Source: Panorpa germanica
Lineage: Eukaryota; Arthropoda; Insecta; Mecoptera; Panorpidae
Reading direction: 5' to 3'
Length of the DNA: 64,000 nt
Assembly: GCA_963678705.1 (NCBI GenBank)
Contig: OY783206.1
Span: forward strand, 16,069,807-16,133,806
The notes beneath the pieces were generated by a model that did no database searches, had not been told where the DNA came from, and worked only from the letters and a program-made list of their open reading frames with translations. Below, in pieces: positions 1-64,000 of the stretch; positions within the stretch are counted from its first letter, which is position 1; each line of letters begins with the position of its first letter. The position numbers and the translations under genes were made by a program.

Positions 1-483
1 AAGCAAATGAAGCTTTTTGTGATTCGAAAAGTTAACTTGACTGTGAATCAAGCTCATATAACTTGATTTAAAGGCATTCCAACTTGCAATATCACCGTAG
101 AAAGTTGGTACCGAGATACGAGGTAATTCAATATCGTTATTAGTATGATTGCATGAATTACTTATATTTAGAGATGATTCCGGTTCAGAATCAGGAAGGA
201 TTTCATTTACTACGGACTCTGTATCTAAATATTTGTTGTAAAGATCAGCACGTATATCATCTATTCTTTTTATTTCAGAAGCGTTATCAATACTTAGCTC
301 CTGTATTGAAGTGCAAGTTTCTTGTAATTCGTCATACAGAGGAAAACATTTAAAAGATCTTATTTTATAAATATTATAAGTGGCAGGATCATCTACATTT
401 ATTTTATCAATTAATTTGTTATGAATATCTAAAGTAGATTGAATGGAATGCAACTTAGCATTTAGTTTTCTTAATACTGACAT
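1..483 (-). CDS. BEL/Pao gag, N-terminal part (runs off window)
   Basis: Reading the minus strand from an ATG at 483 gives 161 codons with no stop to the window edge. The N-terminal ~100 residues are a charged, helical stretch. They are followed by a segment (LPRISVPTFYGDIASWNAF, then SLIHSQVNFSNHKKLHLL) with the hallmark of the DUF1759 gag domain of BEL/Pao retrotransposons. Gag forms the particle; the rest of gag and all of pol must lie to the left of the window. The leader and 5' LTR should lie at higher coordinates, but I could not define LTR ends there. This is a different copy from BEL-B (2847-8170), which lacks this domain. It is intact as far as seen, so it could belong to a complete element. 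Confidence 0.82.
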   Translation of the reverse strand, partial: MSVLRKLNAKLHSIQSTLDIHNKLIDKINVDDPATYNIYKIRSFKCFPLYDELQETCTSIQELSIDNASEIKRIDDIRADLYNKYLDTESVVNEILPDSEPESSLNISNSCNHTNNDIELPRISVPTFYGDIASWNAFKSSYMSLIHSQVNFSNHKKLHLL

Positions 484-1736
484 AGTGGTAATAAATATTA
501 TTAAATATTTAATTAAAACAGTAAATAAGTTATGTATATACCTAACAACGTTGTGGGGTTAAGGTATATGTGACCATTTCTATGAGAACGAATGTAAAAT
601 ATAATATTGAAAGCAATTATAAACAAGATGCAAATAGAGTTAGTAGTTATTTATCGGTAACATCAAAACTAGATCTTATATGCAGTATTTTATGCTCCAG
701 ATAACCAATTCCCAGCTATGTTGTAGTTTAATATGCAGAATTTCAATATTTTACCTCATAATCAATTTTCGAAGATGTTGTGGATTCACTTTGTCCAATT
801 CACAATAACGGTTCAAAAATGTTTGGTAGAGGACATCCGTTGCTCTAAGGACCAATGGTTGGTTGACTATAGGGTCTGGGTGTCTATATTTTATACAATT
901 AAGTAAACACCCAAATTAATGTGTATAAATTTGCTGATGTTTCGTTTGTAAAACCACTGATAATTATTTAATCTTTATTTAAACTATACGATTGTGAAAA
1001 TTGAACATACTTTTATAAACTATAAAAATGAATGAATTAATGAAACAAAATGATTCAAGTGATGTGATTTACAAAAATGATAAGGTAACTTAGATAATAA
1101 AATAATTTAATAATAAAAGAAATTTATAAATATTTAATAAAAGGTAAATATTTAGTTGTTTCTTTAACAATGATATTGAAGATTCGTGGTTTCGAGTCAA
1201 AGTTTACGAGGGTGTGAATAACCACTTTCCATACCTTCCATCAATGGGTGGATAATGATAACAACTCTCACTGGTAGAAGCATATTTTAGGTAATTATTC
1301 GATATAGCTGCCACTTTTGTTTTTTACTTTGTAAAAAAACTACTGCATTTTTGTATGTTTTATTATGCTTATTGTATTCTTAAAATATGTCAAAATCACT
1401 ACGTAATAATTATTTTACTACTTTTTATTAAGAAATAGAAGATATTGAGGGTTAAAGTTGACCAAAAAATGTGATATTTGACATCATTTTACACATAATT
1501 TCGTTAATATTGGCCAGTGTAATACTTACTTCCCAAGATTCAAACCAACAGCGCTTTCAATTCAAAAGCGCCGCGCTTTTTCTTTTTTTTTATACCAAAA
1601 TCGCTTTATTTCTTATAACAAAATTTTTATTATGTTTACTATACTTTTACTATTAATTTTAATATAATTACATCAAGCATAGTATTTATTTTTAAATGTT
1701 GATACGTAATTTAAAATATTAAAACTTTTATTTATT

Positions 1737-1748
<12 letters not shown>
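484..1748. other. AT-rich stretch without a recognised gene
   Basis: Apart from one candidate exon (755-875, minus) I see no coding, no clear LTR boundary and no TIR. It should include the leader and 5' LTR of the BEL element whose gag begins at 483. Confidence 0.5.
755..875 (-). other. Candidate spliced exon of unknown protein
   Basis: On the minus strand a 121-nt segment is bounded by an AG acceptor (weak pyrimidine tract) and a GTAAAA donor. It encodes a protein-like, well-mixed composition (for example ATDVLYQTFLNRYCELDK and NPQHLRKLIMR) that stands out from the AT-rich surroundings. The open frame extends a few codons upstream of the acceptor. I do not recognise the protein. It could be a host exon into whose intron the elements inserted, or a transposon scrap. 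Confidence 0.25.

Positions 1749-1808
<60 letters not shown>
1749..1808. repeat. (TA)n microsatellite
   Basis: A TA dinucleotide run abuts the Gypsy-A LTR. A matching (TA)n run lies at the other end of the element (33610-33632), so Gypsy-A inserted into a TA tract and its TSD cannot be resolved. Confidence 0.9.
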
Positions 1809-1812
<4 letters not shown>

Positions 1813-2408
1813 GGGGTGACAATGAGCCTATCCTTGTTGACGTTTCCAATTGTGGGTCTACCTTACACCTTAGTGGGTGTTAGCTAGATTACCAGCTGTG
1901 GTTTAGCTGTTTTGATCTTATTTCAATCCTTAGTTGAGCCCCCATTACAATTTAGCTTATTAAAAATAAAGTTCAATTAATTATTTTTCAAAGAAATTAT
2001 ATTACAAAAATAACTCACATATATAAAAATAGTTCACAACAATATTATTCAACAACAAATATTACAACTAGTAATATTGTTAATCGTATTCTAATTCTTA
2101 ATGTTATTAACAACTAGTTAATACTACATTTCCCGAATTTACTAATGACTGCCATACAAACTGTGTATGTACCTACTATCGCCATTTTAACAATCTTCTC
2201 TGTTGACCATGAATCATCGCATGTCGTAGCAAGCGACGTGTGTCGTGACCTGTTAGTGGGGTCCACAACTCGTTTCAAAAACAGAGCTAGTAACATTTGA
2301 ATATAACTTAATATTAGCAATGTTCCTAACCTTATTTATAGAGTTCTTTACTATATAATTACTATTTCTTACAAACTAATTATATCTAATCCTAAATAAT
2401 ATCCCACA
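1809..2408 (-). repeat. Gypsy-A 3' LTR
   Basis: A 600-bp LTR that matches 33009-33609 throughout with scattered substitutions. It begins TGTGGGGGTG and ends ATCCCACA in plus orientation. Confidence 0.93.
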
Positions 2409-2841
2409 TTCGGCCTATCCTGACTAGTAACTGTCCTCAGTTGCTACAATCATCCTGCCTATGGTTTCATCATATCTGCTGATGTAGAAGTCCTTATTGG
2501 TCCTTCACACTCTCCTGCTTTCTCCACGTCATAACGATCATTGCCTTTAATTTTCGTTATTTTGTATGGTCCTAAAAATTTAGCTTTAACTTTAGCTCCT
2601 GTTGCAAATTGTGTACGTTGTGTAGCCACTAAACTGTTCAGTGTATACTTTCTTGGTGCTTTACATTTCCTATTGTAGCTAGTCCTGTTTTCTTGCTGAG
2701 TTTTTAGAATATTTTCTTTAGCCTCTTCTCTCAGCTTCTCACGTTTATCTACAAACTAATTTTGTATTTCTTCTGTAATCAAATCTATTATTTTTATGTC
2801 TTGTTTGGTTTTCATTTTAACCCCAATCATCAATTCAAATG
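2409..2841 (-). pseudogene. Gypsy-A integrase C-terminal part
   Basis: The minus-strand translation after the BEL-B insertion reads through the C-terminal part of a Ty3 integrase, including GPYKITKIKGNDRYDVEK, a GPY/F-like chromatin- or DNA-contact module, and ends near a VATEDSY tail. Two in-frame stops (one after an EEIQN stretch, one after a DMMKP stretch) make it a pseudogene. The same tail is fused directly to protease and RT-scar sequence in Gypsy-D (43627-43800), so this copy keeps more of the integrase. The upstream part of the same integrase lies at 8176-8542, beyond BEL-B. Confidence 0.75.
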
Positions 2842-2846
2842 GTGTC

Positions 2847-3474
2847 TGTTTGGGGAGTTTGGACCTTTGTAGATCTATAAGCAGGCTGTGGGCTTATCTG
2901 CGATCTGGTAGCGGTTTCCAAGTTCTCGAACGGCAAATGTCGCTCAGTTCCTTTCAATAGCTTAGGGTGCGCACAATTTGTTATGAAGGACCTTTTTGTT
3001 ATTAACTAATTAACAGCAAAACATCAGAACTTTTTTAGATTACATTTATTTTAAAACTACACTACTGAATTACATAAATTGATTAAATATTTTAATTGAT
3101 AAAAATACTAGTTACGACAATAAGTAAATGTAACTCGCGGTTTTAGTTAGGTATAATAATATGTGTAATTATTATTTTTTGTATATGCACTAATAGGTTA
3201 AAGCGTGCGTTACGTTCCAGGTTTGAGTTAATAAGACTGAATCGGAAACATTTACGTAGTGTGGAACCCTAGAGAAGTGACTCATATAAACAAAGGATGT
3301 TTACATAAGAAATAGTATCGTTTGCCCAAAGCGAGAAGTATATATGTGTGTATAAAAACAAATAGGCATAAAATATAAATGAATTAAAACATAGAAATCT
3401 TAAAACTAACATTAATTAAAAATAAAGGCAAGATATTGATATATAAATATGAATATTGCATGCATTTATGAACA
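2847..3474 (-). repeat. BEL-B 3' LTR (628 bp)
   Basis: Begins TGTTTGGGGAG and ends CATTTATGAACA. It matches 7514-8170 except for a 29-bp segment missing here just after the TTAACTAATTAA stretch. Confidence 0.92.
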
Positions 3475-3517
3475 TTCTCCCGGGCGTTGAAATTGGGATA
3501 TGTTATCAAAGTTTCAA

Positions 3518-4525
3518 TTAATGTTCGATTGGTAGTGGAGCAAGATGTCGCACTAGACGTTTTAATTCGCCTTTGATTGTTTTTATAGTGGCTAGACGAG
3601 CCGTTAAATCATCACTGACACTCACTTTCACAATACGACCCAACATCCAGTGTGATGGAGGTAGATTAGGTTCTTTGATTAAAACCAAACTTCCGGGCTG
3701 CGGTACAACACCTGTAGAAGTTTTCCATTTGGAAAGTTGATTGCAGTGTCCAAGATAATCATTCGACCAGCGTTTCCAGAAGTTTTGAATGCAGTCCTGA
3801 AGTTGTGTGAAGCGCTGCATTCTGCTAAGATTGATTGGAGCGTCCTCTGCAGGAGCGATGCTAGTAAGCTGCCGTCCTATTAGTAGGTGTCCAGGTGTGA
3901 TGGGAACTAGGTCGTTAGGATCATTGGAGGCGGGGTAAAGAGGGCGAGAATTGAGTATTGCCTCTATTTGGGTTAGCAATGTATAAGTGTCTTCGAAAGT
4001 AAAGTGATTATTTTGTATAACGCGTTTAAGATGTGCTTTTGTGGACTTGATGTTACTCTCCCACAAACCTCCCCAACTAGGCGAGTATGGTGGAATGAAC
4101 TTCCATGTAATGGTTAAATCAGAAGCCACAGTTTCAATTGTTTTTGCATTATTTCCATCCGATAAAAATTTACCTAAGGCCCGGCTGGCGCCAACAAAGT
4201 TTGTGCCGTTATCAGAATAAATGATATTAGGTTTGCCTCTGCGCGATATGAATCGATTCAGAGCAGCTAAGAAGCACTGAGTCGTAAGTTCAGTAACCAA
4301 TTCTAAATGTATTGCCTTTGTTGCGAAGCAGATAAATAAGCAAATATAAGATTTTAATAGTTTACTACCTCGGCCATATTTGTTTCTGACCATAATAGGG
4401 CCAGCATAATCGACGCCGGTGTCTTTGAACGGAAAGTCCAAAGAAACTCTTGCAAATGGAAGAGAACCCATTTTTGGTGATGGAAAACGCGGTTTTTGTC
4501 TGAAACATGTCACAGCGATGTACAA
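3518..4525 (-). CDS. BEL-B integrase catalytic core and C-terminal domain
   Basis: A 335-codon frame. It opens with the segment just before the core (VDYAGPIMVRN), then LFICFATKAIHLEL. The second acidic residue is in IIYSDNGTNFVG and the glutamate in PPYSPSWGGLWES, giving a DDE triad of retroviral-type integrase. The C-terminal ~100 residues (PGSLVLIKE, SHWMLGRIVKV, RLVRHLAPL) match the DUF5641-like tail found in BEL/Pao polyproteins. It overlaps the upstream frame (4365-5774) by 161 nt in another phase, so one indel separates two parts of what was a single pol. The protein inserts element cDNA into chromosomes. The catalytic residues look complete, but the frame break makes a functional product doubtful. 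Confidence 0.85.
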   Translation of the reverse strand: MYIAVTCFRQKPRFPSPKMGSLPFARVSLDFPFKDTGVDYAGPIMVRNKYGRGSKLLKSYICLFICFATKAIHLELVTELTTQCFLAALNRFISRRGKPNIIYSDNGTNFVGASRALGKFLSDGNNAKTIETVASDLTITWKFIPPYSPSWGGLWESNIKSTKAHLKRVIQNNHFTFEDTYTLLTQIEAILNSRPLYPASNDPNDLVPITPGHLLIGRQLTSIAPAEDAPINLSRMQRFTQLQDCIQNFWKRWSNDYLGHCNQLSKWKTSTGVVPQPGSLVLIKEPNLPPSHWMLGRIVKVSVSDDLTARLATIKTIKGELKRLVRHLAPLPIEH

Positions 4526-5774
4526 TGTTTTTTGCTAACGAAATGCCTTTAATGGGCCAATATTGGTCCCTTATGCTGAATAATAATTTTTGAGGGCCTG
4601 GATGAAATAATCTCAGGTGTTCCTTCTCCATTATCAGCGTTGTTAATTTGTGTTTGTTGTGTAGAACAATAGGATGCCGTCTGTGAAATTCGAAATTTGA
4701 ATATTTTAGTCTGCCACCTACTCTAATGATGTCGTTATCGTCGAGAAAGGGATTGAGACAGAGCAATGTGCTTTTGTTTGCTAAAGGTGCGTTACACTTT
4801 AGAGCTTTTAATTCAGACGCAAAATGTTCTTTTTGTGCTAACTTCACAAGAAGTTGCATTGAATCTTGTAATTCTGTAACCGTTAAAATGCCGTTTGCCT
4901 TATTTTGTTTGTTTCTACAGTTATGTATAAAACGTAGGCAATACGCGGTGACTCTATTGAGAGTTCTTAAGTTTGAGAATGTATCAAATATAGGATTTGA
5001 TTTGGTTATGGAATGATTCGCCAATATAATTGATTTATATTGCTTGTTATTAGCACACTTTCTTTCAAGTGACAGAAAGCGTTTAGTAGTGGCCGTCTTG
5101 GAATCTCCTAGCATTGATGCAGGCAATTTTAGTGGTAAAGTTACTACAAATCTACCATCGGAATCGCGAGTGGTAGTTTTATTGAAATGTTCTTGACACG
5201 CCTGTTCCTCTATCGTTAAAGAGCTACATTCCTTAACAGACTCAATTTCCCGAAACTTGGGCATTTGAGTTTGTAAAGATGCGTGGTAACAATGAGCATT
5301 GTTGTTGTTAGTATTAACTTTATAGTTGGTAACTATCCAACCCAAGGAGGTACGTTGCAAATTTAATCGATTATTAAAAAGCTTTGTATTGCCAACACGT
5401 AGGAGCTTCCAAAATATATCGGCACCCAATAATAAATCCACCGATTGTGGTTTATTAAAACTAGGATCCGCTAGTTTTATATTAGAGGGTATTGCTAAAT
5501 TGTTAATATCCAAGGTAGTGTGTGGAATATTATCAGTTATTTTGTCTATTAGGAGACAGTTTACAAATGTTTTGTAATTTGTATTTGCAGAATGTAAAGC
5601 GATTTTTACCTGCTGATTTATTTTAGTTTCCGAATTACCGATTCCCGAAATTACCACGTGCGATTGTTTGGTAGGAATATTTAATTTGCTAATTAAACGA
5701 TTGGTAATGAAACTAGTTTGACTACGATTGTCAAGAAGTGCGCGAGCGATAATCGAGCTTACCGTCTTTATCAA
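4365..5774 (-). CDS. BEL-B pol fragment: protease region joined to integrase zinc finger
   Basis: A 469-codon frame. The N-terminal ~170 residues resemble the DUF1758 aspartic-protease domain of BEL elements, but the expected catalytic D-S/T-G is LLDNRSQTSF, so the active site looks ruined. After about residue 250 the sequence passes directly into the segment before integrase (SNLRTLNRVTAYC). It ends in the H2C2 zinc finger (HLRLFHPGPQKLL, YWPIKG, IVHRC). The palm motifs of RT and RNase H are absent, so more than a kilobase was deleted in frame. A further frame (5731-5964) carries the upstream part of the protease region with a frameshift near 5750. Confidence 0.8.
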   Translation of the reverse strand: MIKTVSSIIARALLDNRSQTSFITNRLISKLNIPTKQSHVVISGIGNSETKINQQVKIALHSANTNYKTFVNCLLIDKITDNIPHTTLDINNLAIPSNIKLADPSFNKPQSVDLLLGADIFWKLLRVGNTKLFNNRLNLQRTSLGWIVTNYKVNTNNNNAHCYHASLQTQMPKFREIESVKECSSLTIEEQACQEHFNKTTTRDSDGRFVVTLPLKLPASMLGDSKTATTKRFLSLERKCANNKQYKSIILANHSITKSNPIFDTFSNLRTLNRVTAYCLRFIHNCRNKQNKANGILTVTELQDSMQLLVKLAQKEHFASELKALKCNAPLANKSTLLCLNPFLDDNDIIRVGGRLKYSNFEFHRRHPIVLHNKHKLTTLIMEKEHLRLFHPGPQKLLFSIRDQYWPIKGISLAKNIVHRCDMFQTKTAFSITKNGFSSICKSFFGLSVQRHRRRLCWPYYGQKQIWPR

Positions 5775-5964
5775 GAATGCTTACCAAAGCGGTCGAAAAC
5801 ATTACTTGATTTGTCCAATTGACATGCGCAGTAAAGGTGTTAGAAGTGCTAGCTTTAGGAACAGAAGTATCCGAATCTTCTGTTTCAATATGTAGCAATG
5901 AATGGTGTTTTTTGTTGCTATGCAGTGTTTGAATGTGTTGTATGGTAAAGCGGTTTTTACCCAA

Positions 5965-6236
5965 AAAGTTTTAAAATATTTTACAATAAGTGTAAAATAC
6001 AGAATTCTTACGATCTATGAGACGCAATCAAAACGTTTTTAGAATGTTTTACAATCGGTGTAAAATACAGAATTCCTACGATCTATGAGTCGTATTCAAA
6101 ACGCTTTAAAATGTTTCACAATCAGTGTAAAAAACATAGAATTCCTACGAACTACGAGTCGTAATTAAAACGATTTAAAATGTATAACAACACTGCAAGA
6201 CACCGAATTTTTACGATCTATGAGTCGTAATTAAAA
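5965..6236. repeat. ~68-bp minisatellite between BEL-B gag and pol
   Basis: Four diverged copies of a unit containing GAATTCCTACGATCTATGAG (near 6002, 6070, 6139 and 6205) separate the gag and protease frames. They contain frequent stops. The array probably expanded inside the element after it lost coding function. Confidence 0.8.
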
Positions 6237-6719
6237 ATGCAATGACTGGTGTTTCTTTTTGCAAGTATTGCAACTGTATTTTGAATTACAGCTGTTAGTA
6301 GTGTGACCTTTGCGTAAGCAATTTAGGCACAGCTGTCTTTTTCGGATCTCGTCGATTCGAGTCCTTACGTTAAGTTTTAAAAAATTATTACAATGTCCAA
6401 TAATGTGATCTTTATTGCAAAGCAGGCATTTGTCGCGTTGTGAAACTAAAAGGGATTTATGAAGTCTCGAGTTGTGGGTAAAGTTAGAATCACAATTGTG
6501 TTCATCTAATTTATTTTCATCTTCTGTCAATTCTATCATTTGAGCGTGAATTTTATCAATAGAAGAAATTTGTGGTTGCCATTGTTTATAACAAATTTTT
6601 ATTTCTTCCACATCGTACGTGGATGAATCTGCTATATCAATATTTTTATTTGCCTGGCTACATTGTATTAATGTTAATTTAATACGATGTCTTTTTGTAT
6701 TTGAAGTTTTTAACGACAT
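6231..6719 (-). pseudogene. BEL-B gag C-terminal zinc-knuckle part
   Basis: A 162-codon frame. Its C-terminal half carries the typical Cys/His cluster of BEL gag: CLLCNKDHIIGHC, then RQLCLNCLRKGHTTNSC, then CNTCKKKHQSLH. These fingers bind genomic RNA. The DUF1759 domain that normally precedes them is absent; the N-terminal ~80 residues are charged and not recognisable. It sits next to the 68-bp minisatellite, which cuts it off from pol. Confidence 0.75.
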
Positions 6720-7513
6720 TGTGAATGGAGCTTTAAATAATTTTTACGAACTCTTTTTAAATGTATATTTAAAAATGATTTAATGTATATATTATTGTTC
6801 GAAATAATATTAGTTGTGGGCTATTACGTAACAGACGTAATACGAACCCTGTGTTCAATAACACAAATGTTTGAATGTATATGCCCTACGCAGTCCATAG
6901 TCCAGTAGTAGAACGTTAATGACTGAAGTATAAACGGCAAAAGTTGTGTCCAAATAACACGAAATACGAGCTCTAAAAAATAGTCATAGCCTAGTAAGGC
7001 GTTAAATGACTAGATTAAACGAGGCAAGAGGATGTGTAAAAATAACACGAAATACGTTGCTCTTAAACAGAACAGTCATAGTCTAGTAGTGACGTTAAAT
7101 GACTGGAATATACGAGCGAACGGCTTATCAAGTTCAACAGAACTCACACAAACAATAATAAATTATGTGAGTGAGACGCATGAATGACGTAATGAATGTT
7201 AAAAATATTCATTGATGGCCAAACACCTTGAAATAATGCATTAACAACTAAAACGTAATATATGTAAAAGTGTATAAAAATAAAATGTAAATGAAAAACC
7301 CAAAATAGAGATAATATTAAGGATAGGTGGAATTTATAAGATTGTTCAGGAATACCTTGACCACCACTGGCGTGTGAAGTTCTTTGTTCGAAGCTGATCC
7401 CAAAATGGCTGCAACTTCTGCGTAGTTTTTGATGAAAATTGGGCGCAAAAATGAGGTTTTTTGCTGGTATGTTCACCTTGCTGATGAATATCCGGTTCGA
7501 AGAAGGACCAAAA
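6720..7513 (-). other. BEL-B 5' leader with ~92-bp tandem repeats
   Basis: No ORF of note. Three diverged repeats marked by CGTTAAATGACT (near 6902, 6992 and 7086) fill 6880-7130. The part next to the LTR would contain the primer-binding site, which I could not assign to a tRNA. Confidence 0.55.
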
Positions 7514-8170
7514 TGTTTGGGGAGTTTGGACCTTTGTAGATCTATAAGCAGGCTGTGGGCTTATCTGCGATCTGGTAGCGGTTTCCAAGTTCTCGAACGG
7601 CAAATGTCGCTCAGTTCCTTTCAATAGCTTAGGGTGCGCACAATTTGTTATGAAGGACCTTTTTGTTATTAACTAATTAATAACAATTTTTTATTTATAT
7701 CAAAAGACACAGCAAAACATCAGAACTTTTTTAGATTACATTTATTTTAAAACTACACTACTGAATTACATAAATTGATTAAATATTTTAATTGATAAAA
7801 ATACTAGTTACGACAATAAGTAAATGTAACTCGCGGTTTTAGTTAGGTATAATAATATGTGTAATTATTATTTTTTGTATATGCACTAATAGGTTAAAGC
7901 GTGCGTTACGTTCCAGGTTTGAGTTAATAAGACTGAATCGGAAACATTTACGTAGTGTGGAACCCTAGAGAAGTGACTCATATAAACAAAGGATGTTTAC
8001 ATAAGAAATAGTATCGTTTGCCCAAAGCGAGAAGTATATATGTGTGTATAAAAACAAATAGGCATAAAATATAAATGAATTAAAACATAGAAATCTTAAA
8101 ACTAACATTAATTAAAAATAAAGGCAAGATATTGATATATAAATATGAATATTGCATGCATTTATGAACA
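7514..8170 (-). repeat. BEL-B 5' LTR (657 bp)
   Basis: Same ends as 2847-3474. It contains the 29-bp segment absent from the other LTR. Confidence 0.92.
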
Positions 8171-8175
8171 GTGTC

Positions 8176-8542
8176 ATTTTAATACCTCTTTGATAAGTAC
8201 TGTTTAGCATTAACTGTAGTTTACTTACATGTAAATACCACTTACTAGGATCTCTTAGGGCTAACTTTGTTAACACAGGTACAATAATTCCATTTATTCG
8301 TTCAACCTGGCCATTACCCCTTGGTACTCCTGTAGTTATTAACACATGTTCAATGTTTTCTGCAGAACAATAATCTTTGAGATCTGTTGAAGTAAAAGCT
8401 GTACCCCTGTCAGAAATTAACCTTCTTGGGTTTCCGAATACTGCTATCACTTTCAATTTCTGTAATACTTCATTAGTGCCTGTTGATTTATTAGGAAACA
8501 AGCAAACAAATTTTGTAAAAACATCTACTATAACGATAATAT
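8176..8542 (-). pseudogene. Gypsy-A integrase core, 3' half
   Basis: The minus-strand frame shows a Ty3-type integrase core: first acidic residue in IVDVFTKFVCLFP, second in RRLISDRGTAFTS, glutamate in GVPRGNGQVERING. Gypsy-C interrupts it at 8543, directly before the first core strand, and BEL-B interrupts it at 8175 downstream. The upstream zinc-finger part is at 14208-14478. The core residues are present, so the gene was disrupted by insertion rather than by point decay. Confidence 0.85.
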
Positions 8543-8888
8543 TGATACCACCAGTCTCGAGGAGACGCAGGATTTGTTGATGACTTAAGACAATAAACAC
8601 GGAACACGTGCAATGATATCACCAGTCTCGAGGAGACACAGGATTTGTTGCTGACTTAAGACAATAAACATGCTAGGAATAATTAAGACTGACATGAAAC
8701 ATATGCGGGTGGGAACTGTGCTTGAACCTCGAGAGTGACTCGGGTTTGGCATTCTGACTTACGGCCTCTGACTGGAAGGGTTGAGCTGATTACATTTTTA
8801 TAATACTACATATTTAATTTCGGATTTATTACTAATAAATATATTCTTGTTCAATTGATTGTAATGTTTTAATTAAACAACCCTAACA
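8543..8888 (+). repeat. Gypsy-C 5' LTR
   Basis: 346 bp. It contains an internal tandem duplication of ~75 bp, each copy with the short hairpin GTCTCGAGGAGAC and the sequence GACTTAAGACAATAAACA. The polyadenylation-like AATAAA lies inside each copy. Confidence 0.95.
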
Positions 8889-9394
8889 TATCAGAAGTGG
8901 GATAATACATGAAAATTTTTATTCTCTAAACCACGCGGAAAGTGCAGAAATAGTGAAATAGAAAAAAAAGTATTTTTTTTCTTTGTTTGTCCGGTAACAA
9001 GGGCGTGACAAATATATAATTTGTGTGTGAGCAGCGGCATGGCTAATTCACTGACATGGTTATAAATACATGTGGATAATATTATGGATATGTGTTTTGC
9101 AGAAAATACATAAAGGAATTTTTAAGAAAAATTTAATTTTCGTGTTGATTGAGTATGCAGAGTAATATTTATTGTGTACGTGATAATGAGTAATGTGAGC
9201 AGTGAAAGCGTTATACAGCTTTAATTGGAGTGACATTGGTGGAGTGAAATAATACGGACATTGTTTTGTGAAGTTAATAAGTAGCAGGAGTAAAGATTGG
9301 AATTCTTGGAACAGGAGTAAATATTGGAACCTGTAAAAGTTGACATTGGAGAGATAATTATTGTTGTAAAGAAGTTCACGGATGATTACTTAGT

Positions 9395-9900
9395 GATATT
9401 AAAGTGTGATGAAAAGTTTGAGGACATGTGATAATAGAATTTAAAAGGACATTGCTTTAAATATTAAAGTGTGATGAAAAGTTTGAGGACATGTGATAAT
9501 AGAATTTAAAAGGACATTGCTTTAAATATTAAAGTGTGATGAAAAGTTTGAGGACATGTGATAATAGAATTTAAAAGGACATTGCTTTAAATATTAAAGT
9601 GTGATGAAAAGTTTGAGGACATGTGATAATAGAATTAAAAGGACATTGCTTTAAATATTAAAGTGTGATGAAAAGTTTGAGGACATGTGATAATAGAATT
9701 TAAAAGGACATTGCTTTAAACATTAAAGTGTGATGAAAAGTTTGAGGACGTGTGATAATATAATGTAAAAACACATTGCTGTAAGCATTAAGGTGTGCTG
9801 GAAAAGTTAGAGAGCAAGTGATAGTACAATTCAAGAGGAAAATTGCTTTACGCATTTGAGTATAGTGAAAAGTTTGAGAGCAAGTCGGTGGTGCGATTTA
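9395..9900 (+). repeat. 65-bp minisatellite in Gypsy-C
   Basis: Units marked by GTTTGAGGACATGTGATAAT begin near 9421, 9486, 9551, 9616, 9680 and 9745 (period 64-65), followed by two degenerate units to about 9900. No coding potential. Confidence 0.9.
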
Positions 9901-10880
9901 ATAGGGCATTGCCATAGACATTTATTTAGAGACGCTTGTGTGTATGAGACACCTTGCAGAGTACCATATGGAGAAGTTAGAAATGCGGATAAAATTCGAA
10001 TATGAGTGAGGAACATATGGTTGACGTAGTTATAAGTTGAATACCAGTTTTGAGTATTTAGAGGAATGGCAAATCGGCGAGATGTTCAATATTGAATTAA
10101 ACGGCTACAAGAGTTCACATACGACACAGTAGGCGAGAGCATTGATGCTTGATTCTGATTACTATGTCCAGATATTATCTGGGTTTGGTTAAAATCAAAT
10201 TTAATTGGTTATGTGCAAGCACAATCATGAATATGAAAAGGAAAACTTGATGACAAAAAAGAAAATTCGTTAAAGAAAATAGACAGAGGAAAAATGGGAA
10301 AAAAAGAAGAAAAACAGTTTTATAAGAAGGAAAATATAGTTAACAGAATAGATGTTATGGACTGGGAGGACTTCATTAGCAGTATACCATTGGCAGACAG
10401 GTGGAAAAAGTGATACAGAGTAATGAAGAAAATGGTAATAGAATAAAAGAATCAGGGAAGGCAAGGCAATGGGTGGGGACATCATAGTGGAGGCGATGTA
10501 TCAGCTTTAAAAAAGGAAGTTATTAGAGAAGCAACGGGCAGAAAATAATTTGAAATAGAATAGTGAAATGTAATAGATTATCTATTGTAAAATGTAGATA
10601 AAATGTGATATATTGGTTTAAAGTGCTAATAACTTCAATAGTCGATGCACTAGAAAAATAAAAATATGAAAAGGGGTTCACAAGGCCGTCTACCGTCAGG
10701 ACGAGTAATGTTAAATGTCACCACAGCAGTAAAGAGGCACAAAATAATGTTCAAGGCGATCGCAAGCGGAGCAAGTCTGGTGAAAATGGTACTGGACATA
10801 ATTCGAGGGATAATCGACACAACGGAAAAGATCGGAAAGTTGTAACAACTATGGAGAGACGTTACATTTTATAGTAGAGC
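9901..10880 (+). other. Gypsy-C interior without recognisable coding
   Basis: This is where gag should be. I see no frame with gag-like sequence; stops are frequent in all plus frames. Confidence 0.5.
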
Positions 10881-13250
10881 GTCCCAAGAGGAATAAAGTA
10901 CAGTGTTTTAAATATAAGCAGTATGAGCATGTGCAGAGACAGTACCCAAGTGCACCGTCAACAAAAGTGTGTGCGAGTACCGTGGATAATGCAGTACCTA
11001 ATCCATATATTTCTAAAATCAGATATTAATAAATAAAAAGGTTAATTGGTTAATTGACATGGGAAGTTCATGAACTTTAATAAAAAGAAACAATCGTTAA
11101 TATTTTGAAACTAAAGATATGTGAACATAATGTAATACGTGTTTTACATAGTTTAATGGCGCCACAGTATCTAGTAATAACATAACCAAAATACTGATCT
11201 ACGTAAGTGAAACTGAAGTGAAGGCTGAAGTTAATACAGTTGTGTTAGACGATAAGTGGATGATTTATGACTTAATAGTTGGATGTGACTTTTAAACAAA
11301 CCCTACATAACATTGAGCAGTAGTAACGGGCATGGGTGTGGTAATACGATCCATGAGACTAGTTAAAGAGCAGTGCATCAATATCAGTGACGTTGAGGCA
11401 GGTCATGGAATAAACATTTACAATATGACATTTGGGAACATTCACATAAAATATAAAGTTAAATGCGTTAATTTATTAAAGGAATGTATAAAAATGTGTT
11501 GCGCTTAGGCTGAGTGACATAAGAAAAACGCAGGCTGCAAAATTATAAATTAAATGTGTAACAGATGAACCGGTAACATGTTGACCGTATAGGCTACCTG
11601 TAGTAGAGAGAGAAGCAGTAAAGAATGATAAAAACAACAGATAATAATATTAAAAGACATTATATTCATCTTATGCAAGTACCGTGTGTATGTGTATATA
11701 GACCTTGGCAGATTAAATGCAATAATAATAACAATGATTTTAAAATAATAATAATAAACTGGGAAATAAAATATATTTTACGGAGCTCGGGCTAGTTTTG
11801 GACTTTTAACAAATACCAGTGAATGAAAATTTAATTGCAAAATAGTTTTGTCGTGCCTGATGGGCAATATGAACTTTTGGGTATGTCAATGGGAATTTAT
11901 ATTGCGCTGGTGTGTATCAAAGACTTGTAAATAGACTTGAATAAGATTTGTGTTTGTGCCATGAAAAGATACAATAGCTTTTCTATACATTGAAGTCATA
12001 ATATTTCCGTCTAAATCAGTACCTGAAGGTTTTGAGGGGTTAAAACAAGTGTTACGAGAAATGAATTAACACTATAATTGTTAAAGTGTTCATTTTTAAA
12101 ACGAAATTGACTATTTGGGACGTGAAATTAGTGCTGAGGGTGTGCGACCGAGGAAAGGAAAGATTGAAGCAGTGCAAAAATGTTAAAGCCGAAAACTGTA
12201 AACGGTGTAAAACAATTCTTAGGACTTGCTGGTTGTTTTCGTGAATTTGTGTATAAATGAGAGGTCTGGCAACTGACAGGGAAGTCATGTAAAGTGGAGT
12301 TGAGGGCGGACGTAACAAGAGGTGTTTAATACGTTAAGAACAGTATTGAGTGCAAGAGTATATATTGGGGGTGTTTGGTTCTGCACACGAGACAGAACTG
12401 CATACGGACGCTGGTTCAGTGGGGGTGGGAGCTGTGTTACTACAATTAATAGAAAGGGAGTGGAAGCTGGTTGCATGTTTGGCAGGAAAACAACAGCGGA
12501 TGTGTTGGAATTGGAATATTTACCATACAAGCCGCACTCCGATGTGATGAGTTTTGGCATGTTTTGTTGAGGTGGATGTTTGTGATGTTCCAATGGCGGT
12601 TTTCTTGCGATTGTTTTAAGAAGCTTGGAGTCATTGGTTGGGAATTGGGAAGGTGAACTACTTTTGATCGTTTGAGCAACGTTGTTGTGATTTCTACGAG
12701 TTAGGGACTGTGGCTGTAGAGTTGTCCTTGAAGCACTGTAGAGTGTATTTACTATGGTTGAAGTTTAATGTTGTGGCGGTTGTGAGAGGCGGGCTGTAGT
12801 GTCTTGAGGACGGCATTTGCAGAGAAGAATTTGATGCTGAGAACAGGGCCGTGGTGGCTGAAGATTTGGGATTTTGGTTTTGAGATTGATTTGAGTTGAG
12901 TTTGACAGAGGTTGACTGAATGTAGCGGCGGAACCAAGAGTTGAACAATTATTACAAACTTATACGTAGAATGTAAGGAGGGAGGAGTACGGTTGAAGTA
13001 AAATAGTATTTTACGGATTATGCGCTGAAAAATGGAGGAATTTTAAGGAAACTGGAAAATAGAGTTCAGCTATGGATTGTACCTAAAATTGTGCAATGGC
13101 AGATTGCAGATTATACCACGATGAAACAGATTATTTCAGTACTGAAAAAGCATTGCATAAAATACGCGAGAATTATTGGATTGCTGGTATAAACAGTTTA
13201 TTACAAAGTACGTAACAACATGGTTACAGTCCTACAGAACGATATTGTGC
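10881..13250 (+). pseudogene. Gypsy-C gag-pol remnants
   Basis: Scattered pieces in shifting frames: a zinc-knuckle relic at ~10907-10950 in which conserved Cys and Gly are replaced; a protease relic LIDMGSS at ~11046; RT pieces around 11854 (VPDGQYELLGMSMG) and 12123-12240 (VKQFLGLAGCFREF); an RNase H piece at ~12385-12450 (ELHTDAGSVGVGAVLLQ); and an integrase zinc-finger relic at ~13140 (ALHKIRENYWIAG). Order and strand fit a Ty3/gypsy pol. No piece is longer than ~40 residues without a break. Confidence 0.75.
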
Positions 13251-13857
13251 TATTCTTAAAATACGTAGACACGTAAGAATAAGCATCGTATCGGCAGTGA
13301 TCAGGGGATCATGTGTTTGAAATCAATTCAGGTTGTGTTATATGGAGATGTTTGTATGTCTAGCTACAATCATATATAACACAACGTATCACGGGAATTG
13401 ATTGTGAATTAGGCGTGGGCCGAAATTCATGAAGCTAATCCTTCGTGTTATATTGTAGACCTATGATGACGGTAAATGTCGGTCTCTGGACAGTATAGCA
13501 TGAGGTAGTGATTATGTCTAAAGGCGGAAACGCCGATATTCATAATTAAGAGGGATACAGGTCGGGATAGGGGTGGAGGACCTGTATTCATGTGATGTTG
13601 ACATGTTGTATTTTGGGTGGGCCATTTCTGGTGCCTATGTAAAATGGAACGTGAGTGTTGGTTATTTTTGAGTGAAGGCTTCTGCAGGGCCGGAAATTCA
13701 TAAAGTCCAATACGAAATTTTTAAACGACATGTGGATAATGAATAGTTGGACACAACTGCTCCATTATTTTACATGCGTCTGCATTTCTGTTTTCTATCG
13801 TTATTTTGTTATTACAGTAACCCAGGGCGAGGACGCCCTAACGTCAGGTTGGCCGAG
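13251..13857 (+). other. Gypsy-C 3' non-coding part
   Basis: No integrase core or env is recognisable. The stretch ends at the second LTR. Confidence 0.45.
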
Positions 13858-14203
13858 TGATACCACCAGTCTCGAGGAGACGCAGGATTTGTTGATGACT
13901 TAAGACAATAAACACGGAACACGTGCAATGATATCACCAGTCTCGAGGAGACACAGGATTTGTTGCTGACTTAAGACAATAAACATGCTAGGAATAATTA
14001 AGACTGACATGAAACATATGCGGGTGGGAACTGTGCTTGAACCTCGAGAGTGACTCGGGTTTGGCATTCTGACTTACGGCCTCTGACTGGAAGGGTTGAG
14101 CTGATTACATTTTTATAATACTACATATTTAATTTCGGATTTATTACTAATAAATATATTCTTGTTCAATTGATTGTAATGTTTTAATTAAACAACCCTA
14201 ACA
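13858..14203 (+). repeat. Gypsy-C 3' LTR
   Basis: Appears identical to 8543-8888 over all 346 bp. Confidence 0.95.
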
Positions 14204-14207
14204 ATAT

Positions 14208-14661
14208 GTTTATACTTTTTGTTTGTTGTTTGTAAAGGTCCTAAATGGTCTATATGCCATCTGTCTAAAGGTAAACCTACCTTAGGTATAGATTTTAAGT
14301 ATCCTTCTACTTTACCTACTTTTCTGGTTGCGAGTATACATTCTATGCAATTATCTATACAGTTTTTAATCTTTTCAGCTAAATCATTGATCCAAAATTC
14401 CCTGTTTATTATTTCTTGACATTTATTCAAGCCACAATGTCCTATGTCCTGTGCTTTATGTATTATTTCTGCTTGCATGTTACTTGGTACTACTAACAGC
14501 TTTTGATCGTCTTCTAACCTGTATAATAATTCATTTTCTATTATATACTTTCCTGCAAAAATCTTTACTTGTATCGTCTTCTTCGGCTTCGGAAAATGCT
14601 TGACGGCTTTGACCTTATCCTTAGAGGGACGAACAGTGCCTTGTTTAATTACATAACCTAG
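14208..14661 (-). pseudogene. Gypsy-A RT scar fused to integrase zinc finger
   Basis: Minus strand, continuing from the Maverick junction: a short RT piece (LGYVIKQGTVRPSKDK, AVKHFPKPKK) jumps directly to the region just before integrase (GKYIIENELLYRLEDD). The integrase H2C2 finger follows (HKAQDIGHCGLNKC, YCIEC-like CIDNCIEC) and the start of the core (LDRWHIDHLGPL). The RT palm and RNase H are therefore deleted, in frame. Gypsy-C then interrupts at 14203. The same RT scar recurs several times in Gypsy-D. Confidence 0.85.
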
Positions 14662-14667
14662 GTCGTT
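14662..14667. repeat. Maverick TSD, left copy (gtcgtt)
   Basis: A 6-bp direct repeat with 31087-31092. The Gypsy-D copy of the same site (near 44100) has gtcgtt once and no insertion. Confidence 0.95.
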
Positions 14668-15064
14668 AGTAGATGAGGAGAGCGGGTTCTGGCTTAAATT
14701 TGAAATTGAGTTGGAAATTATTGGAGTGGGGATGCATTTAGGTCACGATATGCAGAGGGGGCGTGGCTAGACAATGTTGGGTAAAGTATTGTGGTGGGGA
14801 TGCATATAGGTCACGGTATGAAGAAGGGGGCGTGGCTAGACAATGTTGGGGGTAATAGTGGGGTAATATGAAAGAGTGAGAGTATGAAAGAGTAATAGTG
14901 GGGTAATATGAAAGAGTGAGATAGCGATAATAAGTATTACGTGTGTGTTAGTATTGGTGTTGAAGTTATGGCATTAATTATTGCATTCTTCGTCAATTTC
15001 CGGAAACCAATCGTTTATGTTCGTGTCCTAGATGTATCTGTACTATATACTCATATGGTTTATC
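14668..15064. repeat. Maverick left terminal segment
   Basis: 397 bp of unique terminus, inverted at 30690-31086 with only a handful of substitutions. It includes two direct copies of a ~70-bp segment with GGGGGCGTGGCTAGACAATG and a short AATATGAAAGAGTGAGA repeat. It is presumably the integrase recognition end. Confidence 0.9.
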
Positions 15065-16860
15065 ATTTAATTTCTAAAAAATAAAACTTTAAATATCTCG
15101 TAAACGGTTGAAGATATTGCATTTTTGATAAAAATTTTCTCCCCCAAAAGTACCAATACCCTAACAGGAGAACACGTTTAGAAGACGAAAGTAAAAAAAT
15201 TTTAGTCAAAATGGCGGATTTAATTTCTAAAAAATAAAACTTTAAATATCTCGTAAACGGTTGAAGATATTGCATTTTTGATAAAAAATTTATCCCCCAT
15301 CAGTACCAATACCCTAACAGGAGAACACGTTTAGAAGACGAAAGTAAAAAAATTTTAGTCAAAATGGCGGATTTAATTTCTAAAAAATAAAACTTTAAAT
15401 ATCTCGTAAACGGTTGAAGATATTGCATTTTTGATAAAAATTTTCTCCCCCAAAAGTACCAATACCCTAACAGGAGAACACGTTTAGAAGACGAAAGTAA
15501 AAAAATTTTAGTCAAAATGGCGCATTTAATTTCTGAATAAATAAAATTTAAATATCTCGTAAACGGTTGAAGATATTGCATTTTTGATAAAAATTTTCTC
15601 CCCCAAAAGTACCAATACCCTAACAGGAGAACACGTTTAGAAGACGAAAGTAAAAAAATTTTAGTCAAAATGGCGGATTTAATTTCTAAAAAATAAAACT
15701 TTAAATATCTCGTAAACGGTTGAAGATATTGCATTTTTGATAAAAAATTTATCCCCCATCAGTACCAATACCCTAACAGGAGAACACGTTTAGAAGACGA
15801 AAGTAAAAAAATTTTAGTCAAAATGGCGGATTTAATTTCTAAAAAATAAAACTTTATATATCTCGTAAACGGTTGAAGATATTGCATTTTTGATAAAAAT
15901 TTTCTCCCCCAAAAGTACCAATACCCTAACAGGAGAACACGTTTAAAAGACGAAAGTAAAAAAAATTTTAGCCAAAATGGCGGATTTAATTTTAAAATAA
16001 ATAAAATTTAAATATCTCGTAAACGGTTAAAGATATTGCATTTTTGATAAAAATTTTCTCCCCCATCAGTACCAATACCCTAACAGGAGAACACGTTTAG
16101 AAGACGAAAGTAAAAAAATTTTAGTCAAAATGGCGCATTTAATTTCTGAATAAATAAAATTTAAATATCTCGTAAACGGTTAAAGATATTGCATTTTTGA
16201 TAAAAATTTTCTCCCCCAAAAGTACCAATACCCTAACAGGAGAACACGTTTAAAAGACGAAAGTAAAAAAATTTTAGCCAAAATGGCGGATTTAATTTTA
16301 AAATAAATAAAATTTAAATATCTCGTAAACGGTTAAACATATTGCATTTTTGATAAAAATTTTCTCCCCCATCAGTACCAATACCCTAACAGGAGAACAC
16401 GTTTAGAAGACGAAAGTAAAAAAAATTTTAGTCAAAATGGCGGATTTAATTTCTAAAAAATAAAACTAATATCTCGTAAACGGTTGAAGATATTGCATTT
16501 TTGATAAAAATTTTCTCCCCCAAAAGTACCAATACCCTAACAGGAAAACACGATTAGAAGACGAAAATAAAAAAATTTTAGTCAAAATAGCGGATTTAAT
16601 TTCTAAAAAATAAAACTTTAAATATCTCGTAAACGGTTGAAGATATTGCATTTTTGATAAAAAAATTATCCCCCATCAGTACCAACACCCTAACAGGAGA
16701 ACACGTTTAGAAGACGAAAGTAAAAAAATTTAAGCCAAAATGGCGGATTTAATTTCTAAAAAATAAAACATTAAATATCTCGTAAACGGTTGAAGATATT
16801 GCATTTCTGATAAAAAATTTATCCCCCATCAGTACCAATACCCTAACAGGAGAACACGAT
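15065..16860. repeat. 153-bp subterminal tandem array, left (about 11.7 units)
   Basis: Units repeat every 153 bp (for example TAATTTCTAAAAAATAAAAC at 15068, 15221 and 15374). Each contains ATATCTCGTAAACGGTTGAA. Because 153 is a multiple of 3, some frames stay open across units and give repeated spurious ORFs. Confidence 0.95.
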
Positions 16861-16865
16861 TGGAT

Positions 16866-17039
16866 ATGACGGATGAAGAAATAATAATAGGTCACGAAGA
16901 AATTGAAATACAGGAAGAAGATTCTGATGTGGAAATCATAGAATTATTAGACGATGATAATGAAGTTATTGAAATATTAGACTCTGACGATGAAATTGTA
17001 GAAGTGTTAGACTCTGATGACGAAATTGTAAAAGTATAA
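16866..17039 (+). CDS. Acidic mini-protein with tandem SUMO-interacting-like motifs, left arm
   Basis: A 57-codon ORF that begins right after the repeat array and is followed by AATAAA at ~17074. The protein is strongly acidic and built from repeats of a hydrophobic core flanked by acidic and serine residues: VEIIELLDDD, VIEILDSDDE, IVEVLDSDDE, then a last IVKV. This is the pattern of SUMO-interacting motifs: three or four aliphatic residues next to Asp, Glu or Ser. Several in a row are known from proteins that bind SUMO chains. Its conservation in both arms and the absence of other long frames here support it as a gene. No homology to a named protein is recognised; the SUMO-binding role is inferred from motif only. 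A simple acidic repeat with no such role remains possible. Confidence 0.6.
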   Translation: MTDEEIIIGHEEIEIQEEDSDVEIIELLDDDNEVIEILDSDDEIVEVLDSDDEIVKV

Positions 17040-17352
17040 CATAGTGATTAATGTATATTTTTTATGTAAAATTATATAAATAAATGAACTTTTAAAAGCA
17101 ATTGTTATTTATATTTTGATTTTGAAACTGAAATATATAATTTAAAATGGATAACGGTTGTAAGATTATTAAGCATATGAGAACAATTATTGAACTGAAA
17201 AGTAATGCATTTAAGGTTGGGTTTTGAAATAAGTTTTAATTTTAATAAATATAGTATAGGGAGGGGATTAGAGTATATAATCTGTAGATATTTTATATTT
17301 TCTTCAGTTACAAATAAATATTTTAACAAGTTTAACTAAACATTTTTTAATA
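17040..17352. other. Intergenic, left arm
   Basis: AT-rich, with no supported gene. It contains a 3'-end signal for the preceding mini-ORF and presumably the promoter of the next gene. Confidence 0.5.
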
Positions 17353-18168
17353 ATGGCTTATCGTTACAAACCATATCCAATGTTTAATAAAAATAAAAAG
17401 TTAAGTTTTGATAGTGATGAATCCGATTCTAAAATAATATATGATGATTCTATATATTTATTAAAATCATTATATTATTTAAATAACAGTAAATCAAAAC
17501 AAGCATTAGTTGGAATTAAAGTAAATAATTTATGTGAAGCCATTTTGAAAATAGAAAAGGTTAATGGAAATGGCGTTATTATATCAGAGCAGGATTGGAA
17601 TACCCTGTTAAATAATAAAAACAACATTTCCAATTATTTTGAAGGAAGTGAATATTTAGATCAGTCTCACATAACCTTATCAAATTGCACAATACATTTT
17701 CAAACTTTCTATGAAAAGCCAACTATGGTTCTTGAAGAAAATATACAATGTCAACAGCAAGATTTGAATGAACAAAAACTTAAATCATCTTCTGTTTATT
17801 TACAGAAAGAATCTTGGGACAACTTGCTTAATATATCTCATTGTATAACAGTGACATTAAAAAATTATAATTTGTGTTCTAAATTAGTGGATAAATCTTT
17901 ATATCAAGTTCAAAATAATTTGTTTAATGTGTTAAAGGATACTCAAAGTATAAATTATAAAAATCACAATATTAATTTTTATGAGTGTTTTATTAAAAAT
18001 AATATAAATAACCATATTGATTTAAATAATAATTTTAGCCATGTATCATCAAAAATAAACTTGGAACTGTTGGAACAAGAAATAAAAATTTTGTGCATAG
18101 ACTTTTTTAAAATTAAATTATACAATAACGCTCAAGAATATATATATAACTTATCAAAAAATTATTAA
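17353..18168 (+). CDS. Unknown Maverick protein, 271 codons, left arm
   Basis: Starts MAYRYKPYPMFNK. The protein has a basic N-terminus and an acidic serine stretch (FDSDESDSK). It then has two similar modules, each with a pattern of beta-like segment, W, LLN and I: around residues 75-95 (ISEQDWNTLLNN) and 150-165 (LQKESWDNLLNIS). These W-LL modules faintly recall PC4-type single-strand DNA-binding folds, but I would not claim homology. The ORF ends in a run of A residues where a one-base slip would continue into another open frame (to 18392), so the original protein was probably longer. It lies between the acidic mini-ORF and the packaging ATPase, as expected for a conserved Maverick gene of unknown role. 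Confidence 0.7.
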   Translation: MAYRYKPYPMFNKNKKLSFDSDESDSKIIYDDSIYLLKSLYYLNNSKSKQALVGIKVNNLCEAILKIEKVNGNGVIISEQDWNTLLNNKNNISNYFEGSEYLDQSHITLSNCTIHFQTFYEKPTMVLEENIQCQQQDLNEQKLKSSSVYLQKESWDNLLNISHCITVTLKNYNLCSKLVDKSLYQVQNNLFNVLKDTQSINYKNHNINFYECFIKNNINNHIDLNNNFSHVSSKINLELLEQEIKILCIDFFKIKLYNNAQEYIYNLSKNY

Positions 18169-18392
18169 CTGAATCATTAAATGCAGATATTGAGATACAG
18201 AATATATCAGAAATGTTAACTTCTTTAAACAATGAGGAGGATTTTAAAAATTTTGAACCTATTAACACAAATTTGACTTCTACTAAATTAACAGCAGTTC
18301 CATTTTTATTTAATGAAGTACCTATATTATTAAAGGAAGATATGTATTCAATCAAAATAGGATTAAATTGTACTAAAATGATATATTATTAA
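18165..18392 (+). pseudogene. Frameshifted C-terminal piece of the 271-codon protein, left arm
   Basis: About 75 codons in the frame next to the preceding ORF, with coding-like composition (NISEMLTSLNNEEDFKNFEP, VPILLKEDMYSIKIG) and a stop at 18390-18392. The switch point is the A-run near 18155-18161. The same break exists in the right arm. Confidence 0.65.
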
Positions 18393-18505
18393 AAATGATA
18401 ATAATTTCAAACATGTCGTATATATTAGAAGAAATATCAAAACTATTGTAATTACTTAATTTATAATATATAAAAATTTAAAATGTATATAATTCTTTTA
18501 TTTAT

Positions 18506-18871
18506 TTATTTATTTATTAGGGTATAACTACATCCATTAGAATCATAATATAACATATAATTACAATCATAACAGTTTCTTATTTGACATGGAGGACCAT
18601 CTCTTTGTATGTTTCCTTTGTTATAATGTTTGTAACATAATCGACGTCCTTGTATATTTTGATTTTCTTTTAAATACATTGGAAGCCGGTTCCAGTTTTG
18701 TTCAATATCGGTAGAGAACATTATATAATGCAAGAAAAACTCTGTCGGTAAATAATGTAATTCTTCATCAGTAAGATTTTCTAGTAAACACTCATTTTCT
18801 TTATATTTTTTTAAAATAGCTCCAACTTTTGAAATCGTTTTCGAAACTTGTTCATGATCATTTAAACCCAT
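18506..18871 (-). CDS. Unknown Cys-containing Maverick protein, 121 codons, left arm
   Basis: Begins MGLNDHEQVSKTISK and is helical and charged for ~70 residues. It then has a Cys-rich C-terminal part (RRLCYKHYNKG, GPPCQIRNCYDCNYML) that could bind a metal ion. It is transcribed away from the ATPase with a 118-bp shared upstream region. Its end overlaps a TTTATTTATT run that supplies AATAAA on its own strand. It is 100% identical to the copy at 27189-27554. No family recognised. Confidence 0.7.
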   Translation of the reverse strand: MGLNDHEQVSKTISKVGAILKKYKENECLLENLTDEELHYLPTEFFLHYIMFSTDIEQNWNRLPMYLKENQNIQGRRLCYKHYNKGNIQRDGPPCQIRNCYDCNYMLYYDSNGCSYTLINK

Positions 18872-18989
18872 TACGTTTAATTTACGTTGAGTTTACTTTC
18901 AAATTACGTTCCCATATAATATTTTCATATATAAAGATTAAATATTTAAAACGTATTTTATTACTTTATAACACATGCCTGGTTAAACA
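18872..18989. promoter_or_regulatory. Divergent intergenic region with TTACGTT motifs, left arm
   Basis: 118 bp between two divergent genes with three or four spaced copies of TTACGTT or related (TTACGTTTAATTTACGTTGAG, AATTACGTTCCCATATAAT). The same words are amplified near the palindrome centre (22403-22740). Likely contains both promoters; binding factor unknown. Confidence 0.5.
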
Positions 18990-19691
18990 ATGAAGTTTAT
19001 AAAGCAAAAAGAAACTCTTTCTGTAAAAAATATTGATAATCAAAGTAATAATTACACTAATAATTCAAAACATGGATCACTATTACCAAATGACATTAGA
19101 TGCATTATTTGTGGACCTTCAAACTGTGGAAAAACTAATGTTATGTTTAATCTAATTGAACATCCAAATGGGTTGCGATTTAAAAATATATACATTTATT
19201 CAAAATCTTTATATCAACCAAAATATAAAATATTACAACAAATTATGAAGAATATTAATGGTATGGGATACTATACATACACTGACAATGAAGAGATTAT
19301 TAGACCTGAAGATGCTAGCCCAAATTCTATATTCATATTTGATGATGTTGCTTGCGATAAACAAAATAATATTCGAAATTTTTTTAGCATGGGCCGTCAT
19401 AATTTGATAGACTCTTTCTATTTATGTCAGACTTACAGCAAAATTCCAAAGCAATTAATACGGGATAATACTAATTTTATTATATTATTCAAGCAAGATG
19501 ACTTAAATTTAAAGCATATATATGATGATCATGTTAACTTTGACTTTCCAAGTTTTCTAGAGTTTAAACAAGTTTGTAATTTATGTTGGGATTCAAATAA
19601 ATATTCCTTTATGGTAATAGATAAAAATAGTGACTTAAATAACGGGCGATACAGAAAAGGATTTGATATGTTTTTAGATATAACCAAGTAA
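18990..19691 (+). CDS. Maverick packaging ATPase (A32/FtsK-HerA type), left arm
   Basis: 233 codons, close to the usual length of Maverick and virophage packaging ATPases. Walker A is GPSNCGKTN (residues ~43-51) and Walker B is SIFIFDDVAC (~112-121), followed by a sensor-like FYLCQTYSKIPKQLIRDNTN segment. These enzymes pump double-stranded DNA into capsids. It is intact and 100% identical in protein to the right-arm copy, unlike the neighbouring polymerase. The polymerase fragment starts only 17 nt downstream. An intact packaging motor without any capsid gene on the element suggests packaging in trans or a very recent loss of selection. Confidence 0.9.
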   Translation: MKFIKQKETLSVKNIDNQSNNYTNNSKHGSLLPNDIRCIICGPSNCGKTNVMFNLIEHPNGLRFKNIYIYSKSLYQPKYKILQQIMKNINGMGYYTYTDNEEIIRPEDASPNSIFIFDDVACDKQNNIRNFFSMGRHNLIDSFYLCQTYSKIPKQLIRDNTNFIILFKQDDLNLKHIYDDHVNFDFPSFLEFKQVCNLCWDSNKYSFMVIDKNSDLNNGRYRKGFDMFLDITK

Positions 19692-19708
19692 TCTTTACAA
19701 TAATATTT

Positions 19709-20614
19709 GTGATATATGGAGATTTTGAAACATTATTAAAACCCATTAGTACTTGTTATCCTGAAACTAATACATCATTTTCAAATAATATTCAAATTCA
19801 TGAACCATATTCATTTGCTTATTATATTAAATGTTCCTTTAATGATTCCTTAAGTAAGTTTGTTACGTACAGAGGTATTAATTGCGTTAAAGTATTTATT
19901 GAAACAATAACTGAAGACGCTAAACAAATTTATAAAGTCTTAAATAAAGTGAAGCCTTTAAATAAATTATCTGATTGGCAAAAACAGGAATATGATGAAG
20001 CTTCTATTTACCATATTTGTGAAGGTATCCTCAATGGTGATAAAGTGTTAGATCATTGTCACTTAACTGGTAATTACCGAGGAGCTGCTCATAATCATTG
20101 CAATTTAAAATTTACAATTCCAAAGTTTATACCTGTCATATTCCATAACTTAAGTAATTACGATAGCCATATAATTGTAAAAGAATTAGGTAATGATAGT
20201 GAAAAAATTGAAGTTATTCCAGAAAATAAGGAAAAGTATATATCTTTTACGAAACATATTTTGGTGGAATCAAAAGTCGATAAAAATGATAAAGTTCATA
20301 ACTGCTATATTAAACTTAGATTTATTGATTCTTTACGATTTATGCATTCTAGTTTAGAAACACTTGCAAAAAATTTATTATCAGAACAATTTTTCGAATT
20401 AAAAAAATTCTATCCGAATGAAAATCATTTTAATTTATTAAAACGTAAAGGTGTATTTCCTTATGAATATGTAAATAGTAGGGATATGCTTAATGAATCT
20501 GACTTGCCATCTCAAAATAATTTTTATAGCTCACTTAATGGCTGTAATATATCTGACGATGATTACAATCATGCCAAAATGGTTTGGTATGCATTTGAAA
20601 TGAAAACATTGTGA
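19709..20614 (+). pseudogene. Maverick DNA polymerase B, exonuclease part, left arm
   Basis: 301 codons with no real start codon: the frame opens two codons before the ExoI motif YGDFETLL, so the polymerase N-terminus is deleted and joined to the end of the ATPase gene. Further on are an HNH-like zinc segment (DHCHLTGNYRGAAHNHCN, ~residue 110) typical of protein-primed polymerases of Mavericks, adintoviruses and bidnaviruses, and ExoII (FHNLSNYDSHI). A stop at 20612-20614 comes from a 112-bp tandem repeat. The enzyme would copy the element from its ends. Broken in the same way in both arms. Confidence 0.85.
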
Positions 20615-20837
20615 CTTGCCATCTCAAAATAATTTTTATAGCTCACTTAATGGCTGTAATATATCTGACGATGATTACAATCATGCCAAAATGGTTTGGT
20701 ATGCATTTGAAATGAAAACATTGTGACTTGCCATCTCAAAATAATTTTTATAGCTCACTTAATGACTGTAATATATCTGACGATGATTACAATCATGCCA
20801 AAATGGTTTGGTATGCATTTGAAATGAAAACATTGGG
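20501..20837 (+). repeat. 112-bp tandem triplication inside polymerase gene, left arm
   Basis: Three copies starting GACTTGCCATCTCAAAATAA at 20501, 20613 and 20725. 112 is not a multiple of 3, so each extra copy shifts the frame and creates stops. The right arm has the same three copies. Confidence 0.95.
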
Positions 20838-21755
20838 GAATATTCAGACTTATATTTAAAGATCGATGTTCTGTTGTTAACAGATATTTTTGAAAATTTT
20901 CGAGATGTGTGCTATAAAACATATAATTTAGATCCCTGTCAATATTATACAGCACCAGGACTTTCTTGGGATGCTATGTTAAAGTATACAAGTATTGAAT
21001 TAGAACTTTTAACAGATATTGATATGTTACATTTTATTAAAAAAGGTATAAGAGGTGGAATATCACAATGCTCTCACAGACATGGAATTGCAAATAATAA
21101 ATATATGTCCAATTATGATTCAAATAAAGATTCTCAATATTTAATGTATTGGGATGCAAATAACTTATATGGTTGGGCTATGAGTCAATATTTACCACAT
21201 GAGGGATTTAAATGGTTAGATACATATAAATTACAAACATTTAATGTAGAAGCTATTGAAGGTAACTCAGATGTTGGTTATATATTAGAAGTCGATTTAA
21301 GATATCCTAATTATTTGCACGATGAACACAATGATCTACCTTTCTGTGCTGAAAATATTAAACCACCTTGCATTAAAACAAATGACGTTAAATTAATACC
21401 AAATCTAAATAACAAGTATAATTATGTGCTTCACTATAGATCGTTAAAGCAATGTCTTAAAAATAATCTGAAAATAGATAAAATTCATAGAATTTTGGAA
21501 TTTAAACAGTCTGATTGGTTAAAAAGTTATATTGATCTAAATACATTAAAAAGAAAGAACTCTGCAAATACATTTGAGAAAGACTTTTTTAAATTAATGA
21601 ATAATTCAGTTTATGGGAAAACAATGGAGAATGTAGATAAACGTGTCGATGTAAAGTTAATAACTCATTGGGATAATATAGGACATAAAATGGGTGCTAA
21701 TACACTTATAAGTAAACCAAACTATCATAGTTGTTCTATATTTCATGAAACTTAG
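20838..21755 (+). pseudogene. Maverick DNA polymerase B, palm and TPR region, left arm
   Basis: An open frame after the triplication. It shows the third exonuclease region ([17 protein letters not shown]), the [11 protein letters not shown] segment, palm motif A as [13 protein letters not shown] and motif B as [15 protein letters not shown]. It ends at a stop at 21753-21755 caused by a single missing base; the following frame resumes within a few codons. Motif A keeps the usual Leu here; the right arm has Ser. Confidence 0.88.
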
Positions 21756-21766
21756 TTGCTATTCAA

Positions 21767-22402
21767 ATGCAAAAACTTAAAGTTTTTTATAATAAACCAT
21801 TGTATTTAGGATTAAATGTACTTGATATATCAAAAACTTTAATATACGATTTTCATTATGATTTCATCAAAAAAGTCTATAAAGGTAATGCTAAATTGTT
21901 GTATACAGATACAGATTCATTAATATATCAAATTAAAACAGATGATATATATGACGATATTAAGTGTAATCTAGATAAATTTGATACATCTAATTATCCA
22001 TTTAATAATGAATTTTCATTACCTTTAATGAACAAAGCTAAATTAGGCTTAATGAAAGATGAATGCGCGGGTAGTATAATTTGGGAGTTTGTTAGGTTAA
22101 GGTCAAAAATGTATGCAATTGATATTGAGGGTTCATGCACAGCTAAAGCAAAAGGAATTAAGAAAAATATTGTAAACAAATTCAATATTAAAGATTATGT
22201 AAATTGTTTATCTCAGGATAACATATTATTGATCACAATGAATACCTTTAAATCGATTAAGCATACAATTTATACTCAAATGATAAGTAAAGTAGGTCTT
22301 AGTGGAAATGATAATAAAAGATATGTATTAACTGATGGTGATATTGAGGGTTCATGCACAGCTAAAGCAAAAGGAATTAAGAAAAATATTGTAAACAAAT
22401 TC
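21767..22402 (+). pseudogene. Maverick DNA polymerase B, C-terminal part, left arm
   Basis: Contains palm motif C as LLYTDTDSLIYQI (residues ~44-56) and a thumb region. A 62-bp segment (22121-22183) is repeated at 22342-22402 and replaces the normal C-terminus. After it the frame runs into the TTACGTT-type array and stops at 22432. The polymerase is therefore broken at the N-terminus, twice in the middle, and at the C-terminus. Confidence 0.85.
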
Positions 22403-23657
22403 GAACGTTACTTGAACATAATGGGAACGTAACTTGAACGTAATTCAACGTAACTTGAACGTAATGGAAACGTAACTTGAACGTGTTTTAATACATCCAT
22501 ATAAAATAAGATACACATATTTTATTAGTAATGTTTTGTTATATATAATTCTTATATGATTAACACTGGTCATAAGAGCTCTAATATATATGCATAGACA
22601 TATTAATGTATGAGTATGCGTACATAAACTGGATGACAATTGTATACGTTATATGCGAACGTAACTTGAACGTAATGGGAACGTAACTTCAACGTAACTT
22701 GAACGTAATGGGAACGTAACTGAACGTTACGTTGAATTACGTGTTTTACGCTATTTTGAACATTCTCCATATAAAATTGACTGAGAATCAGAAAATATTT
22801 TTAAAAAAATCGCTGTTACTTGTGAAATCTTATAGCTACAAAAAAAAAACAATGTACTAGACATGTGCGAATACCTCCTCCTTACATAGATTTAGGCCTA
22901 TAGTTCACATTGCTATTGAAGCGTATTCGAGTTATGAGCAAAAATCCAAAAAAAAATTTGAAGAAAATCCCATAACATTTACAGTTTTTATCACAGAATG
23001 TTCAAAATAGCGTTAAAACGCATTATTTTTTCTCAATTCGTCGTTTTAACACTATTTCAACTTTCTGTGATAAAAACTGTAAGAGTTATGGGATTTTCAT
23101 CAAATTTTTTTTGGATTTTTGCTCATAACTCGAATACACTTCAATAGCAATGTGAACTATAGGCCTAAATCTATGTAAGGAGGTGGTATTCGCACATGTC
23201 TAGTACATTGTTTTTTTTTTGTAGCTATAAGATTTCACAAGTAACAGCGATTTTTTTAAAAATATTTTCTGATTCTCAGTCAATTTTATATGGAGAATGT
23301 TCAAAATAGCGTAAAACACGTAATTCAACGTAACGTTCAGTTACGTTCCCATTACGTTCAAGTTACGTTGAAGTTACGTTCCCATTACGTTCAAGTTACG
23401 TTCGCATATAACGTATACAATTGTCATCCAGTTTATGTACGCATACTCATACATTAATATGTCTATGCATATATATTAGAGCTCTTATGACCAGTGTTAA
23501 TCATATAAGAATTATATATAACAAAACATTACTAATAAAATATGTGTATCTTATTTTATATGGATGTATTAAAACACGTTCAAGTTACGTTTCCATTACG
23601 TTCAAGTTACGTTGAATTACGTTCAAGTTACGTTCCCATTATGTTCAAGTTACGTTC
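22403..23657. repeat. Palindrome centre with TTACGTT-type arrays and loop
   Basis: Non-coding and self-complementary around ~23030. From outside in, each side has: clustered AACGTAACTTGAACGTAATG words (22403-22490), a ~150-bp spacer, more such words (22655-22740), a GCTATTTTGAACATTCT segment, a ~230-bp spacer with a long A run, and that same segment again in inverse orientation. A 21-nt unpaired loop lies at 23021-23041. Close to the loop the arms differ at several bases, unlike the nearly identical outer parts. Confidence 0.85.
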
Positions 23658-24293
23658 GAATTTGTTTACAATATTTTTCTTAATTCCTTTTGCTTTAGCT
23701 GTGCATGAACCCTCAATATCACCATCAGTTAATACATATCTTTTATTATCATTTCCACTAAGACCTACTTTACTTATCATTTGAGTATAAATTGTATGCT
23801 TAATCGATTTAAAGGTATTCATTGTGATCAATAATATGTTATCCTGAGATAAACAATTTACATAATCTTTAATATTGAATTTGTTTACAATATTTTTCTT
23901 AATTCCTTTTGCTTTAGCTGTGCATGAACCCTCAATATCAATTGCATACATTTTTGACCTTAACCTAACAAACTCCCAAATTATACTACCCGCGCATTCA
24001 TCTTTCATTAAGCCTAATTTAGCTTTGTTCATTAAAGGTAATGAAAATTCATTATTAAATGGATAATTAGATGTATCAAATTTATCTAGATTACACTTAA
24101 TATCGTCATATATATCATCTGTTTTAATTTGATATATTAATGAATCTGTATCTGTATACAACAATTTAGCATTACCTTTATAGACTTTTTTGATGAAATC
24201 ATAATGAAAATCGTATATTAAAGTTTTTGATATATCAAGTACACTTAATCCTAAATACAATGGTTTATTATAAAAAACTTTAAGTTTTTGCAT
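23658..24293 (-). pseudogene. Maverick DNA polymerase B, C-terminal part, right arm
   Basis: Mirror of 21767-22402. Motif C is present. Two amino-acid differences from the left arm: LYLGLS instead of LYLGLN, and FERN instead of FERY just past the duplicated segment. Same 62-bp duplication and loss of the true C-terminus. Confidence 0.85.
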
Positions 24294-24304
24294 TTGAATA
24301 GCAA

Positions 24305-25222
24305 CTAAGTTTCATGAAATATAGAACAACTATGATAGTTTGGTTTACTTATAAGTGTATTAGCACCCATTTTATGTCCTATATTATCCCAATGAGTTAT
24401 TAACTTTACATCGACACGTTTATCTACATTCTCCATTGTTTTCCCATAAACTGAATTATTCATTAATTTAAAAAAGTCTTTCTCAAATGTATTTGCAGAG
24501 TTCTTTCTTTTTAATGTATTTAGATCAATATAACTTTTTAACCAATCAGACTGTTTAAATTCCAAAATTCTATGAATTTTATCTATTTTCAGATTATTTT
24601 TAAGACATTGCTTTAACGATCTATAGTGAAGCACATAATTATACTTGTTATTTAGATTTGGTATTAATTTAACGTCATTTGTTTTAATGCAAGGTGGTTT
24701 AATATTTTCAGCACAGAAAGGTAGATCATTGTGTTCATCGTGCAAATAATTAGGATATCTTAAATCGACTTCTAATATATAACCAACATCTGAGTTACCT
24801 TCAATAGCTTCTACATTAAATGTTTGTAATTTATATGTATCTAACCATTTAAATCCCTCATGTGGTAAATATTGACTCATAGCCCAACCATATGAGTTAT
24901 TTGCATCCCAATACATTAAATATTGAGAATCTTTATTTGAATCATAATTGGACATATATTTATTATTTGCAATTCCATGTCTGTGAGAGCATTGTGATAT
25001 TCCACCTCTTATACCTTTTTTAATAAAATGTAACATATCAATATCTGTTAAAAGTTCTAATTCAATACTTGTATACTTTAACATAGCATCCCAAGAAAGT
25101 CCTGGTGCTGTATAATATTGACAGGGATCTAAATTATATGTTTTATAGCACACATCTCGAAAATTTTCAAAAATATCTGTTAACAACAGAACATCGATCT
25201 TTAAATATAAGTCTGAATATTC
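24305..25222 (-). pseudogene. Maverick DNA polymerase B, palm region, right arm
   Basis: Mirror of 20838-21755 with the same one-base lesion at its end. Palm motif A reads [10 protein letters not shown], a Leu-to-Ser change next to the catalytic Asp region that is absent on the left. Motif B is unchanged. Confidence 0.87.
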
Positions 25223-25559
25223 CCCAATGTTTTCATTTCAAATGCATACCAAACCATTTTGGCATGATTGTAATCATCGTCAGATATATTACAGTCATTA
25301 AGTGAGCTATAAAAATTATTTTGAGATGGCAAGTCACAATGTTTTCATTTCAAATGCATACCAAACCATTTTGGCATGATTGTAATCATCGTCAGATATA
25401 TTACAGCCATTAAGTGAGCTATAAAAATTATTTTGAGATGGCAAGTCACAATGTTTTCATTTCAAATGCATACCAAACCATTTTGGCATGATTGTAATCA
25501 TCGTCAGATATATTACAGCCATTAAGTGAGCTATAAAAATTATTTTGAGATGGCAAGTC
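25223..25559 (-). repeat. 112-bp tandem triplication, right arm
   Basis: Mirror of 20501-20837. Copy number and phase are identical. Confidence 0.95.
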
Positions 25560-26351
25560 AGATTCATTAAGCATATCCCTACTATTTACATATTCATAAG
25601 GAAATACACCTTTACGTTTTAATAAATTAAAATGATTTTCATTCGGATAGAATTTTTTTAATTCGAAAAATTGTTCTGATAATAAATTTTTTGCAAGTGT
25701 TTCTAAACTAGAATGCATAAATCGTAAAGAATCAATAAATCTAAGTTTAATATAGCAGTTATGAACTTTATCATTTTTATCGACTTTTGATTCCACCAAA
25801 ATATGTTTCGTAAAAGATATATACTTTTCCTTATTTTCTGGAATAACTTCAATTTTTTCACTATCATTACCTAATTCTTTTACAATTATATGGCTATCGT
25901 AATTACTTAAGTTATGGAATATGACAGGTATAAACTTTGGAATTGTAAATTTTAAATTGCAATGATTATGAGCAGCTCCTCGGTAATTACCAGTTAAGTG
26001 ACAATGATCTAACACTTTATCACCATTGAGGATACCTTCACAAATATGGTAAATAGAAGCTTCATCATATTCCTGTTTTTGCCAATCAGATAATTTATTT
26101 AAAGGCTTCACTTTATTTAAGACTTTATAAATTTGTTTAGCGTCTTCAGTTATTGTTTCAATAAATACTTTAACGCAATTAATACCTCTGTACGTAACAA
26201 ACTTACTTAAGGAATCATTAAAGGAACATTTAATATAATAAGCAAAAGAATATGGTTCATGAATTTGAATATTATTTGAGAATGATGTATTAGTTTCAGG
26301 ATAACAAGTACTAATGGGTTTTAATAATGTTTCAAAATCTCCATATATCAC
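25446..26351 (-). pseudogene. Maverick DNA polymerase B, exonuclease part, right arm
   Basis: Mirror of 19709-20614 with identical 301-residue translation, the same missing N-terminus and the same stop. Confidence 0.85.
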
Positions 26352-26368
26352 AAATATTATTGTAAAGA

Positions 26369-27070
26369 TTACTTGGTTATATCTAAAAACATATCAAATC
26401 CTTTTCTGTATCGCCCGTTATTTAAGTCACTATTTTTATCTATTACCATAAAGGAATATTTATTTGAATCCCAACATAAATTACAAACTTGTTTAAACTC
26501 TAGAAAACTTGGAAAGTCAAAGTTAACATGATCATCATATATATGCTTTAAATTTAAGTCATCTTGCTTGAATAATATAATAAAATTAGTATTATCCCGT
26601 ATTAATTGCTTTGGAATTTTGCTGTAAGTCTGACATAAATAGAAAGAGTCTATCAAATTATGACGGCCCATGCTAAAAAAATTTCGAATATTATTTTGTT
26701 TATCGCAAGCAACATCATCAAATATGAATATAGAATTTGGGCTAGCATCTTCAGGTCTAATAATCTCTTCATTGTCAGTGTATGTATAGTATCCCATACC
26801 ATTAATATTCTTCATAATTTGTTGTAATATTTTATATTTTGGTTGATATAAAGATTTTGAATAAATGTATATATTTTTAAATCGCAACCCATTTGGATGT
26901 TCAATTAGATTAAACATAACATTAGTTTTTCCACAGTTTGAAGGTCCACAAATAATGCATCTAATGTCATTTGGTAATAGTGATCCATGTTTTGAATTAT
27001 TAGTGTAATTATTACTTTGATTATCAATATTTTTTACAGAAAGAGTTTCTTTTTGCTTTATAAACTTCAT
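26369..27070 (-). CDS. Maverick packaging ATPase, right arm
   Basis: Mirror of 18990-19691 with identical 233-residue translation. Walker A GPSNCGKTN and Walker B IFIFDDV are intact. It gives the element two intact copies of the packaging motor. Confidence 0.9.
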   Translation of the reverse strand: MKFIKQKETLSVKNIDNQSNNYTNNSKHGSLLPNDIRCIICGPSNCGKTNVMFNLIEHPNGLRFKNIYIYSKSLYQPKYKILQQIMKNINGMGYYTYTDNEEIIRPEDASPNSIFIFDDVACDKQNNIRNFFSMGRHNLIDSFYLCQTYSKIPKQLIRDNTNFIILFKQDDLNLKHIYDDHVNFDFPSFLEFKQVCNLCWDSNKYSFMVIDKNSDLNNGRYRKGFDMFLDITK

Positions 27071-27188
27071 TGTTTAACCAGGCATGTGTTATAAAGTAAT
27101 AAAATACGTTTTAAATATTTAATCTTTATATATGAAAATATTATATGGGAACGTAATTTGAAAGTAAACTCAACGTAAATTAAACGTA
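27071..27188. promoter_or_regulatory. Divergent intergenic region with TTACGTT motifs, right arm
   Basis: Mirror of 18872-18989. Confidence 0.5.
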
Positions 27189-27554
27189 ATGGGTTTAAAT
27201 GATCATGAACAAGTTTCGAAAACGATTTCAAAAGTTGGAGCTATTTTAAAAAAATATAAAGAAAATGAGTGTTTACTAGAAAATCTTACTGATGAAGAAT
27301 TACATTATTTACCGACAGAGTTTTTCTTGCATTATATAATGTTCTCTACCGATATTGAACAAAACTGGAACCGGCTTCCAATGTATTTAAAAGAAAATCA
27401 AAATATACAAGGACGTCGATTATGTTACAAACATTATAACAAAGGAAACATACAAAGAGATGGTCCTCCATGTCAAATAAGAAACTGTTATGATTGTAAT
27501 TATATGTTATATTATGATTCTAATGGATGTAGTTATACCCTAATAAATAAATAA
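27189..27554 (+). CDS. Unknown Cys-containing Maverick protein, right arm
   Basis: Mirror of 18506-18871 with identical 121-residue translation, and the same AATAAATAAATAAA run at its 3' end. Confidence 0.7.
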   Translation: MGLNDHEQVSKTISKVGAILKKYKENECLLENLTDEELHYLPTEFFLHYIMFSTDIEQNWNRLPMYLKENQNIQGRRLCYKHYNKGNIQRDGPPCQIRNCYDCNYMLYYDSNGCSYTLINK

Positions 27555-27667
27555 ATAAATAAAAGAATTATATACATTTTAAATTTTTATATATTATAAA
27601 TTAAGTAATTACAATAGTTTTGATATTTCTTCTAATATATACGACATGTTTGAAATTATTATCATTT

Positions 27668-27895
27668 TTAATAATATATCATTTTAGTACAATTTAATCC
27701 TATTTTGATTGAATACATATCTTCCTTTAATAATATAGGTACTTCATTAAATAAAAATGGAACTGCTGTTAATTTAGTAGAAGTCAAATTTGTGTTAATA
27801 GGTTCAAAATTTTTAAAATCCTCCTCATTGTTTAAAGAAGTTAACATTTCTGATATATTCTGTATCTCAATATCTGCATTTAATGATTCAGTTAA
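27668..27895 (-). pseudogene. Frameshifted C-terminal piece of the 271-codon protein, right arm
   Basis: Mirror of 18165-18392, with the same slip at the A-run. Confidence 0.65.
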
Positions 27896-28707
27896 TAATT
27901 TTTTGATAAGTTATATATATATTCTTGAGCGTTATTGTATAATTTAATTTTAAAAAAGTCTATGCACAAAATTTTTATTTCTTGTTCCAACAGTTCCAAG
28001 TTTATTTTTGATGATATATGGCTAAAATTATTATTTAAATCAATATGGTTATTTATATTATTTTTAATAAAACACTCATAAAAATTAATATTGTGATTTT
28101 TATAATTTATACTTTGAGTATCCTTTAACACATTAAACAAATTATTTTGAACTTGATATAAAGATTTATCCACTAATTTAGAACACAAATTATAATTTTT
28201 TAATGTCACTGTTATACAATGAGATATATTAAGCAAGTTGTCCCAAGATTCTTTCTGTAAATAAACAGAAGATGATTTAAGTTTTTGTTCATTCAAATCT
28301 TGCTGTTGACATTGTATATTTTCTTCAAGAACCATAGTTGGCTTTTCATAGAAAGTTTGAAAATGTATTGTGCAATTTGATAAGGTTATGTGAGACTGAT
28401 CTAAATATTCACTTCCTTCAAAATAATTGGAAATGTTGTTTTTATTATTTAACAGGGTATTCCAATCCTGCTCTGATATAATAACGCCATTTCCATTAAC
28501 CTTTTCTATTTTCAAAATGGCTTCACATAAATTATTTACTTTAATTCCAACTAATGCTTGTTTTGATTTACTGTTATTTAAATAATATAATGATTTTAAT
28601 AAATATATAGAATCATCATATATTATTTTAGAATCGGATTCATCACTATCAAAACTTAACTTTTTATTTTTATTAAACATTGGATATGGTTTGTAACGAT
28701 AAGCCAT
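27892..28707 (-). CDS. Unknown Maverick protein, 271 codons, right arm
   Basis: Mirror of 17353-18168. One amino-acid difference from the left copy (FSHI instead of FSHV). Same two W-LL modules and same frameshifted end. Confidence 0.7.
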   Translation of the reverse strand: MAYRYKPYPMFNKNKKLSFDSDESDSKIIYDDSIYLLKSLYYLNNSKSKQALVGIKVNNLCEAILKIEKVNGNGVIISEQDWNTLLNNKNNISNYFEGSEYLDQSHITLSNCTIHFQTFYEKPTMVLEENIQCQQQDLNEQKLKSSSVYLQKESWDNLLNISHCITVTLKNYNLCSKLVDKSLYQVQNNLFNVLKDTQSINYKNHNINFYECFIKNNINNHIDLNNNFSHISSKINLELLEQEIKILCIDFFKIKLYNNAQEYIYNLSKNY

Positions 28708-29020
28708 TATTAAAAAATGTTTAGTTAAACTTGTTAAAATATTTATTTGTAACTGAAGAAAATATAAAATATCTACAGATTATATACTCTAATCCCCTCC
28801 CTATACTATATTTATTAAAATTAAAACTTATTTCAAAACCCAACCTTAAATGCATTACTTTTCAGTTCAATAATTGTTCTCATATGCTTAATAATCTTAC
28901 AACCGTTATCCATTTTAAATTATATATTTCAGTTTCAAAATCAAAATATAAATAACAATTGCTTTTAAAAGTTCATTTATTTATATAATTTTACATAAAA
29001 AATATACATTAATCACTATG
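28708..29020. other. Intergenic, right arm
   Basis: Mirror of 17040-17352; no supported gene. Confidence 0.5.
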
Positions 29021-29194
29021 TTATACTTTTACAATTTCGTCATCAGAGTCTAACACTTCTACAATTTCATCGTCAGAGTCTAATATTTCAATAACTTCAT
29101 TATCATCGTCTAATAATTCTATGATTTCCACATCAGAATCTTCTTCCTGTATTTCAATTTCTTCGTGACCTATTATTATTTCTTCATCCGTCAT
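29021..29194 (-). CDS. Acidic mini-protein with tandem SUMO-interacting-like motifs, right arm
   Basis: Mirror of 16866-17039 with the same 57 codons: the same ATG, the same VIEILDSDDE / IVEVLDSDDE repeats and the same stop. Confidence 0.6.
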   Translation of the reverse strand: MTDEEIIIGHEEIEIQEEDSDVEIIELLDDDNEVIEILDSDDEIVEVLDSDDEIVKV

Positions 29195-29199
29195 ATCCA

Positions 29200-30689
29200 A
29201 TCGTGTTCTCCTGTTAGGGTATTGGTACTGATGGGGGATAAATTTTTTATCAGAAATGCAATATCTTCAACCGTTTACGAGATATTTAATGTTTTATTTT
29301 TTAGAAATTAAATCCGCCATTTTGGCTTAAATTTTTTTACTTTCGTCTTCTAAACGTGTTCTCCTGTTAGGGTGCTGGTACTGATGGGGGATAAATTTTT
29401 TATCAAAAATGCAATATCTTCAACCGTTTACGAGATATTTAAAGTTTTATTTTTTAGAAATTAAATCCGCTATTTTGACTAAAATTTTTTTATTTTCGTC
29501 TTCTAATCGTGTTCTCCTGTTAGGGTATTGGTACTTTTGGGGGAGAAAATTTTTATCAAAAATGCAATATCTTCAACCGTTTACGAGATATTTAAAGTTT
29601 TATTTTTTAGAAATTAAATCCGCCATTTTGACTAAAATTTTTTTTACTTTCTTCTAAACGTGTTCTCCTGTTAGGGTATTGGTACTGATGGGGGAGAAAA
29701 TTTTTATCAAAAATGCAATATCTTTAACCGTTTACGAGATATTTAAATTTTATTTATTTTAAAATTAAATCCGCCATTTTGGCTAAAATTTTTTTACTTT
29801 CGTCTTTTAAACGTGTTCTCCTGTTAGGGTATTGGTACTTTTGGGGGAGAAAATTTTTATCAAAAATGCAATATCTTTAACCGTTTACGAGATATTTAAA
29901 TTTTATTTATTCAGAAATTAAATGCGCCATTTTGACTAAAATTTTTTTACTTTCGTCTTCTAAACGTGTTCTCCTGTTAGGGTATTGGTACTGATGGGGG
30001 AGAAAATTTTTATCAAAAATGCAATATCTTTAACCGTTTACGAGATATTTAAATTTTATTTATTTTAAAATTAAATCCGCCATTTTGGCTAAAATTTTTT
30101 TTACTTTCGTCTTTTAAACGTGTTCTCCTGTTAGGGTATTGGTACTTTTGGGGGAGAAAATTTTTATCAAAAATGCAATATCTTTAACCGTTTACGAGAT
30201 ATTTAAATTTTATTTATTCAGAAATTAAATGCGCCATTTTGACTAAAATTTTTTTACTTTCGTCTTCTAAACGTGTTCTCCTGTTAGGGTATTGGTACTT
30301 TTGGGGGAGAAAATTTTTATCAAAAATGCAATATCTTCAACCGTTTACGAGATATTTAAAGTTTTATTTTTTAGAAATTAAATGCGCCATTTTGACTAAA
30401 ATTTTTTTACTTTCGTCATCTAAACGTGTTCTCCTGTTAGGGTATTGGTACTGATGGGGGATAAATTTTTTATCAAAAATGCAATATCTTCAACCGTTTA
30501 CGAGATATTTAAAGTTTTATTTTTTAGAAATTAAATCCGCCATTTTGACTAAAATTTTTTTACTTTCGTCTTCTAAACGTGTTCTCCTGTTAGGGTATTG
30601 GTACTTTTGGGGGAGAAAATTTTTATCAAGAATGCAATATCTTCAACCGTTTACGAGATATTTAAAGTTTTATTTTTTAGAAATTAAAT
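29200..30689. repeat. 153-bp subterminal tandem array, right (about 9.7 units)
   Basis: Inverted relative to 15065-16860 and 306 bp shorter, which is exactly two units. Confidence 0.95.
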
Positions 30690-31086
30690 GATAAACCATA
30701 TGAGTATATAGTACAGATACATCTAGGACACGAACATAAACGATTGGTTTCCGGAAATTGACGAAGAATGCAATAATTACGGCCATAACTTCAACACCAA
30801 TACTAACACACACGTAATACTTATTATCGCTATCTCACTCTTTCATATTACCCCACTATTACTCTTTCATACTCTCACTCTTTCATATTACCTCACTATT
30901 ACCCCCAACATTGTCTAGCTACGCCCCCTTTTTCATACCGTGACCTATATGCATCCCCACCACAATACTTTACCCAACATTGTCTAGCCACGCCCCCTCT
31001 GCATATCGTGACCTAAATGCATCCCCACTCCAATAATTTCCAACTCAATTTCAAATTTAAGCCAGAACCCGCTCTCCTCATCTACT
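30690..31086. repeat. Maverick right terminal segment
   Basis: Inverse of 14668-15064 with about five substitutions (for example the GGGGGCGTGGC word reads GGGGGCGTAGC in the second copy here). Confidence 0.9.
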
Positions 31087-31092
31087 GTCGTT
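31087..31092. repeat. Maverick TSD, right copy (gtcgtt)
   Basis: Matches 14662-14667. Confidence 0.95.
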
Positions 31093-32628
31093 CATTTCCT
31101 GGGCTGCCTGTATGACATCCTTTTCTAACCCTTCACCCAGCTGCTCTTGAACATCTAGTCGATCTGCAGGTGGTAGTTTAAGTGGCCTAGAAAATATGGG
31201 AGTATCAGTTTCCAATTTAATTATCTTTTCACTTTCAGAGTTGAGTAACTTTTTTCGTTTGTCATTGTCCACTAACTCGTGTATTTTATTAACAACATTT
31301 TTATCATTTATATGAGATAAGTCTAGATCACTTTCTTTATCATCATTGTCTATTTTTAATGTCATTAATTGTTTAACTTCACTTTCATTTTCATCTTTAT
31401 CGTTATAAAGTTTATGAAATTTTACACCCGTGTTATCAATAATCACTGTAGCTTTAGCTATAATGTCCAAACCTATCACCATGTTCATATGCATCGCCTG
31501 TGATGGTAACACTTCAAAATAACTAGCGTAATGTTCTGAATCAATTTCAATGTCCAATCTTATTCTACCTAAAGAATTTACTCGAGAGTTTAACAAACCT
31601 CGTATTGTTATAACAGAGTCATATAATTTAACATTCTTTAATGTTTTAAAATAGTCTTCGCGCACTGCTGATAAATCACTACCAGTATCTATTAAAGCGT
31701 TTACATTACTCCTGTTATTAACACAAATTGATTTTATCATATCCACTTTCATAATATTATGCTCTAATTTAACAGTACTTATTTTAGTTTTACAGTTTTG
31801 ACTCACATGTCCATAATTACCACAAGTAAAACATTTATAGCCCTTGTCTTTATCTGGACACAATTTAGATGAGTGTGATAACGAACCACAATTAAAACAT
31901 TTAATCTTCACACCTGTTGTCTCAGTTTTTGTTTTGGTACCTGACATTGATCTCCTATCATAGTCCTGGCTATCCATTTTCATTTTTTCATATTGTTCAA
32001 GCTTACGCCTAAGTTGCCCAATATTCTCAGCTCCATACAGTATCACTTTATTAGCTGTACTGTCACGAATACCTGCTATGATATAATCCATAATAGCTGC
32101 TTCTTCGACATCTGCTTGTCGAGCTATGTCTAAAATATCATACACATATTGACGAAAACTTTCACTTGGTTTCTTAAACCTTTGTTGAAGCATTTTGTGC
32201 ACCTGAGCACTATTTAAACTCGTATCGAACTCATCGATCAAATACGATTTCAATGTATCCCAGTTTATTATCCTAGTTTCAAAATTGACAAATTGTTTTG
32301 CGGTATCAGTTAACAATCTCCTGGCATACAAATATCTGTAATTTGTATCTATTTCCGCCTGGTCACAGAAATCATCAAATTGTTTGATCCATAATTTGAC
32401 ATTTTTAAGTCCATCATATTTAGGTAAAGCCAATTCTAAATCTAAAAACGTATAATTAGTTTTATTTACTGTTTCATTGTTTACAGACCTGCTATTCTGT
32501 TCTCCAACTTTGCTATTATACGAGTTCATTCTCGTTAATAATTCAGCACGATTTCCACGCTGACTTAATCCAACGAAGCTAAGTTCTTGACGTAATTCTG
32601 CTACTGATAAGTTGTTTAATTCCTCCAT
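31087..32628 (-). CDS. Gypsy-A gag-protease with SAP-like N-terminus
   Basis: I choose the ATG at 32628 (MEELNN) because the related Gypsy-D copy starts at the same place; an upstream in-frame ATG exists at 32667. Domains in order: a SAP-like helix pair (SVAELRQELSFVGL then GNRAELLTRM, residues ~6-30), a Ty3 gag helical region (~70-210), two CCHC knuckles (CFNCGSLSHSSKLCP and CFTCGNYGHVSQNC, ~245-285), and an aspartic protease with NALIDTGSDLSAV (~315). The frame then reaches RT-proximal sequence (PLKLPPADRLDVQ, AAQEMND), where the Maverick begins. Gag and protease form one continuous frame, with no frameshift site. A SAP module in gag would offer a DNA- or chromatin-binding contact; that role is inferred. 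Confidence 0.88.
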
Positions 32629-32661
32629 GATTGTTTTATTTATCACTGCTAACAGATTGAA

Positions 32662-33008
32662 GTGCAATTACTTTAACGAGTAAATTGTACGCACCTGGAA
32701 GTTAAGAGTATTCTTGACTGAATAAACTAGGTTTCCTTATCTGTTGGTCAATAGTTCTGGTTCAAAGGTTAAGAGTATTCTTGACTGAATAAACTAGGTT
32801 TTTCCTTTATCATTGTTTTATTTGTCACTGCTACAGATTGAAGTGCAATTACTTTGACGAGTAAATTGTATGCACCTGGAAGTTAAGATTATTCTTGACG
32901 GAATAAGCTTGTTTCCTTATCTGTTGGTCAATAGTTCTGGTTCAAAGGTTAAGAATATTCTTGACGGAATAAACTTGGTTTTTCCTTTATCCCGGTTGAC
33001 GCCCTTAA
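32662..33008 (-). other. Gypsy-A leader with a 181-bp tandem duplication
   Basis: AGTGCAATTACTTT and GTTAAGAGTATTCTTGACTG recur with a 181-bp offset (32661 and 32842), and each unit has a further internal repeat of the TTCTTGACTGAATAAACT word. The primer-binding site should lie just below 33009, but its tRNA could not be assigned. Confidence 0.7.
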
Positions 33009-33609
33009 GTGTGGGGGTGACAATAAGCCTATCCTTGTTGATGTTTCCAATTGTGGGTCTACCTTACACCTTAGTGGGTGTTAGCTAGATTACCAGCTGT
33101 GGTTTAGCTGTTTTGATCTTATTTGAATCCTTAGTTGAGCCCCCATTACAATTTAGCTTATTAAAAATAAAGTTCAATTAATTATTTTTCAAAGAAATTA
33201 TATTACAAAAATAACTCACATATATAAAAATAGTTCACAATAATATTATTCAACAACAAATATTACAACTAGTAATATTGTTAATCGTATTCTAATTCTT
33301 AATGTTATTAACAACTAGTTAATACTACATTTCCCGAATTTACTAATGACTGCCATACAAACTGTGTATGTACCTACTATCGCCATTTTAACAATCTTCT
33401 CTGTTGACCATGCAACATCGCATGTCGTAGCAAGCGACGTGTGTCGTGACCTGTTAGTGGGGTCCACAAATCGTTTCAAAAACAGAGCTAGTAACATTTG
33501 AATATAACTTAATATTAGCAATGTTCCTAACCTATTTTATAGAGTTCTTTACTATATAATTACTACTTCTTACAAACTAATTATATCTAATCCTAAATTA
33601 TATCCCACA
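33009..33609 (-). repeat. Gypsy-A 5' LTR
   Basis: 601 bp, TGTGGG...CCCACA; partner of 1809-2408. Confidence 0.93.
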
Positions 33610-33632
33610 TATATATATATATATATATATAT
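33610..33632. repeat. (TA)n run between Gypsy-A and R1-like LINE
   Basis: The pre-insertion TA tract, which continues the run at 1749-1808. Confidence 0.85.
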
Positions 33633-33765
33633 CTTGGGGGGGGACCCTGTAACCCCAACCAAGCGCGTCCCCAGGTGGCGGATAGGGGAATGCTCTAACC
33701 GTCTTGGACGGTGGGCTTGAGGGAAATAAAATACCTCCCGCGGACCAACAGGATTATGAAAAAGT

Positions 33766-35776
33766 ATGGCTATGTACACTGATAAAGAATATAAAACTAC
33801 GGGACAAGGGGTCGGATCCCTAGAACCGGCACTTGAGGGGGTGGTGAAGCAGGCTCCCCTTGTGTCGTCATCAAGCAACTGTGGAACGCATACGGTGGTA
33901 TACCAGGCCGATGCAGGAAATTCAGCTACTGGAGAAGAGAAGACGCACGCTTTTTAGATAAGCTGAAAGGTCATGAAATCGCCAGTTCGGAGCAGCTCAA
34001 TGTCAGACCGGTTCTGCAAATCAGAGAAATTTACTGAGAGGAACGTCGAAATGGAAGAAAATGAAAAGAAGAGGAAAAGAATTGAGAATCCGGAAAAGGA
34101 TGAAAACATAGAGAAACAAGTGGAGCCAAATGAAATCCAACATCTCATTCAAATGATTGTTAGAGAAACTGCGAAACTGGAGAAAATTGTTAAAGAAATT
34201 TTAATACAAAGAGGGAAATAAGAGACATCTCAGCCAGACTGAACCTTCATGCTGGAAAACTAAAAGCGGAAGGGATACAAAAGGCACTTGGAAGATTATC
34301 TATAAGAGGAGACACTGCAGAAATGGAGACTCAAACTGACACCGAGAAAATAAAAGAAAAAGCTCCAAAAGGAGAAAGGGAAGAAAAGAATATAACAACG
34401 AAAGACGCAGGAATTCAAACTACTACTCCTGAGGAAAACAAGAATGCGCTACAAATAGAAGACAAAATAGCGAAATTCAAGCAGGAAAGGGCAGGAGACA
34501 TAAACTTGGCAGAGGTTTTAGATCTAGTCCACGCAAGTTGGCCTAAGGAAGCATTTAGGTCAACTAACATGGTAAGAGGTGGAGTTATGCAGGCATCAAA
34601 GGCAAGGATATGATATTGGTGATGGACCAAGAGGTAAGCGAGGATAATCCTTTTGTAAGACAGCTAAGAGAAAGAATACCGCAGATAGAGGATATTATCA
34701 GAAGAAAACTGATACAACCAGGAAAACTAATATGCATGGAGAATAAAAGCATTATAATCCAGGATAATGGAGAAAAAGAAGCTGGTAGCAGTTACACATA
34801 TCTCGCAGGACTGAATGGGGTAAAGGTGAACACTGAAAACATAAAGGATGTGACAGCGTTATTATAGAAAGTAAAGACCATTTCTGAAAAGGAGGAAAGG
34901 AAAGAACTCATATTTATATGCTGGAGTTCCAGCTTCGCAAAATCATAGAGCTCATACTTGGATATCAAGATTATCACATATTTCTACATACGAGAAGTGA
35001 AGGAGAGATAGTACAGGGAGGGAAACCACAGGAATGGCAAAAAATAGCAAGGACAAGTAGAGAAACACTAGTGGTTAAACCACGAGAAGCTGGAAAATCA
35101 TATGTAGATATAGTAAGACATATGAAGAAGAACATCAACATAGAAGAGTTAGACGTGCAAATTAAGAGCATAAAAAAAACAGGTGAGGGGTATGTGAAGC
35201 TGAGTGTTTCTGGCGGCAAAAGAGGAAATCCAAGAAAAAATGAAAGCCCTAGTGGAGGCGGAACTAGTAAAAAGGAAGAGATACCTAACAGTGATAGATG
35301 TAGATGAAACAATCACGGAAGAAGAACTATTGGAATCAATAGCAACATAGCTGTCTAGCACAAAAATCAAGAGGGAAGACATCACAATAAAAATGACGGT
35401 TAAATCAAATAGCAGGGGGCTTAGATACGCAAATATAGCTCCGCCAATAAATGAAGCCATGATACTAACGTCCAGCAAGAGAATCAAAATAGGATGGATC
35501 AGATGCAGGATAGTCGTAAGATTAGCGCCACTGAAATGCTACAAATGTCAACAATTTGGGCATCTTGCTAGGGCATGCAACAGTGAGGAGGATATAAGCA
35601 CAAAGTGTATAAAGTGCGGGGTGGAAGGGCATAGAGCAAGTGCCTGTTCCAACCAAATATATTGCTGGTCTTGCAAAATAAAAGATCATGGGGCAAACGA
35701 AATGGTATGCCCAAATTATCAAAAACAAGTAAGAGACCTTAGGAAAACGGGAGCGCCTGTCAGTGCGACAAAATGA
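33766..35776 (+). pseudogene. R1-like ORF1 (gag-like), broken
   Basis: At least five open pieces in shifting frames (33766-33957, 33973-34221, 34323-34613, 34610-34867, 34918-35307, 35393-35776). The early part is highly charged and probably coiled-coil. The last piece has three knuckles: CYKCQQFGHLARAC, CIKCGVEGHRASAC and CWSCKIKDHGANEMVC. It binds element RNA in this family. Its stop overlaps the ORF2 ATG. Confidence 0.8.
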
Positions 35777-38590
35777 AAATGGTAAAAATGAAAATAATCC
35801 AAGTTAATGTGGATAGAAGAAGAGCAGCATTCGACTTACTACATAGCACTTGTAGGGACAAACACATAGACGTTGCCATTGTGGCAGAACCAAACAAGAA
35901 ACTGGCTAGTAAAGGGCCCTGGCTAAGCGATTTGAATATGGATGCAGCAATTAGGGTATTCAGCAAAGAAGTTAATATACTAAAATGCGACACAGAACAG
36001 AAAGGATTCGTATGGGTGGAACTTGAGGACCTTGTTGTTTACTCTTGTTATGCATCACCGAATATAAGTGAACAAGAATTTGAGCTCTATCTTCAGGCAC
36101 TGGGAGAAAGCCTAAAATACACAGAAAAAGCAGGTGCTAGTGATCTAAATGCTAAGTCACGAGTTTGGGGTCCCAAGGAAGACAAGAAAGGAAAGGCACT
36201 GGTGGACTGGATAGCAGAACTTTCACTAGTTGTGCAGAACAGAGGGAAAGAGCCGACCTTTGTTAGAAGAAGTAGTGAATCCCATATCGACATAACACTT
36301 ACATCTTAAGAAATAGCCAATCGAATAACAGAATGGAAAGTGGCGGTGGAAGAAAACCTTAGCTTTCATAGGAATATCTATTTTAATGTTATTTCAGCTA
36401 ACTCTAGAACGACACGAATGAGCGAAGCAAGATGGAGAAAAAATAAAGAAGGAATACCGATCTTTGTGGAAAATCTGGAAAAAGAAATGTACAAAATACA
36501 GCAATTAAATATAAATGAAGGCAATAAACCTAGCACTAAAAGCCACTTTTAATAAAAGAGCTGCAGGAGGAAATCGTAGACCCGTGTACTGGTGGAACGA
36601 TAACATCGCCCAGTTAAGAAAGCAATGTCTGAGGGCAAGAAGATTGTTAACTCGAGGAAATAAGAGCAAAGAAGTCACAGAAGAAAGTAGAGAAAGATCC
36701 AGAAATGAATACAATGGAAAAAGGAAACTCCTCAGAAACGCAATTATAGGAGCAAAACAAGATGCCTGGAAAAAACCTGCCAAGAAGTTGACCAAGATAT
36801 TTGGGGCATGGAATATAAAATTGTGTAAAAAGCTCAACATGATGCCTCAAATTAAATTAAGTAGCGATAAGCTAATGAAAACTGTCAAAGAGCTGTTTCC
36901 AACACGAGCGACACACAAATGGCCATACATAGCGATAGAGGAAAGGTGTATACCCTATTTTACTAAAGCAGAACTCCTGGAAGCGACAAAAAGAATTAAA
37001 AATGGAAAGACACCAGGTCCAGATCAAATTCCATCTGAAATTGTCAAAGCGGCAATTATGAAATTCCTGAGAGAGTTCCTCGAAATAATAAATGGCCAAC
37101 TAAAAAGTGGAGTATTTCCAAAAATGTGGACAATAGACAAACTACTCTTAATTCAGAAGCCTAAAAAAGAAGGAGACCTGGAGGATAAATATAGACCAAT
37201 ATGTCTTCTGGACGTCATGGGAAAAGTTCTCGAGCAGCTGGTAGCAGCCAGGTTAACAGGGGAAGTTGAACCAAAACTCTCAAAAAACCAATATGGTTTC
37301 AGAAGGAAAAGGTCAACTATTGATGCTATGATCCAGATCAAGAGGTCGGTAGATAATATAAGACTCAAGGCGCACCGGAACAGGAAATATGGAGTGTTAG
37401 TAACGCAAGACATCAAGAATGCCTTTAATTCAGCATCTTCGGATGGAATCATGAAAGCGCTGAAAGAATTCAAAGTCAGTAAGTACCTGACGAGAATTAT
37501 AAGCAGCTATCTAGAGGACCGCTGGATAGAAGTCGAGGGGAATTTAATATGTGTAACCTGCGGAGTTCCATCGGGATCGGTATTAAGGCCTCTCTTATGG
37601 AACATTCTGTACGACGAGGTACTAAAAGCTGAGCTACCAGGCGCATCAGTCATTGGATTCGCGGATGACACAGCACTTATTGTTGAAGCTAAAACTGAGG
37701 AAACACTAAAGGCACACGCTAACACGGCGCTGAACAGGATTGAACAGATGCTAGAGAGGAAGCAACTACAGCTCGCTCCTGAAAAAACGGAGGCAATCGT
37801 ACTTTATGGTGGAAAAAAACTGAAGGAAATACCCTTGGAGGTAGGCACAATGAAAATTAAATCCAAAGAACACTTAAAGTACCTACGGCTCTATATTGGA
37901 AGGAATGCAGACATGAAGCAACATGTTATACAAGCGGCCAAGAAATCCGAAGAAAAACTTATGACGTTAAGTAGACTAATGCCAAATCTGAAGGGACCGA
38001 AGGCAAGTAAGAAAAGAGTGTTAGCGTCGGTGGTTCACTCAATAATGCTGTATGCTGCACCGATATAGGAAGAAGCTGTAAAACTCAAAAAATATAGAAA
38101 TATGTTATTGAGTGTGCAACGTAGAATGGCAATACGAGTGAGTAGTGCTTATCGCACAATCTCGGCAGAAGCTGTCCAGGTGATAAGCGGAATAGTACCT
38201 CTGGCACTACTGGTGGAAGAGCGGAAAAGGGTCTATATGGAAAAAGAAGAAGAACACCAGGAAGTAAGGAAAGAAGTTTTAAAAAAGTGGCAATGCGAGT
38301 GGGAGAAAGAGACCGGTAAAGCGGTGTGGACTAAAAGGCTAATACGGAAGATCAGTACTTGGAAAAATCGAAAATACGGAGAAATTGATTATTTTATAAC
38401 ACAATTTCTCGGAGGACACGGATGCTTTGGGAGTTAATTGAAGAGATTCAAAAAGAGAGAGTCCGACAAATGTTGGTACTGTGAACATGTCGATACACCA
38501 GAACATACGTTCTTCTATTGTGGCCGATGGACGATGGAAAGGGAAGAAGTACTGACGATAACGGGAACCACACTGACCGTAGATTGTTAA
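35773..38590 (+). pseudogene. R1-like ORF2 (endonuclease-RT), broken
   Basis: Endonuclease piece 35773-36309: the catalytic region reads ASDLNAKSRVWG where family members have a Gly before DxNA, and it ends SHIDITLTS. Linker piece 36340-36552. RT piece 36515-38068 with motifs GKTPGPDQIPSEI, GFRRKRSTIDAM, GVPSGSVL and the catalytic FADDTALIV. A stop at 38066-38068 is followed by a further piece (38102-38437). A C-terminal CWYCEHVDTPEHTFFYC finger lies at ~38470-38520. Breaks: at least four. Confidence 0.85.
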
Positions 38591-38863
38591 TATTATGGTG
38601 GAAAAGGAAAAGTATTGGAGTGCGGTTCGAGTGTTCTTCACGAAAATTCTCAAACCCAAGGAAGTGGACGTCAACACAGCTTGTAACCGGAACTCGGGTA
38701 TCAAGATCCAGTCTGAAGGAATGCTATTGCGGTACCAGATTGTGGTCCAGATGAAGAGAGACGGACTTTTAGTTGGTAGGCGCTCTTCCAGCGAGGGTGA
38801 ATCCAACACGTCCCGACGGGCTGTCAGGCGACAGTCTTATAGAAGATTTCTCCTCTTCACCAC

Positions 38864-38891
38864 AAAAAAAAAATATATATATATATATATA
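38864..38891 (+). repeat. A-run and (TA)n tail of the R1-like element
   Basis: About ten A then TA repeats. The TATATA next to Gypsy-D is shared with its other side (46879-46884). Confidence 0.8.
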
Positions 38892-39525
38892 TGTAGTGTA
38901 GAATCTAAAACCATCCCGGATGAGACTCCAATTTGCAGTGTGATATTATATTCTATTCCGGACGAGCCTCCAAGTTGTAGTTTTGCAAATAACAATATAG
39001 TTTATTTTAAACGAGTAAACACATAACTTTGAATAATAGTAGTTCATTTAATTATTCCACCAAGTTATACAATTACATCTCAATAAAGTTAATTAATCAA
39101 AATAGAGTTCACAATGATAATAACACTTGATTAAATTACAATGCTTAGATTTAGAGTCCTTTTACAATGTTTTGCGTGTTACCACGAAATACGTAGTTTC
39201 AATAGTACATAGTTTAACAATCACAATGGTTTACAATGATAAATACACCCTAGTAATTAACATTACATTTGTATGCATAACTCTAACTATTTACGCTGAC
39301 AACAATAACAAATATTACACTCAGTAATAAAGTTAAACTGGATTTCAATTCACAATGATATTAACACTTGTTAACATAGCATATTCCTGAATTCACTAAA
39401 GACGTCATACACTCTGTGTATCTCTGTTGATCGCCATTTTTCTAAATCTCACTGTATTCTGCCGGTACTATACGATAACCAACTATTATAACTAATAATA
39501 ATGATTACTGTTTATAAATGATATT

Positions 39526-39536
39526 AACAACTAGTT
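39526..39536. repeat. LINE-F TSD (aacaactagtt), left copy
   Basis: An 11-bp direct repeat with 43277-43287; the intact LTR at 45910-46878 has it once. Confidence 0.93.
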
Positions 39537-40034
39537 TTTTTTTTTTCAGATGCAATATATTTTTTATATTTATATATTAATTGTGTATGCCTTTCGGCTT
39601 TACAATCTACAGTATTATATTTCTAATACATTTCATTCCTATATACATTCCAAACTTAAAACTAAACCTAAAATAAACTTAAAATCTTCTCGACTTTTAC
39701 TACTTCCAAAAGTGCTTTCTGCTTCTTCTTCTTTTGACCCTCTCTATTATTCTCCACCAGCTTATTTATTCTCCTGTTTTTCCTTTCCTTCTTACTATTT
39801 CCGCCATCCACCTATTTCCTTCACTGCCTCCCTTTAATAGCTGACCAATATTCCTTTCGCTTGCTACTTTTTCCTTACACTCAAACTTAATGTGCTCCAG
39901 TGTTTCGTCCTCCGCTCCACACATTCTACACTTTCTTTCCTCACTCTTTTCCCAGTATCTGTTTCCCTTTCCTCATTTCCCAATCTAAACCTTGCTGTTC
40001 TTCTTATGTGTTTTATGTCTTTTTCTATAAGGTA

Positions 40035-43028
40035 CTAAGGCACATTATTTTCCCATAACCTCTTATATCTTTTATTGTAGTTACTTTTTTCTATTTTTCC
40101 CATTCTCTCCTGCTGTTGTGTCTCCTTATCCCTTCTCCTTAGCTCCTCTGCCACACTTGCGCCACCTTCTCTTCTCCTCTCTGCCTCCTCGATCGCCATT
40201 CCATTCCTTTCAAAGTATTCTTTTCTCTTTTTTGGACTTCCTCCCCCCCCATTCTTTATGTAATCCTCTCTTATTTTCTTTAAGATTTTGCTTTCCGCTC
40301 TGTTCAATTTCTCCTCGTATTTTACCGCTCTTTCCCCTGTTTTAATTCGTATCTTATCCCTCTTTAGCTCCTCCATCACCATGTATCCTGGCGTGCACCT
40401 GTCCAGCCCTAGTACCCATTTCATATATCTCACCTGTATTCTTTCCAACTTTTCTTGTTCCTTCCACCCCCAAACCTCTGCTCCATACGACATCATACTG
40501 GCTATCAGTCTCTCATATATCCATATTCTCTTTTGTATGTCCCCCCCAAATACCTTTTCCCCTAGTCCCAATACCCGTCGTATTGCTTGCTCTGCCTTCT
40601 TTGCCACCTCCCTTATATGCGCCTCTTCTCCATTATTCTTTTTAAAAGTGTAGCCCAGATATTTAAATTCTTCAACTTCCTCAATGTCCTCTGTCTTGTA
40701 TTTCCACCTTTTATGTCTCCTTTTTCCACCCCCTTTTTTAAATACCATAATTTTTGTCTTTTCCACGTTTAACTCTAGTCCTTTCCTGTCTATATACCTC
40801 CCTAGCCGGTGTGCCATCTCCTGCAGCTCTCCTTCCCTTTTTGCCAACAGGACTATATCGTCAGCGTATGCTAAAGTCCATATCTTGTAGTGCCTTCCTA
40901 TTAGCACCCCCCCATCTTGTCCTCTTTCCATTACCCCCTCCAAGTCTGCTGTATATATCGCAAATAAAATGGGGCTCAGAGGACAACCTTGCCTCAACCC
41001 CTTGTCTGTCCAGAATTCTTCTGATTCTTCACCCCCAACTCTTATTCTCATTCTTGTTTCTTCGTAAATTTCTTCAATACATTCCATTATGTCCTCATCT
41101 ATTTTTTTCTTTCTCATGTACTTCCACAATTTCTGTCTGTCGACCATGTCAAACGCCGCTTTAAGGTCGATGAACATTGCATATATCTGTCCTCCTTTTT
41201 CACTTAGCTCTTTTTCAACTAAATGGTTCAGTGCGTATATATTGTCTAAAGTCCCTCGTCCCTTTCTAAAGCCTGCTTGTGTCTCGGGAAGTATTTCTTT
41301 TACTTTTACCTCTTTTTCCAGTCTTTCTCTCACAATCCCTGCATAAATCCTGTACCCTGTGTTCAGTAGTGTGATACCCCTGTAATTTTTGGCTTCATGT
41401 CTATTTCCCTTTTTATATATCGGCGTTATTACCCCTTCTCTCCAGCTGTCTGGCAGGTTTCCTCCTTTCCATATCTTGTTCATCGCTGTCAGTAATCCTT
41501 TCTCTATCCTTTCTTGCCCAGCTTTCCACGCCTCGTTCTTTAGTCCATCTCTACCTGGTGCTTTCTTTTCCTTGAGTTTTTGAATCTGTGTTTTTATTTC
41601 ACCTAATTTTATATCGTTTACTTTCTCCTTCTCTTTTATCCCCTTCTTTGTTTTCTCGTTTCTTTTCTTTCCTCCTAGTACTCCTATAAAGTGTTTCGTC
41701 CACTCTTCCATTTTTATTTCCTTGCTTGGCTCTTTCCTTCGCTTTTTCTCCCTAATTATGTAATCCCATGCCTGCCTCTCCGTTGTTATATCTCTAATTT
41801 CTTTTTCTATTCCTATTTTGAACTCATTCTTTTTATCTTTTATCCTTTCGTTATACTCCCTTTGCTTCCTCTTGAAGTCTTCTTTACTTGATTCTCCTTT
41901 CTTCCATCTCTTTAGTTCCCTTTTTACCTCCTTTTTCCATTCTTTACATTCTTTATCCCACCATTTGTTTTCTCCCGTTCTATTCCATATTCTCCACCTT
42001 TTACTTTGAGTGGCTTCCTTCATCCTCTCTTCAATTTCCTCCATCTCCTCCGTTTCTCCTTCTTCCTCGTATCTCCGTTCCAATTCCTCCATAAACTTCT
42101 TCCTTCCTTCCTCCGTCCAATCGCTGCCCTCTTTCCATTCGTTTCCTTTTCTTTCACCTCTCCTCGCCTCCAACTCCACCACCAGCGGTAGGTGATCCGA
42201 GTCCACCCTCTCTTCCACTTTCATTCTTTCTACCTTCTGTCCTCCTCCCAGCGTTGTCACCACGTAGTCGATTACTGTATCCCCTCTGCTTCTCACATAG
42301 GTATATTCTCCTTCTTCATCTCCTTCTTTGTTCCCATTTAGTACTATCCATCCTTGTTCTTCTAGCATTTCCATTAGTTCTTTTCCCTCGGCGTTTATTG
42401 TTTTGTCTTTCGTTGTTCTTTTCTTTTTTCTATTCCCCCATATTTCGTCCACCTCTCCCAACTCCCCAATTCTCGCGTTGAAATCCCCTCTAATTAATAG
42501 GTTTTCCTGTTTCTCATCCTTAATTATTTCTTTTATTTCTTTCATTGTTTCTTTTATATTACCTTTACTGTATATTGTTGCAATTTCCCATGTCTCTTCT
42601 TCCAGTTTTATCGTCCTCCTTACTGCTGTTTCTCTTCTGTCTGGTACCTTCTCCTCTTTTAGCTCCCTACGTACCCCCATTATAATTCCACCTCTTGCTC
42701 TCCCTTTCTTATGCTCCCTAACAGCACCTTGGCACACCCATCTGTAGTTTTTCGGTAGTTTGTCTTCCCATTCTTTGCTTTCCAGCCATGTTTCCACCAT
42801 CCCAATCACATCCCAACCTTTGATGTATCTCCAGAAATCCTTATCTTTTCTTTTTATACCCGCCACGTTCCAGAAACCTATCTTTATCCTCTTTTTTATT
42901 TCTCTTCTTTCCTCTCTCCCACTTTTACCCCTCTCTTTACTTTCCCCCAACTCCTTCACCATTTTTTCGAAATTCCCCCTTTTCCAGTTCTTTGTTTTTT
43001 TCATTCCATATATACTGCGTTCCTTCAC
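40035..43028 (-). CDS. LINE-F ORF2: endonuclease-reverse transcriptase, 997 codons, intact
   Basis: The apurinic-type endonuclease occupies residues ~45-300: KIGFWNVAGI, VIGMVETWLE, RGDFNARIGELG, and VDSDHLPLVVE with the catalytic SDH. A charged linker follows. RT is at ~490-760: KAPGRDGLKNEAW, GITLLNTGYRIY, TQAGFRKGRGTLDN, FIDLKAAFDMVDR, GLRQGCPLSPILFAIY, and the catalytic LAYADDIVLL. The C-terminal ~200 residues are Lys/Glu/Arg-rich. I choose the first ATG at 43028. No stop or frameshift is seen, so it could still make an active enzyme. ORF1 is truncated, so this copy itself cannot give both proteins. Confidence 0.92.
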   Translation of the reverse strand: MKERSIYGMKKTKNWKRGNFEKMVKELGESKERGKSGREERREIKKRIKIGFWNVAGIKRKDKDFWRYIKGWDVIGMVETWLESKEWEDKLPKNYRWVCQGAVREHKKGRARGGIIMGVRRELKEEKVPDRRETAVRRTIKLEEETWEIATIYSKGNIKETMKEIKEIIKDEKQENLLIRGDFNARIGELGEVDEIWGNRKKKRTTKDKTINAEGKELMEMLEEQGWIVLNGNKEGDEEGEYTYVRSRGDTVIDYVVTTLGGGQKVERMKVEERVDSDHLPLVVELEARRGERKGNEWKEGSDWTEEGRKKFMEELERRYEEEGETEEMEEIEERMKEATQSKRWRIWNRTGENKWWDKECKEWKKEVKRELKRWKKGESSKEDFKRKQREYNERIKDKKNEFKIGIEKEIRDITTERQAWDYIIREKKRRKEPSKEIKMEEWTKHFIGVLGGKKRNEKTKKGIKEKEKVNDIKLGEIKTQIQKLKEKKAPGRDGLKNEAWKAGQERIEKGLLTAMNKIWKGGNLPDSWREGVITPIYKKGNRHEAKNYRGITLLNTGYRIYAGIVRERLEKEVKVKEILPETQAGFRKGRGTLDNIYALNHLVEKELSEKGGQIYAMFIDLKAAFDMVDRQKLWKYMRKKKIDEDIMECIEEIYEETRMRIRVGGEESEEFWTDKGLRQGCPLSPILFAIYTADLEGVMERGQDGGVLIGRHYKIWTLAYADDIVLLAKREGELQEMAHRLGRYIDRKGLELNVEKTKIMVFKKGGGKRRHKRWKYKTEDIEEVEEFKYLGYTFKKNNGEEAHIREVAKKAEQAIRRVLGLGEKVFGGDIQKRIWIYERLIASMMSYGAEVWGWKEQEKLERIQVRYMKWVLGLDRCTPGYMVMEELKRDKIRIKTGERAVKYEEKLNRAESKILKKIREDYIKNGGGGSPKKRKEYFERNGMAIEEAERRREGGASVAEELRRRDKETQQQERMGKIEKSNYNKRYKRLWENNVP

Positions 43029-43276
43029 ACCATACTTTTTTGTACCCGACCTTCACATCCTTTTTCCCCTCCTCTCTTTTCTTTTTTGCCCATTGTCTCA
43101 ATTGCCACTGCACCTCTCTCTCCTTGTACGTCAAGTCGTCCTCTATGTACACATCCGTGCCCCTCAGTGTACTTTTTTTTTCCATTATCTTTCTCTTCTT
43201 TTCTTCCCCCTCACATCTCGCTATCACTATTCCCTTTTCTTTTTCCCACCGTGAACGCTTTTGTTATTCTTACTTC
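42937..43276 (-). pseudogene. LINE-F ORF1, C-terminal remnant
   Basis: The frame is open from the truncation point at 43276 and contains WEKEKGIVIARCEGEEKKRK, DVYIEDDLTYKERE and QWQLRQWAKKKREEG. This is the C-terminal part of the ORF1 RNA-binding protein common in insect LINEs. It overlaps the ORF2 start by ~90 nt. Confidence 0.75.
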
Positions 43277-43626
43277 AACAACTAGTTAATATTACTTAAA
43301 TTCACAAAATAACGACACCATACAAACTGTGTAAGCTTCTCATCGCCATTTTCTTACTTCTCTCTTAGCCGCGCCCAAACACATGTCAGCTCTTTTAGCC
43401 AGCGAACGTGTCCTGACTTGTTCTCTTTGGCGTTCGCTATGCATGCTGCCAGCGAACGACTTAGAGGGGTCTACAACTGGTTCTTTTAAACATTTAAATA
43501 TATCTTGATCTTAGCAAAGATTTTAACCTATTCTACAGTGTTCTTTACTATTACTATTTCTTAAAACTAATTATGTCTAAACTTAAATCTAATCTTAAAA
43601 AATATCCCACACTCGGCCTCTCCTGA

Positions 43627-45597
43627 CTAGTAACTGTCCTCAGTTGCTACAATCATCCGTGCCCATGGTGTCATCATGTCTGCTGATGTAGAAGTCCTAT
43701 CTGGCCCTTCACACTCTCCTGCTTTCTCCACGTCATAACGATCATTTCCTTTAATTTTCGTTATTTTATATGGTCCTTTAGCCTCTTCTGCTTGCATCGT
43801 CTTCTTCGGCTTCGGAAAATGCTTGACTGCTTTGTCCTTATCCTTAGAGAAACGAACAGTGTGTTGTTTGGTTTTCATTTTAACCCCAATCATCAATTCA
43901 TTTTCTATTATATACTTCCCTGTATAATTCTTTACTTGTTGCGTCTTCTTCGGCTTCGGAAAATGCTTGACTGCGTTGACCTTATCCTTAGAGGGACGAA
44001 CATTGCCTTGTTTCCTCATCTTCGGCTTCGGAAAATGCTTGACTGCGTTGACCTTATCCTTAGATAGACGAACATTGCCTTGTTTCATTGCACAACCTAG
44101 GTCGTTCATTTCCTGGGCTGCCTGTATGACATCCTTTTCTAACCCTTCATCCAGCTGCTCTTGAACAACTAGTCGATCTGCAGGTGGTAGTTTAAGCGGT
44201 CTAGAAAATATAGGAGTATCATTTTTCAATGTAATTGTCTTTTCACTTTCAGAGTTGCGTAACTCTTTTCGTTTGTCATTGTCCACTGACTCGTGTATTT
44301 TATTAACAACATTTTTATCGTTTATATGAGATAAGTCTAGTTCACTTTCTTTATCAACATTGTCTATTTTTATTGTCATTAATTGTTTAACCTCACTTTC
44401 ATTTTCATCTTTATCGTTATAAAGTTTATGAAATTTAACACCTGTGTTATCAATAACTACTTCAGCTTTAGCTATAATGTCCAAACCTATCACCATGTTC
44501 ATATGCATTGCCTGTGACGGTAACACTTCAAAATAACTAGCGTAATGTTCTGAATCAATTTCAATGTCCAATTTAATTCTACCTAAAGAATTTACTCGAG
44601 AGTTTGACAAACCGAGTAATGTTATAACAGAGTCATATAATTTAACATTCTTTAAGGTTTTGAAATAATCTTTCCGCACTGCTGACAAATCACTACCAGT
44701 ATCGATTAAAGCGTTTACATTACTCCTGTTATTAACACAAATTGATTTTATCATTTCTACTTTCATAACATTATGCTCCGATTTAACAGTTTTTATTTTA
44801 GTATTACAGTTTCGACTAACATGTCCATAATTACCACAAGTAAAACATTTATAGCCCTTGTCTTTATCTGGACACACTTTAGATGAGTGTGATAACGAAC
44901 CACAATTAAAACATTTAATCTTCTCACCTGTTGTCTCAGTTTTAGTTTTGGTACCTGGCCTAGATCTCTTATCATAGTCCTGGATATCCATTTTCATTTT
45001 TTCATATTGTTCAAGCTTACGTCTAAGTTGCACAATATTTTCAGCTCCATACAATATCACTTTGTTAGCTGTACTGTCACGAATACCTGCTATGATATAA
45101 TCCATAATAGCTGCTTCTTCGACATCTGCTTACCTAGCAATGTCTAAAATATCATACACATATTGACGAAAACTTTCACCTGATTTCTTCACCCTTTGTT
45201 GAAGCCTTTTGTGAACCTGTGCACTATTTAAACTCGTATCGAATTCATCAATCAAATACGATTTAAATGTATCCCAATTTATTATCCTGGTTTCAAAATT
45301 AACAAATTGTTTTGCTGTATCAGTTAACAATCTCCTGGCATACAAATATCTATTTCCGCCTGGTCACAGAAATCATCAAATTGTTTGAGCCATAATCTGA
45401 CATTTTTAAGCCCATCATATTTAGGTAAAGCCAATTCTAAATCTAAAAATGTATAATTAGTTTTATTGACTGTTTCATTGTTTACAGACCTACATTCTCG
45501 TTAATAATTCAGCTCTATTTCCACGCTGACTTAGTCCAACGAAGCTAAGTTCCTGTCGTAATTCTGCCACTGACAAGTTGTTTAATTCCTCCGTCAT
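43627..45597 (-). pseudogene. Gypsy-D gag-protease fused to integrase tail
   Basis: Starts at ATG 45597 (MTEELNN). An internal deletion near 45495, a 13-bp deletion near 45352 and a stop just before the ADVEEAAIMDYI segment (45127) break the gag. From 45105 a 492-codon frame continues: two CCHC knuckles (CFNCGSLSHSSKVCP, CFTCGNYGHVSRNC), protease LIDTGSDLSAV, PLKLPPADRLVVQ. It then has three RT-scar segments (KDKVNAVKHFPKPK and variants) and finally the integrase tail GPYKITKIKGNDRYDV to the stop. Three large deletions are all in frame. Confidence 0.85.
43794..44095 (-). repeat. Three copies of a ~75-nt RT-scar segment at deletion joints
   Basis: GGCTTCGGAAAATGCTTGAC recurs at ~43808, 43951 and 44028, each in the same reading frame and each at or next to a deletion joint. 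Gypsy-A has it once (~14588). Confidence 0.9.
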
Positions 45598-45909
45598 TGT
45601 TATAATTTTCACTGCTAACAGATCGAAGTGCAATTACTTTAATGAGTAAACTGTACACATGGAAATTTAAGAGTATTCTTGATTGAATAAACTAATTTTT
45701 CTTATCTGTCATCAATTGTTCTGGTTCAAAAGGTTAAGAATAATCTTGACTGAGTAGACTTGGTTTTCCCCTTGATCCCGCTGGTCAACTGTTCTGGTTC
45801 TAAGGTTAAGAATATTCTTGACTGAATATACTTGGTTTTGCCTTAATCCCGGTTCGAGCCCCCAATTTGTAGTGTAAAATCTAAAACCATCCCGGTTGAG
45901 CCCCCAATT
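45598..45909 (-). other. Gypsy-D leader
   Basis: Non-coding; repeats of the TTCTTGACTGAATA word as in Gypsy-A. Next to the LTR, 42 bp comprising the LTR end and the adjoining GGGGGCTCGAACCGGGAT-type site are duplicated (45868-45909). Confidence 0.65.
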
Positions 45910-46878
45910 TGTAGTGTAGAATCTAAAACCATCCCGGTTGAGACTCCAATTTGCAGTGTGATATTATATTCTATTCCGGACGAGCCTCCAAGTTGTAGTT
46001 TTGCAAATAACAATATAGTTTATTTTAAACGAGTAAACACATAACTTTGAATAATAGTAGTTCATTTAATTATTCCACCAAGTTATACAATTACATCTCA
46101 ATAAAGTTAATTAATCAAAATAGAGTTCACAATGATAATAACACTTGATTAAATTACAATGCTTAGATTTAGAGTCCTTTTACAATGTTTTGCGTGTTAC
46201 CACGAAATACGTAGTTTCAATAGTACATAGTTTAACAATCACAATGGTTTACAATGATAAATACACCCTAGTAATTAACATTACATTTGTATGCATAACT
46301 CTAACTATTTACGCTGACAACAATAACAAATATTACACTCAGTAATAAAGTTAAACTGGATTTCAAATCACAATGATATTAACACTTGTTAACATAGCAT
46401 ATTCCTGAATTCACTAAAGACGTCATACACTCTGTGTATCTCTGTTGATCGCCATTTTTCTAAATCTCACTGTATTCTGCCTGTACTATACGATAACCAA
46501 CTATTATAACTAATAATAATGATTACTGTTTATAAATGATATTAACAACTAGTTAATATTACTTAAATTCACAAAATAACGACACCATACAAACTGTGTA
46601 AGCTTCTCATCGCCATTTTCTTACTTCTCTCTTAGCCGCGCCCAAACACATGTCAGCTCTTTTAGCCAGCGAACGTGTCCTGACTTGTTCTCTTTGGCGT
46701 TCGCTATGCATGCTGCCAGCGAACTACTTAGAGGGGTCTACAAGTGGTTCCTTTAAACATTTAAATATATCTTGATCTTAGCAAAGATTTTAACCTATTC
46801 TACAGTGTTCTTTACTATTACTATTTCTTAAAACTAATTATGTCTAAACTTAAATCTAATCTTACAAAATATCCCACA
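45910..46878 (-). repeat. Gypsy-D 5' LTR (969 bp)
   Basis: TGTAGTGTAG...ATATCCCACA in plus orientation; pairs with the split LTR at 38892-43611. Confidence 0.92.
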
Positions 46879-46885
46879 TATATAT

Positions 46886-47179
46886 TGTTATAGCACACAT
46901 TCCATACAACACAAAACTAACAGTGTCTCTTCAGTATCTTTGCTGACCAAGCACTCTAGAGATAGTAAAATAGTATATAAGTAATGTATTAGTCTTAATC
47001 TAATTAGTTCAAGTTTATGTATAATCTGCATCGCGCAGATAGTAATTAGCTGGCTCACCATTTGAGTTCATGTATAAACTGCATCGCGCAGTTAGTAATT
47101 GAATCAAATAAATATTATTTAAGTAAACTTAAAATAAATTGTTTTTTTTATTAAAGTCTAAATTACTCAAACTTTAATT
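46886..47179 (+). repeat. Gypsy-E 5' LTR
   Basis: 294 bp. It contains two 17-nt hairpins, 47024-47040 and 47077-47093, in a short tandem repeat (TGTATAA...GCAG.TAGTAATT). Confidence 0.95.
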
Positions 47180-47196
47180 GGCGCAGTCGGTAGGAT
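47179..47196 (+). promoter_or_regulatory. Gypsy-E primer-binding site (Ser tRNA type)
   Basis: TGGCGCAGTCGGTAGGAT overlaps the last LTR base. It is the serine-tRNA complement used by 17.6/297-type errantiviruses. Confidence 0.88.
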
Positions 47197-47364
47197 ATTA
47201 AGGAATTACAATCGCTGTAAATTTTTCCATTTTTATGGTTAACTTAATATTTCGAAACCTACAAAAATAAAGTTAAAGAATAAAGTGAACTTAATAAATA
47301 GTGGAGTGAAATAGAAACAGAAAGTGAAGTGCTCCGAGGCTCATCGACCCACTAGCAGCAGCAT

Positions 47365-47408
47365 ATGGACATGAAGATCTCGCAAGGCATCGCGGTGATA
47401 ATCGTAAT
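47365..47408 (+). CDS. Candidate env leader exon (start codon and start of signal peptide)
   Basis: ATG at 47365, 14 codons plus 2 nt, ending at a GTGAGT donor (47409). The encoded piece is short, with a Lys followed by a hydrophobic run, as at the start of a signal peptide. Phase fits the acceptor at 52060/52061 exactly, and the downstream env frame has no ATG of its own there. Errantivirus env is known to be made from a spliced RNA, but usually the donor is placed differently. Inference from phase and splice-site quality. Confidence 0.65.
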
Positions 47409-47500
47409 GTGAGTACTCATTCATATTTCCTTTCTATATTCACACTTCCCAAAAACAAAAATTATTATTATTTTTACAATAATATTTCCTGTTAAAAAAA

Positions 47501-47688
47501 AGGAATATAAATCGCTTATACAGGCCTAAAAACAGGTATTAAATTTAAAAAAAAAGGAGTATAAATCGCTTATACAGGCCTACCAAATATTAAAAATAAT
47601 ATTAAAATAAAATATAAATTACGCAACGTAATACAATAATTAAATAATAATTTTCTAAAAAGGAATATTAATCGCTTATATAGGCCTA
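47501..47688 (+). repeat. Three copies of a leader motif
   Basis: ATCGCTTATACAGGCCTA-type motifs end the units at 47501-47528, 47555-47582 and 47661-47688 (the last with TATAT instead of TATAC). They lie between the splice donor and gag, where the Drosophila gypsy element carries its insulator array. Confidence 0.8.
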
Positions 47689-47833
47689 ATGAAAATTAAA
47701 AATATCAAAACTAATACTATAATGTAATATAATAAAATACTTGCAAATTAACTATATAATAATAATAATTTTTTAAAAAATAAAATGTTTACAAAATAAC
47801 TTTTCTTAAATAAAAGTTACACTATAAATCAAA

Positions 47834-49516
47834 ATGGAGACATTCCATATTTATCTAAATTATGTAAAGGAATATAATGGAAACAATTCGCTGACGAATT
47901 TTATAGAAGATTGCGAAGTGATCATAGATAATTTTGCCATATTCCCCGGTAAAAATGAAGATAAAAAAGAAGCTATTAGGAATAACGGTCTATTGCTCTC
48001 AGCTATAAAAAGCAAGATTATTGGAGACGCAGCAAGTTTAATAAAGAATAAACATATTAATACATGGGAGAAATTAAAAACTATTTTAATAAATAGTTAT
48101 ACTAAAAACCGCAGCCATATCCCGGATACAACAACACTTAAACGAAAGCCTAATGAGAAAGTTATTACTTATTACTTTAGATGTTTAGAATCAGTTAACA
48201 ACTTTAATGTTTTGAACACACTTCACAATAAAACATCTTTAAATATGAAAGCACTGGCAAAACATCATGATTCCCTGATGGTGAGAGATTTCATAAAGGA
48301 GCTAAACGATCCCCTTGGATGTAAACTAAGACGCCAAAATCCTAACACAATGGATGAGCTTCTAGAATTAATAATAGAAGATATGACGAACCACGAAATC
48401 CATACTAACGAGGAATATAACCACCCTCATCAACAACAAGTGAAGAACACACAAGATTTTCAAACAGAGCCGTCAACACAAAAACCGTGTGAAACAATAA
48501 TCGAACAAACCATTGAGAATAAAGAAATAGACAATGTACGGACGGAACTACAAGAAGTAATCATAAACAACGAGAGTACAGAAATCAAAGTACAAAACCA
48601 AAATTCAGAAGAAAAACGGGACACAGAAACAAATGAAAATAAAAACGATATCAAATTACAAAAAGAAATGGCAAACAATGTGCCCACAAATATTAAAATA
48701 CAAAGCCAGAATAATTCAGAAGAAGTTCTGAATACAGATGAAAAGGAAAAAGAACTTGAAGAGTTTACCAAAACAGAAGTAAAGAAAAAGACAATTGTTA
48801 AAGTAAAAATGAAGCAAGGAAAAATAAGCGTCAAACAAAACACAGAAGATCAGAACATGCAAGATTTCAAAGTAGAAAATCAGCAAAATATGAAACAAGA
48901 ATCAGAGAATCAAAATTCACAACATTTCGAAATACAAAATCAACAAAATGTTAAGCAACAATCAAAAAATCCAAACTTTCTAGATTTTAAAGTACAAAAT
49001 CAACAAAAAATCAGACAAATAACAGAAAAGCAAACTGTACAAGAACTTGAAATAGTGAAGCAACAAAACATCAACCAAGAAAACCCAGAAAAACAAAATA
49101 TGCAATATTCTAAAGTAAAAAAATTACACAATATAAAGCAAGGAAAAGCAGGAAATAATAAAAATCAAAATTTTAAAATAAAAAATAAAATTGAAAAGAA
49201 AAAAAGAAACAAAGCTAAATGCATACCAGAAAAACAAGAAGATTCAGAAAACGAGGCACACACTTTGTGGATAAATGATCACAGAAAAGAAATAATTCGT
49301 GGACAGAAGATTAGAAATTCGGCACAACTAAAGCAACTATATGGAACCAAACGAAATAAAAATAATAACTGGATAGATGAATATTTGACGAATATTATGA
49401 CGAATAAAAATAATAAAACATATATTGACTTTACTTTAAAGAACTTCCTGATAAGATTAACTTCAAAAAGTCTTCAATACTTCCCGAAAAAATTAAAATT
49501 TCTACCCGAACCTTAA
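47834..49516 (+). CDS. Gypsy-E gag, 560 codons, intact
   Basis: Starts at ATG 47834 (METFHIYLNYVKEYNG). The N-terminal ~190 residues look like an errantivirus gag capsid region (LTNFIEDCEVIIDNF, SLIKNKHINTWEKLKTIL, VITYYFRCLESVNNF). From ~200 to 460 the protein is a low-complexity Glu/Gln/Lys/Asn region with ~20-residue repeats of the type QNxQxFKVxNQQNxKQ. The basic C-terminus ends LKFLPEP. No CCHC knuckle, as is usual in errantiviruses. Gag assembles the particle. The frame is intact over its whole length. Confidence 0.85.
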   Translation: METFHIYLNYVKEYNGNNSLTNFIEDCEVIIDNFAIFPGKNEDKKEAIRNNGLLLSAIKSKIIGDAASLIKNKHINTWEKLKTILINSYTKNRSHIPDTTTLKRKPNEKVITYYFRCLESVNNFNVLNTLHNKTSLNMKALAKHHDSLMVRDFIKELNDPLGCKLRRQNPNTMDELLELIIEDMTNHEIHTNEEYNHPHQQQVKNTQDFQTEPSTQKPCETIIEQTIENKEIDNVRTELQEVIINNESTEIKVQNQNSEEKRDTETNENKNDIKLQKEMANNVPTNIKIQSQNNSEEVLNTDEKEKELEEFTKTEVKKKTIVKVKMKQGKISVKQNTEDQNMQDFKVENQQNMKQESENQNSQHFEIQNQQNVKQQSKNPNFLDFKVQNQQKIRQITEKQTVQELEIVKQQNINQENPEKQNMQYSKVKKLHNIKQGKAGNNKNQNFKIKNKIEKKKRNKAKCIPEKQEDSENEAHTLWINDHRKEIIRGQKIRNSAQLKQLYGTKRNKNNNWIDEYLTNIMTNKNNKTYIDFTLKNFLIRLTSKSLQYFPKKLKFLPEP

Positions 49517-51561
49517 CAATTCAAATACGCAATCGCAAGCAACCAGACCCACGTGACTATATAATATTTAACTCCGAAATTTAAAACTAAAAAGAATAAA
49601 ACTCTAGAACGAACAACCAACCACCAACCACCTTAATAAAGAAAATTGTATGAACTATTAAAGGAATTATACAAAACAACCATTTAAATAAATTACTACA
49701 AATATTACGATAAACAATACATTTACAAAACACAACAGACAAAAAGAAAAAGGAAATGATGAAACGAATTGAGAATCATAAACAACCACCTTAATGCAGA
49801 AAATCGCATAAGCACTGGTTATCACCAGCAGTAAAACCCTATAAACATACAAATTAAGCGACATCAAGTAATAACTATTTCGATACAATTACCAACGCAG
49901 TTAAAATTATTAAAATTAATAAAAAGAGTAAATTATTTAAATTAAAATAAAGAAACACGACCTATTAATATCTACATTAACAAAAACTACATTTAAAAAT
50001 AAAAGTCAATAAACCCATTGTAATGATAATACATATTAAATGTACAATAATTTAAAAGATAAACACCATCGGAAAATATAAAAACGAGCATAAAATAAAA
50101 AATGATATCAGACATCAAGAAACAAACGCAACGCACAAGGTCATTTACGAAAGATATACCCGTGTATTCTAATAAAATACGTGGAAACTGCAAGCAATTT
50201 GCAAGCAATGCAAATACCATGATTTGAACGCCGCTAAATTACACAAAAACAACTGTGAGAGCAAAATATAAGCGCATTCCACAATACCAGAGTACCCGGT
50301 ATCATAAAACATAAACATGACCTATCCAAGTCAAATGTGCTATTATAAGACGTAATGAAACCCTATACTCCAGTACAAAAGATAATGCTACATTAACAAA
50401 CTAAGTCAGCATTTCTAATTCAGCTACTATGATAATCCATATACTAACACATTGGAAAACACAAAAATAAAATAGCAATTTTATCTGCATAAAGTTAAGG
50501 AAATAAATACAGACAGTACAATTCATTATCATGATTAAAGCTACTGTTAAAAATCCAAATGTAGACACAGTATACATGAACACTAACAAAAAACATAGCA
50601 ATAGCGGAATAAAAACATGAAACCTTTTTTAAGTAAAAGAACCACCAGAGTAATAATCAGAATCAGCAAGTAATGAAGTAATAGACGTCACATACAAATT
50701 AATTTGCGAAAGATATACGTGGTCTAATCTACGAAAAGATGTCGAAAATTTCATCAATAACTGCAGCACATGCAAACAGTGCAAATATAAAAGAAAACCA
50801 ATTAGAGCACCGCTAAATAACACCGAAACACCTGAGAGACCACTTGAGAAATTACATATAGATACGTTTGGTATAGACAATACTATAATAGATGTATTTT
50901 GAAAATAACCACAGGCATACAAAATCGCCAATAGGTCATCCACAGAAATTGCCGATAAACTAATAACGTATTTCTCACACCACGGCATACCCAATCATAT
51001 TACAAATAATATTAAAAAATATACAAATATAACTGAATTCTCAAATAATCTCATCAAAGAATTACAAGAATTATATAAAATTAAAATTCATATAACAACA
51101 CCATACAGACATGAAAGTAATTCTCCAATAGAACGAGCACATTCCACGATACTAGAACTATATCGTATAGTGAAACATAAACATGATCTTACACCCGAAT
51201 CAATCATGAAATATGCTATTATAGGATATAACGAAACCCCACATTTCAGTACAGCATACAAACCAAGTCAGTATTGCTTATGGATTATGACAAAAAACTC
51301 ATAGACTTATACATCCAAAATTATAAAAATAAAATCTCAACCCTATACTCAAAAATTAAAGAAATAAATGCAAATCGAAAAGAACAGGTCATTAATAAGA
51401 GAAATGCTACTGTTAAAGACCCAAACGTAAAACAAGGAGATATCGTATACCTCAACACTAAATCAAAACAGGGTAAAAGCCGAATAAAGAACACAGGACC
51501 CTTTAAAGTACTAGAAGTGTCCGATACTTATATAGCTAAAATAGAAGACCTAAAAAAATAA
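49517..51561 (+). pseudogene. Gypsy-E pol remnant: integrase relics, RT missing
   Basis: No protease or RT motif is visible in 49517-50140. From ~50700 an integrase is readable in pieces: zinc-finger end (NCSTCKQCKYK), core start (PLEKLHIDTFGIDN), a degraded centre with stops (50875-50910), then TYFSHHGIPNHITNN, where the second catalytic Asp is Asn, and YRHESNSPIERAHS with the Glu. The C-terminal domain continues (QGDIVYLNTKSKQGKS) to a stop at 51559-51561. A shorter, more decayed copy of the same integrase stretch precedes it at ~50150-50600. Confidence 0.8.
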
Positions 51562-51592
51562 AAAATTAAGAGAAACACATGTAGATAACCTA

Positions 51593-52003
51593 GTGAAAAC
51601 CAAAATGAAAAACCCAACTTCAAACGAACTTAACGAAGAAGGAAGTAATGTACTATTCGAATGTACTACACTACCTGTAGATAACATAGGAAAAACCAAA
51701 ATGAAAAACCCAACTCCAAACGAGTTTAATGAGAAAGGAATTAACGTCCTATTCGAACACACTACACTACCTGTCGATAAATCTAAGACAGATTATATTC
51801 TACACCTAGTTCACGACAAATTTAACCCCAGAGACGAAAAACCAAGATATTACAACGGATTCGCAAAGTTAATAGCACAAGGACTTTTTAATAGAACAAA
51901 AGAAGAGGTCCTAGAAGTAGTTAAACGGCATGGGCCCACAAAGCACAAATACATCATGCACTCAAATCCCGAAATACAAATGAATTATTTATTTATTAAT
52001 TAA
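51593..52003 (+). CDS. C-terminal extension of Gypsy-E pol, or separate small ORF, 136 codons
   Basis: In the frame next to the integrase, joined through an A-rich run at 51550-51565 where a slip would fuse them. A 90-bp tandem duplication gives two copies of KMKNPTxNExNExG with NVLFExTTLPVD. The last ~75 residues (YILHLVHDKFNPRDEKPRYY, GLFNRTKEEVLEVVKRHG) are not recognised. It lies just upstream of the env acceptor. Confidence 0.5.
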   Translation: MKTKMKNPTSNELNEEGSNVLFECTTLPVDNIGKTKMKNPTPNEFNEKGINVLFEHTTLPVDKSKTDYILHLVHDKFNPRDEKPRYYNGFAKLIAQGLFNRTKEEVLEVVKRHGPTKHKYIMHSNPEIQMNYLFIN

Positions 52004-52060
52004 TTATAAATAAATATATTAAAAACACGATCAAGTACTAAGAAATCCTGATTGTTGCAG

Positions 52061-53759
52061 GATCATCACCGCAATCAACACCAGCGATATTAACGAATGC
52101 CGAATTATTAAAATCACTGATAACCCAGGATTATATCCTGTGCAACTAGGAACAGCCCAAAACATCAAGGAATATTGGACTTTAGTCAAGAAAATAGATT
52201 TGGACCCCTTAATAAAATATTATAACCACGTACACTTGACTAGAGAAGATATTAAAACGAAATTAGAAAAAAAGAAATTTACAAGATATGGGCACAGCAC
52301 TGCTGTAATGGACATCCTGGATATGGAAATAAGTAGAAAATTTAAACAAATTCTCCCAACTCGAAGAGAAAAAAGAGGCTTCATAGATGGCTTAGGTGCT
52401 GTTTGGAAAGCAATCGGTGGAAACCTAGACGCTAACGACGGCGAGCGTATAAATTTAGCCCTGGAAACACTTGATAATAAACAAGAAACTCTAAATAAAG
52501 CTATATCTAAACAAATAAAATTAACGAACGATATACTCGATCAATTTAAATCGGCCCTACACACCATTGATTCTAATCAAGAAGAACTAGATAAACGTAC
52601 CAAATTCCTAATGAACGATATCGATAAACTCCAATACCAAGTATTTAACATCTTTATAACAGAATCGATCGGACTTGTCAGTCAATCAATGCAATTACTT
52701 TTGCACCTACTAAGAACCATTGAAACTGACATAACATTCGCTAAACTGAACACGCTTAGTGGTTCAATCCTAGAACCTGATCACCTATTAGCAGAATTAC
52801 AAGCAATAAAGGAACATGTTGATACAACCAAACATATCAAACTGCCTTACGATATTACATCAGAGAACATTCAACAATATGAAACTATTAGCAAAGTCAA
52901 AGCATACACCAATAAAAACTTAATCGTTTTTGTAATAAATATACCACTAGTAAACCCTAATATATTCACGTATTATAAACTATATCCAATCCTCATACCT
53001 TATAACAATAAATTCCAAATGATTATTCCCAGAACCCAATACACCATTGTGAATGAGTATAAACATGTAGATTTTAATGCACCCTGCAAAGAAATATATA
53101 ACAATCAATTCCTATGCAAGCTTAGCGAACCACTCAACATCGAGGAAACCACCTGCGAGATAGAACTAATTCAAAACCAGCCAACCAGCAAATGTCAACC
53201 CTTAGTGATTTCTCTAACCGGTATCAAGATCCAGAACATCGAATTCAACACCTGGATGTTAATCACAAATGACGAAATCAGTGGCACCTTAACATGCAAC
53301 AGCCAGCGTGACATACGTCTACAAGGAACGTATATAATACACCTTCCACGAGATTGTCAATTTTCTGTTTCAGATAATACTCTTCAATACATGGATATAG
53401 AAGAGAAAGTCGAAGCCTGGAACACCATTTCCCTGCCGAAAATACCAGAGATCCAAAACAAACACCTAAACATCTCTACCGTGACCAACCTAAAACACCT
53501 GGACCTGGGCAACGTAGACAAGCTACAGACCACCCTAGCCCTACTACCTGAAGACTTCGATGACAGAAAAATCCCAGACTATGTGCACATAATTAATTAT
53601 ACACTATTACCCATATTATTCATAATAATTACTATTGTAGTATATAAGATAATCAAATATTTTAGAAAAATAAAAATAATAAAAAATGAAAATGCACAAG
53701 AAATAGATAGCAAAAATATTGAAGAGTTGCAAAAACCTTTTGCTACATTTGAAGCATAA
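52061..53759 (+). CDS. Gypsy-E envelope (errantivirus/baculovirus-F-like fusion protein), main exon
   Basis: The acceptor TTGTTGCAG ends at 52060. The frame is open from 52061 to the stop at 53757-53759. No ATG precedes residue ~80 of the exon other than the leader exon at 47365-47408. A furin-type cleavage site RREKR lies at 52362-52376, followed directly by a GFIDGLGAVWKAIGG fusion-peptide-like segment. After it come a long helical region, several Cys in the C-terminal ectodomain, and a membrane anchor (LLPILFIIITIVVYKII) near 53590-53660 with a short cytoplasmic tail. This layout is that of errantivirus Env and baculovirus F proteins, which fuse membranes. The main exon appears undamaged. 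Confidence 0.88.
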
Positions 53760-53772
53760 GATTTTATCTTAT

Positions 53773-53780
53773 AGGGGAGG
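53773..53780 (+). promoter_or_regulatory. Gypsy-E polypurine tract
   Basis: AGGGGAGG immediately before the 3' LTR; primes plus-strand synthesis. Confidence 0.8.
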
Positions 53781-54074
53781 TGTTATAGCACACATTCCAT
53801 ACAACACAAAACTAACAGTGTCTCTTCAGTATCTTTGCTGACCAAGCACTCTAGAGATAGTAAAATAGTATATAAGTAATGTATTAGTCTTAATCTAATT
53901 AGTTCAAGTTTATGTATAATCTGCATCGCGCAGATAGTAATTAGCTGGCTCACCATTTGAGTTCATGTATAAACTGCATCGCGCAGTTAGTAATTGAATC
54001 AAATAAATATTATTTAAGTAAACTTAAAATAAATTGTTTTTTTTATTAAAGTCTAAATTACTCAAACTTTAATT
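53781..54074 (+). repeat. Gypsy-E 3' LTR
   Basis: Appears identical to 46886-47179 over 294 bp. Hairpins lie at 53919-53935 and 53972-53988. Confidence 0.95.
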
Positions 54075-54081
54075 ATATATT

Positions 54082-54330
54082 TAAAATTTTTGGTAAAAAT
54101 AATTACAATGGATTGTTGGCAAAAAAAAGTCTTGAATTTTTCACGAACATCGTAAGCTTTTCCAGCAGCACGTTTTTCACCCGTAGTACTTGATCGATTC
54201 GTGTCTGGGGTTTGTTGAGTTCCGCTGGATGTGGAATCAAAATTTATGGGAAGACCTTCACTATTCATTATAATATTATGCAGTAAGCATATGCGTTTGA
54301 TATGTATCTGCTCGGTATCCAATAACATAA
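54082..54330 (-). pseudogene. PIF/Harbinger transposase, C-terminal scrap
   Basis: The minus-strand frame contains TEQIHIKRICLLHNIIMNSEG followed by ~25 variable residues and KAYDVREKFKTFF. ICLLHNI and the RxxF ending are the C-terminal hallmarks of the Harbinger (DDE_Tnp_4-type) nuclease. The catalytic core is not present; upstream sequence on this strand is broken. Gypsy-E inserted next to it. Confidence 0.6.
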
Positions 54331-54639
54331 TAAGATAATATACCCTTATCTTATTATCCAGGCACACCAGATTTAAGACGTAAACAAAAAACTGAATTCT
54401 GCATCAAAAATAAATATAAATAAATTAGTATACATATGTATTGTGACACACATAGGCGGTTTGCTTTGCCGCTCATCCAACCCGCTGATTTACGTCCAAA
54501 TTCGCCGTCGCTTAAATACGGTCCCATACTGCGACAGGCCTTAGGGTACTAACTCCAACATCCTCCTCCTTCCTCCATTAACCCCTCTAATGCACTTTCA
54601 TTAATACATACCTAATTTCATATTTATATTTACAATATA
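54331..54639. other. No recognised gene
   Basis: Contains a short GC-rich inverted segment (GCGGTTTGCTTTGCCGC) near 54456; otherwise nothing supported. Confidence 0.4.
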
Positions 54640-56130
54640 ATATTAGTCTCTTCATTTACCCCCGTCACTGAAGTAAGATTTTCAAATTTTAATGAAAGCA
54701 ATCTATTTTTCTCGTACCCAATATTTTCTCAAGCTTTTTAAATTACCGTTTTTAGAGAAACCCACATACTGAATTTGAAAATGGTAGCTCTTTTGCAAAG
54801 CATACACCTCCCTCTCCCCGCATCTTTACCAAAATTGTCCCGCTACTGAATATAAATTTTTGTTTTCTCATTAATGGAAAGTAAATTAATATGTATTTTT
54901 AACTTTATTTTGTTCGATATTTATGGCTAATAACTATCCCTTCCTCCTAAGCCTCGCCATCCGGTTCCGTAGTGCTCTGCCTCCAGACGCACCCGATATC
55001 AATTCAATTCTATAGTAGATGTAATTTGATTATTGAAAATTAAAAACTATTTTGCTTCTATTTAATATTCCACATGCTAAATTTCATCGTTCATCGGTTT
55101 ATCACCCCTGTTCTAATGTTTCACTTAAGAAAATGTAGTTTTTAATATATTTTTATTATTAAATTTGCATACTAAATTTCAGCTTTAAATTTTCACTTTA
55201 GTTTTAGACTTAGACCCCCCACATACCTCCACTACTGAACTAAATATGTTCAGTTTTAGTAACGGGGATCTATTTTCTTTGTATCGAAGAACATATATAC
55301 TAAATTATTTCCTTTCTTCTCTATTTATTAATGTTTATGGTTTTTGATCCCCCAACGCCCGCTGCCACTGGAAACTTGTTATTTTCTATATTTTGTCTTT
55401 AATATCCGTCTATCGGGCTTACATCACAAATTTCAACGTTCTAGCTCTTTTGCTACATTGCCGTTAAATCGCGCCGCTACTGAATTATAATTTTAGTTTT
55501 CTAATTATTTGCTAATATGGACAGTTAGTGTCTCTATACATATCCCAAGTTAAAATTTTCTTCATTTAATATTTCTAGATTTGAAGGTCTCAACTCCCGC
55601 CGCCATTGGAAATTTAGAGCTTTCTATTTTATTTCATTAATTACTATCTACATGGAGCCTACATAATAAGTTTCAATATTCTAACTATATTTTAACATTG
55701 CCCCCACAAATTCGCGCCGTTACTGAATTATAATTTTGGTGTTCTAATTATTGGCAAATATAGTGTATCGATACACTTCCTAAGTTAAAATTTTCTAAGT
55801 TAGATTTTAGAACCTGAACTCCCGCTGTCACTGAAAATTCGGGTTTTTTAATATTTTTTCATTATGTACTGCCTGCAGCGAGCCTACATTCCAAATTTCA
55901 ACTTTGGAACTTTATTCTAACATTGCCTCCAGAAATTCACGCCACTACTGAACTTCGTGAGATATTTGCAGAAGTGTTTTTTGAAAATTCACAGTTTTTC
56001 CACATTTACTTCTTCCAGGGAAATTCAGGAAAAAATCCAGGGACGTAGAAAATCTTAGAAATTTATCCTCTATAAAATATCTAAATTTGAAAATCTTTGT
56101 AAGCTCCGCTTAGAAGATATCATATATGAT
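54640..56130. repeat. Diverged ~120-bp alternating tandem repeats, Helitron-related
   Basis: Marker words GCYACTGAATTATAATTTT (type 1) and GCCAYTGGAAATTT (type 2) alternate at ~55226, 55356, 55473, 55598, 55714, 55821 and 55945, with looser copies before. This gives ~120-bp half-units and ~240-bp full units. Flanking words (AATTTCAACTTTCTAGC, and the 56010-56120 segment) match the interiors of the Helitrons at 57579 and 60775, so this is probably an expanded relative in minus orientation. Confidence 0.6.
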
Positions 56131-56419
56131 TCTGGTACCGGATAAATATCTTTCTATCGTTCTATTTATATAAACACGCGTTCTTATGGGTTTTTCATAT
56201 ATATGGTGAAACAGTTTGACAACTACGAACATTATAATAGGTAGATGCAACATTTTCGTATCTTCATACACGTCTTTTGGATCATATGTAATGAGAATAT
56301 TTATTTATAAGAAATAATAAAGAAAATAATCCTAAAAGTAAAAAATCGTTCATATTTTTAATTTCACGTTGTCATCATTAATAAAATAAGATAGAAAATT
56401 ACTTATTCGGTCAGATTCG

Positions 56420-56711
56420 AACTCATAACGTTGAGATATGTTGATGGGTGGTGGTGGAAAAGCGAATTCTCATACCCCCAAGCAAACAACCCCACTACTA
56501 CTACTTGTGTGAATTAATAGTGCACCTACGTCCATGTATATCTGTCTCACACAGGTACATCAAAATCATATCATCCCATTCATTATTCATTTGTCATTAT
56601 CAAGTCTTGATTGTTATATAAATACATATAACTGGCTGGCGGGGCTCCACAGCTGAAATCGCGATCTCTTCTACATCAAGACGTTTAACCACTGGACCAG
56701 CGAGACTTGAG
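56420..56711 (-). repeat. Possible tRNA-derived SINE
   Basis: On the minus strand the segment 56711 to ~56630 begins GTCTCGCTGGTCCAGTGGTT, which resembles a tRNA 5' end with A box. A B-box-like GTTCGAATC occurs further down near 56412. The spacing is not that of a normal tRNA, so this is not a tRNA gene; a diverged SINE is the best guess. Confidence 0.3.
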
Positions 56712-57578
56712 GGCTTGTTTCAATTTTAAGGAATATAAAATTACTACTCTCCCTATGAAATAAAATTTATTATTTTGAATGTACCAGTACGAGAGTACCA
56801 GTCTTTGAATTTATTTATTCACTTTCGCGCGTCGGAAATATGACGTCGATTTCATTAATATATTACACTGCTGTGTTATTTTAATTATTTATTCAATTAA
56901 AAGTTTGGTACTCAATATAAATATTAAGTGTGGCTGTGTGTAGAATTTTTTACATTTTTCTAAAGGTAAAACATGTTTATTTATATTGTTTACGATATCA
57001 TACATAATATGTATTATTTTCATTGTCTTCTGTTGCATCAGATTTCTTAATTTATGTCTGTTTATTGCGTTTGTATGTTTGTTTGTTTGGCCTATAATTT
57101 TTGTCTCCAATAACTCTAGGTAATTTTTTTGACCTGCTTATTAAATGACCCATATAACTATGGTCCAAGAGTACACCATTTTAAATTATTAAATATTAAA
57201 AATTATTTATATTTAGGTTTTATTACTTTTCTTTATTAGTGAACACTATAATAAATCATAAATAGCATAAACCAAAAAACAATCTCTAAACATTTTAAAA
57301 TTAGGCTCCGAAACTGTATAAATTTATCAGTTTTTCTAATTTCCTTCGACAAAAATTATTATTATGAAAAAAATTCTATGGAAATTGATCGGTGTAACAT
57401 TTTAAAATCATGTACACTTCACTGAATACCGAACAAGATACATTAATTAAATTAGAAGTGTGAAATAATGCTTGAAAACGTTTAATGTATTAGTTTAATA
57501 TTTAGAACTGTTACATTTTGAAATCATAATTGTTTACATGAAAAATGAAAAAGAGATCATCAAAATATTATTTCAAAA
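56712..57578. other. No recognised gene
   Basis: AT-rich; only short ORFs without recognisable motifs. Confidence 0.4.
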
Positions 57579-58326
57579 TCCTATATTATAATGTCCTAGG
57601 TCTATATTTATATTCTTATATTCTTATATGTTTATATGTTTATATGTTTGGTTCGAATTTTGTATGAATGCTCGAAAACGGCTCCAGGGAAGTTTTTGAA
57701 AATTTCCTATTTTGTAGAAAAAAAAATCTAAGACTTTTGGAGTCCCCGGATTTTTCGCTGAATTTCCTGGAAACCCGATTTTGGAAAAACTGGAAAAAAT
57801 GTGAGCCTTTTTTTGCTGTATTACTTTTAATTCGTAAAAGATAGTAACCTGAAATTTTGCATGTGTATTAATTTATTCTATGCTGACATTTCTCAAAAAT
57901 TACAAATTCAAAAATTGAAAAAGGGGGGGTTGAAGAAATTCGGAGGCCCGGTAGGGAACATTGGAGGAAGTTCATATTCTGGATTCTAGAATAATTAAAG
58001 TATATTATTATTATTAAAAAAAAATTCAAAATTTTATTTGGAGACACGGGGGCAGTATTTGCCGAGAGTAAAAATTGTGCTAGAAAGTTGAAATTTTGTA
58101 TATTGGTAACTTATTTACGAATCTAAAAAAAAATCCCTAATTTTGAAAAAAAAGTTGGTCAAATAACGCATAAATTGAAAATATTTTTTATTTTGATAAA
58201 TTGAAAAATTATTTTATTATTGTGCGAGTTTATTATTTCAATTTAAAAATAGAATTAAATATGAAATGTAATTATTTTATTGGATTCAAATCATACACGC
58301 CAAAAGACGACGGGGGTAAACTCTAG
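57579..58326 (+). mobile_element. Non-autonomous Helitron 1
   Basis: 5' end TCCTATATTATAATGTCC preceded by A (57578). 3' end GACGGGGGTAAACTCTAG followed by T (58327), with a short GACG-type hairpin just upstream. These are the A|TC...CTAG|T features of Helitrons. The 748-bp interior has no helicase gene. It matches Helitron 2 in inverse orientation. Confidence 0.75.
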
Positions 58327-59076
58327 TATATTTATAAATGTGAGCCACTATTACGAACGCAAAGGCGCTTTCGTTTTCGTAGTTGAGTTTTAACTACACT
58401 ACTACTAGGTAAGTTGCGTCGGTATTAGGAACAGGATTTATAAGATAATTATAAAGACCTTTGCCTAAAAATGTTTGCAATGTTAATTTTTATACTTTAA
58501 CTAAATCTGCTACATAAGTATACTGTATACAGTATATTATATTTTATTTTGCAACTAGTTTGCTGTAGAGTCATGTAGCGTATCGAGCAAGCAAAGCAAC
58601 ACTGTACGCGCCGTGCCACTGAATCTTTACGTAGCCATATCGATGATCGGGCGTGATGCGCCCGCGTAAAATGTAAACATTAGGAGAGCTATATATAGAG
58701 TAAAAGCCGCTACGCTGGGGGTAGTTTTAATAGTGGGGATGTACAAAAAGGGGATTTGTGCTAGACTATTCAGATGTGAAATAAACACTCACCTGTAAGC
58801 ACGTAGACTTTACAGTGGCTACGATGGATACTATGTGCTACGGAAAAATATTGTTTCTTTAAAATAATAAAAGTGAAATATTTTTGATAAAAATGTTGCT
58901 TACTTTTAGTCAAACTTATGAATAATACGACAATGACAATGTGGTGATAATAAAACACGAAATGTTTGTATGAAACATCTCTATATATATATCTCGCAAT
59001 TTTGTTTCTAGGCAAAGTTAATAAGCAAAATGTGCAAATATTATATATTAAACTATCTAAATAAAATATTTAAAAA
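58327..59076 (+). promoter_or_regulatory. Putative promoter and 5' UTR region of the receptor gene
   Basis: A relatively GC-rich island at ~58560-58670, a TATA-like TATATATAG at 58690-58698, and a good splice donor CTACTAG|GTAAGT at 58408/58409 that could end an upstream non-coding exon. No coding sequence is seen before 59077. Start-site evidence is indirect. Confidence 0.35.
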
Positions 59077-59870
59077 ATGAATACCGAAAACGATGTAAGA
59101 AATTTCTTCGTAATAACAATCAAAAAACGAGGAAACTTTGATTTTCAAAATGTAACGGACAGTTTGAGTGTAATAGAATCGAAAATGTTATTAACAAACA
59201 CTTCTAACATAACGTTAAATTCAAGTGAAACGCAAGTTATAGATTGGACTTTAGTTACTATTTTATCCTTAAAGTGTTTAGTAATGGGTTTTATTATTTT
59301 GGCAGCTTTATTTGGCAATTTATTAGTCATAGTTTCTGTAATGCGTCACAGAAAACTACGTGTTATAACAAATTATTTTGTAGTGTCTCTAGCATTAGCC
59401 GATATGCTGGTAGCAATATGGGCAATGTGTTTCAATTTCTCTATGGAAGTTACCAACGGCAGATGGGTGTTTAGTAGTTTGATGTGTGACATCTGGAACA
59501 GTGCAGACGTTTATTTTTCAACAGTTTCAATATTGCATCTGTGTTGCATATCTGTTGACCGTTATTACGCGATTGTTCAACCGTTGGATTATCCATTAAT
59601 TATGACAGATGGACGTCTAACTATTATGTTAGCAATAGTGTGGATGAGTCCGGCTCTGTTGTCGTTTTTACCTATTTTTATGGGATGGTATACAACCAAT
59701 GAACACATACATTTTAGAACAAGAAACCCAAATGTATGTGTTTTTGTCGTCAACAAACTATATGCTATTGTATCATCTTCTGTTAGTTTTTGGTGCCCTG
59801 GGGTTATCATGATCTACATGTATTACAGAATATACATGGAGGCAGACAGACAAGAGAGAATGCTCTACAG
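59077..59870 (+). CDS. Beta-type octopamine receptor (Octbeta2R-like), first coding exon
   Basis: The coding exon ends at a canonical AG|GTATGT donor after residue ~264, at the conserved exon boundary after the RQERMLYR segment. The N-terminus has four N-glycosylation sequons (Asn25, 41, 44, 48). TM1 spans ~60-88 (GNLLVIVS). TM2 has [13 protein letters not shown] with Asp109. Cys137 would form the disulfide. TM3 has Asp144 for amine binding and the DRY motif at 161-163. TM4 has W189 and [17 protein letters not shown]5 the SSSVSFW serines. TM6-7 must be in later exons beyond the window. Gs-coupled octopamine receptor of neurons and muscle. The wording [20 protein letters not shown] and [14 protein letters not shown] favour Octbeta2R over Octbeta1R/3R. 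An in-frame stop lies two codons upstream; a second ATG is at 59185. Confidence 0.93.
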
Positions 59871-60774
59871 GTATGTGTTCATTAAGGGTACTACTACATA
59901 CAACACTTTAAACTAACCACGACAGGCTAACACGATGTCAGCTTTTATGCTTTTTGTACCACGACTAACATTTGCTTTAAATTAAAAAATGTTAATTAAT
60001 AATTGAGAATATCTCCTAATTTTTGCTTCCAATACGAGAAACAACATGAATGTAGTTAAATTTCTACAAAATGAATTTTTGATTCTATGTATTTTGGATA
60101 ATTATCCTATAATGTGTAATACAAATTTCAAATCAATCGAAATAATCGTAGTTGAGTTTTGTGTCTCACAGATTTAAGGAAATTAGTTCCGATTATTTTA
60201 AAAAGTTTCTCGAAGCTACTACCGAGGCTCCAGGCACTCTCACGACCAGAATCTTCTGACACCATCGCGACCGTCTTACTCATTCAGGATTTATAATAAT
60301 TATAACGAAAGTTATAGATAATTCACTTCTACTACTACTCAAGAATCTTATTCATGGTAAAAACGTTTAATAAATAGCTAAGTGAAAATGTAATAGCAAA
60401 CACTGCCAAAAACGTATTTTTAATAGGAACGGTCGATATTTTACCGCCAGGGGCTCTTAACTTCATCTACCTCTGTCTTTAAGGGATTTCTCTAGATTTC
60501 TATCTCTCGGTACTGTATATCATATAGAATGGAATATACATTCTCAGATAGTTAGCTATGTGGTTCATTAGTTTCAGAATCTGCCGCGCCGCGTCTCTTG
60601 GAATTCAATTACACGTGACCCCTTTACATGAGACTGGGCTTATATTTTTCCGATTGACCCAGGTAATTCAACCGGCAAATTGTATAAAGCAACCGATAAA
60701 CCTACAACCTGATGTGAAGCCATGTAATATAACAGTCCGTCAATTTAAAATTATGATACACATATATATTAAAA
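59871..60774 (+). other. Receptor intron, proximal part
   Basis: No further receptor exon or element recognised. Confidence 0.5.
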
Positions 60775-61478
60775 CTAGAGTTTACCCCCGTCGCAATGCG
60801 ACGTCTTTTAGACGTGTATAATTTGAATCCAATAAAATAATTTGTAATTACATTTCATATTTAATTCTATTTTGAATTGAAATAATAAACTCGCACAATA
60901 ATAAAATAATTTTTCAATTTATTAAAATAAACAATATTTTTAATTTATGCGTTATTTGACCAACTTTTTTTCAAAATTTGGGATTTTTTTTCCTATTCGT
61001 AAATAAGTTACCAAGGTTTGCCTATATACAAAATTTCAACTTTCTAGCACAATTTTTACTCTCGGTAAATACTACCCCCAAATAAAATTTTAAAATTTTG
61101 AATTTTTCTTTTATTAATACTTTCTCCAAAGTTCCCTAACGGGCCCCCGAATTTCTCCAATTTTTTAATTTCTAATTTTGCAGAAATGTCAGCATTGAAT
61201 ACCTTAATACACATGCAAGAATTCAACTTTCTCAAAAGGGCTCACTTTTTTTCCAATTTGTCCAAAATTACGGGTTTCCAGGAAATTCAGGGAAAAATCC
61301 GGGGACGCCAAAAGTCTTAGAATTTTTTTCTCTACGAAATAGGCAATATTTAAAAACATTGGCAGAGCCGTTTTTTGGCGATGCCATACAAAATTCACTA
61401 CCAAACATATAAGATTATAAAAATACGAGTATAAGAATATAAGATCATAAATATACTCCTGGGACATTATAAATAAGA
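60775..61478 (-). mobile_element. Non-autonomous Helitron 2
   Basis: On the minus strand it starts TCTTATTTATAATGTCC after A (61479) and ends CGGGGGTAAACTCTAG before T (60774). A clear 3' hairpin GTCGCATTGCGAC lies just upstream of the end. It shows strong similarity over most of its length to Helitron 1, in the opposite orientation, across the receptor exon. Confidence 0.75.
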
Positions 61479-62477
61479 TAGGTACATAATAATTTTTTCT
61501 TTCTCTAGGGATAGCAGCGTATAGAAATGACTCTTTCGCTAACATGCTCGCATTATACATTTACTTGATGGCTACAATTAAATTCATAGAGTTGAACTAA
61601 TTATACATTTTACTTCTAGTCGTAGATCGTGCTCCTCTACGGTACGGGTTTTGCATCCTCTACGAACCGTAGAAGTAACAGACCTTCGAGAAATTATCCC
61701 CATCGCGGTTTTAAACTCTTTGACTCCATGTAATTTGCTTGACACAACAAATAATTTCACTAAAAACTAAACGCTATGGGATTTTATAAATATTTCCTAA
61801 CCCCCTATCTCACTTCCCCATTGCCTACACGTTTAAAAGTATTTTATGTCTTAAAGATATTGGCAATTAGTAGTTCAAATATTTCTTTTTGCTGATGAAT
61901 TTTGATTTTAGATCCTAGCCAGCATGATACGATGTTACTCTTCGCTTCTCGGAAGCACTCGCAAAAAGCAGATGATGATAATGGCTTTATTCCTGTGGGT
62001 AAAGAGTTGTTATTTCACTTGTAATACCTTATAACAGTATACTGAAGAATATCGTATAAAAAATTCGTGTTTTTGTAGACTACATGCAACGTCTTGAGCC
62101 ACTTTTTCAGCAAGATGTATATTCGAGTTGTTACGCAATACCACACTTCATCATAATATGCAGCTTCTACTTTAATGTTTATCAATACACCAGTATAGCG
62201 AAGGTAATATTATGTATGTGTATCGTATTCCGCTCCTACCGATTCACTGTCATTCTATACGAAGATGTATGTTTCCAAGCTGTGATAAAGGAAAGCGGTA
62301 CTTTAATCTACGTATGTCTGAACCATATCATAAATGGACGGACGTTTGAACTACAGACTTCTTTGACACAATAGAGTATTGATAAACATTAAAATAGAAG
62401 CTTGATAAACTGTGTTTATGGGAAACAACACAATTATATTTTTTTCTTGAATATTTTGTTTTCATATTTCCAAACAC
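61479..62477 (+). other. Receptor intron, no recognised element
   Basis: A 100-bp stretch at ~61912-61999 has a TTTTGATTTTAG acceptor and modest coding look, but its frame does not fit the receptor phase; see rejected items. Nothing else supported. Confidence 0.4.
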
Positions 62478-62480
62478 TAA

Positions 62481-63128
62481 GGGCCTTATTCTGTACAGTA
62501 TTTCCACCGGTAAAAAATTTCATCGCTGTAAAATGACTTTACAAAAGCGATGATTTTTTATTTTGTATTCTGTAAGAAATTTCCATCGATTTTATTTTTG
62601 TCGCTGGAAAAAATCGACCAAATTATAAGGTAAAATATTTTAAATGACAGTTGTTTATATAATTCCTACATGTCAAAATCTATTAAAAAAAGTCTATATG
62701 GCATCTACGAAAAGAAAAACGGGAAAATTAGTGGGGAAATAATTATTATAAATAGAATTTCAAATGGCCATGCACAATTTATGTAAAAAAAAGCATTCAC
62801 CTGAAGAAATAATTGACAAACAACATAACCTCACTTTCTGATATATTTATATATTCATATGTGTATATTATTACTACTACTAGTAGAATCCTCCATCTAC
62901 AGCAAAATATTGTACAAATTGTTTGACAGTTCTCAAAAATACAACGATGAAAAATTTTAAAGTCACCACTGAAGGCGACCTTATAATTTGATCGATTTTT
63001 TTCCAGACAAAAATAAAATCGATGGAAATTTCTTACAGAATACCAAATAAAAAACCATCGCTTTTGTAACGTCCTTTTACAGCGATGAAATTTTTTCACC
63101 GGTGGAAATACATTACAGAATAAGACCC
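62481..63128. mobile_element. Harbinger-type MITE
   Basis: 648 bp with ~150-bp terminal inverted repeats (GGGCCTTATTCTGTA at the left; the right end is the inverse of GGGTCTTATTCTGTA) and a 3-bp TSD taa (62478-62480 and 63129-63131). The 3-bp TWA TSD is that of PIF/Harbinger elements. No transposase inside. Confidence 0.85.
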
Positions 63129-63131
63129 TAA

Positions 63132-64000
63132 GTGCTTACTATATCCATACATTTAAGAATTTTTATTCATTTAAATCCAGGCCTTAATCGTCAATATAAC
63201 TAACAGTTTAATTAACAACGTTTATAAATGTTTTAACTTAGTTTTCTATTCTTAGAATTTCTCTCCAACTTGTCACAACGAGCAATAGAAAGGAATACCA
63301 TATAGTAGAACTACATTATAAGAAAGTAATAAAGAAGAAGGGCTTAATACACTTTGGCTACCCTTATAAATGTTGAAGCACTTCACACGTCAAATTAAGG
63401 ATTACGGGTCACAACATAAGGGGTAAACGATCAACCCCCTGTAGTAGAAATGGGCAAAGGGTTCAAACTTTATCAAAAGATATAGAAAGAATATAAAAGT
63501 TTTGAGAAATGTTCAGAAAGTTAAATCAATATGACATGTTATCCAATAGGACATATGGTTAAAAGATTTTTATGAAGTACATAGCTGCATTACATAGACC
63601 TCTCGTATGTAGTAGAGAGAGAGAGAGAGAATAACATTCCGCAGATCGCAAAAATAGGCGTATTACACTCAAAAGGATGAAATTGCAAAATCCATATCCA
63701 TATTATCTAGTGTAAATGATGTTCCATATTCAAAAGAGACGGTGATGTTTTGCCTCCATACACCTCCTGGACTAGCATGTGTTATTTCATCAATGGTGAA
63801 AGTTAAGAATTTCGGGCTCTTGTGAACCACCACCACCCCCCTTTTATTCCTTGTTCTACAATATCCCGAACTACCTTTAAAAGCAAACCCTCGAAAAAAA
63901 ACATCCAAGTTTATTTTAGAATCCTTTCTTATAAAATGTTTTTACTTCAACAATAAACAAAGCAATGGTTTTGTTCCGTGGGGTGGCTCTCGGTGGGCCC
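63132..64000. other. No recognised gene
   Basis: Holds a short (AG)n run at 63614-63631 and an unconvincing 79-codon minus ORF (63669-63908). Probably still intron of the receptor gene. Confidence 0.4.

Follow-up and report, generated by a model that had tools for sequence, protein, structure and literature searches.

A near-perfect palindromic Maverick/Polinton derivative within a Gypsy element of Panorpa germanica

The window, a 64,000-nucleotide stretch of Panorpa germanica DNA, contains a near-perfect palindromic element of 16,419 bp (14668-31086), known here from assembled sequence at one locus. The element is a Maverick/Polinton derivative with two ends and a target-site duplication (TSD), all intact, and it interrupts a Gypsy element. 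Fold-back of one half-element, as proposed in the first-pass annotation of this DNA, is the best explanation of the structure. In the form favoured here, for which confidence is middling, an ordinary Maverick inserted, and its right half was later replaced via fold-back on the central hairpin, with resolution in the array of the right terminal inverted repeat (TIR).

Structure of the palindrome

The element begins with AGTAGATGAGG and ends with CCTCATCTACT, giving the termini AGTAGA...TCTACT. A palindrome with AG...CT ends had been described at this position, and its coordinates proved exact. The left arm (14668-23020) and the right arm (23042-31086) align over their full length. The 21-nt loop reported between them is borne out by this alignment and by DNA folding, where the central 181 nt reach -61.5 kcal/mol versus -15.3 +/- 2.7 for shuffled sequences (0 of 200 shuffles as good). 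The parts of the palindrome and its target site are as follows.

14662-14667, strand not applicable: left TSD copy GTCGTT, 6 bp
14668-15064, + strand: terminal part of the left TIR, beginning AGTAGA; 5 differences from the right end in 397 sites
15065-16864, + strand: left-TIR array of 153-bp tandem repeats (11.7 units), containing the change-point in divergence (16686)
22948-23020, + strand: imperfect central hairpin, left half, differing from the right half by 6 substitutions and 2 indels; proposed site of fold-back priming
23021-23041, strand not applicable: loop, 21 nt
23042-23112, - strand: right half of the imperfect central hairpin
29196-30689, - strand: right-TIR array of 153-bp tandem repeats (9.7 units), shorter than its left counterpart by 306 bp
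30690-31086, - strand: terminal part of the right TIR, ending TCTACT
31087-31092, strand not applicable: right TSD copy GTCGTT, 6 bp

Target site and host element

The TSD is present on both sides of the element, as first noted, and the sequences beyond it are distinct, neighbouring parts of a single Gypsy. The relevant Gypsy features of the window are listed below.

1809-2409, - strand (inferred from the gag ORF): LTR of Gypsy-A, the interrupted host element
33010-33610, - strand: second Gypsy-A LTR
43895-44500, - strand: paralogous Gypsy copy with an uninterrupted target site at 44101-44106

The empty site had also been noted in another Gypsy copy. The left flank matches this copy up to 44106 (100 bp, 89%) and the right flank matches it from 44101 on (400 bp, 94%), so the two alignments overlap by exactly the 6-bp TSD. 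The left-flank stretch is repeated within the paralogous copy and yields three overlapping matches. The Gypsy-A LTRs are 98.17% identical over 601 bp (11 mismatches).

Stepped divergence of the arms

The two inverted arms of the earlier description stand as full-length counterparts but not as uniform copies: divergence changes in steps along them, and an older imperfect inverted repeat makes up the innermost ~70 bp. Between the arms, the terminal part differs by 5 substitutions in 397 bp, the 153-bp array by 8 substitutions in 1491 aligned bp plus one 306-bp and two 3-bp indels, and the core by 8 substitutions in 6091 bp. The outer ~1.7 kb shows about six times the divergence of the remainder (13/1712 versus 8/6261). 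A change-point falls within the array, at 16686 (17 of 5000 permutations). Three variants of the permutation test gave 53, 36 and 298 of 10000 (at most 3%). The step is carried by 21 substitutions only, and the weakest tests stand at ~3%. By Fisher's test the terminal 397 bp differ from the core at p = 0.0007, at p = 0.005 when an adjacent pair is counted once, and at p = 0.026 when the terminal differences are taken as three instead of five.

The Gypsy-A LTRs provide a yardstick within the host element. The outermost 397 bp are diverged like the LTRs (5/397 and 11/601, p = 0.6), and the core differs from them (p = 1e-7). Unequal divergence of the arms, with ends resembling the LTRs, is consistent with conversion after integration in which the original right TIR persisted. 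The array differences could partly reflect unequal exchange, and core divergence could also be lowered by arm-to-arm gene conversion. Conversion between two 68-bp copies was considered as a source of the terminal differences at 14823 and 14834 and rejected, as by eye the variants in the right arm do not correspond to copy 1.

The hairpin is the most diverged part of the palindrome. Its 6 substitutions and 2 indels in ~70 bp lie far above the core level (8/6091, p = 5e-9) and also exceed the divergence of the Gypsy-A LTRs (p = 0.005). The hairpin therefore predates the palindrome, as expected of a fold-back primer, and the junction has the hallmark of a fold-back inversion, a natural hairpin older than the duplication. 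Neither the hairpin nor the array is a repeat present elsewhere in the window, where only short, weak matches were found (best E 0.007).

Gene content and relatives

The left arm carries a gene module that is mirrored in the right arm. PolB residues refer to L001, the one viral contig confirmed as a relative.

17281-18165, + strand: ORF1, 295 aa
18987-19688, + strand: packaging ATPase (Pox_A32, 1.2e-8)
19667-20611, + strand: PolB piece a, L001 PolB residues 438-756
20500-20835, + strand: tandem duplication (3 x 112 bp) shifting the frame of PolB; in both arms, with its mirror at 25225-25560
20823-21752, + strand: PolB piece b, L001 PolB residues 754-1052
21749-22429, + strand: PolB piece c, L001 PolB residues 1075-1275 of 1286
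23628-27073, - strand: mirror PolB pieces and ATPase, as mirrored frames without stop
27895-28779, - strand: mirror copy of ORF1

The PolB pieces are collinear with L001 PolB 438-1275 but frame-broken, and the breaks are identical in both arms. Piece a matches DNA_pol_B_2 (2.3e-7), piece b has up to 65% identity to homologues among the 120 matches listed of 7997, and the last residues of piece c derive from a 64-bp duplication. A counterpart of the first ~437 residues of L001 PolB was not found in the element. ORF1 has no homologue in the homologue search and no Pfam match up to E = 5. It has a weak PHROGs match (0.0057) to an entry of unknown function, and its single-sequence fold has a mean pLDDT of 30.8.

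The 6-bp TSD, the AGT-type TIR ends, the packaging ATPase and a PolB that appears from its sequence to be of the protein-primed type assign the element to the Mavericks/Polintons. An integrase was not detected: Pfam found no rve domain in 26 of 26 left-arm ORFs of at least 55 aa, and the same library detects rve in L001. The element is therefore a non-autonomous derivative rather than a full Maverick. The 26 left-arm ORFs also have no Pfam match to a cysteine protease or jelly-roll capsid, a weak test, as all 9 of the L001 ORFs scanned likewise lacked one.

L001 came from a scan of viral contigs with a PolB alignment, in which the query was combined with 17 of the 120 listed homologues (7997 scored); it was the single confirmed hit among 542 matching stretches. 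Scanning with a single PolB piece gave no confirmed relative, and exact patterns from the array and hairpin gave 0 matches in the search for relatives. In L001 an rve integrase converges on PolB and overlaps its 3' end, and no inverted repeat of at least 40 bp was found in the part of the contig covered. Named PolB homologues among the 120 listed of 7997 are mostly from insects. Elsewhere in the window, a beta-octopamine receptor exon lies at 59074-59913, and its best 120 of 1208 matches span several insect orders at 65-82% identity. The titles and abstract openings of the literature searched gave no palindromic Maverick/Polinton.

Origin of the palindrome

Conversion after integration would proceed in several steps, among which we infer an original right half, its breakage, priming at the hairpin, the sequence in which these occurred and the final recombination. 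An ordinary Maverick/Polinton with ~2.2-kb TIRs would have entered the Gypsy element, producing the 6-bp TSD. Much later, a DNA break would have occurred in its right half which, by analogy with relatives, probably held the integrase and capsid genes. The 3' strand could then have folded back on the imperfect ~70-bp hairpin and primed copying outward over the whole left module (PolB, ATPase and ORF1). Once the copy reached the 153-bp array, homologous recombination with the array in the original right TIR would have followed. The outcome would be a right half that mirrors the left, with the original ends, the TSD and a nearly normal length retained.

The position of the fold point counts in favour of this explanation. 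The hairpin lies 0.5-0.6 kb beyond the end of PolB, just past its 3' end, where the related contig L001 has its convergent integrase. For vertebrate Mavericks, the PolB/ATPase module and the integrase/capsid module are each described as pointing to the centre (PMC8097293). Yeast fold-back inversions are reported to form via single-stranded DNA hairpins and to be mostly resolved by homology-mediated second rearrangements (PMC7467729). Other points weigh against it. The yeast events were mostly studied in repair mutants, and those reported gave altered chromosomes, not an internal change in a single transposon. In duplex DNA, inverted repeats are reported to be less unstable with a wider spacer (12 to 20 bp; PMC10164571), and the loop here is 21 nt. 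The implied 2.2-kb TIR is longer than the 46-1,447 bp given for intact vertebrate Mavericks (PMC8097293).

A possible but less probable origin is extrachromosomal. The fold-back would occur during protein-primed replication, and the finished palindrome would be integrated as a unit by an integrase acting in trans, much as the first-pass annotation had it. The intact ends and TSD, the lack of a detected integrase inside the element, and a length within the 16,862 +/- 1,678 bp reported for intact vertebrate Mavericks (PMC8097293) all suit such an event. It predicts equal divergence along the arms, however, and the roughly sixfold excess in the outer ~1.7 kb speaks against it. Unit integration would need added gene conversion of the core, or a difference between the ends that was present beforehand. 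Integration of a complete palindrome, for example followed by arm-to-arm gene conversion, is possible but disfavoured. Also doubtful is a mobile snapback parasite, in which a palindromic Maverick of normal genome length, with an end for replication and packaging on either side, is replicated, packaged and integrated by helper Mavericks and would represent a polintovirus defective-interfering genome fixed in a chromosome.

An assembly artefact, by which the right half of a normal long-TIR Maverick was misassembled into a mirror of the left, is unlikely. The locus is judged from the assembly alone, and near-perfect palindromes of 16 kb that have tandem arrays at both ends are hard to assemble. 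Against this, the flanks are distinct neighbouring Gypsy pieces bearing a TSD, the arms outside the centre differ by 21 sites, two array units and two 3-bp indels, and the fold is located on a diverged hairpin. Two inverted Mavericks, or one with inherent ~8-kb TIRs as the normal family form, are very improbable: Maverick TIR length does vary (46-1,447 bp in intact vertebrate elements; PMC8097293), but here nothing unique separates the arms except the 21-nt loop, an integrase was not detected, both arms carry the same PolB breaks, and the whole structure lies within one TSD pair.

If conversion after integration is correct, the locus records the steps of an insect germ-line fold-back inversion (the priming hairpin, the copied arm and the likely recombination exit) within a single insertion whose age can be gauged against that of the host element. 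A virus-like transposon could then lose half its genes and yet retain its length, ends and TSD. The locus also bears, in a directly testable form, on whether polintoviruses make defective-interfering genomes like those of adenoviruses and linear plasmids.

Comparison with known systems

Mavericks/Polintons (polintoviruses) share with this element a 6-bp TSD, TIRs, a Maverick-type PolB, an A32-type ATPase and a normal overall length. The AGTAGA end matches five of six letters of the (AGT)2//(ACT)2 motif described for them (PMC8097293). Unlike them, the element has no detected integrase and no Pfam protease or capsid match, its PolB is frame-broken, and one half mirrors the other.

Galileo/Foldback elements are similar in their long, internally repetitive inverted repeats (PMC3573991). 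Galileo is classed there with the P-element, whereas the repeats here carry Maverick genes.

Yeast fold-back inversions and inverted duplications, as described, likewise have a junction at a short hairpin-capable inverted repeat; their outward-copied arm and their second junction in repeated homology would correspond to the proposed copying and array recombination here (PMC7467729, PMC10622511, PMC10164571). The event here differs in being confined to one transposon, with the flanks left in place and its exit seemingly in the TIR array of the element itself.

The yeast linear plasmid pGKL1, a protein-primed linear DNA, also has palindromic derivatives with two functional ends. Inverted dimers of helper-dependent adenovirus vectors are reported as palindromic derivatives of the same kind, also with two functional ends (PMC4189039). 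Both are extrachromosomal, whereas the Panorpa element is chromosomal and the evidence leans to an origin after integration.

Insertion Site of the Palindromic Element

The Maverick/Polinton derivative at 14668-31086 is, within the 64-kb window, a near-perfect palindrome of 16,419 bp that starts with AGTAGATGAGG and ends with CCTCATCTACT. GTCGTT is present on each side, which bears out the 16-kb palindrome with a 6-bp TSD described in the first-pass annotation. The host is Gypsy-A, an LTR element with LTRs at 1809-2409 and 33010-33610 (98.17% identity, 11 mismatches in 601). The same annotation placed an uninterrupted target site in another Gypsy, and this was found in a second copy at 43895-44500. 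There, the left flank stops at 44106 and the right flank begins at 44101, leaving exactly 6 bp in common. Such a palindrome is far beyond chance, and the flanking GTCGTT and this overlap place it inside a proper insertion.

Two apparent LTR elements are also nested in Gypsy-A. The first (2847-8170), presumably BEL/Pao-like, has DUF1758, DUF5641, and rve domains, and its terminal direct repeats have no mismatches and only one gap. The second (8543-14203) has 346-bp direct repeats that are 100% identical.

A third apparent LTR element (46886-54074) has 294-bp direct repeats (46886-47179 and 53781-54074), also 100% identical. It encodes a Baculo_F-type envelope ORF (578 aa, 52023-53759) and a 562-aa ORF without a Pfam match, and no ORF longer than 149 aa lies between them. 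Overall, it resembles a recently inserted errantivirus-like element that bears env but is poor in pol. An exon of a beta-octopamine receptor-like gene (59074-59913) adjoins the transposon cluster; the best 120 of its 1208 matches are insect proteins from several orders, with 65-82% identity.

Gene Content of the Arms

Features of an arm, listed from its terminus towards the centre (left arm 14668-23020, right arm 23042-31086, 21-nt loop between)
Terminal sequence: 397 bp, outermost part of each arm
Array of 153-bp units: inward of the terminal 397 bp, 11.7 units left, 9.7 right
ORF1: 295 aa, inward of the 153-bp array
A32-type ATPase: inward of ORF1, domain match
PolB in three frames: 19667-22429, innermost gene of the left arm

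A homologue search with ORF1 found none. The PolB pieces match residues 438-756, 754-1052, and 1075-1275 of the 1286-residue PolB of L001, a related IMG/VR contig; the arm showed nothing that corresponds to the first ~437 residues. Among the best 120 of 7997 PolB homologues, the named ones are mostly insect, plus scorpion, spider, and coral. A 3 x 112-bp duplication shifts the frame, and a 64-bp duplication supplies the last PolB residues. These lesions are common to both arms and are thus older than the mirror copy or were passed to both by conversion. The five mirrored right-arm frames, checked for stops only, contain none. Of six differences within mirrored frames of the core (the 6091 bp between array and centre), four alter an amino acid, which is compatible with proteins that are not under selection. 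Short 11/22-bp repeats (GAACGTAACTT) form two blocks at 22398-22736, in the stretch from the PolB end to the central hairpin; the other arm has their mirror image.

Pfam scans of all 26 left-arm ORFs that reach 55 aa (E up to 0.1 for one scan, 0.01 for the others) detected no domain of an integrase, protease, or capsid protein. A 27th ORF is the Gypsy frame entering from the left, and its sole Pfam match, Integrase_H2C2, belongs to Gypsy. The negative is informative for integrase because the same library detects one in L001; it is weak for capsid and protease because neither was detected in the nine L001 ORFs scanned. A tblastn search of L001 proteins against the arm matched at PolB only and is insensitive, since even the ATPase was missed.

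Divergence Between the Arms

Between the aligned arms, the 397 bp at the ends show 5 substitutions, the array shows 8 over 1491 bp as well as three indels, and the core shows 8 over 6091 bp; the innermost ~70 bp differs by 6 substitutions and 2 indels. When the 21 non-central substitutions were split without supervision, the change-point fell within the array, at 16686 (13/1712 outer versus 8/6261 inner). This split is equalled by 17 of 5000 random placements, or 53 of 10000 when the adjacent pair 14973/14974 is taken as one. Without the array the counts are 36 and, with the pair taken as one, 298 of 10000. By Fisher's test, ends differ from core at p = 0.0007 (p = 0.005 with the pair as one, p = 0.026 with end differences reduced to three), and ends plus array differ from core at p = 0.0002. 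End divergence is in line with that of the Gypsy-A LTRs (p = 0.6), and the core differs from the LTRs (p = 1e-7). By substitutions only, the centre is more diverged than the LTRs (p = 0.005) and the core (p = 5e-9). The data are 21 substitutions at one locus in one assembly, and ages are relative only.

The outer ends seem to be of the same age as the host Gypsy and so resemble the paired TIRs of a single, ordinary Maverick insertion. Judged by its divergence, the centre (22948-23112) is an imperfect hairpin that predates the palindrome, and the core is a recent copy or has been held similar by conversion.

Origin of the Palindrome

The palindrome is most simply explained by a fold-back that used the central imperfect hairpin as its primer. 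The left module would be copied from this primer, and copying would exit via recombination between the homologous tandem arrays. In yeast, hairpins prime inversions that homology resolves (PMC7467729), and fill-in depends on pol-delta, with secondary events mediated by repeats (PMC10622511). According to PMC10164571, divergent inverted repeats are tolerated in ssDNA and suppressed only above 25% heterology, a limit under which the ~9-11% difference between the hairpin halves falls; in duplex DNA, instability drops with wider spacers. The yeast events were studied mostly in repair mutants and yield dicentric or translocated chromosomes. With the spacer effect, this means that the precedents, as these sources describe them, cover single steps and not the whole process.

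Integration of an already finished palindrome, as first proposed, accounts for the length and the TSD as well as the ends. An analogue is provided by adenovirus vectors of 15 kb, which PMC4189039 describes as being packaged in the form of both direct and inverted dimers. The finished-palindrome reading is disfavoured, as the stepped divergence then requires gene conversion or ends that already differed. An assembly artefact is less likely, given that the flanks differ, the differences between arms are scattered, and a diverged hairpin sits at the fold.

Comparison with Known Mavericks

Vertebrate Mavericks are described in PMC8097293 as having module 1 (PolB, ATPase, PZ) and module 2 (integrase, capsid proteins, PW, protease), both oriented towards the centre. 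L001 (IMGVR_UViG_3300028392_002905) is a Polinton-like element: its region 5129-12511 encodes an A32 ATPase, a Maverick-type PolB of 1286 aa, and an rve integrase in convergent orientation. Its integrase (11588-12511) converges on PolB (7742-11602) and overlaps the PolB 3' end. The L001 ATPase has a different arrangement. The fold point lies 0.5-0.6 kb beyond PolB which, by analogy with the vertebrate modules and the L001 integrase position, is about where the integrase side should start. The insect element presumably had an integrase-side half at one time. At 16.4 kb, it compares with 16.9 +/- 1.7 kb for intact vertebrate Mavericks (PMC8097293), and this normal length of a mirrored element fits either a central fold position or a packaging limit. 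Its implied TIR of 2.2 kb exceeds the 46-1,447 bp given for intact vertebrate Mavericks in the same source.
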